A stretch of DNA of 40,240 nucleotides, taken from the IMG/VR virus record IMGVR_UViG_3300027851_000063, positions 1 through 40,240 of that record; one strand, given 5' to 3'. Source of the stretch: a virus. The position numbers were made by a program, and so were the translations under genes. Below the pieces are notes generated by a model. That model had not been told where the DNA came from. It worked only from the letters and a program-made list of their open reading frames with translations, and ran no database searches. Shown here piece by piece: positions 1 through 40,240 of this stretch (its first letter is position 1; each line of letters starts with the position of its first letter).

Positions 1-127
1 GCACAGGCGTAACCATTACAAACGGCTCGGTAGTGTACGTGTCAGGGGCTACAGGGCAAACGCCTAACATTACATTAGCCCGTGCCGATGCTATGGCAAC
101 TTCGTCTGTAATTGGCGTTGTTACCGC
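1..127. repeat. Terminal direct repeat, left copy (circular contig overlap)
   Basis: These 127 bases are identical to 40114-40240. The length equals a common large assembly k-mer, so this is most simply the overlap left where an assembler closed a circle. The tail-fibre reading frame continues in register across the junction, which supports true continuity. The non-redundant genome is then 40,113 bp. A real short terminal repeat is possible but less likely, because it would lie inside a coding sequence. Confidence 0.93.
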
Positions 128-932
128 AGATATAGTAAACAACACGATAGGTAAGGTAACTATAATAGGCGAGGTAAACGGTTTAAATACGTCGGCTTTC
201 TCAGATGGCGCAACGGTGTACCTTTCAGCTACTACGGCAGGGGCTTTAACAGCAACGCCACCGTCAAGCCCTAATTACCTGGTAAAAATAGGCACGATAA
301 ATTATTCTAACACCACGTTGGGTAAATTAGCCGTTCACGTTGATGCCCCGCTTGCTAAAAATACAGCCCTTACCGATGCTAACATTCCACCTACAGCGGG
401 AGCAGTTAAAACGTATGCAGACACAAAAGCCCCGATTGACTCGCCAACGTTCACTGGAACTGTTACAGCGCCTATCATAACGAACCCCGGCGCAATGACG
501 ATAGGCACCACTACGTCTACACAATTAAACTTTCAGACAAACGGGGCAACAAGGTGGCAAATTACAAGCTCAGGCTCATGGCAACCTGCGGTAAACAATG
601 CGCAATCAATGGGTACAACAGGAAACAGGGCGAGCAATGTGTTTTCAGTACTGGGGAATTTCTCAGGACAGGTGACAATACCTGCTACCCCCGTAGCTTC
701 TACGGATGCTGCGAGTAAAGGTTACGTTGACGGCCTAGCCGCGGGTTTCGCAACTAACGCAACGACGGTAGGATTGTCTTCTGCTACCCTTAACAGTACT
801 TATCCCAACGTGCCTGTAGGGTATCGGGTTATTTGCGGTAACATTACTATGGGCGGTGCTATTTATACCAAATATTCAGAAGCTGGTAGCAGCGATGTGT
901 GGCTAATGTGTAGCGCACCGGTACAACCTTAA
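1..932 (+). CDS. Tail fibre / receptor-binding protein, C-terminal part
   Basis: This is the last 310 or so codons of a gene that starts at 39093 and runs across the contig ends; joined at the overlap it encodes 650 residues. The sequence is rich in Thr, Ser, Ala, Gly and Asn with few charged residues, as in beta-structured fibres. It contains the phrase SPTFTGTVTAP, common in phage tail-fibre repeats, and a DAASKGYVDGLAAG segment like the ATKGYVD segments of other fibres. The C-terminal end, from about the phrase PNVPVGYRVIC onward, is less repetitive and may be the receptor-binding tip. An internal ATG at 33 lies in frame but is not the gene start. The lysis cassette follows 11 bases later, so fibre and lysis genes are probably co-transcribed. 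Confidence 0.82.
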   Translation, partial: TGVTITNGSVVYVSGATGQTPNITLARADAMATSSVIGVVTADIVNNTIGKVTIIGEVNGLNTSAFSDGATVYLSATTAGALTATPPSSPNYLVKIGTINYSNTTLGKLAVHVDAPLAKNTALTDANIPPTAGAVKTYADTKAPIDSPTFTGTVTAPIITNPGAMTIGTTTSTQLNFQTNGATRWQITSSGSWQPAVNNAQSMGTTGNRASNVFSVLGNFSGQVTIPATPVASTDAASKGYVDGLAAGFATNATTVGLSSATLNSTYPNVPVGYRVICGNITMGGAIYTKYSEAGSSDVWLMCSAPVQP

Positions 933-943
933 TTTTTAATATT

Positions 944-1297
944 ATGAGAACAAATTTAATAAACTGCCTTAACGGGCTATGGGCTGCACTGATAATCGTA
1001 TTCGTGTTCAAAGGATCGGAAAGTATGGAGGGCGTTGAACAGTGGCAGTATACTTTCGGGTGCACAGCTTTCGGCGTGCTTGGCTGCCTGCCGCAATTCG
1101 GTTTTAACTGGTTGCAATCAGGGCATACCTGGGAGAACGATAAAGCCGAGATATTACGGGCGCTTATTGCTGGAGTAGTATCTGCATGCATACTGTCATT
1201 TGTTGCTGTAGGCAACTGGATGTGGATTTCTGCTATATTGGTACTATTGTTTAATTTAGCCCTTTGGAAATGGGGCGGTAAAATATTTGGAAAATGA
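944..1297 (+). CDS. Small membrane protein of the lysis cassette
   Basis: A 117-residue protein with about four hydrophobic segments: near residues 10-25, 37-58, 70-88 and 91-110. A more polar stretch, HTWENDKAEI, sits in the middle. I do not recognise a family. It opens a run of small membrane proteins before the endolysin, so a holin or holin-accessory role is an inference from size and position. The stop overlaps the next gene in the form ATGA, suggesting translational coupling. The start at 944 follows the AT-rich sequence TTTTTAATATT with no Shine-Dalgarno motif. Confidence 0.75.
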   Translation: MRTNLINCLNGLWAALIIVFVFKGSESMEGVEQWQYTFGCTAFGVLGCLPQFGFNWLQSGHTWENDKAEILRALIAGVVSACILSFVAVGNWMWISAILVLLFNLALWKWGGKIFGK

Positions 1298-1509
1298 AAG
1301 ACCTTTTAGAAAAAATAACGGTGCAGGCTTTCCTTGCCGTGTTTATAATATCGGCATGCTTCGCAATGATCGCTTACGCCGATGTTTCTGAGAACCAAAA
1401 AACGAGGATGCAGGATGTAGTACTTGTAATTGTCGGCTTTTATTTCGGCAGTAGCCACGGCTCACGCCAAAAAAGTAAGCAGATAGAAAAACTAACAGAT
1501 AACAAATAA
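1294..1509 (+). CDS. Small holin-like membrane protein
   Basis: A 71-residue protein with two hydrophobic segments, around residues 10-28 and 40-53, and a strongly basic and polar C-terminus after the phrase FYFGSSHGS. Two membrane helices with a charged tail is the usual class II holin layout. The end of the second helix, GFYFGSS followed by Lys/Arg/Gln, resembles small phage membrane proteins annotated as holins. It overlaps the previous gene by four bases (ATGA) and the next by one (TAATG), so it sits inside a tightly coupled operon. Whether it is the holin, an antiholin or a partner of the larger membrane protein further downstream cannot be decided from sequence. Confidence 0.75.
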   Translation: MKDLLEKITVQAFLAVFIISACFAMIAYADVSENQKTRMQDVVLVIVGFYFGSSHGSRQKSKQIEKLTDNK

Positions 1510-1685
1510 TGAAAAAACCAAAACTTATGGCAGCAGCAAAACACTTAGACATTACGTCTGACGGCGACGTAACAGCAGCACAAAAAAGTGCTTTGATAGC
1601 ACTGGCAAACACTTCTGCTTTCTCAACTGTTAGCGTATACCTTAACAGTGAATTTATCGGCGGACGCCCAAATGACCGAGGGTAA
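1509..1685 (+). CDS. Short protein of unknown function (58 aa)
   Basis: An open frame of 58 codons fits exactly between its neighbours: its ATG overlaps the upstream stop as TAATG, and its own TAA overlaps the next ATG as TAATG at 1683-1687. Coupling on both sides is the main reason to accept it. The protein begins with a basic MKKPK and contains the phrase DITSDGDVTAAQKSALIAL. It has no membrane segment, unlike the genes around it. A second in-frame ATG at residue 7 is an alternative start. I do not recognise a family. A soluble accessory of the lysis or fibre genes is possible but unsupported. Confidence 0.65.
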   Translation: MKKPKLMAAAKHLDITSDGDVTAAQKSALIALANTSAFSTVSVYLNSEFIGGRPNDRG

Positions 1686-2104
1686 TGGGCGAATTAAAAA
1701 GATATTATCTTTTATGGTCGGCGGCGTTGCTTGGAATTGCTGCCGACCTGTTTTTTTATCCAAAAGGTTTTTCTGAAAACCTGGGGCTTGACTTTAACCT
1801 TTACTATACCTCATGGGCATCCGTATACTTCATATTGCTTTTATTCATATATTTGATAGTATATAAAAAAATAGCCACAAACGTAAACGATTACACCCCT
1901 ATCGCGATGTTTTTGTTAGGTATAAATAAATTGTATGACGAATTTTACGGAAACCCTACAAAACTACAGTTAAATGAATTGTTATTTACTTTTTGTATTA
2001 TTAGCTTTGGGCTATACAGGCAAAGACTTATTAAACGAGATACTAACCGGGCTGGTGAAGCTGCTGCCAATGATAGTAGCGGCATCAATAGCCGTAACAC
2101 TTAG
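1685..2104 (+). CDS. Multi-pass membrane protein, lysis cassette
   Basis: A 139-residue protein with four likely membrane helices, roughly residues 8-25, 40-62, 70-84 and 98-112, followed by a polar tail rich in Arg, Asn and Ser. It starts in a TAATG overlap with the 58-residue gene. Its last 131 bases overlap the start of the next membrane-protein frame if that one begins at 1974; this shrinks to 35 bases if the downstream gene begins at 2070. The tail of this protein in the overlap is polar and low in features, as expected if that DNA is constrained mainly by the other frame. Function unknown; holin-related by context only. Confidence 0.65.
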   Translation: MGELKRYYLLWSAALLGIAADLFFYPKGFSENLGLDFNLYYTSWASVYFILLLFIYLIVYKKIATNVNDYTPIAMFLLGINKLYDEFYGNPTKLQLNELLFTFCIISFGLYRQRLIKRDTNRAGEAAANDSSGINSRNT

Positions 2105-2366
2105 GCTAATCGTGGAAAGCAAAAAGAATAAAATAACACTTCTAAATATCGTTTTGTCGTTTATATCGGCATTAGGTATAAGCTATATGTTCTACCCTGT
2201 GATACTGGAATACGTTAAGCCCGCTTTTCAAAGTATCGCTATAGGCATAATAGTACTGACCGGGGATAAAATTGTAAGTTATGTGATTTATAAATTTAAA
2301 GTTGACCAGTTCCTGACATTCATAGCGGACTGGGCATTAAATAAACTAAAAGCTATATTCAAATGA
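1974..2366 (+). CDS. Holin-like membrane protein (start at 1974 or 2070)
   Basis: Up to 130 residues with three or four hydrophobic segments. The C-terminal half has a GDKIVSYVIYKF phrase followed by an amphipathic end, [13 protein letters not shown], a layout I associate with phage holins directly upstream of endolysins. Starting at 1974 (MNCYLLFVLLALGY) adds an extra helix and a 131-base overlap with the previous gene. Starting at 2070 (MIVAASIAVTLRLI) gives a 98-residue, three-helix protein and a 35-base overlap. Holin genes often have dual starts giving holin and antiholin, so both could be used. The stop overlaps the next small frame as ATGA. A holin call is the best fit but no family search was possible. 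Confidence 0.65.
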   Translation: MNCYLLFVLLALGYTGKDLLNEILTGLVKLLPMIVAASIAVTLRLIVESKKNKITLLNIVLSFISALGISYMFYPVILEYVKPAFQSIAIGIIVLTGDKIVSYVIYKFKVDQFLTFIADWALNKLKAIFK

Positions 2367-2449
2367 GACTATTATATTTTACGGTGCAGGTGTGGGCGGT
2401 ATCCCTATCGTACCAAATTGTAGACGAAATAATTAAACACTTATCGTAA
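2363..2449 (+). CDS. Micro-ORF between holin and endolysin (28 aa)
   Basis: A 28-codon frame fills the gap between the holin-like gene and the endolysin. Its ATG overlaps the holin stop (ATGA at 2363-2366) and its TAA overlaps the endolysin ATG (TAATG at 2447-2451). The peptide starts [20 protein letters not shown] and ends with a charged EIIKHLS. It could be a very small single-pass or peripheral membrane peptide. The exact double overlap argues for translation, at least as a coupling leader for the endolysin. It has no recognisable family. A chance short frame remains possible. Confidence 0.5.
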
Positions 2450-2982
2450 TGGCACAACTAAGTAAATTAGCCCCAATCATAGCAAAATGGGAGGGAAAAT
2501 TTGTTAATGACCCCACTGATAAAGGCGGCGCTACTAATATGGGCGTTACAATAGCCACGTGGCGCTCTGTAGGCTACGATAAGGACGGAGACGGAGATAT
2601 TGACGTACAGGATATAAAACTGCTTAATATGCACGATTTTGAAGCTGTGCTTAAATTGTACTGGAACAGGTGGCAAGCTGATAAAATTACAAACCAATCG
2701 ATAGCTAATATTTTAGTGGACTGGGTTTGGGGTAGTGGCGTATGGGGTATTAAGATACCGCAAAGAATATTGGGCGTTGGCGATGATGGAAAAGTGTCGC
2801 TTACAGGCGAAACTCTTAGGGAGCTAAACAGTGAAATTCAAAAAGACGCTGAGGCTTTGTTTGGCGCGATATACGCCGCCCGTGTAAACTTCCTTGATAA
2901 CATTGTAAAGAACAACCCATCACAAAAGAAGTTTATTAAAGGCTGGAAAAACAGGCTGAAAGATTTTAGGTTTAAAGAATAA
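2449..2982 (+). CDS. Endolysin, GH108-type N-acetylmuramidase
   Basis: A 177-residue lysozyme-like enzyme predicted to cut the glycan strands of peptidoglycan at lysis. The N-terminal signature [20 protein letters not shown] (residues 14-33) matches the GH108 motif, with Glu15 as the likely catalytic acid. The conserved second half has a WNRWQAD and a [11 protein letters not shown] segment, then a C-terminal part like the peptidoglycan-binding end of this family, including [13 protein letters not shown]. At residues 44-55 lies [12 protein letters not shown], a full 12-position EF-hand or dockerin-type calcium loop with Asp at positions 1, 3, 5, 7, 9 and 12. No signal peptide is seen, so export needs the holin. 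A terminator follows immediately. Confidence 0.93.
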
Positions 2983-2983
2983 A

Positions 2984-3016
2984 AAAAGCCCCGCTATTAC
3001 CTGGGGCTTTTGTTTT
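2984..3016 (+). terminator. Rho-independent terminator after endolysin
   Basis: AAAAGCCCC (2984-2992) pairs with GGGGCTTTT (3003-3011) over nine base pairs with a ten-base loop, and the T-rich stretch TTTTGTTTT follows. It starts two bases after the endolysin stop, so it ends the fibre/lysis transcript or lowers expression of the lipoprotein gene downstream. Confidence 0.88.
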
Positions 3017-3096
3017 CTCAAATATATTCAACTTTCTCAAGGTTGAAAAATTGCGGACGTAATTTCGCTTTACAAACATACAAAACTATATTTAAT

Positions 3097-3567
3097 ATGC
3101 AAATAAAAATATTAATTATTTTACTGCTGTGCCTTACATCCTGCGACGTGCAAAGGCAGGTAGCTAAAACCAGTAGCAGCACAGACACGCAGGAACAGCT
3201 CGAGCAAATCACGCAACGCCGTGGCGATACCGTAACATATAAAAACGTGCTGCATGTAAAAGATACCACTATCTACACCGTAAACAAGCAGGGAACGACG
3301 TTAAGGACTGTTTACGATAGCAGCGGTAACGTTAGCCAGGTAGATTGCTTTTCGTCTGCTATAAGCGAGATATTGAAGTACTCTAAAGATATGCAGCAGG
3401 CCAATAGTACAAAGGATAAAACCGAGTCTGCGAAGTTCGACACTACATTTATCTACGTTGCCGGGGGCGTTATTACTGTAGTGTTGTGCTTCTTTATATT
3501 CCTGCTGTACCGCACCATAAATCAAAACAGTAAAGTTTTACAGGGTTTAGCGTCGAAGCTATTATAA
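3097..3567 (+). CDS. Lipoprotein with C-terminal membrane anchor, candidate unimolecular spanin
   Basis: A 156-residue protein. The N-terminus MQIKILIILLLCLTSC is a lipoprotein signal peptide with lipobox LTSC, so Cys16 would be lipidated. Residues about 118-138 (FIYVAGGVITVVLCFFIFLL) are a membrane helix followed by a short basic, cytoplasm-like tail. The middle is polar and periplasmic with no domain I recognise. One outer-membrane lipid anchor plus one inner-membrane helix in a single chain is the layout of unimolecular spanins such as that of phage T1, and the gene lies just after the endolysin. Asp at position +2 would cause inner-membrane retention in E. coli, but that rule need not hold in Bacteroidota. 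An upstream TTG at 3010 is in frame but would bury the signal peptide, so I reject it. Confidence 0.72.
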   Translation: MQIKILIILLLCLTSCDVQRQVAKTSSSTDTQEQLEQITQRRGDTVTYKNVLHVKDTTIYTVNKQGTTLRTVYDSSGNVSQVDCFSSAISEILKYSKDMQQANSTKDKTESAKFDTTFIYVAGGVITVVLCFFIFLLYRTINQNSKVLQGLASKLL

Positions 3568-3573
3568 AAATAC

Positions 3574-3581
3574 TATATTTG
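3574..3581 (+). promoter_or_regulatory. Possible -7 element TATATTTG before the 78-residue gene
   Basis: TATATTTG matches the Bacteroidota -7 consensus TAnnTTTG and lies 27 bases before the ATG at 3609. A proper -33 TTTG at 18-19 bases spacing is missing; only a TTTAG occurs further upstream. A weak promoter is plausible because a terminator separates this gene from the lysis operon. Confidence 0.45.
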
Positions 3582-3608
3582 ATACTTAACAAATTAAAAA
3601 TTTAAGTA

Positions 3609-3845
3609 ATGAAAACAACGCTATTAGCAAAATTAAAAGTTGGCTCAACTGTCAACTATGGAAACAACAACGTAGAGGCCAATCTTACGGCGGTAACAGG
3701 AGACTCGGAAGAGAATAAAACTTTTAGTAAATACACCCCTAACGCAACTGTAAAAATGCACATCACAAATCCGGAGGCTTTAGATTTTTTTGAAGCTGGC
3801 GCGGAATATATTTTCGAGATACGCAAGGCAGAGACAATAAAATAA
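3609..3845 (+). CDS. Small phage protein of unknown function (78 aa)
   Basis: A 78-residue soluble protein. The second half, FSKYTPNATVKMHITNPEAL followed by DFFEAGAEYIFEI, resembles a short beta-rich pattern seen in small phage proteins of several lineages, in which a TPxGxxxMxIxNPxA stretch is followed by an F-x-PGxxY ending; I know no function for them. The start at 3609 follows an AT-rich leader with no Shine-Dalgarno sequence. It lies alone between the lysis cassette and the repeat-rich control region and is followed by a terminator at 3895-3922, so it is probably a single-gene transcript. Confidence 0.75.
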   Translation: MKTTLLAKLKVGSTVNYGNNNVEANLTAVTGDSEENKTFSKYTPNATVKMHITNPEALDFFEAGAEYIFEIRKAETIK

Positions 3846-3894
3846 CTATATTTGCACAAAGGCTTTCTTTACATGGTTTGCGAGTCTTTTACCC

Positions 3895-3922
3895 AAAGAG
3901 ATACTACGGTGTCTCTTTTTTT
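3895..3922 (+). terminator. Rho-independent terminator
   Basis: AAAGAGATAC (3895-3904) pairs with GTGTCTCTTT (3909-3918) over ten pairs with one T-G wobble and a TACG loop, and the T-run reaches 3922. It would end transcription from the gene at 3609. It also lies about 40 bases after a TATATTTG at 3847-3854. Confidence 0.82.
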
Positions 3923-4022
3923 GTGCCTATATGTAAACCATGTAAACGTAGTATCTCATTTATGGTTTACGCCGAAAGGCTATAGTTTACAGGGCTTAGC
4001 GCCAAAATAAACCATGTAAACC

Positions 4023-4057
4023 ATTATTATACTAAAAGATTAATATTATATAATAAT
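4023..4057. other. AT-rich hairpin in control module A
   Basis: ATTATTATA (4023-4031) pairs with TATAATAAT (4049-4057) around a 17-base loop containing CTAAAAGATTA. The counterpart in module B (19543-19570) keeps the pairing and the loop core while one stem pair changes from T-A to C-G. This suggests selection on the structure or on a dyad-symmetric binding site. AT-rich dyads of this kind are typical of origin unwinding regions. Confidence 0.6.
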
Positions 4058-4189
4058 AGGGGATATACAATACATAACCCGTAATAAGCACCCGTAAATG
4101 CGTATATACGCCTATAAGAGATTAACGTTTACATGGTTTACGTTTCTGCCATTTTCGGGCTTAAAAGATTGATTTGCAAACACTTGACA

Positions 4190-4217
4190 CGTAAACCATA
4201 AAAAAGCATGGTTTACG
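4190..4217. promoter_or_regulatory. Inverted-repeat operator candidate upstream of early promoter
   Basis: CGTAAACCAT (4190-4199) and ATGGTTTACG (4208-4217) form a perfect ten-base inverted repeat with an eight-base spacer. It ends 23 bases before the -33 element at 4241. Position and symmetry suggest a dimeric regulator site, with the HTH protein encoded at 4486 as the obvious candidate binder; this is inference. Confidence 0.55.
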
Positions 4218-4240
4218 CTGAAAATAAAGTAAAAAATATT

Positions 4241-4271
4241 TTTGGTTTTTATAAAAATAGGTTTATATTTG
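4241..4271 (+). promoter_or_regulatory. Bacteroidota-type promoter (TTTG-N19-TATATTTG), early region
   Basis: TTTG at 4241-4244 and TATATTTG at 4264-4271 are separated by 19 bases, a textbook match to the -33/-7 promoter of Bacteroidota. Transcription would start near 4276 and run into the broken small gene at 4295 and the regulator at 4486. The sequence around it (AATAGGTTTATATTTGCT) is nearly repeated in the promoter at 31084-31114. Confidence 0.85.
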
Positions 4272-4294
4272 CTGAAGTAAAAAACAAAGAAACT

Positions 4295-4436
4295 ATGGGA
4301 ACTGTAAATGACATTACAATAGGTACAAAGTTATATTACATTAAAGGTTTTAAAAAGGGATGTTCATGTAAAATTACCTGACGGAACTATAAAAACAGGT
4401 TGGCAAAAATCACTTTGCGAACGAATGATAAAGTAA
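4295..4436 (+). pseudogene. Small gene with a one-base frame break
   Basis: From the ATG at 4295 the frame encodes MGTVNDITIGTKLYYIKGFK and then stops at 4381 after 28 codons. In the +1 frame, from about 4357 to 4436, the sequence continues as protein-like text including VKLPDGTIKTGWQKSLCERM before a TAA. Removing one base from the AAAAAGGG run near 4354-4361 would join them into one 46-residue protein. The break may be a homopolymer assembly error, a real inactivating mutation or, less likely, programmed slippage. It is the first gene after the promoter at 4241-4271. No family recognised. A small hairpin, GCGG/CCGC, follows at 4448-4461. Confidence 0.6.
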
Positions 4437-4447
4437 ATATTCACCAC

Positions 4448-4461
4448 GCGGATAACGCCGC
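4448..4461. other. Short GC hairpin GCGG-ATAACG-CCGC
   Basis: A four-base-pair stem with loop ATAACG between the broken small gene and the HTH gene. Its sequence closely matches the hairpin at 16687-16704, which also lies between a promoter-driven small gene and the next operon gene. It may be an attenuator or RNA-processing signal. There is no T-run, so it is not a classical terminator. Confidence 0.45.
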
Positions 4462-4485
4462 TATTTATAAAAACTAAACACAACT

Positions 4486-4893
4486 ATGAACAACCTAAAA
4501 ATACAAGAGGCAATTACCGCCAGCGGCTTAGATAAGCCAGCTATTGCAACGCACTTGTTCCCGTCTAACCAATACCCTGTTATGGCCCTTGACAGGGTTA
4601 TGAAGGGCGACGGCGACCTAAACTCAACACAGATAACTAAACTATCTGAATTGTCAGGTATGCCGGTTGCCGCCATATTTGGCGAAACCTGGCGCAAGGC
4701 TGAAAGCAACGGCAAGCTAACCCGTTTCACGAATGGCGAGTACACCGCAGAATTTGACCGTACCGACTGGACTACCCGCGTGTACCACAATTCCGAGTTA
4801 ATCAGCGAAACGGTTATACACAGCGGCACTATAGCGCTTAGCGTTTACCTGCAAGAGATTGACAAAATAATCGCAAATTTAAAAAGTAAATAA
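4486..4893 (+). CDS. HTH-like DNA-binding regulator
   Basis: A 135-residue protein whose first 65 residues look like a Cro/C1-type helix-turn-helix: an IQEAITASGLDKPAIATHLF stretch, then a RVMKGDGDLNSTQITKLSEL segment matching the recognition-helix and following region of this fold. The remaining half is beta-rich (SNGKLTRFTNGEYTAEFD, then a TRVYHNSELI stretch) with an unknown role, perhaps dimerisation or effector sensing. It is the first intact gene after control module A and its promoter, the classic place for a regulator acting on the adjacent operators. The start at 4486 follows AACACAACT. No integrase accompanies it, so it need not be a lysogeny repressor; timing of early and late transcription is a reasonable alternative. 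Confidence 0.7.
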   Translation: MNNLKIQEAITASGLDKPAIATHLFPSNQYPVMALDRVMKGDGDLNSTQITKLSELSGMPVAAIFGETWRKAESNGKLTRFTNGEYTAEFDRTDWTTRVYHNSELISETVIHSGTIALSVYLQEIDKIIANLKSK

Positions 4894-4896
4894 ACC

Positions 4897-5046
4897 ATGA
4901 GTACACACCACAGACCGCTAAGCGCGGAACCGAGAACAAGCGTAAGAACTTTTAACCGTTGGGTAACCACCGTTAACAGATACTTCAAAGGCAAAACGCC
5001 TGAGTACCCTACGGGAATGTTTAAAGCCCCAAAACCTAAATTTTAA
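4897..5046 (+). CDS. Small basic protein of unknown function (49 aa)
   Basis: A 49-codon frame beginning three bases after the stop of the regulator gene, with the start context TAAACCATG shared by many genes here. The product is strongly basic: 12 or so Arg/Lys/His residues, with a phrase RTSVRTFNRWVTTVNRYFKG and a Lys/Pro-rich end. This suggests nucleic-acid binding or charge-driven protein binding, but I recognise no family. Its place in a compact operon and the conserved start context argue that it is real. Confidence 0.65.
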   Translation: MSTHHRPLSAEPRTSVRTFNRWVTTVNRYFKGKTPEYPTGMFKAPKPKF

Positions 5047-5056
5047 AAAGTAAACC

Positions 5057-5269
5057 GTGTCGCTACAAATAAACCAAATCCTGCAAACCAAAGACGGCAG
5101 AATAATAGGCAACGCCATTATTACGTCTGTAGAACCTTTGACCATTATAACCGATTACGGCAACACTTTAGTTGGAACTACTTCGGAAGAGGTTCACGAG
5201 TTATGGTATTTACCCGATATGTCGGAATGGTACGATATTGACACGCATAGAAATTACACTAAAGTATAA
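5057..5269 (+). CDS. Small protein of unknown function (70 aa, GTG start)
   Basis: A 70-residue protein starting with GTG at 5057. The choice of start is supported by the sequence TAAACC directly before the GTG, the same context that precedes many ATG starts in this genome. The protein has a beta-strand pattern with TKDGRIIGNAIITSVE followed by ITDYGNTLVGTTSEEVHELW, suggesting a small SH3-like or Tudor-like barrel. That is only a fold impression. No function is assigned. Neighbours are a basic 49-residue protein and an acidic linker protein. Confidence 0.65.
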   Translation: MSLQINQILQTKDGRIIGNAIITSVEPLTIITDYGNTLVGTTSEEVHELWYLPDMSEWYDIDTHRNYTKV

Positions 5270-5291
5270 ATCTTTAAACACTAAATAAACC

Positions 5292-5813
5292 ATGAAAGTA
5301 AAAGTAACAATTGACCTGGCAGACAAGGCACAGGCGGCAGCATTTCAAAACCTTGTAAGCGCACAGGCGGCAGCGGCACAAAAGCCGAGCAGGCTAAGTG
5401 TAGCCCACGCTGAAGCCATAGCCGCAATTAAATCATTGCCGGATGCCGAGGAACAAGAGCATAGCGAAGACGTTGCCACCCTTACGCAACCCGCTACAAA
5501 GAAAACCCGTGCGCCACGTAAAACGCAAGCAACCGAAGAGCAGCCCGTAGATACCGCCGCGGCTGAAAACGTTGAGGTAAACGAACCTGAAGAGGTTACC
5601 CCTGCCGCTGAAACAACTGAAGAAGAAGCCCAGCAAGAGCAGAATGATAGTGAATACACAATTGACGAATTGCGCCAACGTGTAGCCGATAATGTGAACG
5701 CTCACAGGGTTGCCATTAAAGCGAAGTTAAGCGAATTAGGGGCAGCAAGCGTTACTTTGCTCGCTAAGGAGAACTACCCGGCATTTATGGCCTTCTTAAA
5801 CACCCTTAAATAA
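5292..5813 (+). CDS. Acidic-linker protein with conserved C-terminal helix domain, unknown function
   Basis: A 173-residue protein in three parts: a helical N-terminus rich in Ala and Gln (residues 1-50); a disordered linker rich in Glu, Thr, Pro and Ala with a short basic stretch TKKTRAPRKT; and a compact C-terminal domain of about 50 residues running from TIDELRQRVADN to NYPAFMAFLNTLK. That C-terminal pattern occurs, to my knowledge, at the end of unrelated phage replication-region proteins in several host phyla, but its function is unknown to me. The gene starts in the TAAACCATG context and is coupled by TAATG to the DUF2800 nuclease gene, suggesting the two products act together. Confidence 0.7.
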   Translation: MKVKVTIDLADKAQAAAFQNLVSAQAAAAQKPSRLSVAHAEAIAAIKSLPDAEEQEHSEDVATLTQPATKKTRAPRKTQATEEQPVDTAAAENVEVNEPEEVTPAAETTEEEAQQEQNDSEYTIDELRQRVADNVNAHRVAIKAKLSELGAASVTLLAKENYPAFMAFLNTLK

Positions 5814-7018
5814 TGGACGCGGTAGACCACGGAGCGCGGAAGCACGCCCTGCTTTCGGCTTCGTCTGCCTCCCGCTGGCTGGCCTGCACACCCAGTGCCC
5901 GGCTTGAAGATAAGTTCATGCAATCCAATAAGGAGAAGCCAAACGTATTTGCTGACGAGGGAACTCTGGCGCATGAGATAGCCGACTTAATTTTAAAGCG
6001 GTATGCTAAACAAATAACACCAAAAGTGTATGAAGCAGAAGCAGCAAAACTAAAGAAAAATCCGCTGTTCTATAAGGAAATGATGGGCGAGGTAGAGCAA
6101 TATGTGGAGTTAGTTGTAGAAACCTACGGCGCAGCAAAACACGAAGACCCCGCAGCCCTATTATTTATCGAAGAACGTTTAGATTTTTCGCACCTGGTAG
6201 AGCAGGGCTTCGGTACGGGGGATGCCTGTATAATTTCTAACGGTGTGCTTGAGGTTATCGACCTGAAATTTGGTAAAGGTGTAAAAGTTGATGCCGACAA
6301 TAACCCGCAGCTTATGCTATACGGTGCCGGGGCTTTAGCCGCCTACGATTTCCTTTACGACATTCACACGGTACGCCTTACAATTGTGCAGCCACGGCTT
6401 GACCACGTATCGACGTGGGATATAAGCGTACAGGACTTAGAAGCGTGGGGGCAGAAAGTGGTAAGGCCGCAAGCCGCTAAGGCGTACGCCGGTAAAGGTA
6501 AGCAGGTTGCAGGCGACCACTGCAAATTTTGCAAAGTAAAAGCGATGTGCGCTACACTTGCCAGCGTTAACGTGAAACTTGCACAGCACGAATTTAAAGA
6601 CCCGCACTATTTAACCGACCAGCAGATAGTCGATGTATTCAAGCAAATACCTATGTTGGTAGACTGGGCTAACGCCGTGGGCGATCACCTTCTACAGCAA
6701 GCTCTACAAGGCAAAAAGGTACATGGCTATAAAGTTGTCGAGGGCAGGAGTAACAGGCGTTGGGTAGACGAAGAGCAAGTGGAAACCGTTTTAAAAGACC
6801 ACAGTTTCTTAGAAGAGTCTGAATATACCGTTAAAAAACTTGCAGGCATACCAGCGATTGAGAAGCTATTAGGCAAAAAAGAATTTACTGAAACGCTGGG
6901 CAAGCTGGTAGAGCAGCCAACAGGTAAGCCTACGCTTGTACCTGATACGGATAAGCGGCCAGCGTTCGACAGAACAGCCGATGCAGTAAAGTATCTGCTC
7001 GACAATTCAGAAGATTAA
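5813..7018 (+). CDS. DUF2800 family RecB/Cas4-like nuclease
   Basis: A 401-residue protein of the DUF2800 family (PD-(D/E)XK nuclease fold). The N-terminal phrase LLSASSASRWLACTPSARLE is the family hallmark. Nuclease motifs are visible: His54 in GTLAHE, Asp137 in GTGD, Asp150 and Lys152 in VIDLKFGKG, and Gln166 with Tyr170 in NNPQLMLY. Cys25 together with Cys237, Cys240 and Cys246 (CKFCKVKAMC) gives the one-plus-three arrangement of iron-sulfur Cas4/AddB-type enzymes. It is expected to process DNA ends during replication or recombination, and it precedes the DUF2815 ssDNA-binding protein as in related replication cassettes. It starts by TAATG overlap. Confidence 0.88.
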   Translation: MDAVDHGARKHALLSASSASRWLACTPSARLEDKFMQSNKEKPNVFADEGTLAHEIADLILKRYAKQITPKVYEAEAAKLKKNPLFYKEMMGEVEQYVELVVETYGAAKHEDPAALLFIEERLDFSHLVEQGFGTGDACIISNGVLEVIDLKFGKGVKVDADNNPQLMLYGAGALAAYDFLYDIHTVRLTIVQPRLDHVSTWDISVQDLEAWGQKVVRPQAAKAYAGKGKQVAGDHCKFCKVKAMCATLASVNVKLAQHEFKDPHYLTDQQIVDVFKQIPMLVDWANAVGDHLLQQALQGKKVHGYKVVEGRSNRRWVDEEQVETVLKDHSFLEESEYTVKKLAGIPAIEKLLGKKEFTETLGKLVEQPTGKPTLVPDTDKRPAFDRTADAVKYLLDNSED

Positions 7019-7046
7019 AATTATTTTTATAAAAAAGTAAAAATAA

Positions 7047-7078
7047 TTTTGGCTAATTAAAAATAAAATGTACATTTA
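7047..7078 (+). promoter_or_regulatory. Bacteroidota-type promoter before ssDNA-binding gene
   Basis: TTTTG at 7047-7051 and TACATTTA at 7071-7078 are separated by 19 bases; the -7 element deviates from TAnnTTTG only in its last base. The ATG at 7111 lies 32 bases downstream, in a strongly AT-rich leader. A dedicated promoter suits a protein needed in high amounts, such as an ssDNA-binding protein. Confidence 0.72.
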
Positions 7079-7110
7079 CAAAAATTAATAATAACAAAAA
7101 AGCAGTAAAA

Positions 7111-7659
7111 ATGTTAAACAGTGTAACACGTGTAAAAACAGGAAAAGTAAGATTTAGTTATCCTAACTTATTTAAGGCAAGAGCCATGCAGGAGGGGCAG
7201 ACCCCTAAGTTTACGGTATCTATTTTGATACCAAAAACAGACACAGTAACCCTGGACAAAGTAAAAGCCGCTATCGCAGCAGCTGAGGCAGCGGGGAAAG
7301 CCAAGTATGGCGCGGCCTTTAAGATTAAGCCAAAAGACCACCCGCTAAAGGATGGAGACGTTGAAAAAGGAGACGACCCGGTTTACAAAGGACAAATGTA
7401 CCTTAGTGCAAAGTCCATAACTAAACCCGCCGTACTTGACGAGAACGGCCAGTCTATTATATCGGCAGACGATTTCTATGCCGGTTGCTATGGACGCTCT
7501 ATTGTAGACTTCTACCCGTATAACGTAAATCTAAACGCTGGCGTAGCTACAGGCTTGCAGGCTGTTCAGTTTACAGAACACGGCGAAAGATTAGCCGGTG
7601 GGCTATCTGAGGAAGAGGCTGCCAACGTCTTTGCAGAAGACAGTGACGATATTTTGTAG
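7111..7659 (+). CDS. DUF2815 family single-stranded DNA-binding protein
   Basis: A 182-residue protein of the DUF2815 family, which includes the phage Enc34 ssDNA-binding protein and folds as an OB barrel. Family features: an N-terminal VRFSYPNLFKARA; KFTVSILIPKTD; the middle phrase PLKDGDVEKGDDPVYKGQMY; DFYAGCYGRSIVDFYPYN; and AGVATGLQAVQFTEHGERLAGG. The acidic C-terminal tail ending in DSDDIL is like the protein-interaction tails of SSBs and may recruit the polymerase or helicase. It has its own promoter upstream and a terminator directly after it, so it forms a separate transcription unit between the nuclease and the polymerase. Confidence 0.9.
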   Translation: MLNSVTRVKTGKVRFSYPNLFKARAMQEGQTPKFTVSILIPKTDTVTLDKVKAAIAAAEAAGKAKYGAAFKIKPKDHPLKDGDVEKGDDPVYKGQMYLSAKSITKPAVLDENGQSIISADDFYAGCYGRSIVDFYPYNVNLNAGVATGLQAVQFTEHGERLAGGLSEEEAANVFAEDSDDIL

Positions 7660-7668
7660 TTAACCGCT

Positions 7669-7699
7669 TAGGGCGTGCGTATTTAAACGCCCTATTTTT
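7669..7699 (+). terminator. Rho-independent terminator after ssDNA-binding gene
   Basis: TAGGGCGT (7669-7676) pairs with ACGCCCTA (7687-7694) over eight base pairs with a ten-base loop, then TTTTTA. It separates the ssDNA-binding gene from the tRNA-like element and polymerase gene. With no promoter visible between here and 7788, some read-through must feed the polymerase gene, so this may be a partial terminator. Confidence 0.82.
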
Positions 7700-7704
7700 A
7701 TACT

Positions 7705-7773
7705 GGGGCGGTAGCTAATTGGTAAGTCGCATTTTGGCCAAATGAGGTGTAGGTTCGAGTCCTGCCCGCTCCA
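7705..7773 (+). tRNA. tRNA-like element, degenerate, isotype uncertain
   Basis: The acceptor stem is complete: GGGGCGG (7705-7711) pairs with CCGCTCC (7766-7772) with one G-T wobble, followed by A7773. The T arm is canonical: GTAGG/CCTGC around loop TTCGAGT. The D region has the TAGCT-AATTGGT form but only a three-pair stem. The anticodon arm is the weak part: GCATT-TTGGCCA-AATGA gives a seven-base loop with anticodon GGC (Ala) but a mismatched first pair, whereas CATTT-TGGCC-AAATG pairs fully but leaves a five-base loop. At 69 bases it is shorter than a normal tRNA, and CCA is not encoded (ACAA follows). It may be a decayed tRNA, a shortened functional one or a tRNA mimic. It lies 14 bases before the polymerase gene. 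Confidence 0.6.
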
Positions 7774-7787
7774 CAAATTTTCAAACC

Positions 7788-9746
7788 ATGAAACTTCACA
7801 TCGACATTGAAACGTTTGCTTCTGAAATATTGACGGGGCAAAAAAGCGTTGGCGCCTATAAGTACTTCGAGTCACCCGACTTTGAGATATTAATGGTAGC
7901 CTATGCGTTTGACGACAACCCCGTAGAATTAGTAGACCTTGCAGCGGGTGAGGTATTGCCTGAGTTTTTTATCTACTCCCTAACCGACCCGCTGGTAGAG
8001 AAGTATGCCCATAACGCTAACTTCGAGCGTAACGCATTCAAGGCTTACGGCTATGAATCGGATATATCCGAATGGCGTTGTACGGCAATTAAATCGCTGT
8101 ATTGCGGTTTGCCGCAATCCCTGGATATGGTAAGTAAAGCCCTAAAGCTGGAAGAGAAAGGAAAATTATCAACAGGTAAAGCCCTGATTCGATATTTTTC
8201 TGTACCTTGTAAGCCCTCAAAAGCTAACGGTATGCGCAGCAGGAACTTTTATTTTCACGATCCCGTAAAATGGGAAGAGTTTAAACGCTACTGTATTGCC
8301 GACGTTGAAGCCGAAAGGGAAATTTGCTCACGGCTTTCGCACTTTGAAATACCTGAGATTGAGCAAAAGGCGTATACCCTTGACCAGAAGATAAACGACC
8401 GCGGCGTGCGTATAGATACGCAACTGGCAAGCATAGCGGTAGCAACGGATAAACGATTTAGCGAAGAGCTAACGGTGCGCATAAAAGAATTGACCGGCCT
8501 AAAGAACCCAAAAAGCCCGGCGCAGTTAAAGAAGTGGTTAAGCGATGCAACAGGCACAAACATATCAAGCCTTACTAAAGCAGCAGTAAACGACCTACTT
8601 ACTGAAACAACTGACGGGGCTGTTTTAGAGGTTCTACGGGCGCGGCAAATGCTTTCCAAAACGTCGATAAAGAAGTATTTGAAAATGATGGACTGCGTAT
8701 GTGCAGACGGCAGGGCGCGAGGGCTATTCCAGTTTTACGGAGCAAACCGCACCGGCCGCTGGGCAGGCAGGTTAATACAGTTGCAGAACCTGGCACGTAA
8801 CCACATGGCTAATTTAGACGAGGTACGAGCCATGCTGTCTTTAAATGAGCATAAAAAGTTTTTGTATTTAGTAGACAGCGTGCCGCAGGCACTATCAGAG
8901 CTTGTCCGTACGGCCTTAATACCTTCAGAGGGTAAGACCTTTGCCGTGTCGGATTTCAGCGCCATAGAAGCCCGGGTGTTGTCGTGGCTGGCTAATGAAA
9001 AGTGGCGGCTTGACGTGTTCAGCACGCATGGTAAAATATATGAAGCGTCTGCCGCAATGATGTTCAATATACCCCTTGAAAGTATTGGCAAAGGTTCAGA
9101 GTACAGGCAGCGGGGTAAAGTGGCAGAGCTTGCACTTGGCTACCAGGGCGGCAAGGGTGCCATGGCAACGATGGACACAGAAAAGAAAATACCGGTACAT
9201 GAGTACCAAATGATTGTGGATAAGTGGCGCAAGGCAAACCCTGAGATAGTGAAGCTGTGGAAAAAGGTAAATGATTATGCAATCCATGCTTTAGAAAATC
9301 CCGGCAAACGTTTTAAGCTCGATAAATTAACATTCGAGTATTCGCAAAAGGCGTTACAAATCGGCCTACCTTCGGGGCGTAAACTATTTTACTGGGATGC
9401 TAAACTGGTACCCGGTAAATTCGGCGGCAGTTCTATAGCGTATATGGGTATGGAGCAAACTAAAAAGGTATGGGGGCGTATTGACACCTACGGCGGCAAG
9501 CTGGTAGAGAATATAGTACAGGCCATATCCCGTGATTTACTTTCTGAGTGTATGCTGCGGGTAGATGCCGGCGGTTTTCCTATCTGTATGCACATACATG
9601 ATGAGATAGTTCCGGAAGTACCTGCCTGCGATGCAGAGGACAGTCTTAAAATTATTGAACAACTAATGTGTGAAGTGCCAAGCTGGGCAGCAGGGTTGCC
9701 GCTTAACGCAGACGGATATATAACAAATTTTTATAAAAAGGAATAA
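7788..9746 (+). CDS. Family A DNA polymerase with 3'-5' exonuclease domain
   Basis: A 652-residue replicative polymerase. The N-terminal exonuclease begins LHIDIETFAS, with Asp6 and Glu8 as metal ligands, and continues with HNANFERNAF near residue 75. Polymerase motif A is SDFSAIEARVLSWL with Asp389. Motif B follows near residues 440-455, from RQRGKVAEL to the LGYQGG phrase. Motif C is HIHDEIVPE with Asp605 and Glu606. The template-side phrase ANRTGRWAGRLIQLQNLAR is also present. This matches the phage Pol I group that travels with DUF2800, DUF2815 and VapE genes. The start context is CAAACCATG. It is coupled to the methyltransferase gene by TAATG. Confidence 0.96.
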   Translation: MKLHIDIETFASEILTGQKSVGAYKYFESPDFEILMVAYAFDDNPVELVDLAAGEVLPEFFIYSLTDPLVEKYAHNANFERNAFKAYGYESDISEWRCTAIKSLYCGLPQSLDMVSKALKLEEKGKLSTGKALIRYFSVPCKPSKANGMRSRNFYFHDPVKWEEFKRYCIADVEAEREICSRLSHFEIPEIEQKAYTLDQKINDRGVRIDTQLASIAVATDKRFSEELTVRIKELTGLKNPKSPAQLKKWLSDATGTNISSLTKAAVNDLLTETTDGAVLEVLRARQMLSKTSIKKYLKMMDCVCADGRARGLFQFYGANRTGRWAGRLIQLQNLARNHMANLDEVRAMLSLNEHKKFLYLVDSVPQALSELVRTALIPSEGKTFAVSDFSAIEARVLSWLANEKWRLDVFSTHGKIYEASAAMMFNIPLESIGKGSEYRQRGKVAELALGYQGGKGAMATMDTEKKIPVHEYQMIVDKWRKANPEIVKLWKKVNDYAIHALENPGKRFKLDKLTFEYSQKALQIGLPSGRKLFYWDAKLVPGKFGGSSIAYMGMEQTKKVWGRIDTYGGKLVENIVQAISRDLLSECMLRVDAGGFPICMHIHDEIVPEVPACDAEDSLKIIEQLMCEVPSWAAGLPLNADGYITNFYKKE

Positions 9747-10468
9747 TGAAACACGCTGTACACTTAGGCGACTGCCTCGATATAATGAAAAGCATACCGA
9801 CTGGCAGCATAGATATGATACTTTGCGATTTGCCGTATGGTACTACCGCCTGTAACTGGGATAGTGTTATTCCCTTTGCGCCTTTATGGAAGCAGTATGG
9901 AAGAATTATAAAACCTAACGGCGCTATAGGGCTTACTGCAAATGAGCCTTTTGCCACTGTTTTGAGAATGAGTAATTTTAAAAATTATAGATATGACTGG
10001 ATATGGAATAAAAAATTCGCCGGTTCTTTTGGTATAGCTAAATACCAACCTATGCGTATACATGAAAACGTGTGCGTATTTTATAAAAAAGCACCAACAT
10101 ATAACAGGCAAATGGTAAAGCGAGATAAGCCGATACATAAAGGCGGTAATGGAAACTCTGAAAGCGGGCAGTTAAATAAAAAGATTGAGGGCTTTAAAAA
10201 AAGTTATGACGAAAAATGCCCGGAAACTATATTAAATTTTAATGTGAGAGAAGGTCGAGGTCTACATCCAACCCAAAAACCTGTAGCGCTTTTCGAGTAC
10301 CTGATTAAAACCTACACAAACGAAGGGGATACTGTTCTCGATAACTGCGCGGGCTCAGGTACTACTGGCGTAGCCTGTGAAAATACCGGCCGTAACTCTA
10401 TACTTATAGAGAAGGAACAGAAGTATTACGATATCATTTTAAACCGCCTTTACCCTGATTTATTTTAA
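9746..10468 (+). CDS. Beta-class DNA methyltransferase (N4-cytosine or N6-adenine)
   Basis: A 240-residue enzyme of the N6_N4 methyltransferase family. The catalytic motif comes first as DLPYGTT (residues 28-34), a Leu variant of DPPY seen in several phage enzymes. HPTQKPVALFEYLI (174-187) and the SAM-binding CAGSGTTG (201-208) follow, the order of the beta class. It has a short variable region for DNA recognition and no partner restriction gene nearby, so it is an orphan methylase, probably protecting phage DNA or regulating replication. The target sequence cannot be deduced. It starts in a TAATG overlap with the polymerase gene, so it is made together with the replication enzymes. Confidence 0.92.
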   Translation: MKHAVHLGDCLDIMKSIPTGSIDMILCDLPYGTTACNWDSVIPFAPLWKQYGRIIKPNGAIGLTANEPFATVLRMSNFKNYRYDWIWNKKFAGSFGIAKYQPMRIHENVCVFYKKAPTYNRQMVKRDKPIHKGGNGNSESGQLNKKIEGFKKSYDEKCPETILNFNVREGRGLHPTQKPVALFEYLIKTYTNEGDTVLDNCAGSGTTGVACENTGRNSILIEKEQKYYDIILNRLYPDLF

Positions 10469-10471
10469 ACC

Positions 10472-12868
10472 ATGACAGATAAAATAAACATAGCAACCGG
10501 CTTGCGGTACAACTCGCCAAGCTGGAAAAATAAAAAGGTTACGTGGCCTGAACTTGTGCAAAGGTTAAGCGAAACTGTAAAGACTAACGAAACACTTAAA
10601 GAGTTTTTAGGCGCAACCCGGGAAGAGCAACTGCGTATTAAAGACGTAGGCGGTTTTGTGGGGGGCTACCTAAGAGGCGGTAAGCGTAAGCACGACACCG
10701 TTGTACACCGCCAACTGCTTACGCTCGATATAGATTTCGCGCATAAAGATTTTTGGGATGACTTTACATTAATGATGGACTGCGCCGCCGTGCTGCATGC
10801 CACGCATAAGCATTGCGAGGCTTCGCCCCGTTACCGCCTAATCATACCGCTTAACCGCGAATGTACGCCCGACGAATACGTGGCTGCAGGCCGTAAGGTT
10901 GCCGGGGATTTAGGTATTGACCTTTTCGACAACACTACGTTCGAGCCTAACCGCCTAATGTTTTGGCCTTCTACTCCTAAGGATATGGAGTACTACTTTA
11001 AAACGCAATCGGGCCCGGCTGTAGACGTTGATGAGGTACTTGCCACTTATGCCGACTGGAAGGACAGCAGCCTGTGGCCTACCTCGCAAACCAAGTTCGA
11101 CCAGGTACGGGCGCATGCCGATAAGCAGGAAGACCCCGAAACTAAAAAAGGTATTGTAGGCGCATTCTGTAGGGCGTACACCATGACTGAGGCAATTACT
11201 AAATTCCTTACCGAAGAGTACGAACCTACCGACGTAGAGAATAGGTACACTTATACCAAAAGCACGACGGCGGCAGGGCTTATTGTATACGATGATAAGT
11301 TCGCCTTCTCGCACCACGGCACCGACCCGTGCAGTGGCAAGCTGTCAAACGCTTTCGACCTGGTACGCGTGCACCGCTTCGGGCATTTAGACGAAGGCGC
11401 CACCAGTGGGAAGGCTACTAAAAGCTACAAGGCTATGGACGACTTCGCCCGTGAGGACAAAGTGGTGCGTAAGCTAATAGCCTCCGATGCTATAAGCGAA
11501 GCACGTTACGACTTTAACGAGGACATGCCCGAAGACATAAGTGAAGCAGACCCCGAAGCGGAGGACATAACCTGGATGCAGGATTTAGAAATCGACGGTC
11601 GTAAAAATTACCTGTCAAGTGCCACAAACCTCAACTTAATATTTGCCAACGACCACCGGCTTAAAAAGCTGTTCAGATTAAACGACTTTGATAGTAAACG
11701 ATATGTGTTTAATAACCTGCCGTGGCGTAAAGTGCCGAAGCCTGAGCCTGTACGCAATGTAGACTACTCCGGCATCCGGAACTACATCGAAAGTATCTAC
11801 GGCATTACCGGAGCGCAAAAGATTGAGGACAGTATAAGCCTTGAGTTTGAAAAAAACCGCTTTCACCCGGTAGTAGACTACCTAAGGGGTTTAACATGGG
11901 ACGGCGTGCAGCGTATCGATACGCTACTGATAAACCTGTTCGGGGCAGAAGATACCCGGTACACCCGTGAGGCTATGCGTAAATGGCTTGTAGGCGGTGT
12001 TGCACGTGTGATGCAGCCAGGCATTAAGTTCGAGCTTGTACTGGTATTGGTAGGCGCGCAGATACAAGGGGCGGGTAAAAGTTCGTTCCTGAAAGCGTTA
12101 GGCCGTCAATGGTTTAGTGATAGCTTCAGCACGCTACAGGGCAAAGAGTCTTTCGAGCAGTTGCAGGGCGCATGGATTATTGAAATGGCAGAACTTGCAG
12201 GGCTTAAGAACGCCGAAGTAGAAGGCATACGCCACTTCATATCTAAACAAGAGGACACGTTCAGGCCTGCATACGGCAGGACAACTGAAACCTATCCGCG
12301 CCAAAGTATATTCGGCGGCACCACAAACCGCCGTGACTTCCTGAAAGACCCAGTAGGCAACCGCCGCTTCATGCCTATAGACACCAAACCCGTGAAGCTG
12401 GTAGATAACCCCGAGTTGTGGCAGTTCATAAATGACGAGGCTACTATTAACCAGGTATGGGCAGAAGCCGTAACGCTGTACAAAGCCAAAGAGCCGCTAT
12501 ACCTTAGCCGCGAAGCGGAAGAGATTGCAGCCGTTGAGCAAATGAAGCACAGCGAAACAGACGAACGCAAGGGCATAATAGAGCAATACCTTAGCACTCC
12601 TGTATCTACTGACTGGGATACTAAAGACGAGTTAGAGCGAAGGGCTTATTTAGCTGACCCGCTTGTAAAAGGTACGGTAGTAAGGGAGTACGTTTGCACC
12701 GCTGAGATATGGTGTGAATGCTTAGGCAAAAAACGTGAAGACCTTGACCCGTACAAAAGTAGGGAACTGAATACGATAGTCAGAAATATAGAAGGCTGGG
12801 AGTTTATCAATTCAACACGTAACTTTAGCCTTTACGGCAAACAGAAATATTATCAACTTAAAAAATAA
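10472..12868 (+). CDS. Primase-helicase: PrimPol-like N-terminus and VapE-type ATPase
   Basis: A 798-residue replication protein. The N-terminal third resembles an archaeo-eukaryotic primase: LTLDIDFA with Asp86 and Asp88, a THKH near residue 112 and RYRLIIPLNR. The middle is a linker region. The C-terminal half is the virulence-associated-E P-loop ATPase, with VLVLVGAQIQGAGKSS around residues 524-538 (Lys536 in Walker A), a Walker B WIIEMAEL and the downstream phrases YGRTTETYPRQSIFGGTTNR and GNRRFMPID. It would prime and unwind DNA for the family A polymerase encoded upstream. The start is in the context TTTTAAACCATG, three bases after the methylase stop. Confidence 0.9.
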   Translation: MTDKINIATGLRYNSPSWKNKKVTWPELVQRLSETVKTNETLKEFLGATREEQLRIKDVGGFVGGYLRGGKRKHDTVVHRQLLTLDIDFAHKDFWDDFTLMMDCAAVLHATHKHCEASPRYRLIIPLNRECTPDEYVAAGRKVAGDLGIDLFDNTTFEPNRLMFWPSTPKDMEYYFKTQSGPAVDVDEVLATYADWKDSSLWPTSQTKFDQVRAHADKQEDPETKKGIVGAFCRAYTMTEAITKFLTEEYEPTDVENRYTYTKSTTAAGLIVYDDKFAFSHHGTDPCSGKLSNAFDLVRVHRFGHLDEGATSGKATKSYKAMDDFAREDKVVRKLIASDAISEARYDFNEDMPEDISEADPEAEDITWMQDLEIDGRKNYLSSATNLNLIFANDHRLKKLFRLNDFDSKRYVFNNLPWRKVPKPEPVRNVDYSGIRNYIESIYGITGAQKIEDSISLEFEKNRFHPVVDYLRGLTWDGVQRIDTLLINLFGAEDTRYTREAMRKWLVGGVARVMQPGIKFELVLVLVGAQIQGAGKSSFLKALGRQWFSDSFSTLQGKESFEQLQGAWIIEMAELAGLKNAEVEGIRHFISKQEDTFRPAYGRTTETYPRQSIFGGTTNRRDFLKDPVGNRRFMPIDTKPVKLVDNPELWQFINDEATINQVWAEAVTLYKAKEPLYLSREAEEIAAVEQMKHSETDERKGIIEQYLSTPVSTDWDTKDELERRAYLADPLVKGTVVREYVCTAEIWCECLGKKREDLDPYKSRELNTIVRNIEGWEFINSTRNFSLYGKQKYYQLKK

Positions 12869-12873
12869 AAACC

Positions 12874-13275
12874 ATGAAATCAAAAGACTTTCGCAAAGGC
12901 AACTTTGTAAAAAATAAGGAACTCGATATTTTTAAAGTTGGACACGTAGAACTTGAAGCGCGCCATATTTATGAAATGGCAGTTAAAGAGTCTGCGCAAG
13001 GTTATGCAGGTTATGTGGATAAATTTAAACGTATTCCGATAACAGAAAATTATCTAAAGGCTTTTGGTTTTGAAAAGCTTACAGATAAAAATACAGGATT
13101 TAAACAGTCGTCATATTCTTTAGATAACGGAGCCTTAATTGTTAATTTCGATAGCGGCGTACTTGAAGTAGATTTTTATAGGGGTTTAAATTATAGATAC
13201 GTGCATCAGCTGCAAAATTTATACTATGCTTTAACGGGTAAAGAGCTTATGTATGACACTACAAAGCAAAATTAA
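12874..13275 (+). CDS. Conserved Bacteroidota phage/prophage protein, unknown function
   Basis: A 133-residue protein. The layout MKSKDFRKGNFV, then an RIPITENYLKAFGFEKL phrase, then a VHQLQNLYYALTGKEL ending is one I recognise from many short proteins in Bacteroidota phages and mobile elements, but no function is known to me. It is predicted soluble, mixed alpha/beta. It starts in the context AAAAACCATG, five bases after the primase-helicase gene. Its last 23 bases overlap the ATG of a further small frame at 13253. The codon composition is AT-richer than that of the primase gene before it, which may reflect separate acquisition. Confidence 0.78.
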   Translation: MKSKDFRKGNFVKNKELDIFKVGHVELEARHIYEMAVKESAQGYAGYVDKFKRIPITENYLKAFGFEKLTDKNTGFKQSSYSLDNGALIVNFDSGVLEVDFYRGLNYRYVHQLQNLYYALTGKELMYDTTKQN

Positions 13276-13411
13276 CTTTGAAACCCCCGAAGAGTATGAG
13301 CAGTACCTTAAGCGAGAAAGTCGTTTGGAATTCATTGAAACGTACCGTAGAGGACGAGCTTCACGGATGGCTTATAAAGCTGCCTACAATCCATATAACA
13401 GGATTGCCTGA
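13253..13411 (+). CDS. Overlapping small frame (52 aa), tentative
   Basis: An ATG-initiated frame of 52 codons overlaps the end of the preceding gene by 23 bases and the first 116 bases of the VRR-NUC gene in a different frame. The product reads like a real protein: it begins MTLQSKINFETPEEYEQYLK and continues with an Arg-, Glu- and Tyr-rich helical stretch ending in YKAAYNPYNR. It bridges a gap that would otherwise separate two genes. Against it: it lacks the AAACC or TAATG start signals typical here and contains CGA and AGA codons that look less common in the surrounding genes. I list it as possible dual-frame coding. Confidence 0.38.
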   Translation: MTLQSKINFETPEEYEQYLKRESRLEFIETYRRGRASRMAYKAAYNPYNRIA

Positions 13412-13580
13412 CGGCATGGCGCTGTTACCCTGCGGGGTAGTTGTCTTCGTGGAAACGAAGCGCAAAGGCAAAACGCCGACAAAGATACAAACTTTAGTAC
13501 ATAACAAATTGCGCCGGCTGGGCTTCCGTGTTGAAGTGGCAGACACCGCCGAGCAGATTAAAAATATATTTAAACCATGA
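13296..13580 (+). CDS. VRR-NUC domain nuclease
   Basis: A 94-residue stand-alone VRR-NUC (PD-(D/E)XK) nuclease. Counting from the ATG at 13296, the motif residues are Glu7, Asp39 in TGLPDG, Glu53 and Lys55 in VETKRKGKTPT, and Gln65 in TKIQTLVHNKLRRLGF. Stand-alone enzymes of this type in phages act on branched DNA and usually lie, as here, between the VapE primase-helicase and the SNF2 helicase. A TTG at 13278 would add six residues, but the ATG gives the usual spacing to the first acidic residue. The stop overlaps the next start as ATGA. Confidence 0.88.
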   Translation: MSSTLSEKVVWNSLKRTVEDELHGWLIKLPTIHITGLPDGMALLPCGVVVFVETKRKGKTPTKIQTLVHNKLRRLGFRVEVADTAEQIKNIFKP

Positions 13581-13843
13581 GTCTATTTAAACATATAAAA
13601 GGAAAGGGTAAACCATTAAAGGTGGTAGCCATAAAACTTACTGACGAAGCTGATACTGAAGAATTAACACCTGGAAAAGAATACACCGTGACTGGGTACT
13701 TCGATAATTACTACTGTGAAGTATACGGCTGGGGTTGTGAAATTGACGGTAATACCGGAAAAAGCGAAAAGCTTATAAACGAGAAAAATGATTTTGAAGT
13801 GGTAGGCGGCAGCTGGGTAGTAACCGAAAGAGCACCGGAGTAA
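13577..13843 (+). CDS. Small beta-rich protein of unknown function (88 aa)
   Basis: An 88-residue protein with a beta-strand pattern: LKVVAIKLTD, then TPGKEYTVTGYFDNYYCEVY, then WGCEIDGN, and an FEVVGGSWVV ending. The TPGKEYTVTG phrase resembles small SH3-like phage proteins with a GKxYxV strand, but I cannot assign a family or function. It is coupled at both ends, by ATGA with the VRR-NUC gene and by TAATG with the helicase gene, so it is made with the DNA-processing enzymes and may be an accessory of one of them. It starts in the TTTAAACCATG context. Confidence 0.72.
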   Translation: MSLFKHIKGKGKPLKVVAIKLTDEADTEELTPGKEYTVTGYFDNYYCEVYGWGCEIDGNTGKSEKLINEKNDFEVVGGSWVVTERAPE

Positions 13844-15228
13844 TGAACGAGTCAAACCTGCACGGCTACCAGCATACTGCTGTAAGCCACATAATGGAAA
13901 ATACGCACGGGGCGCTGCTGCTCGAAATGGGCTTAGGCAAAACCGTGTCGACCCTTACCGCTATCAACAAACTAATTTATGAAGAGCTGGAAATAAACGC
14001 CGTGCTTATCATAGCCCCTAAGCGGGTAGCTGAAAGTGTGTGGAGTGCTGAGATAGGCAAGTGGGAACACCTGAAGCACCTTCGTATATCAAAGATATTA
14101 GGCACCGAAAAGCAGCGCAAGGCTGCCCTGCGGCAACCGGCAGACGTGTACACCATAGGCCGGGATAACGTGGCGTGGCTGTGCTCGCAGTTTGGAGGCA
14201 CCCGCACCCCGTTTGATATGCTTGTCATTGACGAACTATCTAGTTTCAAAAACCCGCAGTCGGTACGCTTCAAAGCATTAAAGGCGGTACAGCCCTCGTT
14301 TAGCCGTGTTGTCGGCCTTACCGGTACACCTGCGCCCAATGGCCTTATCGACCTGTGGAGCCAAATATATCTACTCGACCGGGGGGCAAGACTGGGCAAG
14401 TTTATCACTACCTACCGCGAAACGTACTTTAGGCCGGATAAACGTAACGGCTCGATAACCTACAGCTATAAACTTGAAGAGTCGGGGGAGCAGCAGATAT
14501 ATGATAAGATAGGCGACATTTGTATGAGCATGAAAGCTAAAGACTATTTGGATTTACCCGAGCGTATCAACAATATTGTGCGTATTGATATGCCGCCCGA
14601 CTTGCAAAAGCAATACAACGACTTTGAAAAGGAACAGGTTATGAACCTGGTAAGTGCTGAGGGCGATGATAAAGAAATATCTGCCCTGAATGCGGCTGCC
14701 TTATCGAACAAGCTGCTACAGTTTGCCAATGGCGCTATGTACGATGAGAACAAGGTTTACCACGAGGTACACGATTTAAAGCTGCTGGCTTTAGAAGAAC
14801 TTATCGAAGCGGCTAACGGCCACCCGGTGCTTATTGCGTGGACGTACAGGCATGACCGCGACAGGATGCTGGAGAAGCTAAAGAAGTACAAGCCGCAGGA
14901 ACTTAAAACGGATCAGGATATAAACGACTGGAACGCCGGCAAGATACAAGTTATGATGATGCACCCGGCTTCAGGAGGCCATGGCCTTAACTTGCAGGCA
15001 GGCGGTAATATAATCGTATGGTTCGGGCAGACGTGGAGTTTAGAACTTGAGCAGCAATTCAATGCAAGGCTTGACCGCCAGGGGCAGAAAAATGCCGTTG
15101 TAGTGAACAAGCTGGCAGTCGTTGGCACTATGGATGAAGACGTGCTGAAAGCGCAGGAGACGAAAGGTAATAACCAAAACAGACTTATGGATGCCGTCAA
15201 GGCTAAAATTAATAAATATCTAAAATAA
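13843..15228 (+). CDS. SNF2-like DEAD/DEAH-box helicase
   Basis: A 461-residue superfamily 2 helicase of the SNF2-like phage group. Motif I is MGLGKT (residues 29-34, Lys33). Motif Ia is VLIIAPKRVAESVW. Motif II is DELSSF (130-135), the phage variant of DEAH. Motif III is LTGTPAPNG. In the second RecA domain are VLIAWTYRHDRDR, then MMHPASGGHGLNLQAGGN (motif V) and QQFNARLDRQGQ (motif VI, near 403-414). These enzymes remodel protein-DNA complexes or unwind DNA in phage replication and occur beside VRR-NUC genes. Translational coupling by TAATG links it to the small gene before it. Confidence 0.93.
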   Translation: MNESNLHGYQHTAVSHIMENTHGALLLEMGLGKTVSTLTAINKLIYEELEINAVLIIAPKRVAESVWSAEIGKWEHLKHLRISKILGTEKQRKAALRQPADVYTIGRDNVAWLCSQFGGTRTPFDMLVIDELSSFKNPQSVRFKALKAVQPSFSRVVGLTGTPAPNGLIDLWSQIYLLDRGARLGKFITTYRETYFRPDKRNGSITYSYKLEESGEQQIYDKIGDICMSMKAKDYLDLPERINNIVRIDMPPDLQKQYNDFEKEQVMNLVSAEGDDKEISALNAAALSNKLLQFANGAMYDENKVYHEVHDLKLLALEELIEAANGHPVLIAWTYRHDRDRMLEKLKKYKPQELKTDQDINDWNAGKIQVMMMHPASGGHGLNLQAGGNIIVWFGQTWSLELEQQFNARLDRQGQKNAVVVNKLAVVGTMDEDVLKAQETKGNNQNRLMDAVKAKINKYLK

Positions 15229-15233
15229 AAACC

Positions 15234-15932
15234 ATGAAATATATGGGTAGTAAGGCAAGGATTGCAAAGCATATCCTGCCGATAATTCTAAAGGATAGAA
15301 AGCCGGGGCAGTACTACGTCGAGCCTTTTGTGGGCGGAGCAAATCTTATAGATAAAGTAGACGGTAACCGCATAGGTGCAGATATAAACGAGTACCTTAT
15401 CGCGCTTTTACAGGCGTTAGCTTCGGGGTGGGTTCCCTCACATATTTCTGAATCTGAGTATAAAGAAGTACGAGATATAAAGGGCTTATACGATTTGCAC
15501 GAGATAGGTTTTGCAGGCTTGGTTTGTACATATAGCGCTAAATTTTTTGGGGGTTATGCGCAGCCTAAAAACGGGCGTAACTATGTAGACGAAGGCATAA
15601 GAAACTGTTTAGCCCAGGCCCCTTTTTTAAAGGGTGTAAAGTTTGTATGCTCGGCGTATTCATTTTTAGAAATACCCGATAGCAGTATAGTATATTGCGA
15701 CCCGCCTTACGAAGGTACTACCGGGTATAAAACCGGAGCTTTCAACCATGCCGCTTTTTGGCAATGGTGCAGAGATAAAAGCCTGCAAGGGCATTCTGTT
15801 TTTATATCAGAATACAACGCCCCCGAAGATTTCACGGTGATATGGCAGGGCGAGATAAACATGACCCTAGCACAGGGCAAAGGCAAAAAAGCACTTGAGA
15901 AATTATTTGTATATACAGGCGACTTATTATAG
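15234..15932 (+). CDS. Dam-like N6-adenine DNA methyltransferase (D12 class)
   Basis: A 232-residue alpha-type adenine methylase of the D12 class. The N-terminal KYMGSKARIAKHIL and EPFVGGAN (residues 30-37) form the SAM-binding part, and DPPYEGTTGY (156-165) is the catalytic motif. D12 enzymes include Dam, which methylates GATC, and DpnIIA. The target here cannot be read from the protein, but GATC is strikingly rare in this genome. No restriction enzyme is adjacent except the HNH-like protein that follows two bases downstream, so a methylase-plus-nuclease pair is conceivable but unproven. The start context is AAAAACCATG. Confidence 0.92.
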   Translation: MKYMGSKARIAKHILPIILKDRKPGQYYVEPFVGGANLIDKVDGNRIGADINEYLIALLQALASGWVPSHISESEYKEVRDIKGLYDLHEIGFAGLVCTYSAKFFGGYAQPKNGRNYVDEGIRNCLAQAPFLKGVKFVCSAYSFLEIPDSSIVYCDPPYEGTTGYKTGAFNHAAFWQWCRDKSLQGHSVFISEYNAPEDFTVIWQGEINMTLAQGKGKKALEKLFVYTGDLL

Positions 15933-15934
15933 TT

Positions 15935-16303
15935 ATGTTCAAAATAGCCAGGCACAAAAGTAAAGAACTTTGCCCCGCGTACCGGTGCCGTAATGCGCGG
16001 GGTAATAAGAAGAGGTTTTGCCCGAGACACCACCATATGCACCAGGCAGAAACGAACCCGCTGGGCTACACGTACAGCCGGCTGAAGCAGAACGCTAAAA
16101 GGCGGCGTAAGACGTTTACTTTAACCCTTGAGCAGTTCGGACAGTTCTGCACCGAAACGAATTATTTAGAACTAAAAGGCAAACAGGGCAGCAACCTGAG
16201 CATTGACCGAATTAATAACGGTAAAGGTTACGAAGTAGGTAATTTACAAGTACTTACGTTATCTGCCAACTCCCGTAAAGGCTGCGGTTATTGCCCATTT
16301 TAA
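15935..16303 (+). CDS. HNH-like endonuclease or zinc-binding DNA protein
   Basis: A 122-residue protein. The N-terminal part has Cys13, Cys18, Cys29 and a His cluster at 32-34, a likely zinc site. The C-terminal part reads LSIDRINNGKGYEVGNLQVL followed by TLSANSRKG, matching the HNH-family layout in which a D-R-x-x-x-x-x-G-Y phrase is followed by N-x-Q-x-L and a final Asn before Lys-Gly. The basic stretch KQNAKRRRKT may contact DNA. The first His of a classical HNH is replaced by an Ile-Asp pair, so activity is uncertain. It lies two bases after the Dam-like methylase gene. A free-standing nicking or homing endonuclease is the likeliest role. Confidence 0.68.
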   Translation: MFKIARHKSKELCPAYRCRNARGNKKRFCPRHHHMHQAETNPLGYTYSRLKQNAKRRRKTFTLTLEQFGQFCTETNYLELKGKQGSNLSIDRINNGKGYEVGNLQVLTLSANSRKGCGYCPF

Positions 16304-16333
16304 AAATTAGTTTTAATTTTTTTAAAAAATAGT

Positions 16334-16363
16334 TTTGTAATTTAAAAAATTGCTTTATATTTG
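16334..16363 (+). promoter_or_regulatory. Bacteroidota-type promoter (TTTG-N18-TATATTTG)
   Basis: TTTG at 16334-16337 and TATATTTG at 16356-16363 are separated by 18 bases in an AT-rich gap that directly follows the HNH gene. The ATG at 16389 lies 25 bases downstream. The surrounding sequence (AAAAATAGTTTTGTAATTT) is close to that of the promoter at 21660. Confidence 0.83.
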
Positions 16364-16388
16364 TCAAACAATTAAAGCAATAGAAATT

Positions 16389-16679
16389 ATGTATACGACG
16401 CAACAGCAAGAGGTAATTAATGGGTTTATAATAAATTCAGTATTAATATCGCCGGTAGAAAAAATGCTATCGCAATTAGAAAATAAAGAATTTAGAGATT
16501 GTGATATTAAATGGCTTGATAGTAAGTTTAAATCTTTCACTGATTTAGCAGCTGAGACTTTAGGTATTAAACCTCCTGCTATTTCTAAGCCTGAAGATTT
16601 TAAATTTTTTAACCCATATGTACAAAACTATTATACTGAAAGATTTAAAATACTTTTAGACTACTTCAAAAAATTCTAA
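16389..16679 (+). CDS. Small AT-rich gene of unknown function (96 aa)
   Basis: A 96-residue, mostly helical, soluble protein starting MYTTQQQEVINGFIINSVLI and ending with YTERFKILLDYFKKF. The base composition is visibly AT-richer than its neighbours and it has its own promoter just upstream, both typical of moron genes. A TTG at 16350 is in frame, but it lies inside the promoter and is rejected as a start. No family recognised. Candidate roles such as host takeover or anti-defence are speculation based on placement only. A GC hairpin follows at 16687-16704. Confidence 0.7.
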   Translation: MYTTQQQEVINGFIINSVLISPVEKMLSQLENKEFRDCDIKWLDSKFKSFTDLAAETLGIKPPAISKPEDFKFFNPYVQNYYTERFKILLDYFKKF

Positions 16680-16686
16680 CTATCAC

Positions 16687-16704
16687 GGGCGGTTAACGCC
16701 GCCC
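16687..16704. other. GC hairpin GGGCGG-TTAACG-CCGCCC
   Basis: A six-base-pair GC stem with loop TTAACG, seven bases after the 96-residue gene. No T-run follows on the + strand, so termination is doubtful. It matches the hairpin at 4448-4461, which lies in an equivalent position after another promoter-driven small gene; see also the identical loop end TAACG. Confidence 0.55.
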
Positions 16705-16724
16705 CTAAAATCTAAATAAAAACC

Positions 16725-17093
16725 ATGGAAACACTTATCAAAGCATTTCTTATAACCGCTTTCGCCGGCCTGATAATAGGTGTAGCGGTTATCCCGCCCA
16801 GGTTCGTAGTAGTGAACAGCGCCGGGTACTTCAACCCCTTTAAGAAAAGGGTGTTTGACTTCAAAATAGTAAAGGAGGGGGCGCTTTACTATATTTATTT
16901 TACAGGTGATAACTGGCTTTCGCAGGTACGTTACACCCGATTTAGTATTAGCGCTAAAGGCTGTAGTACTTCAGGCTTCATAAGTGAAACAGGGGCGCGC
17001 CGGGAAGCCTTGCAGTTCGATAATATCAGGTCAGTACTTAAAGACCTTGACCGCATAGAGAATAGAGTAATCCAATTAAATAGTAAGAAATAA
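16725..17093 (+). CDS. Single-pass membrane protein of unknown function
   Basis: A 122-residue protein with one N-terminal hydrophobic segment (about residues 5-24, IKAFLITAFAGLIIGVAVIP) and a soluble remainder with beta strands and a helical, charged C-terminus (SVLKDLDRIENRVIQL). The segment could be an uncleaved anchor holding the protein on the inner membrane facing either side. I recognise no family. It starts in the AAAAACCATG context after the GC hairpin and is coupled by TAATG to the Nmad1-like gene. A membrane-attached protein in the middle of the replication module could tether replication or block superinfection, but nothing in the sequence decides this. Confidence 0.68.
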   Translation: METLIKAFLITAFAGLIIGVAVIPPRFVVVNSAGYFNPFKKRVFDFKIVKEGALYYIYFTGDNWLSQVRYTRFSISAKGCSTSGFISETGARREALQFDNIRSVLKDLDRIENRVIQLNSKK

Positions 17094-18178
17094 TGAAAGT
17101 AGATAAAGAGAATATAGTAAAAGGTGTGGTTACCATTTTTGATGAAACGACTATAGAAATAGATGGGGCCCGAATTGCTTCGACGACAGGCGCACATAAA
17201 ATTTCAATAGAAGCAGACAGAGCACACGCCCAATTATTTGCCGATGCACTGGAAGCGCTCAACCGTACAGGGCTAACGCCGAGTGAGCTTGCGGATAGTC
17301 GGGATAAGCATAAAGCTAAGGCTTTGCAAATGGCGTATACTTCGGAGATTAAAGAGGCTGACGGCTTTGTGCTGCCTGCGAAATGGCGAGTTGAGCTAAA
17401 ACCAAAAACAGTTAAAGCGCTAAGGGCTTTTGCGGAGGAATACAATTTAACTTTATTGCGACCGCCGTACTCCCATACTAAGTGGCTATACAACATTAGC
17501 GATATTGTCGAACCTGGCGATTTTGATTTTGATTTTGAAGCTTACGAGCCTATTACCTTCGAGCAGTTCAAGCAGCACGTGCTTAAGCAGGAGCCGGAAG
17601 TTAAAGAGCAGCCTGCTGAATTTGTGAAGGGGCAGTGGTATATAAGTCAAAATCTGCGCTACCTTTTTGAGTTTAGTGGCGAATATGATATAAGAAATTA
17701 CCCTAAAGGTAACGGCTATGATGAAACTACTTTTATAACAGAGGACACTTTTGGCTGGGATACTATGCACGACTTCAGGCCTGCTACTCCTGAAGAGGTA
17801 CGACTCCGTACGGGTATGTGGGAAGTAAAAGAAATACCGGCTCCGATATTATCTGAACAAGAGCAACGCTTTGAAGCGGTGGTAGCGGCAAGGCTGGAAG
17901 CTATACGGGAGCTGATACTGGTAAAGGGCAGGGAGTACCGACGTAACGGTGATGTATTCCATAACTTCAACGCCGGGGGTAAGATGTTAGGCTGTACACC
18001 TGAGCGTGCGCTGCTGGGCTTTGCTGCAAAACATTTCGTGTCTGTAGTTGACATGGTGAACGACCTTGACAGTGGTAAAGTACCTGCTGAGGCGGTTGTG
18101 AATGAGAAGCTGGGCGACGCTATGGTGTACCTGGTATTGCTTGAGGGCCTGTTTAAAGAACGATTAAATACTTTATAA
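17093..18178 (+). CDS. Protein with C-terminal Nmad1 (DUF1599) domain
   Basis: A 361-residue, three-part protein. Residues 1-130 are an uncharacterised alpha/beta region. Residues about 150-250 contain a segment beginning EFVKGQWYISQNLRYLFEFS and a TPEEVRLRTGMWE phrase, a pattern I associate with small accessory proteins in Bacteroidota phages. Residues about 262-361 match the nucleotide-modification-associated domain 1 (DUF1599): KGREYRRNGDVFHNFNAGG, then LLGFAAKHFVSVVDMV, then NEKLGDAMVYLVLL, with the acidic and His residues of this all-helical, MazG-like group. Such domains act on nucleotides or accompany base modification. It starts by TAATG coupling. Confidence 0.72.
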   Translation: MKVDKENIVKGVVTIFDETTIEIDGARIASTTGAHKISIEADRAHAQLFADALEALNRTGLTPSELADSRDKHKAKALQMAYTSEIKEADGFVLPAKWRVELKPKTVKALRAFAEEYNLTLLRPPYSHTKWLYNISDIVEPGDFDFDFEAYEPITFEQFKQHVLKQEPEVKEQPAEFVKGQWYISQNLRYLFEFSGEYDIRNYPKGNGYDETTFITEDTFGWDTMHDFRPATPEEVRLRTGMWEVKEIPAPILSEQEQRFEAVVAARLEAIRELILVKGREYRRNGDVFHNFNAGGKMLGCTPERALLGFAAKHFVSVVDMVNDLDSGKVPAEAVVNEKLGDAMVYLVLLEGLFKERLNTL

Positions 18179-18181
18179 GTT

Positions 18182-18781
18182 ATGATACAAATTGAAAATG
18201 CAGTTAAACGCTTTGGTAAATTAATACTTACCGAGTTGAAAGAAGAAAATATTAATTGTTGGGTAGCAGGTGGCGCGGTGCGTGACTATTTCTTAGGGCT
18301 GCCCGTTACGTCGGATATAGATTTATTTTTCCCCGACGAAAGGAATTATAATTTAGCAGTGAGCTATTTTGACGAGGCAGGGGCTAAAACCATTTGGGAA
18401 AGCGACAACGGTATGAAGGTAGAACTCGACGGTAAAACCTTTGACCTTGTTAAGAAATTCTTTTTAAGCCCACAGGCAACTATAGAGGCTTTCGACTTTA
18501 CCGTTTCAATGTTTGCCGTAGATTTAAAAACCGTTTACACTGCGCCGACTTCGTTTATTGACCTTGCAAAAAAGCAGCTTATGGTTAATAAAATTACGTT
18601 CCCAGCATCCTCTATGAGCCGGGCATTCAAATACCACAGGAAAGGATTTTGGATTTGCCAAGGCGAGCAGCGTAAACTTATAGAGGCTGTGCAGGCCATG
18701 CCGAAAATAGTAAACGATTTGCCGATAGCCGACGCAGATGGCGAAGTAAGTGGAGATAATCTTTTTAGGGGTATAGACTAA
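18182..18781 (+). CDS. CCA-adding/poly(A) polymerase-type nucleotidyltransferase
   Basis: A 199-residue protein with a Pol-beta-like nucleotidyltransferase head: CWVAGGAVRDYFLGLPVTSD (residues 26-45) holds the GG motif and the first Asp, DIDLFF gives the catalytic pair Asp45 and Asp47, and Asp105 in FDFTVSM is the likely third acidic residue. This is the pattern of class II CCA-adding enzymes and poly(A) polymerases. It is only about half the length of a cellular CCA enzyme and lacks the full tRNA-binding body. Possible roles are repair of tRNA ends cut by host defences, maturation of the tRNA-like element at 7705 (which lacks CCA), or a toxin-like activity. It is coupled to the next gene by TAATG. 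Confidence 0.82.
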   Translation: MIQIENAVKRFGKLILTELKEENINCWVAGGAVRDYFLGLPVTSDIDLFFPDERNYNLAVSYFDEAGAKTIWESDNGMKVELDGKTFDLVKKFFLSPQATIEAFDFTVSMFAVDLKTVYTAPTSFIDLAKKQLMVNKITFPASSMSRAFKYHRKGFWICQGEQRKLIEAVQAMPKIVNDLPIADADGEVSGDNLFRGID

Positions 18782-19338
18782 TGAAAGCAAACTATAAAGG
18801 CAGCGAAGTTGATGTTATCCGCTTCAACTTCGCATCGAAAATGGCAGATATAGATTTAAAAGGCACTGATACTACGGTGCCTTTTTTATCACTTACGGAT
18901 ATAAAAGCAGAACATGGCGAACCGTTTTATCCAGTACCACCCAAGCCTAAAACGACCCGTAAAAAGGCGGTAAAATACGTTTGGGCGCAGGATAAAATGA
19001 CGGCGGTCTACTACGAAATTGTATCGATTAACCTACGTAAAAGAACGGTAAGATTGCAGATACCGTGGATATCTAAGACTAATAAATTTCATACTCACGG
19101 CCCTTGCCAGGTGGTAAGACCCCTCAACGAGGTGCTTTTTTTAAGCAGAAATACCAAGCCGAGTGTTAAAATTGAAAAAAAATACGGTGTTTCAAGTACG
19201 GAAAAACTTACAAGAATAGTATTAGCCGGGTACGCCGTCCACTTTTCAGGGCTGCAAATCATAGCTAAAAACAGCCTGCCGGAAAAAAAAGGAACTTTAA
19301 CAGTGGTGTACCAAAGAATTTTCGGTAAACGTACGTAA
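18781..19338 (+). CDS. Basic protein of unknown function, last gene of replication module
   Basis: A 185-residue, Lys- and Arg-rich protein with no recognised family. It has a beta-rich N-terminus, a PVPPKPKTTRKKAVKYVWAQ stretch near residues 51-70 and a basic C-terminus ending FGKRT. The net positive charge suggests nucleic-acid binding. Its final codons (GGT AAA CGT ACG TAA) already form the first unit of control module B, so the repeat array begins inside the gene. It starts by TAATG overlap with the nucleotidyltransferase gene, so the two may act together. Confidence 0.68.
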   Translation: MKANYKGSEVDVIRFNFASKMADIDLKGTDTTVPFLSLTDIKAEHGEPFYPVPPKPKTTRKKAVKYVWAQDKMTAVYYEIVSINLRKRTVRLQIPWISKTNKFHTHGPCQVVRPLNEVLFLSRNTKPSVKIEKKYGVSSTEKLTRIVLAGYAVHFSGLQIIAKNSLPEKKGTLTVVYQRIFGKRT

Positions 19339-19733
19339 ACGTATATCGTTTACGCTGCAACCCCTGCAAACACTGGGCATTCCATGCCTGTAAACCATGT
19401 AAACGATAAAAAGCCCAAACTTTTGAAAACAGTGTTTTGCCAAAAAACGTAAACCATGTAAACCATGTAAACGTACTATGGTTTACCGGGAAACCCCTGT
19501 AAACACTGGGCTTAACGCCAAAATAAACCATGTAAACCATACTATTACTAAAAGATTATATATAGTAATAATAGGGAATATATACACATAAATGTACCTG
19601 TAAAACGCGTAAAACGCCTATACGCCTTATAAGAGTTTTATGGTTTATGGTTTACAATTGGTCAAAAAACGGCCTTAACGTTTTGATTTGCAGTGTGTTA
19701 AACGAGAAACGTACTCTTTTTTTATGGTTTACG
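19334..19733. repeat. Control module B: second GTAAACCAT/ATGGTTTAC repeat array
   Basis: About 400 bases without a gene, carrying a perfect inverted repeat CGTAAACG/CGTTTACG at 19334-19354, GTAAACCATGTAAACG at 19390-19405, three tandem units at 19448-19473, ATGGTTTAC at 19478-19486, two units at 19524-19540, ATGGTTTATGGTTTAC at 19640-19655 and ATGGTTTACG at 19724-19733. An 18-base repeat CCCCTGyAAACACTGGGC occurs at 19361-19378 and 19494-19511. The part from 19508 to about 19704 is homologous to module A. The last repeat sits 33 bases upstream of the terminase promoter. Origin iterons or late-gene operators are the main options. Confidence 0.87.
19543..19570. other. AT-rich hairpin in control module B
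   Basis: TATTACTA (19543-19550) pairs with TAGTAATA (19563-19570) around a 12-base loop starting AAAGATTA. The counterpart at 4023-4057 has a different stem sequence with pairing kept, including a T-A to C-G exchange, and the same CTAAAAGATTA core. Confidence 0.6.
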
Positions 19734-19765
19734 CTTTGTTTCGTTGTGAAGCAATGAAAATATTT

Positions 19766-19795
19766 TTTGTAGTTTGGAATTTATTCGTATGTTTG
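19766..19795 (+). promoter_or_regulatory. Bacteroidota-type promoter of the terminase operon
   Basis: TTTG at 19766-19769 and TATGTTTG at 19788-19795 are separated by 18 bases, matching TTTG-N18-TAnnTTTG. The terminase small-subunit ATG at 19813 is only 17 bases from the -7 element, so the 5' leader is about a dozen bases at most. The upstream repeat at 19724-19733 is a candidate activator or repressor site. Confidence 0.82.
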
Positions 19796-19812
19796 TGGCA
19801 AAGATTTAAACC

Positions 19813-20280
19813 ATGGCAGTTAAAAAACCAGGAACATTGAAACCCATAGGCAGGCCGAAAGCGATAGCCTCCCCGGATAACATGCTTGAGCTTTTTTACG
19901 AATACCGAACCGAAGTTAAGTCGAAACCATTTTTGGTAAAGGACTGGGTGGGCAAAGATGCCGAGCCGGTTTATCGGGAAAAAGAAAAACCCCTGACACT
20001 TGAGGGTTTTGAGAATTACCTTTTCGAGAAAAAGATTATAAGCGATATAAGCGATTACTTTGAGAACAAAGATAACAGATACGCGGATTTTGTCCCCGTC
20101 TGCCGCGCTGTGAAACGCTTTATCCGCCAAGACCAAATCGAGGGCGGCATGGCCATGATTTACAACCCGAGCGTAACGCAGCGCCTCAACAACCTGAAAG
20201 AGCAAACCGATGTAACTACCGGCGGCGAAAAAATAAACGTGATAGCGTTAGGCAATGGGTCTATTTCCGAAACAGAATAA
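19813..20280 (+). CDS. Terminase small subunit (P22 gp3-like)
   Basis: A 155-residue protein resembling the gp3-type DNA-packaging small subunit: N-terminal basic GRPKAIASP, LELFYEYRTEVKSKPF, a KPLTLEGFENYLFEK motif, and the IEGGMAMIYNPSVTQRLNNL end segment characteristic of this family. It would recognise the packaging site and hand DNA to the large subunit, whose gene overlaps it by 26 bases. The pac site in this class often lies in or near the small-subunit gene, so the repeat-rich module B just upstream could also serve packaging. The start is in the context TTTAAACCATG. Confidence 0.88.
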   Translation: MAVKKPGTLKPIGRPKAIASPDNMLELFYEYRTEVKSKPFLVKDWVGKDAEPVYREKEKPLTLEGFENYLFEKKIISDISDYFENKDNRYADFVPVCRAVKRFIRQDQIEGGMAMIYNPSVTQRLNNLKEQTDVTTGGEKINVIALGNGSISETE

Positions 20281-21625
20281 CGCCGTCTATTACCTGAAAG
20301 ACCGCGTTACCCAGGAGGTGGTTTACGGCGGCGCAGCAGGTGGGGGCAAGTCAGCGTTGGGCTGCTTATGGCTTATAGAGCAGTGCCAGGCGTACCCCGG
20401 AACCCGTTGGCTAATGGGACGTAGCAAGCTGAAAACTTTGCGTGAGACAACGCTTAACACTTTTTTCGAGCAGTGCGCTAAATACGGTATCTCTAACCAG
20501 TTTAAATACAATGGCGAGACGCACACCGTTAACTGGAACAATGGCAGCCAAATAATCTTAAAAGATTTATACTTTTACCCTACCGACCCGAATTTTGATA
20601 GCTTAGGCTCCCTTGAAATCACAGGGGCGTTTATAGACGAATGCAATCAAATCACTTTTAAGGCATGGCAGACGGTAAAAAGCCGTATAAGGTACAAGCT
20701 CGAGCAATACGGCCTTACGCCTAAAATGTTAGGCACGTGTAACCCGGCAAAGAACTGGGTATATTCGGAGTTCTATAAACCGAGCAGGGAGAAGCTACTG
20801 GGGAAGCCCAACGAGGAACACCCGAATTGGCAGTGCAGCGCGTTTGTGCAGGCGCTGCCAACTGACAACCCCCACTTACCGGATAGTTATTTGCAAATAC
20901 TCCGTAATTTGGAACGTAACAGCCGTGAGCGCCTTTACTTCGGCAACTGGGAATACGACGACGACCCGGCAACACTTATCGATCATGACAGCATAAGCGA
21001 TTACTTTGTGCAGTCGATAGCTGATTGCCATGTAAGGCCCGAAGGCCAAAAGTACATGACTATCGACGTGGCACGTAAAGGCAAAGATAAAACTGTGATA
21101 CGCGTATGGCATGGTTGGGTAGTTATACACCGCTTTGCCCTTGCCGTGTCAACTATTCCGGAAACGATCGCAGCAGCGCGCAAGCTGGCAACCGCTAACG
21201 GTGTACCGCTGGGTAACATTATCGCAGACGAAGACGGCGTAGGTGGTGGCGTGGTAGATGGCCTGCGATGCAAAGGCTTTGTGAATAACAGCAGCCCGCT
21301 TGAAATGCTGGAAGGCACCGTTTACGTTAAGCCTAACTATGACAATCTTAAAAGCCAATGCAGTATTAAAATGGCTGAGCTAATCGCGGATAAGCTGGCC
21401 GCTGAAGTCTGCGAAGACAGCGAGGTACAGCGCATCACGTCCGAAGAGATGGAGCAGGTAAAGCTGAAAGATATTGACAAAGACGGTAAGCAGGGCGTTA
21501 TTCCGAAGGATAAAGTTAAAGAGCATATAGGCCGCAGCCCTGACGAGTGGGATAGCATTATGATGCGTTACTGGTTTGCTTTGCGTAAAAACTACACTGC
21601 TAAAGTGCGGGTAGGAAACAGGTAA
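20255..21625 (+). CDS. Terminase large subunit
   Basis: A 456-residue packaging ATPase-nuclease. Walker A is GGAAGGGKS (residues 25-33, Lys32). Walker B is GAFIDEC with Asp128 and catalytic Glu129. The coupling motif region GTCNPAKNWVYSEFYKP follows at about residues 160-176. The C-terminal RNase-H-fold nuclease has MTIDVARKGKDKT with Asp271, IIADEDGVGGG with Asp325, and a last Asp in SPDEWDS (430-434). Together with the gp3-like small subunit this suggests headful packaging. The gene lies about 11 kb upstream of the capsid genes, with tail genes in between. The start ATG at 20255 lies within the end of the small-subunit gene. Confidence 0.97.
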   Translation: MGLFPKQNNAVYYLKDRVTQEVVYGGAAGGGKSALGCLWLIEQCQAYPGTRWLMGRSKLKTLRETTLNTFFEQCAKYGISNQFKYNGETHTVNWNNGSQIILKDLYFYPTDPNFDSLGSLEITGAFIDECNQITFKAWQTVKSRIRYKLEQYGLTPKMLGTCNPAKNWVYSEFYKPSREKLLGKPNEEHPNWQCSAFVQALPTDNPHLPDSYLQILRNLERNSRERLYFGNWEYDDDPATLIDHDSISDYFVQSIADCHVRPEGQKYMTIDVARKGKDKTVIRVWHGWVVIHRFALAVSTIPETIAAARKLATANGVPLGNIIADEDGVGGGVVDGLRCKGFVNNSSPLEMLEGTVYVKPNYDNLKSQCSIKMAELIADKLAAEVCEDSEVQRITSEEMEQVKLKDIDKDGKQGVIPKDKVKEHIGRSPDEWDSIMMRYWFALRKNYTAKVRVGNR

Positions 21626-21659
21626 TTAAAAATAATTTTTACTTTTTTGCAAAAATAGT

Positions 21660-21689
21660 TTTGTAGTTTGAAATATTGGTGTATATTTG
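21660..21689 (+). promoter_or_regulatory. Bacteroidota-type promoter of moron cassette 1
   Basis: TTTG at 21660-21663 and TATATTTG at 21682-21689 are separated by 18 bases. The whole block from 21627 to the ATG at 21724 is nearly repeated at 25098-25191, including the unusual TATATTTGTACTCAGATAAC. It drives the small genes inserted after the terminase gene. Confidence 0.87.
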
Positions 21690-21723
21690 TACTCAGATAA
21701 CAATAATTAAAATTAAAAAAACC

Positions 21724-21936
21724 ATGGCTCCAGTAAAAATTGAAACTCAAAAAGTAATTTGCTTCCACGAAACATTCTATATGATAGGCACAAACAAAGA
21801 AGCTGTATCAAGAGGTGTAGAAGCTGAGGGCGTTCACAAAAGAACTTACGAGCAAGTTAAATCAACAAAAAAAGATATGGTTGCAGAGAATGAAGAAATA
21901 ATGTGCTTCCCAGTAATTGAGCCTTATGCAGTATAA
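21724..21936 (+). CDS. Small moron-like protein of unknown function (70 aa)
   Basis: A 70-residue protein starting MAPVKIETQKVICFHETFYM and rich in Lys and Glu, with a GTNKEAVSRGVEAEGVHKRT stretch in the middle. It has its own promoter, an AAAAAACCATG start and an AT-rich composition unlike the terminase gene before it. An in-frame TTG at 21676 lies inside the promoter and is rejected. No family recognised. Position between terminase and neck genes with a private promoter is typical of a moron. The next small gene overlaps its end by 11 bases. Confidence 0.7.
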   Translation: MAPVKIETQKVICFHETFYMIGTNKEAVSRGVEAEGVHKRTYEQVKSTKKDMVAENEEIMCFPVIEPYAV

Positions 21937-22099
21937 AGTAATACACAAAAAACCCGCTCCCGGAGAAACTTACCGGGACGGGTACTTTTTAGGTTATTAC
22001 ATAGTGACTTTAAAAGGAAAACCGGTTACAGGTAAAAAGCATTGGCTTAAAAGCTTTGCTATGGATGAAGCTACTGATTTACATTTTGCTTCGTTTTGA
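21926..22099 (+). CDS. Small moron-like protein of unknown function (57 aa)
   Basis: A 57-residue basic protein beginning MQYKVIHKKPAPGETYRDGY, with a YFLGYYIVTLKGKPVTGKKH strand-turn pattern and an acidic C-terminus. It looks like a small beta-rich domain. The ATG at 21926 gives an 11-base overlap with the preceding small gene; a TTG three codons upstream is an alternative. Its TGA overlaps the TTG start of the next gene. Function unknown. It probably belongs to the same promoter-driven cassette. Confidence 0.62.
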   Translation: MQYKVIHKKPAPGETYRDGYFLGYYIVTLKGKPVTGKKHWLKSFAMDEATDLHFASF

Positions 22100-22629
22100 A
22101 AAGCCCAACCCTTAAACAATATTACGAGAAACCTACAGCCCTTTACACGGGGCTGTTTTCTGCTTTAAAACCCAAGAACGGATTTGCAGGGCAAATGCTC
22201 AACGTAAACGCTATGCCCTATATCAATACCCGGCATTGCTTAAAACTATTGCAGCAGCAAAGCCTTGAGGCTGCATTCGAGTTATTCGAGGTGTGTTTTG
22301 GCGTTGAGCAGGAAAGTATTTGGAACGCAACCGCTTTAGAATATTTTACAGCTAAAGCATTTATTATTCAGGAATTTACTATCTTAGCCGAGCAGGAACA
22401 AAAGATATTTGCAGGCAAGGCAGAAGACGAGGACCTGTGGAAAAGGGCAGGAGCAGACAGGTTAAAACCTATGAGCGATATATTACCGCTGGTAAACCTG
22501 GGTAAGCTGTTTAGCGCTTATCCTTTTGACCTCGGCCGCAAGCCATACGGGGAAGTACTTAACCTGCTGGTAGCCGTTAAAACACAAAATGAAGTAGAGC
22601 AGGATTTTTATAAACTTAAAAACAGTTAA
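22096..22629 (+). CDS. Neck/tail-region protein of unknown function (177 aa, TTG start)
   Basis: A 177-residue helical, soluble protein starting with TTG at 22096 that overlaps the previous stop as TTGA. The next in-frame ATG is about 34 codons in and would remove conserved-looking sequence (PTLKQYYEKPTALYTGLFSA). It contains QQQSLEAAFELFEVCFGV and ends with a polar helix. I recognise no family. Its place after the terminase gene and before a coupled series of neck genes suggests a role in head completion or tail assembly; such mid-sized helical proteins can be tail assembly chaperones, but no frameshift signal was noticed. Confidence 0.6.
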   Translation: MKSPTLKQYYEKPTALYTGLFSALKPKNGFAGQMLNVNAMPYINTRHCLKLLQQQSLEAAFELFEVCFGVEQESIWNATALEYFTAKAFIIQEFTILAEQEQKIFAGKAEDEDLWKRAGADRLKPMSDILPLVNLGKLFSAYPFDLGRKPYGEVLNLLVAVKTQNEVEQDFYKLKNS

Positions 22630-22632
22630 ACC

Positions 22633-23025
22633 ATGAGAGATTTAAAAACGGCATTCGATGCTATTGCAAACACTAATGAAAAACTTTGGGACTCCCGCCT
22701 GTTTATTGATAAGGCTTTAAAAAATGAAACTGAGCATACTTTAGGCATTATAGCTAAAGCTTTAGCAGGGCGGTATAAAATAGTTTTTAATAGCCAAGAT
22801 GCCCCTTACGAAAAAACAGAAGATATATGCGGAGATAACAGCGCTTGGGTAAAAGTAACAACTAAGCATAAGTTAATGGTTAATATGCGCGATGAAGATA
22901 GCGGGTATGTTTTTTATGGTAACAACAAAATAGAAATATTTGTACAAATAATTAATTTTTGGGCAGGTAGGTGTTCTATATTCCCGTGTGCCGGCGCGCA
23001 GATAAAAACAGTTGAAAGAGAATAA
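22633..23025 (+). CDS. Protein of unknown function in neck gene cluster (130 aa)
   Basis: A 130-residue protein beginning MRDLKTAFDAIANTNEKLWD, with a middle beta region (NSAWVKVTTKHKLMVNMRDE) and an end containing YGNNKIEIFVQIINFWAGRC. It has several Cys residues but no clear zinc pattern. I recognise no family. It starts in the TTAAACCATG context and is coupled by TAATG to the next gene, beginning a chain of four coupled genes that reaches 25098. The composition is more AT-rich than the genes that follow, so it may be a later insertion. Confidence 0.62.
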   Translation: MRDLKTAFDAIANTNEKLWDSRLFIDKALKNETEHTLGIIAKALAGRYKIVFNSQDAPYEKTEDICGDNSAWVKVTTKHKLMVNMRDEDSGYVFYGNNKIEIFVQIINFWAGRCSIFPCAGAQIKTVERE

Positions 23026-23468
23026 TGCAAGACATAGTAAGAATATTGCAGGACATTGCCGAGGCTAACAGCCTTGAATACCACTACGGTAAAAAAGCTG
23101 CTTTGAATATACTTGATGGTACGCTAGATGCCGATAAAATTTATATGCTGCATGAGTATACCAACCGCAAAAGTGAGTACAATCAAACCGGTACAGCGAT
23201 AACCGCCGTAACGTATGAGGGTAAATTCTTTTTGGTTAAGCATAGCAACCTGGATGCGCCGCACTTCAACGAGAACGGCAACGTATCACAAAGCAAATAT
23301 GTTTTGAATATTGAGCCGTTGCTCGAAACGTTTGCAGCTATAGGCGACGGACTGGCCTGCGATAGCATCGCAGTATCGCAATGGGATTGCGTCGACATAA
23401 CCGACGCGCTCGATGCTAATTTTGACGGTCTGCTGATTAGCTACCGGATTAAAGTAGATAACCAATAA
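23025..23468 (+). CDS. Probable tail-completion or tail-terminator-like protein
   Basis: A 147-residue protein. The pattern of an N-terminal helix, a FFLVKHSNLDAPHFNENGN phrase, NIEPLLETFAAI, then WDCVDITDALDANFDGLLIS matches a group of Bacteroidota phage structural-region proteins encoded just before a gp10-like gene. The size, about 150 residues, and position fit a tail-terminator or head-tail joining protein, which caps the tail tube during assembly. The function is inferred from gene order, not from a diagnostic motif. Coupled by TAATG on both sides. Confidence 0.55.
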   Translation: MQDIVRILQDIAEANSLEYHYGKKAALNILDGTLDADKIYMLHEYTNRKSEYNQTGTAITAVTYEGKFFLVKHSNLDAPHFNENGNVSQSKYVLNIEPLLETFAAIGDGLACDSIAVSQWDCVDITDALDANFDGLLISYRIKVDNQ

Positions 23469-23953
23469 TGCAAACCGCTGACGAAATATTATTTGACAGC
23501 TTCGAGGATTTACGTCTAAAGCTAATTGAGGCATACGATGCTAAGGGCATGCGTTCAAGCGGTAAATGGGCTGACAGCCTCGAAACGGTTGTAACTGAGA
23601 AAATGAATGGTGGCTACCACGCCGCGGTATTAGGCCTCGAGTATTCGCAACAACTTGAAACAGGAAGGCGACCAGGTAAACAACCGCCGAGCAGTGTAAT
23701 TATGCAGTGGCTAATTGATAAGGGTATAGCAGCACGCCTGCAAGGTGAAATAAGTATAAGCAGTTTAGCGTTCCTCATTGCCCGTAAGATTGGCAGGCAG
23801 GGCTGGAAGCGTGAAGAGTACGGCGGCGTGGAGCTTATAAGCGAAGTGGTAACCGCTGAGGCAATACAAAAAATAATAGACTCGGTAAGCGCGGCATACC
23901 TGCCAACCCTTACCAGCGATATAGTACGACACTTAAAAACGGCAGCAGCATAA
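23468..23953 (+). CDS. HK97 gp10-like neck protein
   Basis: A 161-residue protein resembling the HK97 gp10 or virion morphogenesis group: an N-terminal helix, then VLGLEYSQQLETGRRPGKQP, PSSVIMQWLIDKGI and SLAFLIARKIGRQGW, followed by a C-terminal helix. The E-x-G-R-x-P-G-K-x-P-P phrase is typical of these head-tail joining proteins in Bacteroidota phages. It would lie in the connector between the head and tail. It is coupled by TAATG to the genes on both sides, so stoichiometric expression with the terminator-like and tail proteins is likely. Confidence 0.65.
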   Translation: MQTADEILFDSFEDLRLKLIEAYDAKGMRSSGKWADSLETVVTEKMNGGYHAAVLGLEYSQQLETGRRPGKQPPSSVIMQWLIDKGIAARLQGEISISSLAFLIARKIGRQGWKREEYGGVELISEVVTAEAIQKIIDSVSAAYLPTLTSDIVRHLKTAAA

Positions 23954-25098
23954 TGGCAATAACTTTTATAGACGCACTAAGCCCCAACGTAATACGATGG
24001 GTGTACAATAACCAGGTATTCCGCTTTTACGAAGACAGCGGCACGCCTGCTAAATACTGCGACGTTACGAATGCAGGTTTTACCGTGCGGCTATACCCTG
24101 CGCCCGACGGTTCGTTTTACATAAACCTTAAGCCGTACTTAGCGGCTTACGCCAATACGGAAAACTTTGAAGACAACGTAGTGCCCGACCTCGATATTGA
24201 AGAGGCCGACAGCTTTGTCTATAATGGCGCGCCAGGGTTCTACAATTCGGAAACTTATTCGTTTACAGTTACTTTAGAAGACGATACGGCCGAGGGCTTC
24301 CCGGCTACCTTTACGTTCCTTACCGGTGCGCAGCAGATAGGCCAGTACAAGGCGCTGGATAAATCAGAGATGCATGTGCTTACACCGCTATCGGGCTTAG
24401 CCACGAATACCAATTATGTAAAGTACTGGGAGGGATACCCGTTTGACCTACCGGTGTATACACCCGAAGACAATATTTTTATCTACAACAATACGAACCT
24501 GCTTTCGGCGGCGTTCGCTACAAACAATTATTACTTATGCCGCCTGTTCTTTAGCGACGGACGCACAGACGAAACGATTGAAGAGTTCCTGCCGCTGATC
24601 ATGGGGCAGAACCAGCTTACTATAAATCACTTTGAACTGGGGGAGGTTACCGATAAATTTCTGACCGTTGAGAAAGTGCCGTACCGTTGCGGGGTTTATT
24701 TTAAATTCCTTAACCAGTCGGCAGGCTTCAGCTATTGGCTGTTTGAAGACACGGCAGCTATTGATCGCAGCACTAAATCACTGGGCGACCTGTACAATGA
24801 TTTCGATAATATCCAAACTACAAGAGCCAGGAGCTTAAACATTGGGCAGGCCGTACAGGACACGATACGCGTAGTAACCGAGATACTTACCGAGCAGGAG
24901 GCCGCTATCGTTAGGCAAATACTTGACAGCCCTAAGATTTATATGTTTACCGGCGCACCGTTTAGCCGCAATGGCAAATACGACTGGCAGGAGGTTACGC
25001 TCAGGACCACATCGGCTCGGGTGAAAGAGTACAAAAATAATAAATCGGTTTTCGCCCTTGACTTTGATTTGCCGCAACGTGATACCGTTACCCTATAA
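23953..25098 (+). CDS. Tail structural protein, possibly distal-tail-like
   Basis: A 381-residue, beta-rich protein (MAITFIDALSPNVIRWVYNN at the start) with many aromatic and Asp/Thr residues and no membrane segment. Its place between the gp10-like gene and the large tail protein at 25574 indicates a tail component. The C-terminal region (QIYMF-type strand, then SVFALDFDLPQRDTVTL) is well formed and the gene is followed directly by the second moron promoter. I cannot separate tail tube, distal tail or baseplate roles by eye. It is coupled by TAATG to the gp10-like gene. Confidence 0.62.
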   Translation: MAITFIDALSPNVIRWVYNNQVFRFYEDSGTPAKYCDVTNAGFTVRLYPAPDGSFYINLKPYLAAYANTENFEDNVVPDLDIEEADSFVYNGAPGFYNSETYSFTVTLEDDTAEGFPATFTFLTGAQQIGQYKALDKSEMHVLTPLSGLATNTNYVKYWEGYPFDLPVYTPEDNIFIYNNTNLLSAAFATNNYYLCRLFFSDGRTDETIEEFLPLIMGQNQLTINHFELGEVTDKFLTVEKVPYRCGVYFKFLNQSAGFSYWLFEDTAAIDRSTKSLGDLYNDFDNIQTTRARSLNIGQAVQDTIRVVTEILTEQEAAIVRQILDSPKIYMFTGAPFSRNGKYDWQEVTLRTTSARVKEYKNNKSVFALDFDLPQRDTVTL

Positions 25099-25126
25099 AA
25101 TAATTTTTACTTTTTTGCAAAAATAG

Positions 25127-25157
25127 TTTGGTAGTTTAAAACATCGGCGTATATTTG
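25127..25157 (+). promoter_or_regulatory. Bacteroidota-type promoter of moron cassette 2
   Basis: TTTG at 25127-25130 and TATATTTG at 25150-25157 are separated by 19 bases. The block from 25098 to the ATG at 25192 is a near copy of 21627-21723, sharing AATTTTTACTTTTTTGCAAA and TATATTTGTACTCAGATAAC. It separates two tail genes and drives two small unknown genes. Confidence 0.87.
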
Positions 25158-25191
25158 TACTCAGATAACAACAATTAAAATATCAAAAACC

Positions 25192-25350
25192 ATGAATACT
25201 TTATCAAAACTACAGCAAACTAAATTATTAGGCCTTTATGCAGATTACAGTATGGGCCTAATAGACACAGCAGAGTATTTACACGCTCAGGATTTGGTAA
25301 TAAGTTCTAAAATCCTAAAGCATACAGGCCTTAATAAAATTCTTAATTAA
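25192..25350 (+). CDS. Small moron-like protein of unknown function (52 aa)
   Basis: A 52-codon gene starting MNTLSKLQQTKLLGLYADYS. The product is helical and amphipathic with no membrane segment or Cys. It begins in the AAAAACCATG context, 35 bases after a strong promoter, which is the main evidence that it is real despite its size. The coding DNA is AT-rich compared with the flanking tail genes. No family recognised. It stands two bases before the next small gene. Confidence 0.68.
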   Translation: MNTLSKLQQTKLLGLYADYSMGLIDTAEYLHAQDLVISSKILKHTGLNKILN

Positions 25351-25352
25351 GC

Positions 25353-25553
25353 ATGGCGACAACTTACGGACAGTTACGGGAAAACAATGGGGAAAAATTA
25401 ACCCTCAAAGAATTTCATTCTGAAGTGGCTAAACGAATGAAACAATATGTTTTTATAAAACTAACAATTAGGCATGAAAAATTAGCGACTAAATTATATA
25501 AGCAAGGCTACACTATAGCTGACACTGTAGGAATGCTAATATTAAATACTTAA
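25353..25553 (+). CDS. Small basic protein of unknown function (66 aa)
   Basis: A 66-residue, Lys-rich helical protein (MATTYGQLRENNGEKLTLKE at the start; an IRHEKLATKLYKQGYTIADT stretch near the end). The C-terminal stretch resembles a short helix-turn-helix in spacing, but I would not call it a DNA-binding protein on this alone. It is the second gene of moron cassette 2 and is followed by 20 bases and then the 741-residue tail gene, so the cassette promoter may also help express the tail gene. Confidence 0.62.
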   Translation: MATTYGQLRENNGEKLTLKEFHSEVAKRMKQYVFIKLTIRHEKLATKLYKQGYTIADTVGMLILNT

Positions 25554-25573
25554 GCAGATATACGCTTTGTAAG

Positions 25574-27799
25574 ATGATACTATACATAAACGGCGTTAAG
25601 GCCGAGCTTGCCGAAGGCACCGTAATAGCCCAGACTAAACAGGTTAATAACCTTGCGTCGATTGATACGCGGCAGGCTAATTTTACGAATACGTTCAAAC
25701 TCCCTAAGACGGCAACCAATACCCGTATTATGGAGTACATGGCTATTCCGGGTAATACTACGCTTATACCTTACAATAAAATACTTGCAAGCCTGTACGC
25801 TGAAAGCGGCGAGTGCTTTATTTATAATGGCCGGGCCATAGTTACCGATGCCGGCGACACTTACGACGTGGCCCTGGTAGACGGCATTGTTGATTTGTAC
25901 AAGGCCATAGAGAACAAAGCATTATCCGATTTGGATTTAACGGGCATAGGCCACAGCAAAGACGTAGCTACAGTAGTAGCCAGCTTTACCGCAGAGCTGC
26001 CCTACCTTTATATTTTAGCAGATTACAACGGCAACCCCGGCGACACTACACCCGAAACAGGGACGCCCCATGTTAATATCGATTACCTGGTGCCGAGTGT
26101 TAAAGTGTCATGGTTATGGGATTTGATAATGACAACCTTTGCCGTTACCTATTCCGGGGCCATATTCAACACCTTCAACTTTCAAAACCTTTGGCTTACA
26201 TTTCCGAAGGGCTTAGGCACTACGGGCGAAAATGACCACCCGGTATTCCATAGCGACGACTACGATTTTCAAAGCCCCAACGTTAACGGGTATTACTATG
26301 CTAAGGTAAACCTTGCAGACCTGAACGAGCTCAATGCTATAATAGAGAACCGGCATTTAAAAGTAGCTGACACGGCTACGTACCGGTTTGAGATAACCGG
26401 TACTCTGTTTGGTTCGCGCGTACAGGGCAGCGTACAGCCGCAACCCGCGCAAATCCGTATCGTGAAAAACAGTGAAGGCTTAGACCCTTTGGTAGCGTGG
26501 AACAACGGCGTATTAACGCAAAGTAACTACTACGTATTTGGCTCCGATGCTGACAGTTTGGCATACGGTGTTGAGTTTGAACTGACATCCGCCCCGTTCC
26601 AGCTTAACGAGCTTGAAAGTGTGGCGGTAGTTATTACAAGAGGCGTAGGCGAAACAGGCAGTTACATACTCAACCCGGCAGACGACAACGAACTCGAGGT
26701 TACACTTGTGCGCGTTGACCCGAATATAATTGACTTTACCCAGGCTTTTACCGATTTCAGTATAAAGGACTTCATTAATGAAATAGTGCAGCGCTTTGGG
26801 CTTACGCTGTTCAAAGATAAGTACAGCAAAAATTATGCGTTCCTTACGTTGCAGGAGGTATTGCAAAACACTAACGTTGTGGACTGGTCGAAAAAATACC
26901 ACGGTAAAGACAATGAGGCTTATGCCTTTGGCAGTTATGCGCAGCGTAACTTTATGCGCTACACCTATAACGACAAAGAGGCAAGCCACAATGACGCGTT
27001 TATAGCAGTGGAAAATGTAAACCTTACTGACACCCGCGATGTACTACAAAGTAAAATATACAGCCCCGAGCGCCAGCGTACCACGTACATAGGGCAGGAG
27101 GGCAACGTTTACAAACTTTGGGATAAAGAAGTAAAAGAAGATGATACGATAAATTATAAGCAGCTGGATAAGCGGTACTACCTTATGCGTGCTGACCCTG
27201 TAACCGATACGCCGATAAGCGTGTACTCCGAAGCACTGGGAACTTCTGACGACGTTACAGCGTTCTACCGCGAAAGTTTTTTCGGCCTTAGCTTTACCGA
27301 TATTAAGGCGGCGTACTATAACCCGCTTGCGGCAATACTTGACCGCACGCAAATCGTTACGGCCTACCTGTGGTTAACTGATGCAGACGTGGTGCCGTTC
27401 GACTTTAAAAGCCTTATCTATATCGAGCAGCTTTCAAATTACTATTTGGTAAATGCGATACAAAACTACGTGCCGGGCAAAGTAACTAAAGTTGAATTGG
27501 TGCGGGTGCTATATTCAGATACGCCCGTACTGGCGAACGCTATAAACCTGGTAGGCGTTGCGAAGTTTGCAGGGCAGGATGCTATCGCGGTAACCTTTAC
27601 AAAAGATTACGACGGCGGTACGTTGACGCTCGAGCGATCACTGGATAACCTTACCTGGTCAACTGTAGCCGATGCCGACCTCGGTACGGTGTGGGGGCTT
27701 GCACTTGTAACGCCATACATAGGCACCGGCCTAAACTATTTCAGGATAAACGACACCGCAAATACAGTAATCTCAAACAGTCAATCCTTACTACTATGA
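25574..27799 (+). CDS. Large tail protein (tail tip/baseplate region)
   Basis: A 741-residue protein. The N-terminal part QVNNLASIDTRQANFTNTFK (residues 23-42) with the following LPKTATN matches a family I know from tail regions of Bacteroidota phages, where such proteins lie before the tape measure. The central part is beta-rich, and a segment around residues 390-450 (TQAFTDFSIKDFINEIVQRF onward) resembles hub-like tail proteins. The last 80 residues (AVTFTKDYDGGTLTLERSLD onward) look like a fibronectin-III or Ig-like domain, which could bind cell-surface glycans. The stop overlaps the next start as ATGA. Confidence 0.75.
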   Translation: MILYINGVKAELAEGTVIAQTKQVNNLASIDTRQANFTNTFKLPKTATNTRIMEYMAIPGNTTLIPYNKILASLYAESGECFIYNGRAIVTDAGDTYDVALVDGIVDLYKAIENKALSDLDLTGIGHSKDVATVVASFTAELPYLYILADYNGNPGDTTPETGTPHVNIDYLVPSVKVSWLWDLIMTTFAVTYSGAIFNTFNFQNLWLTFPKGLGTTGENDHPVFHSDDYDFQSPNVNGYYYAKVNLADLNELNAIIENRHLKVADTATYRFEITGTLFGSRVQGSVQPQPAQIRIVKNSEGLDPLVAWNNGVLTQSNYYVFGSDADSLAYGVEFELTSAPFQLNELESVAVVITRGVGETGSYILNPADDNELEVTLVRVDPNIIDFTQAFTDFSIKDFINEIVQRFGLTLFKDKYSKNYAFLTLQEVLQNTNVVDWSKKYHGKDNEAYAFGSYAQRNFMRYTYNDKEASHNDAFIAVENVNLTDTRDVLQSKIYSPERQRTTYIGQEGNVYKLWDKEVKEDDTINYKQLDKRYYLMRADPVTDTPISVYSEALGTSDDVTAFYRESFFGLSFTDIKAAYYNPLAAILDRTQIVTAYLWLTDADVVPFDFKSLIYIEQLSNYYLVNAIQNYVPGKVTKVELVRVLYSDTPVLANAINLVGVAKFAGQDAIAVTFTKDYDGGTLTLERSLDNLTWSTVADADLGTVWGLALVTPYIGTGLNYFRINDTANTVISNSQSLLL

Positions 27800-28089
27800 T
27801 AGAGCAATTGCGAAGGGCTACGCCTTTTATACATTTCGGGTTTGGCGTGTTAGAGATACCCGACATTGACGCGGGTACGGTCGTGGACGTGTGGCAGGAC
27901 ACGATTTATAATAATGCCTTTTACACTGTCACCGTTTACGCCCCCGACGCTGTCGTGCTATCGGCAGAAGTAGGGCATGTGCAATTGCAGTTCCCCGCTT
28001 CGGGGGTTACTACGATTAAAATAATAATCGAGAATACTGCCGGCACCCTAAATTTAGAAAGTAATACGCTACCTTTGGGCGTAAAATAA
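27796..28089 (+). CDS. Small tail-region protein of unknown function (97 aa)
   Basis: A 97-residue, beta-rich protein starting at the ATG that overlaps the previous stop (ATGA). Reading from an upstream in-frame codon at 27691 would extend it into the tail gene by over 100 bases and is unlikely. The sequence includes TPFIHFGFGVLEIPDIDAGT and ends ESNTLPLGVK. Position between the large tail protein and the tape measure suggests a tail-tip or tail-assembly part; the Ig-like strand pattern would fit a small decoration domain. No firm family. Confidence 0.68.
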   Translation: MIEQLRRATPFIHFGFGVLEIPDIDAGTVVDVWQDTIYNNAFYTVTVYAPDAVVLSAEVGHVQLQFPASGVTTIKIIIENTAGTLNLESNTLPLGVK

Positions 28090-28096
28090 TAACGAT

Positions 28097-31075
28097 ATGG
28101 CTGAGAAAATAGAAATTGCCGCGCTCGACATTGACGCAAGCCTGCTTATCCAATCCACTGCGGCGGTAGGTAAACAAATTACAGACCTGCGCGCTAAAAT
28201 GAAAATGCTGCGTGACGAGGGTAAGCAAAATACCGTAGAGTATACCGTCATGAGCGCCCAGGTAAAGAACCTATCAAAAGATTACAACCAGCTCAATGGC
28301 GCGGTACAAAGCCGCATTACTACTGATGGTAAACTGCTTTCGGTGGAGCAAGCAATGGAGAAAGCTCTTAAAAGCCAAAATGTAACCACTAAGGGCGCGG
28401 TAGACAATAATAAAGAACTTAGGCAGATACGTCAAAACCTTGACGCTACAACCGTGTCGGGTGCCGCCGCCATAGCTAAACTCAACGCAAAAATAAATGA
28501 AAATACCCAGTTCATAAAAGAAAACGGCGACGCTAACGAGCAGCGCATAGCCGGGATTGGTCAGTACAAAGAACAAATATTGCAGGCTTATGCTGAGATA
28601 CAAAAGGAGAAAACCGCTTTGCAAGCGCTCAATAAAGAACTTGAGGTAAGCAAGGAAACGCTCGACGAAAATTCAGACGCGTGGAAAGTTATAAACGTAC
28701 AAATCAATCAAAATAATATACAGATAAACAACCTCAACGACCAAATGGCGAAGTCGAAGGGGGAGTTTACCGACTTTAATGACGTGCTGAGCCTGGCTAA
28801 CGGCGGCCTTTCCGGCTTTAAGGAACGTGCGGAAGCGGCTGGCGGCACAGGCCCGCTACTCGGTAATGCCTTCAAAGCTATGACTACGGGGCTTTGGGGC
28901 ATGGTTAAGGCCGGACTTGCTTTCATAGCTACGCCTTTAGGGCTTGCGCTTACCGCAATAGCTGTAGTTATCGCTTTAGTAGTAGGAGCTTTTAAGTTTA
29001 TGGTGGCCTCTATGAACAGTACCGAAGAGGGCAGCGACAAACTTGCAAAAGCAATGGCGTATGTTACCGGCCTGCTTAACGGCTTTTGGAAAATAATAAA
29101 ACCACTGGGCGAGTTTTTGGGTAAAGTATTTATCGCCTACCTGGAAGCGGTAGGCACCGCCCTTGACGAGTTAACCGAGGGTATTGCTAAAGCACTGGAC
29201 TTTTTAGGATTTACCGAGGCGGCTGCAGACCTGCGAGGCTTCAAAGAAGAGCTTAAAGCGTCAGCCCAAGCTGCCGCCGAACTTGCCGCTGCCGAGGCAG
29301 AATTGCAAAAGATGCAGCGTGAGGGTAAAAAAATACAACTTGACTACCAAAAACAAGCCGAGAAATTAAGGCAGCTGCGCGACGACGAAAGCAAGTCTAT
29401 ACCGGAGCGAATGAGGGCTAACGAGCAACTGGGCGCAGTACTGAAGGAACAGGCAAAAGCTGAGCTGGAAATAGCTAACCAGGCGCTACGTGTTGCTGAC
29501 TTGCGCATTAAGTCCGAGGGCGAAACTACTGAGGCGCTGGATAAACGCGCTGAAGCCCTTACCAATATAGCCGACATACAAGAGCGTATTACGGGGCAGG
29601 AGTCCGAGCAGCTGGCAAATCTGAACAGCCTACGCAAAGAGGCCTACGACAAAGAACGGGAGCGCCAACAGGGCATACGGGATGCGAGGCAGAAAACTCT
29701 TGACGACCTTATTGAAAAGCTGGAACTTGAAAAGGAAATATATGCGCAGGCCAGCGAGGGCAGGCTGCTTACCTACGATAAAGAAATTGAGAAAGCCGAT
29801 GAACTTTATAACAGGCAACTTGAAATTATACAAAAGCAAAAAGCGGCTAACGATGCCGCAGCTCAAAATGATTACGCGGCCAGTAAAAAGACCGGCGCGG
29901 ATAAGGCGGCGCTGCAAAGGCGTTTAGGTATTAACGAATTGGAATTAACCGCCTCTAAAAATGCGGCGCTGATAGAACTGGAAGCCGCTAAGCGCGAAGC
30001 GATAACCGCCGAAGCGGATTTGGAACTTGAACATCAAAAGACTTTAGCCAAAACAAGGCTCGACGGCAACGCCTTCCTGACTGACGAACTTGTACAGCAG
30101 GAAAAAGACAGGCTTGATAAACTTACACAACTTGAGGTTGAGAATTTAGGGCTTAAATACAATAACGGGCTTATTGCTGAGCGGGAATACTTAGACGCGG
30201 TTAATGCCCTGTATGTGGATAACGATAAGAAGCAGGCCGAGCTCGACGTGCAACGCAGACAGGCAGAACAAGACCAGCAGCTGCTCGACCTTGAGAACCA
30301 AAAAACGCAACGCTCTGCGGATTTTGAGGAGAACATGAAAATTGAGCAGCTGCAAGCGGATATAAGGCGCGAGCAGGAAATAGCCAACGCCAAAAAGACG
30401 GGTGCCGATGTAAGTTTAATAGAAGATAAATTTGCAAAGGACAGGGAAGACCGTGAGAAAGCAGTACAGACTTATAAAATGGAGCTTAGGGCGCAGGCCC
30501 TGGGCAACCTCGCAACTATATTCGGGCAGGAAACTACAGCCGGTAAACTCTTTGCCGCAGCGCAGGCCACTATCGACACCTACGTAGCCGCAAATAAAGC
30601 GTTAGCAGCATACCCTCCGCCGTTCGGTGCAATAGCCGCCGCCGCCTCAATCGCTACGGGTATAGGTAACGTTAAAAAGATAATGAGTACCAAAGCTAAA
30701 TTTGAAAAAGGGGGCTTGCAGGAGGTAGGCGGCAACCGCCACAGTGCAGGGGGTACAACTTTTCAGGGTTCTGACGGTACCCAGTTTGAGGCAGAGCGGG
30801 GCGAACTTATCGGCGTTATGAACAGGAACGCGGCAAAGCACTTCATGGCCTTTAATAATGCTTTCCCGGCAGGAGCAGGCGGCGCACCAAACTATTTCGC
30901 CAGCGGCGGCTTTGTAAACCGTGCGCAGCCACAAGGCATAAACTTTGATATCGACGAGCTGGCGGCAAAGATTGCAGCAGCCAACGCCTCAATGCCTGCG
31001 CCCGTTGTAGCGGTAAGTGATATAAATGTCGTGTCGGGCAGGATAGTTAAAGTGCAGGAGAATGCAAATTTTTAA
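28097..31075 (+). CDS. Tail tape measure protein
   Basis: A 992-residue protein with the hallmarks of a tape measure: long Ala/Glu/Lys/Gln-rich coiled coils (about residues 30-210 and 395-830), a hydrophobic membrane-compatible segment near residues 278-300 (LTAIAVVIALVVGAFKFMVA), and the C-terminal pattern AAAQATIDTYVAANKALAAY followed by PPPFGAIAAAASIATGIGNV and a Gly-rich FEKGGLQEVGGNRHSAGGTT end. At about 0.15 nm per residue it predicts a tail near 150 nm. The hydrophobic segment may help DNA cross the host inner membrane. It starts in AACGATATGG, eight bases after the previous gene. Confidence 0.95.
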   Translation: MAEKIEIAALDIDASLLIQSTAAVGKQITDLRAKMKMLRDEGKQNTVEYTVMSAQVKNLSKDYNQLNGAVQSRITTDGKLLSVEQAMEKALKSQNVTTKGAVDNNKELRQIRQNLDATTVSGAAAIAKLNAKINENTQFIKENGDANEQRIAGIGQYKEQILQAYAEIQKEKTALQALNKELEVSKETLDENSDAWKVINVQINQNNIQINNLNDQMAKSKGEFTDFNDVLSLANGGLSGFKERAEAAGGTGPLLGNAFKAMTTGLWGMVKAGLAFIATPLGLALTAIAVVIALVVGAFKFMVASMNSTEEGSDKLAKAMAYVTGLLNGFWKIIKPLGEFLGKVFIAYLEAVGTALDELTEGIAKALDFLGFTEAAADLRGFKEELKASAQAAAELAAAEAELQKMQREGKKIQLDYQKQAEKLRQLRDDESKSIPERMRANEQLGAVLKEQAKAELEIANQALRVADLRIKSEGETTEALDKRAEALTNIADIQERITGQESEQLANLNSLRKEAYDKERERQQGIRDARQKTLDDLIEKLELEKEIYAQASEGRLLTYDKEIEKADELYNRQLEIIQKQKAANDAAAQNDYAASKKTGADKAALQRRLGINELELTASKNAALIELEAAKREAITAEADLELEHQKTLAKTRLDGNAFLTDELVQQEKDRLDKLTQLEVENLGLKYNNGLIAEREYLDAVNALYVDNDKKQAELDVQRRQAEQDQQLLDLENQKTQRSADFEENMKIEQLQADIRREQEIANAKKTGADVSLIEDKFAKDREDREKAVQTYKMELRAQALGNLATIFGQETTAGKLFAAAQATIDTYVAANKALAAYPPPFGAIAAAASIATGIGNVKKIMSTKAKFEKGGLQEVGGNRHSAGGTTFQGSDGTQFEAERGELIGVMNRNAAKHFMAFNNAFPAGAGGAPNYFASGGFVNRAQPQGINFDIDELAAKIAAANASMPAPVVAVSDINVVSGRIVKVQENANF

Positions 31076-31083
31076 AAATAATT

Positions 31084-31114
31084 TTTGGTAATTACAAAAA
31101 TAGGTTTATATTTG
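31084..31114 (+). promoter_or_regulatory. Bacteroidota-type promoter of moron cassette 3
   Basis: TTTG at 31084-31087 and TATATTTG at 31107-31114 are separated by 19 bases, directly after the tape measure gene. The sequence AAAAATAGGTTTATATTTGCT is shared with the early promoter at 4241-4271. It drives a group of six small genes up to the terminator at 32726. Confidence 0.86.
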
Positions 31115-31138
31115 CTTATAATTTAAAATTTATAAACC

Positions 31139-31357
31139 ATGATTGAAGTATTTCAAAGCTACGAGCATTACGTTTCGTGGTTCTCCGAGAATTTGTACAA
31201 AACAAAAAGTGCCCAGCAGAAACTGCCGGAATTAGGGCTTGCGACAATATACAACAACGATACCGTAGGCGAACCCGTACGAGCCCTATCCCGACAGACT
31301 TTTTTACAATTGGAGTCAGAGAAAGGGTTTATACAGGTACCAAATCTTGCAGATTAA
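31139..31357 (+). CDS. Small moron-like protein of unknown function (72 aa)
   Basis: A 72-residue soluble protein starting MIEVFQSYEHYVSWFSENLY. It has a helical N-terminus and an LGLATIYNNDTVGEPVRALS strand-turn segment. It starts in the TATAAACCATG context 25 bases after a strong promoter. No family recognised. First gene of moron cassette 3, which separates the tape measure gene from the capsid genes. Confidence 0.68.
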   Translation: MIEVFQSYEHYVSWFSENLYKTKSAQQKLPELGLATIYNNDTVGEPVRALSRQTFLQLESEKGFIQVPNLAD

Positions 31358-31376
31358 CACGGCAAATCATAAAAAC

Positions 31377-31547
31377 ATGACAGTAAAAGACTTATTAAAC
31401 TTCATAGCGATAGAAGTTGAAGCCGGGCGGCTAAGTGTAGACGACGAGATTAGGCTGTGGCATACCGTGTACAGCGAAGCGGCCGGCATAGAAGATATAG
31501 ACGTACAGGAGGGGGCTTTAGAATTAGAGTTTTCCAAAATATTCTAA
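31377..31547 (+). CDS. Small acidic protein of unknown function (56 aa)
   Basis: A 56-residue protein starting MTVKDLLNFIAIEVEAGRLS, strongly acidic, with a DEIRLWHTVYSEAAG middle and an acidic ELEFSKIF end. The ATG at 31377 is preceded by ATAAAAAC; an in-frame TTG at 31347 would overlap the previous gene and is not needed. Short acidic phage proteins often mimic DNA or bind host enzymes, but this is not demonstrated. No family recognised. Confidence 0.62.
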   Translation: MTVKDLLNFIAIEVEAGRLSVDDEIRLWHTVYSEAAGIEDIDVQEGALELEFSKIF

Positions 31548-31551
31548 ACTT

Positions 31552-31797
31552 TTGAGTAAACTCAAAACCATACTCACAGGCTGGCGTAACTTTCTCGACA
31601 AAAGCGAAGTTACCGAAAAGAAAGCGCAGGAGCGCGTAAGGATTTGCGCAGCTTGCCCACACGCTAAACACGGTAAGCTATTGGCGTTTATAAAGGACGA
31701 CCTGAAAGAAATTGAGGGGTACTACTGCGATATTTGCAAATGCCCCCTATCTGCTAAAATAAGAAGTAACGACACTTGCCCTGAAAATAAATGGTAG
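31552..31797 (+). CDS. Cys-rich zinc-ribbon-like protein (TTG start)
   Basis: An 81-residue protein starting with TTG at 31552, the only sensible start after the upstream stop. It has a helical N-terminus (LKTILTGWRNFLDKSEVTEK), then CAACPHAKHGK and later YCDICKCPLSAKIRSNDTCP, giving a C-x2-C and C-x2-C-x-C plus Cys set that should bind zinc. This layout, a Lys/Glu-rich helix then two Cys pairs with a C-P-L-x-A-K-x-R phrase, is a conserved small protein family in Bacteroidota phages and elements; function unknown to me. It overlaps the next gene by seven bases. Confidence 0.75.
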   Translation: MSKLKTILTGWRNFLDKSEVTEKKAQERVRICAACPHAKHGKLLAFIKDDLKEIEGYYCDICKCPLSAKIRSNDTCPENKW

Positions 31798-32027
31798 GAA
31801 CCAATTACGAAATACTGCTATCGATGGACAGCACCTTTATACCGCTTGTAGCAAGGGGCTTTATCCCGGTGCAGTATATCGAGTGGAAAACCTACTACGA
31901 GTTTTTCAAATGGCAGAGGGAGCAGGGCCACAAAACTGAAAAGGCTGTTATGCTTACCTGTGATAAGTTCCCTATTAACCGCAGGCAGGTATACCGTATA
32001 AAGGCCTGGATGGAAAGTATAAAATAA
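31791..32027 (+). CDS. Small protein with HTH-like C-terminus (78 aa)
   Basis: A 78-residue protein starting MVGTNYEILLSMDSTFIPLV. The first half is hydrophobic/aromatic and soluble-looking; the last 30 residues (AVMLTCDKFPINRRQVYRIK then AWMESIK) look like a helix-turn-helix with a basic recognition helix, so DNA or RNA binding is possible. Its final 17 codons are repeated at 32327-32380 with only silent changes. The start overlaps the preceding gene by seven bases. No family recognised. Confidence 0.65.
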   Translation: MVGTNYEILLSMDSTFIPLVARGFIPVQYIEWKTYYEFFKWQREQGHKTEKAVMLTCDKFPINRRQVYRIKAWMESIK

Positions 32028-32030
32028 TTT
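31975..32030 (+). repeat. Duplicated gene end, first (functional) copy
   Basis: These 56 bases recur at 32325-32380 with four differences. They encode the last residues INRRQVYRIKAWMESIK of the small gene at 31791 plus the stop and following AATTT. All four differences fall at third codon positions and are silent. Confidence 0.85.
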
Positions 32031-32046
32031 AAAAATATAATAAACC

Positions 32047-32316
32047 GTGAAAAATGTAACCTCAGATTTTAAAAATTTAAAAGATACCGCTATAGTGGGC
32101 GTACTTTGGTCAGATGGGAGTAAAAGCCCAATATTGCCTTATATCCACGGCGGTTTTTTTACTCCTGAGGCTTTAGATAAAGCCTCAGCCTCGGATGCCT
32201 ACGTTACCTATCCTACTATAAAACAAAAAGTAGAAAACGATTTGAGTGGAACGGGGGTCGCTGCCTTTAAATTTAAAAACTACGGAAAGCTATGGAAATG
32301 GCTATCAAAAAAATAA
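32047..32316 (+). CDS. Small protein of unknown function (89 aa, GTG start)
   Basis: An 89-residue protein starting with GTG at 32047 in the context TAAACC-GTG, the same pentad that precedes many ATG starts here and the other GTG start at 5057. The protein has a beta-rich first half (DTAIVGVLWSDGSKSPILPY) and a basic helical end (FKFKNYGKLWKWLSKK). No family recognised. It lies between the two copies of the duplicated gene end, so it was probably inserted by recombination at that point. Confidence 0.62.
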   Translation: MKNVTSDFKNLKDTAIVGVLWSDGSKSPILPYIHGGFFTPEALDKASASDAYVTYPTIKQKVENDLSGTGVAAFKFKNYGKLWKWLSKK

Positions 32317-32324
32317 AACACTTT

Positions 32325-32380
32325 TTAACCGCAGGCAGGTATACCGCATAAAAGCATGGATGGAGAGTATAAAATAATTT
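32325..32380 (+). repeat. Duplicated gene end, second (remnant) copy
   Basis: Copy of 31975-32030, 52 of 56 bases identical. In frame from 32327 it still encodes NRRQVYRIKAWMESIK and a stop, with no gene body in front. It looks like the tail of a related gene left behind by a recombination event. Confidence 0.85.
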
Positions 32381-32394
32381 TAATAAATAAAACC

Positions 32395-32634
32395 ATGAAA
32401 ACAAAAGTAAACTGGATTAAAATAACTGATACCAGCCCACTACCCGATTTTGAAAAGAATGTGCTACTCTATTGCAGGATTGACCACAACCGAGAAGACA
32501 AAGAGGTATTTAAATACTTCGCTGTAGACACTTTGCGCGAAGTTATACACGACAGCAACGGCAGACGAGCAGAGTTTTGGAACAATAGCGACGTTACACA
32601 CTACGCAGAGTTACCCGAAGCACCTGAAGATTAA
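32395..32634 (+). CDS. DUF551-like small protein (79 aa)
   Basis: A 79-residue protein with the DUF551 pattern: an N-terminal VNWIKITDTSPLPDFEKNVL (the W-I-x-x-x-D-x-x-P and V-L elements), a central strand region, and the C-terminal phrase VTHYAELPEAPED, matching the usual V-T-H-W-x-x-L-P-x-x-P ending. DUF551 proteins are common in phages; their function is not known. The start at 32395 is in the AAAACCATG context; an in-frame ATG at 32356 lies in the duplicated remnant and is rejected. Last intact gene of moron cassette 3. Confidence 0.82.
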   Translation: MKTKVNWIKITDTSPLPDFEKNVLLYCRIDHNREDKEVFKYFAVDTLREVIHDSNGRRAEFWNNSDVTHYAELPEAPED

Positions 32635-32649
32635 AACACCGTAGAACCC

Positions 32650-32733
32650 ATGAAATAGCAAAACCCTACCCGCTGGCAAGTCGAAGCCATTAAAGCAGTA
32701 CACCGTGCGTTTTCCACAAGTACACACCCCTAA
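32650..32733 (+). pseudogene. Possible small gene interrupted by TAG at codon 3
   Basis: ATG AAA TAG at 32650-32658 is followed in the same frame by a protein-like stretch, QNPTRWQVEAIKAVHRAFST, and a TAA at 32731-32733 inside the terminator stem. TAG is used as a normal stop by other genes in this genome, for example at 7657-7659 and 15930-15932, so read-through is not expected. It may be a decayed gene or the end of one lost by deletion. The rest of the 32635-32813 gap holds the terminator, a second small hairpin and no other gene. Confidence 0.35.
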
Positions 32734-32761
32734 GTGAACAATAGTAGCTTAGGGGTTTTTT
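32726..32761 (+). terminator. Strong rho-independent terminator before capsid operon
   Basis: ACCCCTAAG (32726-32734) pairs with CTTAGGGGT (32748-32756) over nine base pairs with a 13-base loop, followed by six T. It ends moron cassette 3. A second hairpin, AGTGCC/GGCACT (32762-32767 and 32776-32781), follows directly with TTTTT in its loop. A strong stop here implies that the capsid genes have their own promoter in 32762-32813, but I see only imperfect candidates there. Confidence 0.9.
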
Positions 32762-32813
32762 AGTGCCTTATTTTTGGCACTGATTTGTTAAAGCGTTTTT
32801 ATACATTAGCTGC

Positions 32814-33872
32814 ATGGTAGGCAACATTTATATCAACGGCGCTATAGGGCATTGGGAGGACTCCCAATCTGTAAGCCTTATGGACATTGTAAAGCAGGTT
32901 AAGGCGCAGCCCGAAGCCACGGAGTATAATGTTTACATAAACAGCGAAGGCGGTTACGTAGATATTGGCTTCGATATTTACAACTACCTTAAAAATTTAG
33001 GCAAGCCTGTTAATACAATCGGTAACGGCATGGTGGCGAGTATCGCAACTATTATTTTTATGGCGGGGGCTACCCGTACCATAAGGCCAAACACCCAATT
33101 CATGATACACCTGCCGTGGACTGAAGCGGTGGGCAATGCTGACGAATTAGAAGACTACGCAAAAGAATTACGCAACGCAGAGAAACAACTGATAGGTTTT
33201 TACACTAAAGAGTTAAACCTTACCGAAGAGGTTATACAGCCTCTTATGCGTGACGAGTCATGGCTTACCCTTGACCAGCTTCAAACTTTGGGCTTTATAA
33301 CTACCGCCCCCGTACCCGTTGCAGCAAAAGCAAAAATAAATATTAACAAACCCAATAACATAATGGATATTAAAGACGAGGCTAAAATAGAGGGTATGTT
33401 TGCCCGTATATTGGCTAAATTAGGCATAAAGCCTAAAAACAAATTAGTGCAGGACGCTACAGGTGTAGAGCTTGATTTTACAGAGCTTGCAGACAGCGAC
33501 ACTATTGTGGTGGGCGCTATGGCTATGGTGGCCGGCGTTCCAGCAGAAGGTGAATACACACTACCTGATGGTACCATTTACACTTTCGTAGCCGGTGAGC
33601 TTACAGAGATTGTATTGCCCGCCGATGCTATTTCACCTGAAGAGGCCGCTGCACTGAAAGCTGAAAACGAAACGCTTAAAACTGAGGTTGAAGCCCTGAA
33701 GGCTACTAACCTGGCAAACGAGCAAAACCTTGCCGAGATTAAAACCGAAGTAGTAAACCTTAAAAGGGCTATCACTACAGGCGGCGCACCAACCGGTAAA
33801 AAAGAACCAGTAACCCAACCCGCAAGCGGCTACAAGGCTGCACTTGACAGGGCTAAAAACAAAAAACGATAA
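32814..33872 (+). CDS. ClpP-like head maturation protease fused to scaffold domain
   Basis: A 352-residue capsid assembly protein. Residues 1-165 form a ClpP-type serine protease: YINGAIG, INSEGGYVDIGFDIYNYL, catalytic Ser76 in GNGMVASIAT, His99 in QFMIHLPW and Asp147 in MRDESWLT as the third member. Residues about 184-352 are scaffold-like: an acidic middle and a coiled coil AALKAENETLKTEVEALKAT (about residues 281-300), ending in a Lys-rich RAKNKKR tail typical of scaffolds that contact capsid protein. An internal ATG at 33363 (Met184) could give a separate scaffold. Coupled by TAATG to the capsid gene. Confidence 0.92.
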   Translation: MVGNIYINGAIGHWEDSQSVSLMDIVKQVKAQPEATEYNVYINSEGGYVDIGFDIYNYLKNLGKPVNTIGNGMVASIATIIFMAGATRTIRPNTQFMIHLPWTEAVGNADELEDYAKELRNAEKQLIGFYTKELNLTEEVIQPLMRDESWLTLDQLQTLGFITTAPVPVAAKAKININKPNNIMDIKDEAKIEGMFARILAKLGIKPKNKLVQDATGVELDFTELADSDTIVVGAMAMVAGVPAEGEYTLPDGTIYTFVAGELTEIVLPADAISPEEAAALKAENETLKTEVEALKATNLANEQNLAEIKTEVVNLKRAITTGGAPTGKKEPVTQPASGYKAALDRAKNKKR

Positions 33873-34945
33873 TGGCAACAGCATTCGACAACGGAACGTT
33901 TACGTTCAACCCCGAGGAGCTTAAAGACTTGAGGGAAATCATTAACGAACTTACCTTTAACCACCCATCTATAAGTGATATTCACTACGTGGAGCAGGGT
34001 ATTAAGTACGATAAGCAAATAGTATTTGCCGCACGTATGGGGCTACTGGGTAAAGCCCTTGCAAGCTGTACCCCTAACGATGCAGAAGGTATTACCCTTA
34101 CTGAAAAAGTTTGGCAGCCTAAACTTTTTGACTTCAGGATAAAACATTGCTCTGCTGACGTAGACTCACAGGACAAACTGTTTAACCAGTGGATGAAGGT
34201 AAACCCGGATTTCTACAACATTTTTGAAGGTTCTGCCTCAAGTGTTGGCGCGTACCTTGTTGGCCTTGTTGAAGAGGCGAGCCGTGAGGACATCCTTACC
34301 AAAATTTGGTTTAGCGATACTACCGCAGCTACTTACGCCGATAGCGGTGTATTTACCAACGGTACCGACCTGGATTTCTTTAACGTTATCGACGGCCAGT
34401 TTAAACAGATATTCGTTGACGTGCCAACGACTGCCGCAAACTACGTGGCTATCACTAAAAACACCGCTGCCTCTTACGCTTTGCAGGCACTTGCCGCTGG
34501 CGAAGGTATGGCAACGCTTAAAGCGATGTACGGAAAAGCCGACAGCCGCCTACGCGGTGCCGCTGGTGTTGAGTTCCTTGTAACCCGCACAATCTTTGAT
34601 GCGTACCTTAACGACCTTGAGACAACTCAAAACAACGGTGCAGGTAACACGTTTATAAACGAGAACGGCCAGCTTACCCTTACGTACAGGGGCATACCGG
34701 TTAAGTTGATGGATATATGGGATAACACCATAAACACCTACCAAAACAATGGTACTAAATGGTACAGGCCACACCGTGCTATCCTGACTACTCCTACTAA
34801 CATACCTGTAGGTACACCGAGCGAAGGCGACTTTGGTTCTGTAGATGCTTTCTACGACAAAGTAACTAAAATGAACTACGTAGACGGGGCTTATGGCCTT
34901 GACACGAAACACTTACAAAACTACCTAACTGTAGCGGCTTACTAA
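33872..34945 (+). CDS. Major capsid protein
   Basis: A 357-residue protein directly after the protease-scaffold gene, coupled by TAATG. Features fit an HK97-fold capsid protein: acidic helical N-terminus (NPEELKDLREIINELTFNHP), then a P-domain-like region with LTEKVWQPKLFDFRIKHC, a GLVEEASREDILTKIWF helix, AASYALQALAAGEGMATLKA, and an A-domain-like end RGIPVKLMDIWDNTINTY with HRAILTTPTNIPVGTPSEGD. The order protease, scaffold, capsid is the usual one. The N-terminus may be retained, since no separate delta domain is evident. Confidence 0.92.
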   Translation: MATAFDNGTFTFNPEELKDLREIINELTFNHPSISDIHYVEQGIKYDKQIVFAARMGLLGKALASCTPNDAEGITLTEKVWQPKLFDFRIKHCSADVDSQDKLFNQWMKVNPDFYNIFEGSASSVGAYLVGLVEEASREDILTKIWFSDTTAATYADSGVFTNGTDLDFFNVIDGQFKQIFVDVPTTAANYVAITKNTAASYALQALAAGEGMATLKAMYGKADSRLRGAAGVEFLVTRTIFDAYLNDLETTQNNGAGNTFINENGQLTLTYRGIPVKLMDIWDNTINTYQNNGTKWYRPHRAILTTPTNIPVGTPSEGDFGSVDAFYDKVTKMNYVDGAYGLDTKHLQNYLTVAAY

Positions 34946-34950
34946 GCCAC

Positions 34951-34976
34951 TACTTTTTATAACCTTATAAAAAGTA
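34951..34976. other. AT-rich hairpin after capsid gene
   Basis: TACTTTTTATAA and TTATAAAAAGTA form a perfect 12-base-pair inverted repeat with a CC loop, in the 38-base gap between the capsid and next structural gene. There is no T-run after the stem. It may stabilise or process the mRNA so that capsid protein exceeds its downstream neighbours. Confidence 0.6.
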
Positions 34977-34983
34977 TAACCCT

Positions 34984-35580
34984 ATGCCAATAGATTGTAC
35001 AGGCGCGCTAACCGCCAATATAACATACGACTGCGCTAATGCCCCAGTAGGCGGCATAGAGCAAAACGTAAAGCTGATTAACCAGGCAGATATAGATTAT
35101 GCTGCTACAACTTTCAGCTCAACAAACCCGGCACTTATCACCAGCCTTGTGCTTAAAGCAGGTGCGCAGGCTTACACCCTTACCGGTGTTAAGCAAACGA
35201 ACGGCAAAAGCTGGGAACTTGTTAAAAAAGATAATGCCCCTGATAAGTTCATGCATACTTTTAGCGGCGTGATACTTAACCCGAGTGCTGCTAATAAGCT
35301 ACAGGCTTCAGCACTTGCGCAGGGTTCGCGTTACATCGCTGTAGTTGAGCAGAAATGGAAGGGGGCTAATAGCGCCGATGCTTTTGAAGTGCTTGGCATA
35401 CGTGCCGGCCTTGAGATCGCTACTATGACAAACAACAGCGCAGAGAACGACAACACAATTGTTTTCACACTTGCAAGCGCAAGCGGTTTTGAAGAGCCTA
35501 ACATGGCAGCTACACTGCTTGAGACTGACTACGAAACCACTTTGCTGGCATTTAACAACGACTTCGCTACATCTCCATAA
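34984..35580 (+). CDS. Structural protein, possibly major tail (tube) protein
   Basis: A 198-residue protein starting MPIDCTGALTANITYDCANA with a GGIEQNVKLINQADID phrase. It is uncharged overall, rich in Ala, Thr and Asn and predicted beta. Similar short proteins with an N-terminal C-x-G-x-L..., a D-C and a GG-x-E are found next to capsid genes in Bacteroidota phages and are usually labelled structural or tail tube. A head decoration protein is the main alternative. The next gene starts in a TAATG overlap with its stop. Confidence 0.5.
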   Translation: MPIDCTGALTANITYDCANAPVGGIEQNVKLINQADIDYAATTFSSTNPALITSLVLKAGAQAYTLTGVKQTNGKSWELVKKDNAPDKFMHTFSGVILNPSAANKLQASALAQGSRYIAVVEQKWKGANSADAFEVLGIRAGLEIATMTNNSAENDNTIVFTLASASGFEEPNMAATLLETDYETTLLAFNNDFATSP

Positions 35581-36089
35581 TGCTGGACTTTACTAAAATG
35601 GATATTGCCGCCGTCATGTCAGGAGTTGACTCCGACGGCGAGCGATATTTAAGTAAGTTCCTGAAAGAATATAAAACGCTATTCACTGAAACCTTAAATC
35701 CCGGTTGTCCTAAATGCCTTAACGGCTATTTAATAAAATACAAAAAAATCATGGCAAAAAAAGAAACCAACGCCGATAACGGCGGCTTCGTATTGCATAA
35801 AAAATACGAAAACATATTAGTTGCGATAGATGGAGAGCCGTCTGTTTACGTGAACAACACTAATATGACTAAAGAATATGGCGAAATACTTTTAGCCCGT
35901 AAAAACGGCGCTGCGCTTTTTGCAAAACTGCCTGAAGCAGGCGAGACGAAACCTAAGGCTGCTAAAAAACCTAAGGCTGCTAAAAAACCTAAGGCCGACA
36001 AAGAAAATACTGCGCCAGTTGAGTCGGTAGAAACCGAAGAGGTAGAAACCGAAGAGGTAGAAACCGAAGAGACAGACGAAATACTGTAA
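35580..36089 (+). CDS. Head-region protein with CxxC and Lys/Glu tandem repeats
   Basis: A 169-residue protein. Residues 1-56 are helical with GCPKCLNGYLIKYK, a Cys pair seen in short proteins beside Bacteroidota capsid genes. Residues about 58-118 form a small domain starting at MAKKETNADNGGFVLHKKYE; that Met58 could be an internal start. The end is low complexity: three basic repeats of the type KPKAAK (18-base DNA repeat) and three acidic repeats VETEE (15-base DNA repeat). The charge-split tail may bind DNA or capsid partners. Function unknown. Coupled by TAATG to the previous gene; the portal gene follows after four bases. Confidence 0.65.
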   Translation: MLDFTKMDIAAVMSGVDSDGERYLSKFLKEYKTLFTETLNPGCPKCLNGYLIKYKKIMAKKETNADNGGFVLHKKYENILVAIDGEPSVYVNNTNMTKEYGEILLARKNGAALFAKLPEAGETKPKAAKKPKAAKKPKADKENTAPVESVETEEVETEEVETEETDEIL

Positions 36090-36093
36090 CTAA

Positions 36094-37281
36094 ATGCGCA
36101 CCAAATTATTTGAGATATTCAAACGTTTAACACCCTGGAAAAAGGGTGTTGACGTTTATGGTAATGACGAAGATAACATGTACCCTGAAAGGATGGACAG
36201 ACTTATCAATAACAGCGTTACCGCAAAGAGCGCCGCAAATATCATGGTGCAGTACCTTTTAGGTAAAGGCTATGGCCCTGAAGCCGACAACATAATAGTA
36301 AACAAGCAAAAAAATATTAAGCTAATTGATTTCGCCGACAACATCGCCGACGACCTCGTTAAGCACCGTGGCGCGTTCATATCTGTAGGGTATAACGCCG
36401 CCTATGAAATTGACAGCCTTGCGGTAGTACCTTTCGAGTGGTGCCGTGTTGGCAAAAAAGACAGTACAGACTACAACGGCAAGATTGCGGTTAACAAGCT
36501 GGCATGGAATGAGCCGAAGCCCAAAGAAATTGAGCTTATCGACGTGTACAATCCTAACCCGACAATTATACAGCTTCAGGTTGAGAAAGCAGGAAGCTGG
36601 GAGGCATACAAAGGGCAAATACTATTCGTTAATCAGGATAGTAAACTTATATACCCGCTTAGCCGTATCGACAGCGTGGCGAACGACTGCGACAGTGAAG
36701 CGCAAGCGGCCGTGTACAAAAACAGGCTGCTACGTAAAGGATTTTTCGGCAATACCCTTGTGGTTACCCGTCCGCTTGTAGATGAAAGCACGATAGAGAA
36801 ATACAGCGATGCAGCGCGCACGATTTTATCGCCTGCATGGCGCGAAGCCGAAAGCGAACGCGACGCATTTCAAAAAGCAATTAAAGATAGCTTAGGCGCG
36901 GAAAGCGTGGGCGGCGTATTGTGCCTTGAAATGGACTTCGCAGGCGAAAAACTCGACGATGCTATACTCATAAAACAGATTGACAGCAAAATCGACGACA
37001 AGCTATTCAACTATACAGAAAGCAGCGTTAGGGAGAACATACTGGTTGCCTTCAACAACCTACCCGCAGGCCTTTTAAAGACCAGCGATAACTCTATGTT
37101 TGGCAATTCAGGTACCGCTATTGTTGAAATGAAACGCACCTACCAGGAAAGCACCACGAAAGAGCGCAACCTGCTTACCAATACCCTTAACGGGCTTATA
37201 CAAAAAATGCCCGGTAAAACGGGTACAGTGCTACAACCTATATTACTTATAGAAAATGCCAACACTACTGATAACCCGTAA
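36094..37281 (+). CDS. Portal protein
   Basis: A 395-residue protein identified by overall pattern and place: an N-terminal stretch with NDEDNMYPERMDRLINNSVT, then AKSAANIMVQYLLGKGYGPE, a middle PFEWCRVGKK, SRIDSVANDCDSEAQAAVYK, and a helical C-terminus with LLKTSDNSMFGNSGTAIVEM and KERNLLTNTLNGLIQ. These are the elements of the portal-like proteins of Bacteroidota phages: surface loop, helical stem and crown. It lies between capsid and connector genes. It is unusual in following the capsid gene rather than preceding the protease gene. The connector gene overlaps its end by 26 bases. Confidence 0.82.
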   Translation: MRTKLFEIFKRLTPWKKGVDVYGNDEDNMYPERMDRLINNSVTAKSAANIMVQYLLGKGYGPEADNIIVNKQKNIKLIDFADNIADDLVKHRGAFISVGYNAAYEIDSLAVVPFEWCRVGKKDSTDYNGKIAVNKLAWNEPKPKEIELIDVYNPNPTIIQLQVEKAGSWEAYKGQILFVNQDSKLIYPLSRIDSVANDCDSEAQAAVYKNRLLRKGFFGNTLVVTRPLVDESTIEKYSDAARTILSPAWREAESERDAFQKAIKDSLGAESVGGVLCLEMDFAGEKLDDAILIKQIDSKIDDKLFNYTESSVRENILVAFNNLPAGLLKTSDNSMFGNSGTAIVEMKRTYQESTTKERNLLTNTLNGLIQKMPGKTGTVLQPILLIENANTTDNP

Positions 37282-37768
37282 CGATATAGCCCAATACAGG
37301 CAAATCTCTACAACGTGGAACGATGCAAAGCTGAACGAGCTTATACTTGACGCGCAAATGCTCGATATAGCCCCGTTGTTAGGTGAAACGCTGTACAATA
37401 AGCTGCTTGCAGCCCCCGAAGACTACGCCGAACTACTGGACGGCGGCAGTTACACGGTAGACGGCACCTCATATACAAGCTATGGCCTTAAAATGGTGCT
37501 GGCTTACTACGCTTACGCCCGTGTTGTCATGATGGGCGACGCTACAGCAACGCCTTTCGGACTCGTTCAGAAGCTAAACAGCGATGTGAGCCAACCGGTA
37601 AGCGATAGCCTGCGTAAAAGCACATGGCAGATAAATGTAGAGGGTGCGTCTAAGCTGTGGGATAACGTGCGCAACTACCTGGTAAGGACAAAACAAGCTG
37701 ACTACGCCGCAAATCATTGTATTGTTGCCCCGCGCACGGGCGGCTTCCGCATTAAAAAAATAGGATAA
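37256..37768 (+). CDS. Head-tail adaptor, DUF6712-like
   Basis: A 170-residue helical protein of the type encoded after portal genes in Bacteroidota phages. The pattern ELILDAQMLDIAPLLGETLY followed by NKLLAAPEDYAELL is the DUF6712 signature I recognise, with a central VDGTSYTSYGLKMVLAYYAY segment. It probably forms the ring below the portal that receives the tail. The start overlaps the portal gene by 26 bases, like the overlap between the two terminase genes, and the stop overlaps the next ATG as TAATG. Confidence 0.78.
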   Translation: MPTLLITRNDIAQYRQISTTWNDAKLNELILDAQMLDIAPLLGETLYNKLLAAPEDYAELLDGGSYTVDGTSYTSYGLKMVLAYYAYARVVMMGDATATPFGLVQKLNSDVSQPVSDSLRKSTWQINVEGASKLWDNVRNYLVRTKQADYAANHCIVAPRTGGFRIKKIG

Positions 37769-39078
37769 TGGTAGTTATTTCTACATACAGCAATCGCGAA
37801 TTTTATTTCAACGGTACCCGCTACCTGCGCAACTACATTAGCAGGGTGTCGGGTACTAAGGTAGCGATATTCAACTGCTACGAGAATGCCGACGTACTTG
37901 TAGAGCCTTTAGAGTTTGACCAGTTCAATATCGAGGGCGAAACATTTGCCGATGCTAACGAGGTGCAGGCTGCCCTTAACCAAATCATATACAGCCGTGG
38001 AACTTTAGGCAACGACGTTCCCGAGCTTGTGCAGGATAATAAATTCAAGGCCGTAGACGTTGAGATTGATATAGAAGACGATGTTATCGATATAGCGGAT
38101 AAAATAAACGCCCTTGCGGCGTACAACGTTACTGAGTTTGAGAATGTAGTGTACATAGCGCAAACGCCTTCGGGCGAAAGCCCTTCGCGTTACGCCGTGC
38201 TAATCGCTAAAGGACAGGGTAAAGGTACCTACGGTAGCGGGGCAACCCAAATAACTGCAGGTAACTTCGTATTCCTGAGCGACGGCATAAGTGGCACCCC
38301 CGCAATAGACCAGGATAACATAAGCATATTCCGTACCATCCTTATAGATGGTACAGACTACACCGTGGCGCAGCTGGTAACGGCTATAAATACCGGCCCT
38401 GCTTTCACAATCACAGAAAAGCAAATATACTGGATTGCTGCTTACGCTAAAACCCCTAATGAGGTAGGCTTCGGCTTTACGCTTACTAAAGGGCGCAACT
38501 GGAAAATAATAAACAAGGGCAAAGGGCTTTATGGCACGGGAGGCGTAGCGATAACCGCTGCGGACTTACGCTACAACGGCGATGCCGTGTTCTCTGCCAC
38601 AGATATAGCCGACGACCCCTCGACACAAATAATAGACTACGGGGCTTTAACAGGCCAAACGGTTGAGGACTGGCTTAATGAGCAGACCCCTGCTATTACG
38701 ATACAAGGACAGGAGGCAGGCTATGTACTGTTTACTGGCAGTGTAGACGGTACCGGTGTAGATTACCTTTTTACGGGTGCCGCAGGCGATTACGGTTTAG
38801 GTGAAGACCAGGCAACCGCCGAGGACTTCCAGGCCATACCGCAGGAAGTTACACCGCCGCCGGCTTCAGGGCAAATCAAAATACTGTTCAACCCGGGAAC
38901 ACTTGGCGTGTATCAAAGCAATACCCTTATAGGCAGAAGCATTAACGCGATATTGGCTAATGGTGTAATGTATGACGATTTCAGTTTACCCGCAGAGTAC
39001 GTATTTGAGCCTGCACTGGGCAGGATTTCAGGTATTGAGGGCATTGCCGATGCAAACATAGTAGTATTTTATTCTTAA
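37768..39078 (+). CDS. Virion structural protein, fibre-connecting or head-fibre-like
   Basis: A 436-residue, beta-rich protein. The first 80 residues (FDQFNIEGETFADANEVQAA with LNQIIYSRG) resemble the N-terminal modules of structural proteins that precede fibre genes in Bacteroidota phages. The rest consists of similar beta segments: GKGTYGSGATQITAGNFVFL near residue 150 and GKGLYGTGGVAITAADLRYN near residue 250 look like diverged copies of one repeat, with a third start in AAGDYGLGEDQATAEDFQAI near 350. The C-terminus (ILANGVMYDDFSLPAEYVFE) is compact. It may form trimers linked to the fibre gene that follows after 14 bases. Confidence 0.62.
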   Translation: MVVISTYSNREFYFNGTRYLRNYISRVSGTKVAIFNCYENADVLVEPLEFDQFNIEGETFADANEVQAALNQIIYSRGTLGNDVPELVQDNKFKAVDVEIDIEDDVIDIADKINALAAYNVTEFENVVYIAQTPSGESPSRYAVLIAKGQGKGTYGSGATQITAGNFVFLSDGISGTPAIDQDNISIFRTILIDGTDYTVAQLVTAINTGPAFTITEKQIYWIAAYAKTPNEVGFGFTLTKGRNWKIINKGKGLYGTGGVAITAADLRYNGDAVFSATDIADDPSTQIIDYGALTGQTVEDWLNEQTPAITIQGQEAGYVLFTGSVDGTGVDYLFTGAAGDYGLGEDQATAEDFQAIPQEVTPPPASGQIKILFNPGTLGVYQSNTLIGRSINAILANGVMYDDFSLPAEYVFEPALGRISGIEGIADANIVVFYS

Positions 39079-39092
39079 CTAATAGCATAATC

Positions 39093-40240
39093 ATGAGAAA
39101 ACTTTTTTATTTGTTATTCCTTTTACCCTTTATAGGACTGGCGCAGAACGCCACGATAACCTCTACAGGCACGACAACGTCCGTAACTAAATTTAACGGG
39201 GGAGTATGGGCAGACAGGATATTGAAAACGCCTGTAGTTGATACTACCGCCCTATTCCCAAATATAGCGAACCTGGGGCGCATACTTACTTTCGGCAACA
39301 GGCTATACCACCACAACGGTACTTACTATAAAAGGCTGGCCTATACATCGGATTTGACAATCGCAAATTTGCAAAGCGTAATGTCAGCAGGCAGCACCGC
39401 TACGGTATCAACCGATATTTCATTGACACACGGTGCTGGGGCAACATTCAGTAATATGTCATTAACCGATGGCTTTGCAGGTATGTCAGCAGTAGACAAC
39501 GATTTCACTATGAACGGCACCACCGCAAGCATTACAAGTCCATTATTTGTTGGCGCACCTACTGAGGGAGGGCATGCGGCGAGGCTTAGTGATGTGGAGG
39601 CGGCGAGTACATTGCAGGAGGTTTTAACAAATGGTGCGGATTACACAGGCAGTGCAGAAATTTTAATATACCCGGAGGCTTTTACGCTATTTGCTAATTC
39701 AAACGCAACCATACAGGCTACGGATAACGTAAATATATCTTCGTATGATGGCGCAGTAGCTATAAGCGGAAACGGCACTAATGCAGCCCAGTTAAAGACT
39801 GAAAACTTAACCGCAGATAGAAACATCCAATTTCCTGATAATAGCGGCACCATAGCCCTGCTATCTGATATTACAGGCGGCGGCACAGTAACATCGGTAA
39901 CAGGTACGGACGGCATAACAGTAGCTAACGGCACCACAACGCCTGTAATAGGCTTTGCGCCATCAGACATACAATTCACCCCAGTAACAGCCCCAACGTA
40001 TTCAGAAGGGTTGTTTTTCTACGATACCGATGCGCATACATTTGTAGGCTATGATGACATTTCAGGTACCTCCCTTAATATGGGGTATGAGGTGGATTTG
40101 AAAGCACGCAACAGCACAGGCGTAACCATTACAAACGGCTCGGTAGTGTACGTGTCAGGGGCTACAGGGCAAACGCCTAACATTACATTAGCCCGTGCCG
40201 ATGCTATGGCAACTTCGTCTGTAATTGGCGTTGTTACCGC
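39093..40240 (+). CDS. Tail fibre / receptor-binding protein, N-terminal part (continues at 1)
   Basis: This frame stays open to the end of the window and continues in register at position 1 across the 127-base overlap, ending at 932: 650 residues in all. It begins MRKLFYLLFLLPFIGLAQ, a typical Bacteroidota secretion signal, then Thr/Ser-rich sequence. Inside is a LTADRNIQFPDNSGTIALLS phrase followed by DITGGGTVTSVTGTDGITVA, repeat text common in tail fibres and surface proteins of this phylum. The role is host recognition. The signal peptide is odd for a virion protein; it may be a leftover of gene capture from a host adhesin, or the protein may be exported. The start is fixed by the signal peptide and the preceding stop at 39078. 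Confidence 0.85.
   Translation, partial: MRKLFYLLFLLPFIGLAQNATITSTGTTTSVTKFNGGVWADRILKTPVVDTTALFPNIANLGRILTFGNRLYHHNGTYYKRLAYTSDLTIANLQSVMSAGSTATVSTDISLTHGAGATFSNMSLTDGFAGMSAVDNDFTMNGTTASITSPLFVGAPTEGGHAARLSDVEAASTLQEVLTNGADYTGSAEILIYPEAFTLFANSNATIQATDNVNISSYDGAVAISGNGTNAAQLKTENLTADRNIQFPDNSGTIALLSDITGGGTVTSVTGTDGITVANGTTTPVIGFAPSDIQFTPVTAPTYSEGLFFYDTDAHTFVGYDDISGTSLNMGYEVDLKARNSTGVTITNGSVVYVSGATGQTPNITLARADAMATSSVIGVVT
40114..40240. repeat. Terminal direct repeat, right copy
   Basis: Exact copy of 1-127. See the left copy for interpretation as the closing overlap of a circular assembly. Confidence 0.93.

What the first reader, a model, noticed from the sequence alone, without database searches (positions are those of the whole stretch)
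3868..4271. Control module A: iteron-like array, AT hairpin, inverted repeat and promoter ahead of the HTH gene
Seen: seven or more sites with GTAAACCAT or ATGGTTTAC in about 350 bases, an AT-rich hairpin, a perfect inverted repeat at 4190-4217, then a TTTG-N19-TATATTTG promoter. The layout suggests a replication origin or an operator cluster for the HTH protein encoded at 4486. Dense repeats plus an AT-rich dyad are typical of iteron origins; symmetry next to a promoter is typical of repressor sites.
Basis: partly seen in the sequence, partly recalled or inferred. Interest (0 to 1): 0.75.

Follow-up and report, generated by a model that had tools for sequence, protein, structure and literature searches.

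The report
Paired phage replication origins (iteron arrays)
The repeat cluster is very probably one of two matching start sites for copying the DNA of a Bacteroidota-type phage, built like the origins of phage satellites (SaPI/PICI) and probably read by the phage's own primase-helicase; a matching copy sits 15.5 kb away in front of the packaging genes.

Summary
In detail: six exact and three near-exact GTAAACCAT sites in both orientations, an AT-rich block, a 10-nt inverted repeat and a Bacteroidota-type promoter. GTAAACCAT occurs 14 times in the window (shuffles: mean 0.5).

Each module has the same ~135-bp core: tandem iteron pair (9-bp period), AT-rich block, usually a TACGCG-like element, inverted iteron pair. 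This is the layout published for SaPI/PICI origins. In many phages and prophages sharing the VapE primase-helicase, the same core, with lineage-specific iterons, lies directly behind vapE. In relatives of this phage it lies instead upstream of the HTH gene (A) and/or upstream of terS (B). Where both occur (window and two close relatives, Croceibacter phage P2559Y, Elizabethkingia phage TCUEAP1, contig L297), both carry the same iteron, which differs between lineages. VapE's C-terminus folds like SaPI PriRep1, and its last ~24 residues are the part most associated with iteron sequence.

Best reading: A and B are VapE-bound iteron origins, arranged like the oriL/oriR pair of SPP1. The HTH operator reading is less likely, because GTAAAC arrays occur where no HTH homologue was found. 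Binding and initiation are inferred, not shown.

The parts
3895..3924 (+). Terminator hairpin and T-run closing the upstream (lysis) operon; left edge of module A
   Evidence: hairpin retained in both close relatives
3868..3990 (.). Module A left iteron array: 3873(-, 1 mismatch), 3933(+), 3962(-), 3982(-, 1 mismatch)
4007..4141 (.). Module A core; identical in the window and two close relatives although the flanks vary
4007..4024 (+). Core left tandem iteron pair ATAAACCAT-GTAAACCAT, 9-bp period
4019..4058 (.). AT-rich block (90% AT in 40 nt; top 0.4% of the 6-kb neighbourhood), presumed unwinding element
4100..4112 (.). GCGTATATACGCC, counterpart of a TACGCG-like element found in 11 of 14 compared cores
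4124..4141 (-). Core right inverted iteron pair (4124, 2 mismatches; 4133 exact)
4190..4217 (.). Two head-to-head iterons (perfect inverted repeat) between core and promoter
   Evidence: present in both close relatives
4241..4271 (+). Bacteroidota-type promoter TTTG-N19-TATATTTG of the early operon
   Evidence: invariant in relatives
4486..4893 (+). HTH gene (lambda-repressor/C-protein-like N-terminal fold), first larger gene after module A
   Evidence: ORF; AlphaFold2 model; weak Foldseek matches
10472..12868 (+). vapE: primase-helicase, proposed origin-binding initiator
   Evidence: PF05272, phrog_256, PDB 7pds E 7.7e-71 over residues 382-726
12794..12865 (+). VapE residues 775-798: C-terminal winged-helix wing, segment most associated with iteron sequence
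19345..19500 (.). Module B left iteron array: 19345(-, 1 mismatch), 19390(+), 19399(+, 1 mismatch), 19449(+), 19458(+), 19478(-)
19523..19655 (.). Module B core: tandem pair 19523/19532, AT-rich block, CGCG element, inverted pair 19640/19647
   Evidence: (74% identity to A)
19724..19732 (-). Module B distal iteron next to the late promoter
19766..19795 (+). Bacteroidota-type promoter in front of terS
19813..20280 (+). terS (terminase small subunit), first gene after module B

Best explanation
Modules A and B are two copies of an iteron-type replication origin. The phage's VapE primase-helicase, a relative of the SaPI initiator PriRep1, binds the GTAAACCAT iterons through its C-terminal winged helix. 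It would assemble on the two convergent iteron pairs, melt the AT-rich block between them and start theta replication with the phage-encoded polymerase A and SSB. Shown here by comparison: the layout, the second copy, its conservation, and the association of VapE's C-terminus with iteron sequence. Inferred: binding by VapE, melting, and initiation at A. Least certain: that both copies fire. B may instead act as in SPP1, where initiator bound at the second origin is proposed to stall the fork and trigger concatemer synthesis. The iterons nearest each promoter may also let VapE modulate early (A) and late (B) transcription.
For: [quoted passage not shown] A four-copy core scoring 17-18 follows vapE in 69 of 182 loci against 3 of 189 random segments; a core of score >=16 lies upstream of the HTH gene in 17 of 23 related loci, against 10 of 92 random segments. 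A 6-mer occurring six or more times in both orientations follows vapE in 80 of 184 loci against 7 of 836 random segments. Twin modules with the same iteron within a genome but different iterons between lineages: window/G001/G002 GTAAACCAT, P2559Y TAAACAAT, TCUEAP1 TGTCTCAAA, L297 GTAAACA. VapE matches SaPI PriRep1 (7pds) by sequence, and its C-terminal model matches the same structure, solved with dsDNA. Same-iteron pairs are more alike than overall identity predicts most clearly at residues 775-798 (z 4.1, family-wise p 0.005, n=69; independent subset z 3.2, p 0.0002, family-wise p 0.10). SaPI Rep is reported to bind iterons directly downstream of its gene with its C-terminal domain (PMC7581432).
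Against: No binding, replication or transcription data exist. The array is not next to vapE in this phage, unlike in PICIs. Cumulative GC skew does not mark A or B as an origin. About half of vapE loci show no clear array behind vapE. Bacteroides phage BF503P4 (VapE 53%) shows no clear core at position A. The permutation test does not fully remove shared ancestry, and the 'ST' specificity rule was only weakly confirmed on independent loci (3/7 vs 2/42, p 0.017).
Confidence: 0.78

Rival explanations
1. The repeats are operators: the HTH protein at 4486, or another phage regulator, binds both modules and coordinates early (A) and late (B) transcription; replication starts elsewhere.
For: Both modules lie directly upstream of Bacteroidota-type promoters. 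The 4190-4217 dyad suits a dimeric regulator. The HTH fold is supported, and an HTH homologue follows position A in most relatives.
Against: GTAAAC arrays of the same kind occur behind vapE in loci with no detected HTH homologue; some of those contigs are partial. The conserved unit is a pair-AT-pair core well upstream of the promoter. Iteron identity is associated with VapE's C-terminus.
Confidence: 0.1
2. Module A is the only working origin; module B is a binding array for the same initiator that serves another role (fork arrest and switch to concatemers, late-promoter control, or titration).
For: SPP1 precedent: gp38 binds oriL and oriR about 13 kb apart, and fork stalling at oriR is the proposed trigger for concatemer synthesis (PMC6316719). 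The A core is invariant in three genomes, while B varies in its AT block.
Against: B has a complete core with a strong AT-rich block and carries as many iterons as A. L315 shows an array at B but none detected at A.
Confidence: 0.35
3. Module B is a packaging (pac/cos) site recognised by TerS, and module A a copy of it.
For: Position directly upstream of terS.
Against: The 28 other terL-bearing loci examined, including terL 80% identical (L101, only 842 bp of upstream sequence), lack such an array. The same core occurs behind vapE, far from terminase genes, in many phages.
Confidence: 0.03

Closest known systems
SaPI/PICI pri-rep origins (PMC6092414, PMC7581432)
   Same: [quoted passage not shown] initiator with VapE/PriRep helicase fold and C-terminal DNA-binding domain.
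   Different: Present in phages rather than satellites; two copies in this genome; not adjacent to the initiator gene; placed at operon junctions with promoters.
SPP1 oriL/oriR (PMC6316719)
   Same: Two similar origins some 13-15 kb apart in a circularised ~40-44 kb genome, with repeats and an AT-rich element, bound by one initiator.
   Different: SPP1 uses gp38/gp39/gp40 (DnaB-type) rather than a VapE-type primase-helicase, and oriL lies inside the initiator gene.
SCCmec Cch2 origin (PMC7581432)
   Same: Relative of SaPI5 Rep; C-terminal domain binds short direct repeats downstream of the helicase gene.
   Different: Three 5-nt iterons behind the gene, single site, chromosomal cassette.
Croceibacter phage P2559Y and Elizabethkingia phage TCUEAP1
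   Same: Same two-module layout at the same two genome positions.
   Different: Different iterons (TAAACAAT; TGTCTCAAA); no origin feature appeared in the annotation tables retrieved.

Membership tests
[quoted passage not shown]
SaPI/PICI-type pri-rep iteron origin | Initiator of the VapE/PriRep family encoded by the element | tested here: met
   7pds E 7.7e-71; C-terminal fold match E 2.7e-07
SaPI/PICI-type pri-rep iteron origin | Origin immediately 3' of the initiator gene | tested here: not met
   No array follows vapE in the window; modules lie about 6.5 kb upstream of the vapE start and about 6.5 kb downstream of its end. Hence not filed as a PICI origin.
SaPI/PICI-type pri-rep iteron origin | Initiator binds iterons and drives replication | not testable with these tools
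   Only indirect: association of VapE C-terminus with iteron sequence
SPP1-type twin origins | Two similar repeat/AT-rich modules in one genome | tested here: met
SPP1-type twin origins | Homologous initiator (gp38) and DnaB-type helicase (gp40) | not tested
   No direct search for gp38/gp40 was made; the replication gene identified is vapE. Functional analogy only.
HTH operator array | Motif present only where the cognate HTH gene is present | tested here: not met
   GTAAAC arrays in loci without detected HTH homologue; some contigs are partial
Terminase pac/cos site | Array tracks the terminase genes | tested here: not met

The most novel reading that the evidence does not exclude
Phages carrying the VapE-type primase-helicase share a PICI-style origin whose short iteron (often GT followed by a C three to four bases later) is read by the wing of VapE's C-terminal domain and diversifies between lineages. 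A Bacteroidota phage clade keeps two such origins, one before the early operon and one before terS, whose iterons change together, possibly linking replication to late transcription or concatemer formation.
Probability: 0.45. Interest if true: 0.7.

Novelty: new variant of a known kind. Interest (0 to 1): 0.58.

Why it matters
[quoted passage not shown] The same layout is common in phages carrying the VapE replication module, which bears on where satellite origins came from and on how phage and satellite initiators avoid or steal each other's origins. Twin origins whose iterons stay matched across some 15 kb make a clear, testable case of an initiator and its sites evolving together, and iteron and VapE tail can be compared across many genomes.

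Tried and rejected
Cruciform or hairpin as the conserved feature of the AT block: rejected, the B dyad is broken in two relatives. Packaging site: rejected. RNA element: no Rfam family in the window besides the tRNA. GC-skew origin mapping: uninformative. Strict 'ST' dipeptide rule for GTAAAC readers: held for six training lineages by inspection, but only 3 of 7 independent ones, so kept as a weak lead. HTH operator: kept as a rival, not the main reading. Literature searches for VapE phage origins, and for Sfi21, returned nothing directly relevant. Only an open-access full-text library could be searched, so prior description elsewhere cannot be excluded.

Full report
The window is a complete, circularly assembled phage genome of about 40.1 kb (127-bp terminal repeat) held as an IMG/VR-type virus record. 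Genes include endolysin, DUF2800 exonuclease, Enc34/Gp2.5-type SSB, DNA polymerase A, VapE primase-helicase, SNF2 helicase and terminase. The host is inferred to be Bacteroidota from enriched TTTG-N-TANNTTTG promoters and from named relatives infecting Croceibacter and Elizabethkingia.

Observation. Module A (3868-4271) holds six exact and three one-mismatch GTAAACCAT sites in both orientations. The whole window has 14 exact copies against 0.49 expected, and no shuffle reaches the observed clustering. Six of the other eight form part of, and one completes, a second module, B (19345-19732), upstream of terS; the last lies inside an ORF at 13608. A and B are 74% identical over the shared part.

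Architecture. Both modules contain a 133-135-bp core: tandem iteron pair with 9-bp period, AT-rich block, CGCG-like element, inverted iteron pair. The A core is identical in three genomes while the flanks vary. The B hairpin is not conserved, the AT-richness is. Additional iterons lie left of each core and next to each promoter.

Relatives. In distant phages and prophages encoding VapE, an array of short bidirectional repeats follows vapE closely. Among 182 loci, 69 have a four-copy core of score 17 or more there against 3 of 189 random segments. Named examples include Enterococcus phiFL4A, Staphylococcus phiSauS-IPLA35, Clostridioides phiCDKH02 and Bacteroides Bacuni_F1. Iterons differ between phages, for example GTATCC, GTTGCA, GTCAAC, GTTACC and GTAAAC. 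In the clade of the window, arrays sit instead 1.2-3 kb upstream of the exonuclease gene, before the HTH gene (position A), and about 1 kb upstream of terL (position B). Both occur in the window, G001, G002, P2559Y, TCUEAP1 and L297, with matching iterons within each genome. Loci with related terminases but other replication modules have no such array.

Who binds. VapE matches the SaPI initiator PriRep1 by sequence. An AlphaFold2 model of its last 150 residues (pLDDT 90.7) ends in a winged helix and matches the same protein solved with dsDNA. Scanning VapE for segments whose similarity tracks iteron identity beyond overall identity gives the last 24 residues as the top window (z 4.1, family-wise p 0.005; independent subset p 0.0002, family-wise p 0.10). 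These lie in the predicted wing. This is association, not binding. SaPI Rep is reported to bind its downstream iterons with its C-terminal domain (PMC7581432).

The HTH protein. Its N-terminus resembles lambda-repressor-like regulators and it is conserved next to position A. GTAAAC arrays without a detected HTH homologue argue that it is not needed for the motif. A local role at the early promoter remains possible.

Mechanism proposed. VapE binds the convergent iteron pairs, melts the AT block and starts theta replication. The second module may be a second origin or, as proposed for SPP1 oriR (PMC6316719), a site where bound initiator stalls forks and triggers concatemer synthesis. Which of these holds cannot be told from sequence.

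Known or new. The layout is that of PICI origins, described in 2018 as found in no other known bacterial replicon (PMC6092414). What differs here is its presence in phages carrying the VapE module, its duplication at two operon junctions and the matched iterons. Earlier description outside the searchable library is possible.

Noticed in passing
31073-31116: A 44-bp copy (89% identical) of module A's promoter region (4230-4273) precedes the ORF at 31139, without iterons; similar promoter copies occur in the two close relatives.
   Followed up: partly
3895-3908 and 3947-3960: The 5' arm of the terminator hairpin is complementary to a downstream stretch (14 nt, 93%); relative G001 keeps the pairing through a matching change on both sides, G002 has one mismatch. 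Possible alternative (antiterminator-like) pairing.
   Followed up: no
7705-7774: A tRNA-Ala (GGC) lies between the SSB and polymerase genes; P2559Y has a tRNA-like gene with an unusual four-base anticodon call at the same place, inside a 720-bp gap without annotated genes.
   Followed up: partly
16334, 21660, 25127 (+); 3073, 13480 (-): Further matches to the TTTG-N17-20-TANNTTTG promoter pattern; eight in the window against 1.2 expected.
   Followed up: no
L188 (Bacteroides phage BF503P4) 14429-14969: Relative with VapE 53% identical has a 540-bp gap before its HTH homologue but no clear iteron core there.
   Followed up: partly
L091, L095, L097: Contigs without detected VapE homologue carry dense GGTTTACA/GGTTGACA arrays in both orientations; initiator unknown.
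   Followed up: no

Follow-up and report, generated by a model that had tools for sequence, protein, structure and literature searches.

Origins of SaPIs are built from short repeats which flank an AT-rich stretch, and the satellite phage P4 carries two cis sites, ori1 and crr, bound by one primase-helicase, the alpha protein. SaPI Rep helicases are described as recognising, through the C-terminal domain, an iteron origin that follows their own gene immediately; the C-terminal domain of Cch2 is shown to bind its own putative origin, and for the primase-helicase SaPI5 Rep a putative origin is likewise placed right after the gene (PMC7581432). For phage SPP1, published work reports two origins of similar organisation with repeats and an AT-rich unwinding region, 12-13 kb apart, whereby G38P on oriR is believed to block the replication fork and to trigger sigma replication (PMC6316719, PMC3485210).

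The window, the whole stretch of 40,240 bp analysed here, is a virus record with a 127-bp terminal repeat; it represents a tailed phage with all long ORFs on one strand, which apparently has Bacteroidota bacteria as hosts. Two related repeat modules in it, A and B, are probably two copies of the origin of a VapE/PriRep1-type self-loading initiator helicase, as judged from sequence and structure models, and on the best reading their main role would be a replication origin present twice rather than promoter control.

SaPI-type origins and oriL/oriR of SPP1 are the closest known systems. As in the SaPI and SCCmec Cch2 systems, the window encodes a primase-helicase of PriRep1-like type whose C-terminus is predicted to form a winged helix, and the repeat sets of A and B flank an AT-rich stretch, as in SaPI origins. 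Unlike in SaPIs, the array is not located 3' of the helicase gene, neither in the window nor in any of the 19 well-covered loci with a homolog of the protein encoded from position 4486 (4486 protein); two copies are present per genome, 15.5 kb apart around the replication block, and the carrier is a phage genome, not a satellite. With SPP1, likened here by its published layout, A and B share, as sequence features, the presence of two copies with repeats and an AT-rich region, and phage-encoded exonuclease, annealing and ssDNA-binding proteins are a further likeness. The helicase candidate of the window, however, is VapE/PriRep1-like and not gp38-gp39-gp40, and oriL lies, according to the same sources, within gene 38, whereas B is upstream of the terminase genes. 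Two cis sites used by one primase-helicase would also be common to P4 and the window. The statement of the first-pass annotation that no described system has this form is therefore too strong, since paired origins with repeats and an AT-rich region are part of what is published on SPP1. In a search that covered mainly open-access literature, no iteron origin was found described for a phage of Bacteroidota.

Anatomy of the two modules

Module A separates a small gene from the 4486 gene and thus precedes the early/replication genes, whereas module B comes after the last early gene and ahead of the terminase genes (Table 1). From A to B, the genes for the 4486 protein, the DUF2800 nuclease, the ssDNA-binding protein, PolA, VapE, a small nuclease and the SNF2 helicase follow in an order which matches that of related records as far as each contig extends, and, within contig reach, the 4486 gene heads the replication block also in relatives. 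That the modules bracket the replication genes, as initially noted, is borne out by the gene annotation of window and relatives; the name VRR-NUC-type nuclease was taken from the annotation of relatives. An Rfam scan of the window retrieved one tRNA and no match at A or B; a tRNA-Ala (GGC) gene lies inside the replication block at 7705-7774, between the genes for the ssDNA-binding protein and PolA. An HNH protein encoded at 15935-16303 has a PHROG match to endonuclease VII and is a possible Holliday junction resolvase.

The proposal that A and B are diverged duplicates holds: blastn of the window against itself aligns 3931-4141 with 19456-19655 (74.3%, E 1.8e-24), and the A intergenic region alone as query matches B over 218 columns (~74%, E 2.8e-26). 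The best-matching stretch, 3989-4042 and 19505-19558, comprises 54 nt with 89% identity, and the local alignment score of A versus B is 156, compared with 20.5 +/- 2.4 for shuffled copies. The block GGGCTTArCGCCAAAATAAACCATGTAAACCAT, ATAAGAG, GATTTGCA and the terminal ATGGTTTACGC are common to both. GTAAACCAT/ATGGTTTAC occurs 14 times in the 40,240 bp, six times in A, seven times in B and once elsewhere, whereas in 50 Markov simulations no 9-mer exceeded four copies per 450-bp window. Chance or mere low complexity, to which the AT-rich core might lend itself, is a practically negligible explanation and was rejected, as 13 of the 14 9-mers are confined to the two intervals, the self-comparison has the above E value and relatives carry pairs as well.

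In each module an AT-rich core is flanked by ~9-bp repeats, those of one side running opposite to those of the other, and both cores are within the top 0.6-0.8% of 60-bp windows in AT content. The number and spacing of the outer repeats are unlike between A and B. The TATAAGAG motif is found in A, in B and, by eye, as variants in modules of some relatives. A hairpin had been listed among the shared elements; both cores are indeed foldable, but 18 and 9 of 200 shuffles, respectively, fold as well or better (z scores -1.46 and -1.74), and with such marginal values a conserved hairpin was not retained as a module feature.

Table 1. Coordinates of modules, promoter matches and genes in the window
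Feature	Position	Strand	Remark
Module A	3873..4218	.	GTAAACCAT-type repeats in both orientations flanking AT-rich core; first copy of the putative origin
A left inner repeat pair	4007..4024	+	ATAAACCATGTAAACCAT, period 9
A AT-rich core with imperfect inverted repeat	4025..4062	.	putative unwinding region
A TATAAGAG motif	4113..4120	.	
A right inner inverted repeat pair	4127..4141	-	GTTTACATGGTTTAC
Host-type promoter match after A	4241-4271	+	TTTG-N-TAnnTTTG
4486 protein	4486..4893	+	XRE-like HTH + beta domain (predicted fold)
DUF2800 / PD-(D/E)XK nuclease-like protein	5813..7018	+	replication block
ssDNA-binding protein	7111..7659	+	Enc34 family
Family A DNA polymerase (PolA)	7788..9746	+	
VapE primase-helicase	10472..12868	+	PriRep1-like; proposed initiator
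VRR-NUC-type nuclease, small gene and SNF2-type helicase	13278..15228	+	conserved replication core ends here
Module B	19390..19732	.	second copy, upstream of terminase genes
B outer repeats	19449..19475	+	tandem GTAAACCAT GTAAACCAT GTAAACGTA
B left inner repeat pair	19523..19540	+	ATAAACCATGTAAACCAT
B AT-rich core with imperfect inverted repeat	19541..19578	.	
B TATAAGAG motif	19628..19635	.	
B right inner inverted repeats	19640..19655	-	ATGGTTTATGGTTTAC, period 7
Host-type promoter match after B	19766-19795	+	TTTG-N-TAnnTTTG
Terminase small subunit	19813-20280	+	
Terminase large subunit	20255-21625	+	

Paired and single modules in related phages

From a four-member alignment, the 4486 family was extended to 16 viral loci, including P2559Y, and a profile scan of genome contigs with the 4486 alignment confirmed no relative. 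A DNA search of a phage collection with A yielded nothing beyond two short matches of 25 and 29 bases (E 0.5), and a degenerate pattern scan recovered the known contigs together with a single further site that by eye is a chance match. Second copies were searched for by comparison of the 700 bp upstream of 4486 with the respective own record in 18 records (15 IMG/VR records, P2559Y, BF503P1 and the window), whereby blast matches which are promoter repeats were sorted out by eye. A second non-promoter copy was present in eight of the 18 (window, G001, G002, P2559Y, G010, G006, G009 and BF503P1), and the pair of G011 was found once its own module, ~0.9 kb upstream of 4486, served as query. In all of these phages except BF503P1, a TerS-like gene and TerL follow directly after the second copy; in BF503P1 the second copy lies ~2 kb ahead of a large terminase. 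Two added pairs, with annotated terS, come from TCUEAP1, in which the profile identifies a 4486 homolog at E 1.5e-23, and from BU1-1, where the two copies agree at 82.5% of 229 columns (E 6e-63). A search for the module in other phages, proposed in the first-pass annotation, thus yielded pairs in 11 phages including the window, which amount to ~8 lineages because window, G001 and G002 as well as P2559Y and G010 are close kin, and exceptions exist. B precedes terminases of differing TerL types.

The block pair of BF503P1 (313-501 and 28036-28223 of L016, 79.6%), possibly the same element as A and B, is located at the two expected places; its blocks contain no [TG]AAAC pairs and the gene just after the second block was not identified as TerS. 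CATTTTRCYAC-like repeats are seen by eye near these blocks. Among well-covered records, two phages do not fit the paired layout: G008 (71 kb), with clusters at 1119 and 69255 and not beside 4486 at 58870, and PM682P4, with an array before the early genes and no B by blastn. Another exception is a single array 3' of vapE in some phages. In G008 (L043), the main module at 1087-1470, far from 4486, is followed by two small ORFs, ribbon-helix-helix-like by eye, and repeats are also found at 414-500. In G003, G005, G007 and G012-G016, which have a length of 8.7-34.8 kb, the sole copy seen is located at most 2.3 kb ahead of 4486.

In nine genomes, the A-versus-B scores within a genome were 52-258, with the value for P2559Y based on the left parts only because the record breaks inside B, and in 22 comparisons of A with A or of B with B across distant phages the scores were 16-88. 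The two ranges overlap (TCUEAP1 52, G011 86); in all nine genomes the A-B score within the genome was higher than all distant A-A/B-B comparisons of the same genome. Close kin score higher between genomes (531 and 536 for window/G001, 447 for P2559Y/G010). The repeats shared by both copies are GTAAACCAT in the window, mainly TAAACAAT in P2559Y, TGTCTCAAA in TCUEAP1 and TGCACAGA in BU1-1. A finder for period-9 inverted pairs, strict enough to miss, among others, window B and both P2559Y copies, was positive in 16 of 28 records with all matches inside arrays and gave one match in 2.99 Mb of simulated sequence. The cumulative GC skew has its maximum <=5.4 kb from B in eight of eight genomes and its minimum <=2.3 kb from A in five of eight, which is merely suggestive of an origin as gene content can produce the same pattern.

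VapE, the candidate initiator, and the arrays at its loci

The sole PDB relative of VapE at E <= 0.01 is 7pds (phmmer E 7.7e-71; profile E 5.6e-103, profile positions 365-790), an entry entitled PriRep1 with dsDNA; PriRep1 is the SaPI5 initiator. The C-terminus of VapE (residues 640-798) was modelled from a 27-row alignment with a mean pLDDT of 86 and block means of 92-98 from model residue 61 onward. The predicted fold, helices followed by two long strands (model residues 139-159), corresponds to a winged helix, and its PDB matches at E <= 0.001 are six 7pds chains only (E 6e-7 to 1e-5). VapE is thus predicted to possess a C-terminal dsDNA-binding winged-helix domain.

Thirteen chosen VapE records were scanned for clusters of 8-mers within 300 bp; in simulated sequence the largest clusters had 3, seldom 4, copies. 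An array directly after the 3' end of vapE is present in phi12, LWP01, EFP1, phiCDKH02, TonyLawson77 and Bacuni_F1, with the five copies of phi12 as the weakest of the set; the others are five paired phages, of which BF503P1 and BU1-1 had their pairs established by separate comparisons, as well as PM682P4 and BV741P4, neither of which has an array at the 3' site. The records of phiCDKH02 and BV741P4 are partial. By eye, the 3' arrays of Bacuni_F1, LWP01 and EFP1 consist of repeats, an AT-rich stretch and inverted repeat(s). A 4486 homolog was not found by tblastn and family profile in these six phages with a 3' array, nor in BV741P4 and PM682P4.

A larger VapE locus set comprised the best 80 among the matches listed, 50 of which had enough flank for tabulation of 3' arrays (from 250 bp ahead of the vapE end to 1.3 kb past it). 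Such an array is present at 19 of 31 well-covered loci without 4486, the other 12 having none at the threshold used, and at 0 of 19 with 4486; the Fisher p of 9e-6, calculated without collapsing arrays of kin, overstates independence, as do the repeat/VapE correlations below, because six arrays derive from VapE proteins >=97% identical (L132-L134, L137-L139). The array of L147, 1.2 kb after vapE, was counted as 3'. Within the best 80, a 4486 homolog is in reach at 23 loci, none of which has a 3' array; 16 of the 23 carry an AAACA-type cluster (>=4) 5.2-6.9 kb upstream of vapE (14) and/or downstream (4, at 4.5-9.8 or 3.6 kb from vapE), and at seven no AAACA-type array was seen in the scan. A GTAAAC-type cluster 3-10 kb downstream of vapE is found at eight loci with or without 4486 in reach. 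The next genes are readable for seven of them, the L121 array being at the locus end: the large terminase is the second ORF after the array in L089, L091, L103, L123 and L124, and of these five L123 and L124 alone have a recognised small terminase as the first ORF; in L107 and L094 the array is followed by a small terminase. Repeats of the 3' arrays are, by eye, mostly TGnnnACA, including TGTAAACA and GTAAACAA, the P2559Y type. Dense arrays upstream of vapE were also observed in L158 (~3950-4350; 14 x CCCGTACA and 7 x CCCGGACA, ~6 kb upstream, no 4486 in reach), L099 (~1-400; 8-mer arrays with 10 x CTCTTTGA and 8 x AAAGAGAT) and L120 (~4000; 15 x ACTTGTCA).

The six VapE proteins L132-L134 and L137-L139, 97-99.9% identical, come with three repeat types, TGTAGACA (two, L132/L133), TGGTAACA (one, L134) and TGTCAACA (three, L137-L139), which differ at 1-3 of 8 positions. 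All 13 type-separating columns correspond to window VapE residues 775-798, which hold the two predicted strands of the wing, compared with none among 14 variable columns before residue 691; between the VapE proteins of L132 and L134 there are no differences before 691 and nine after. In L132, L134 and L137 (~12100-12700), the last 24 vapE codons and the repeat type switch together, as candidate natural specificity variants. The sequence between the repeats of the three arrays is 77-82% identical, with nearly the same codons after the array. With arrays this diverged between near-identical genes, wing and array have either co-evolved where they are or been exchanged jointly as one cassette, and wing and repeats may also have moved together by linkage without function.

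Over 40 phages (five of 45 arrays, for which SNF2 or PolA was not readable, were left out), the similarity of the repeats is correlated with that of VapE 691-798 (0.352), VapE 1-400 (0.339), VapE 470-690 (0.281), SNF2 (0.242) and PolA (0.083). The partial correlation of VapE 691-798 is 0.27, 0.36 and 0.23 when corrected for SNF2, PolA and the VapE ATPase, respectively (p 0.002-0.004), and these three lose their link to repeat similarity in the partial tests. The C-terminus is not cleanly better than VapE 1-400, which keeps a partial correlation of 0.167 (p 0.024), and the nearly equal raw values of the two speak against a wing-specific reading.

Origin, operator or packaging site

As stated in the first-pass annotation, each copy precedes a host-type promoter match; the final repeat is 24 bp (A) and 33 bp (B) away from the promoter TTTG, and four further TTTG-N-TAnnTTTG matches in the window are without a module. 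The 4486 protein has no match in Pfam, PHROG or NCBIfam and no PDB sequence match below E 0.17; in Foldseek, HppE and MPnS enzymes take the top ranks (E 0.017 and above) and XRE domains follow lower in the ranking, most with rmsd 2.1-3.4. Sites adjoining promoters, an adjacent gene for a protein with a predicted XRE-like fold and the absence of a 3' array wherever 4486 is present in the VapE locus set fit operators; the first two count against an origin, as does the position of the array, which in this clade is not adjacent to vapE, unlike in SaPIs. The 12 loci with neither 4486 nor a 3' array, the seven 4486 loci lacking an AAACA-type array and the layouts of G008 and PM682P4 likewise speak against it. 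That A and B are operators only, at which the 4486 HTH protein or another phage regulator couples early (A) and late (B) promoters, is nevertheless unlikely: similar arrays lie 3' of vapE without a 4486 homolog in reach (19 of 31 loci), and BU1-1 has a pair but no 4486 homolog by tblastn and family profile, so that the sites are not restricted to genomes with the regulator gene; the repeat type changes together with the VapE C-terminus, and an operator needs no AT-rich core between inverted repeat sets. The wing/repeat switch favours the origin and lowers the operator, tempered by the 77-82% identity between the repeats. Of the two readings offered initially, paired replication elements gain support from the anatomy of an initiator-bound origin, the repeat class and the position in other VapE phages, and one regulator on early and late promoters is weakened by the arrays without 4486 and the switch of repeat type with the VapE end; its predicted domains leave room for an extra regulatory role of the 4486 protein. 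Autoregulated iteron origins exist, and a dual role, a VapE origin with promoter control by the bound initiator or 4486, which overlaps with paired origins, is a plausible though less likely sub-case, with the short distance of the last repeat to the promoter in its favour and the unlike number and spacing of outer repeats in the two copies against it.

Packaging was considered because two records, G002 and P2559Y, break inside B. In line with a packaging initiation (pac/cos) site in B and a relic in A, B is upstream of terminase genes in every case placed. The terminase types after B differ, however. The 278-bp stretch of G002 that runs from the interior of B up to terS has 95% identity with the window, compared with 41% for the TerS match, which spans part of the length only. 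A would constitute a second site, and the G002 break has a 63-bp overlap, as circular assembly would produce; on these grounds a packaging site in B is highly improbable. The overlap is between L017 1-63 and the end of L018, and the P2559Y record (L015, 43153/1) starts inside its own module B.

The paired origin, which rests on the paired arrays, the PriRep1-like type of the initiator, the array position in relatives and the co-change of repeats and VapE, could function as follows. The C-terminal winged-helix domain of VapE would bind the repeats, and hexamers formed at either side of the core would melt it and serve as the helicase; the polymerase and the ssDNA-binding protein of the phage would come next. 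With less confidence, A, beside the early promoter, may fire first in theta replication, and B, beside the terminase genes, may be a late origin or a fork barrier that aids the switch to concatemers, on the model proposed for oriR of SPP1. A and B might be kept alike by recombining with each other, by sharing one binding protein or by both, and the HNH protein, the DUF2800 nuclease and the ssDNA-binding protein could, by conjecture, supply resolvase, exonuclease and annealing roles. We tentatively suggest distinct twins, A as theta start and B as late origin or programmed fork barrier leading to packaging-ready concatemers, which would have arisen independently of SPP1 with a PriRep1-type initiator and kept one specificity by recombination and co-evolution with the VapE wing.

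If correct, the paired origin would provide initiator and site for a large group of VapE/PolA phages, with an origin readable from sequence, and the layout around the replication block would make the theta-to-concatemer switch testable. Near-identical VapE proteins with switching last 24 residues are ready pairs for the DNA choice of a PriRep1-type wing. Two further repeat pairs were observed in the window, a 98-bp promoter-containing repeat in the late region (21629-21726 and 25097-25194, 91% identity) and one of ~79 bp among small genes (31975-32053 and 32325-32401, 87%).
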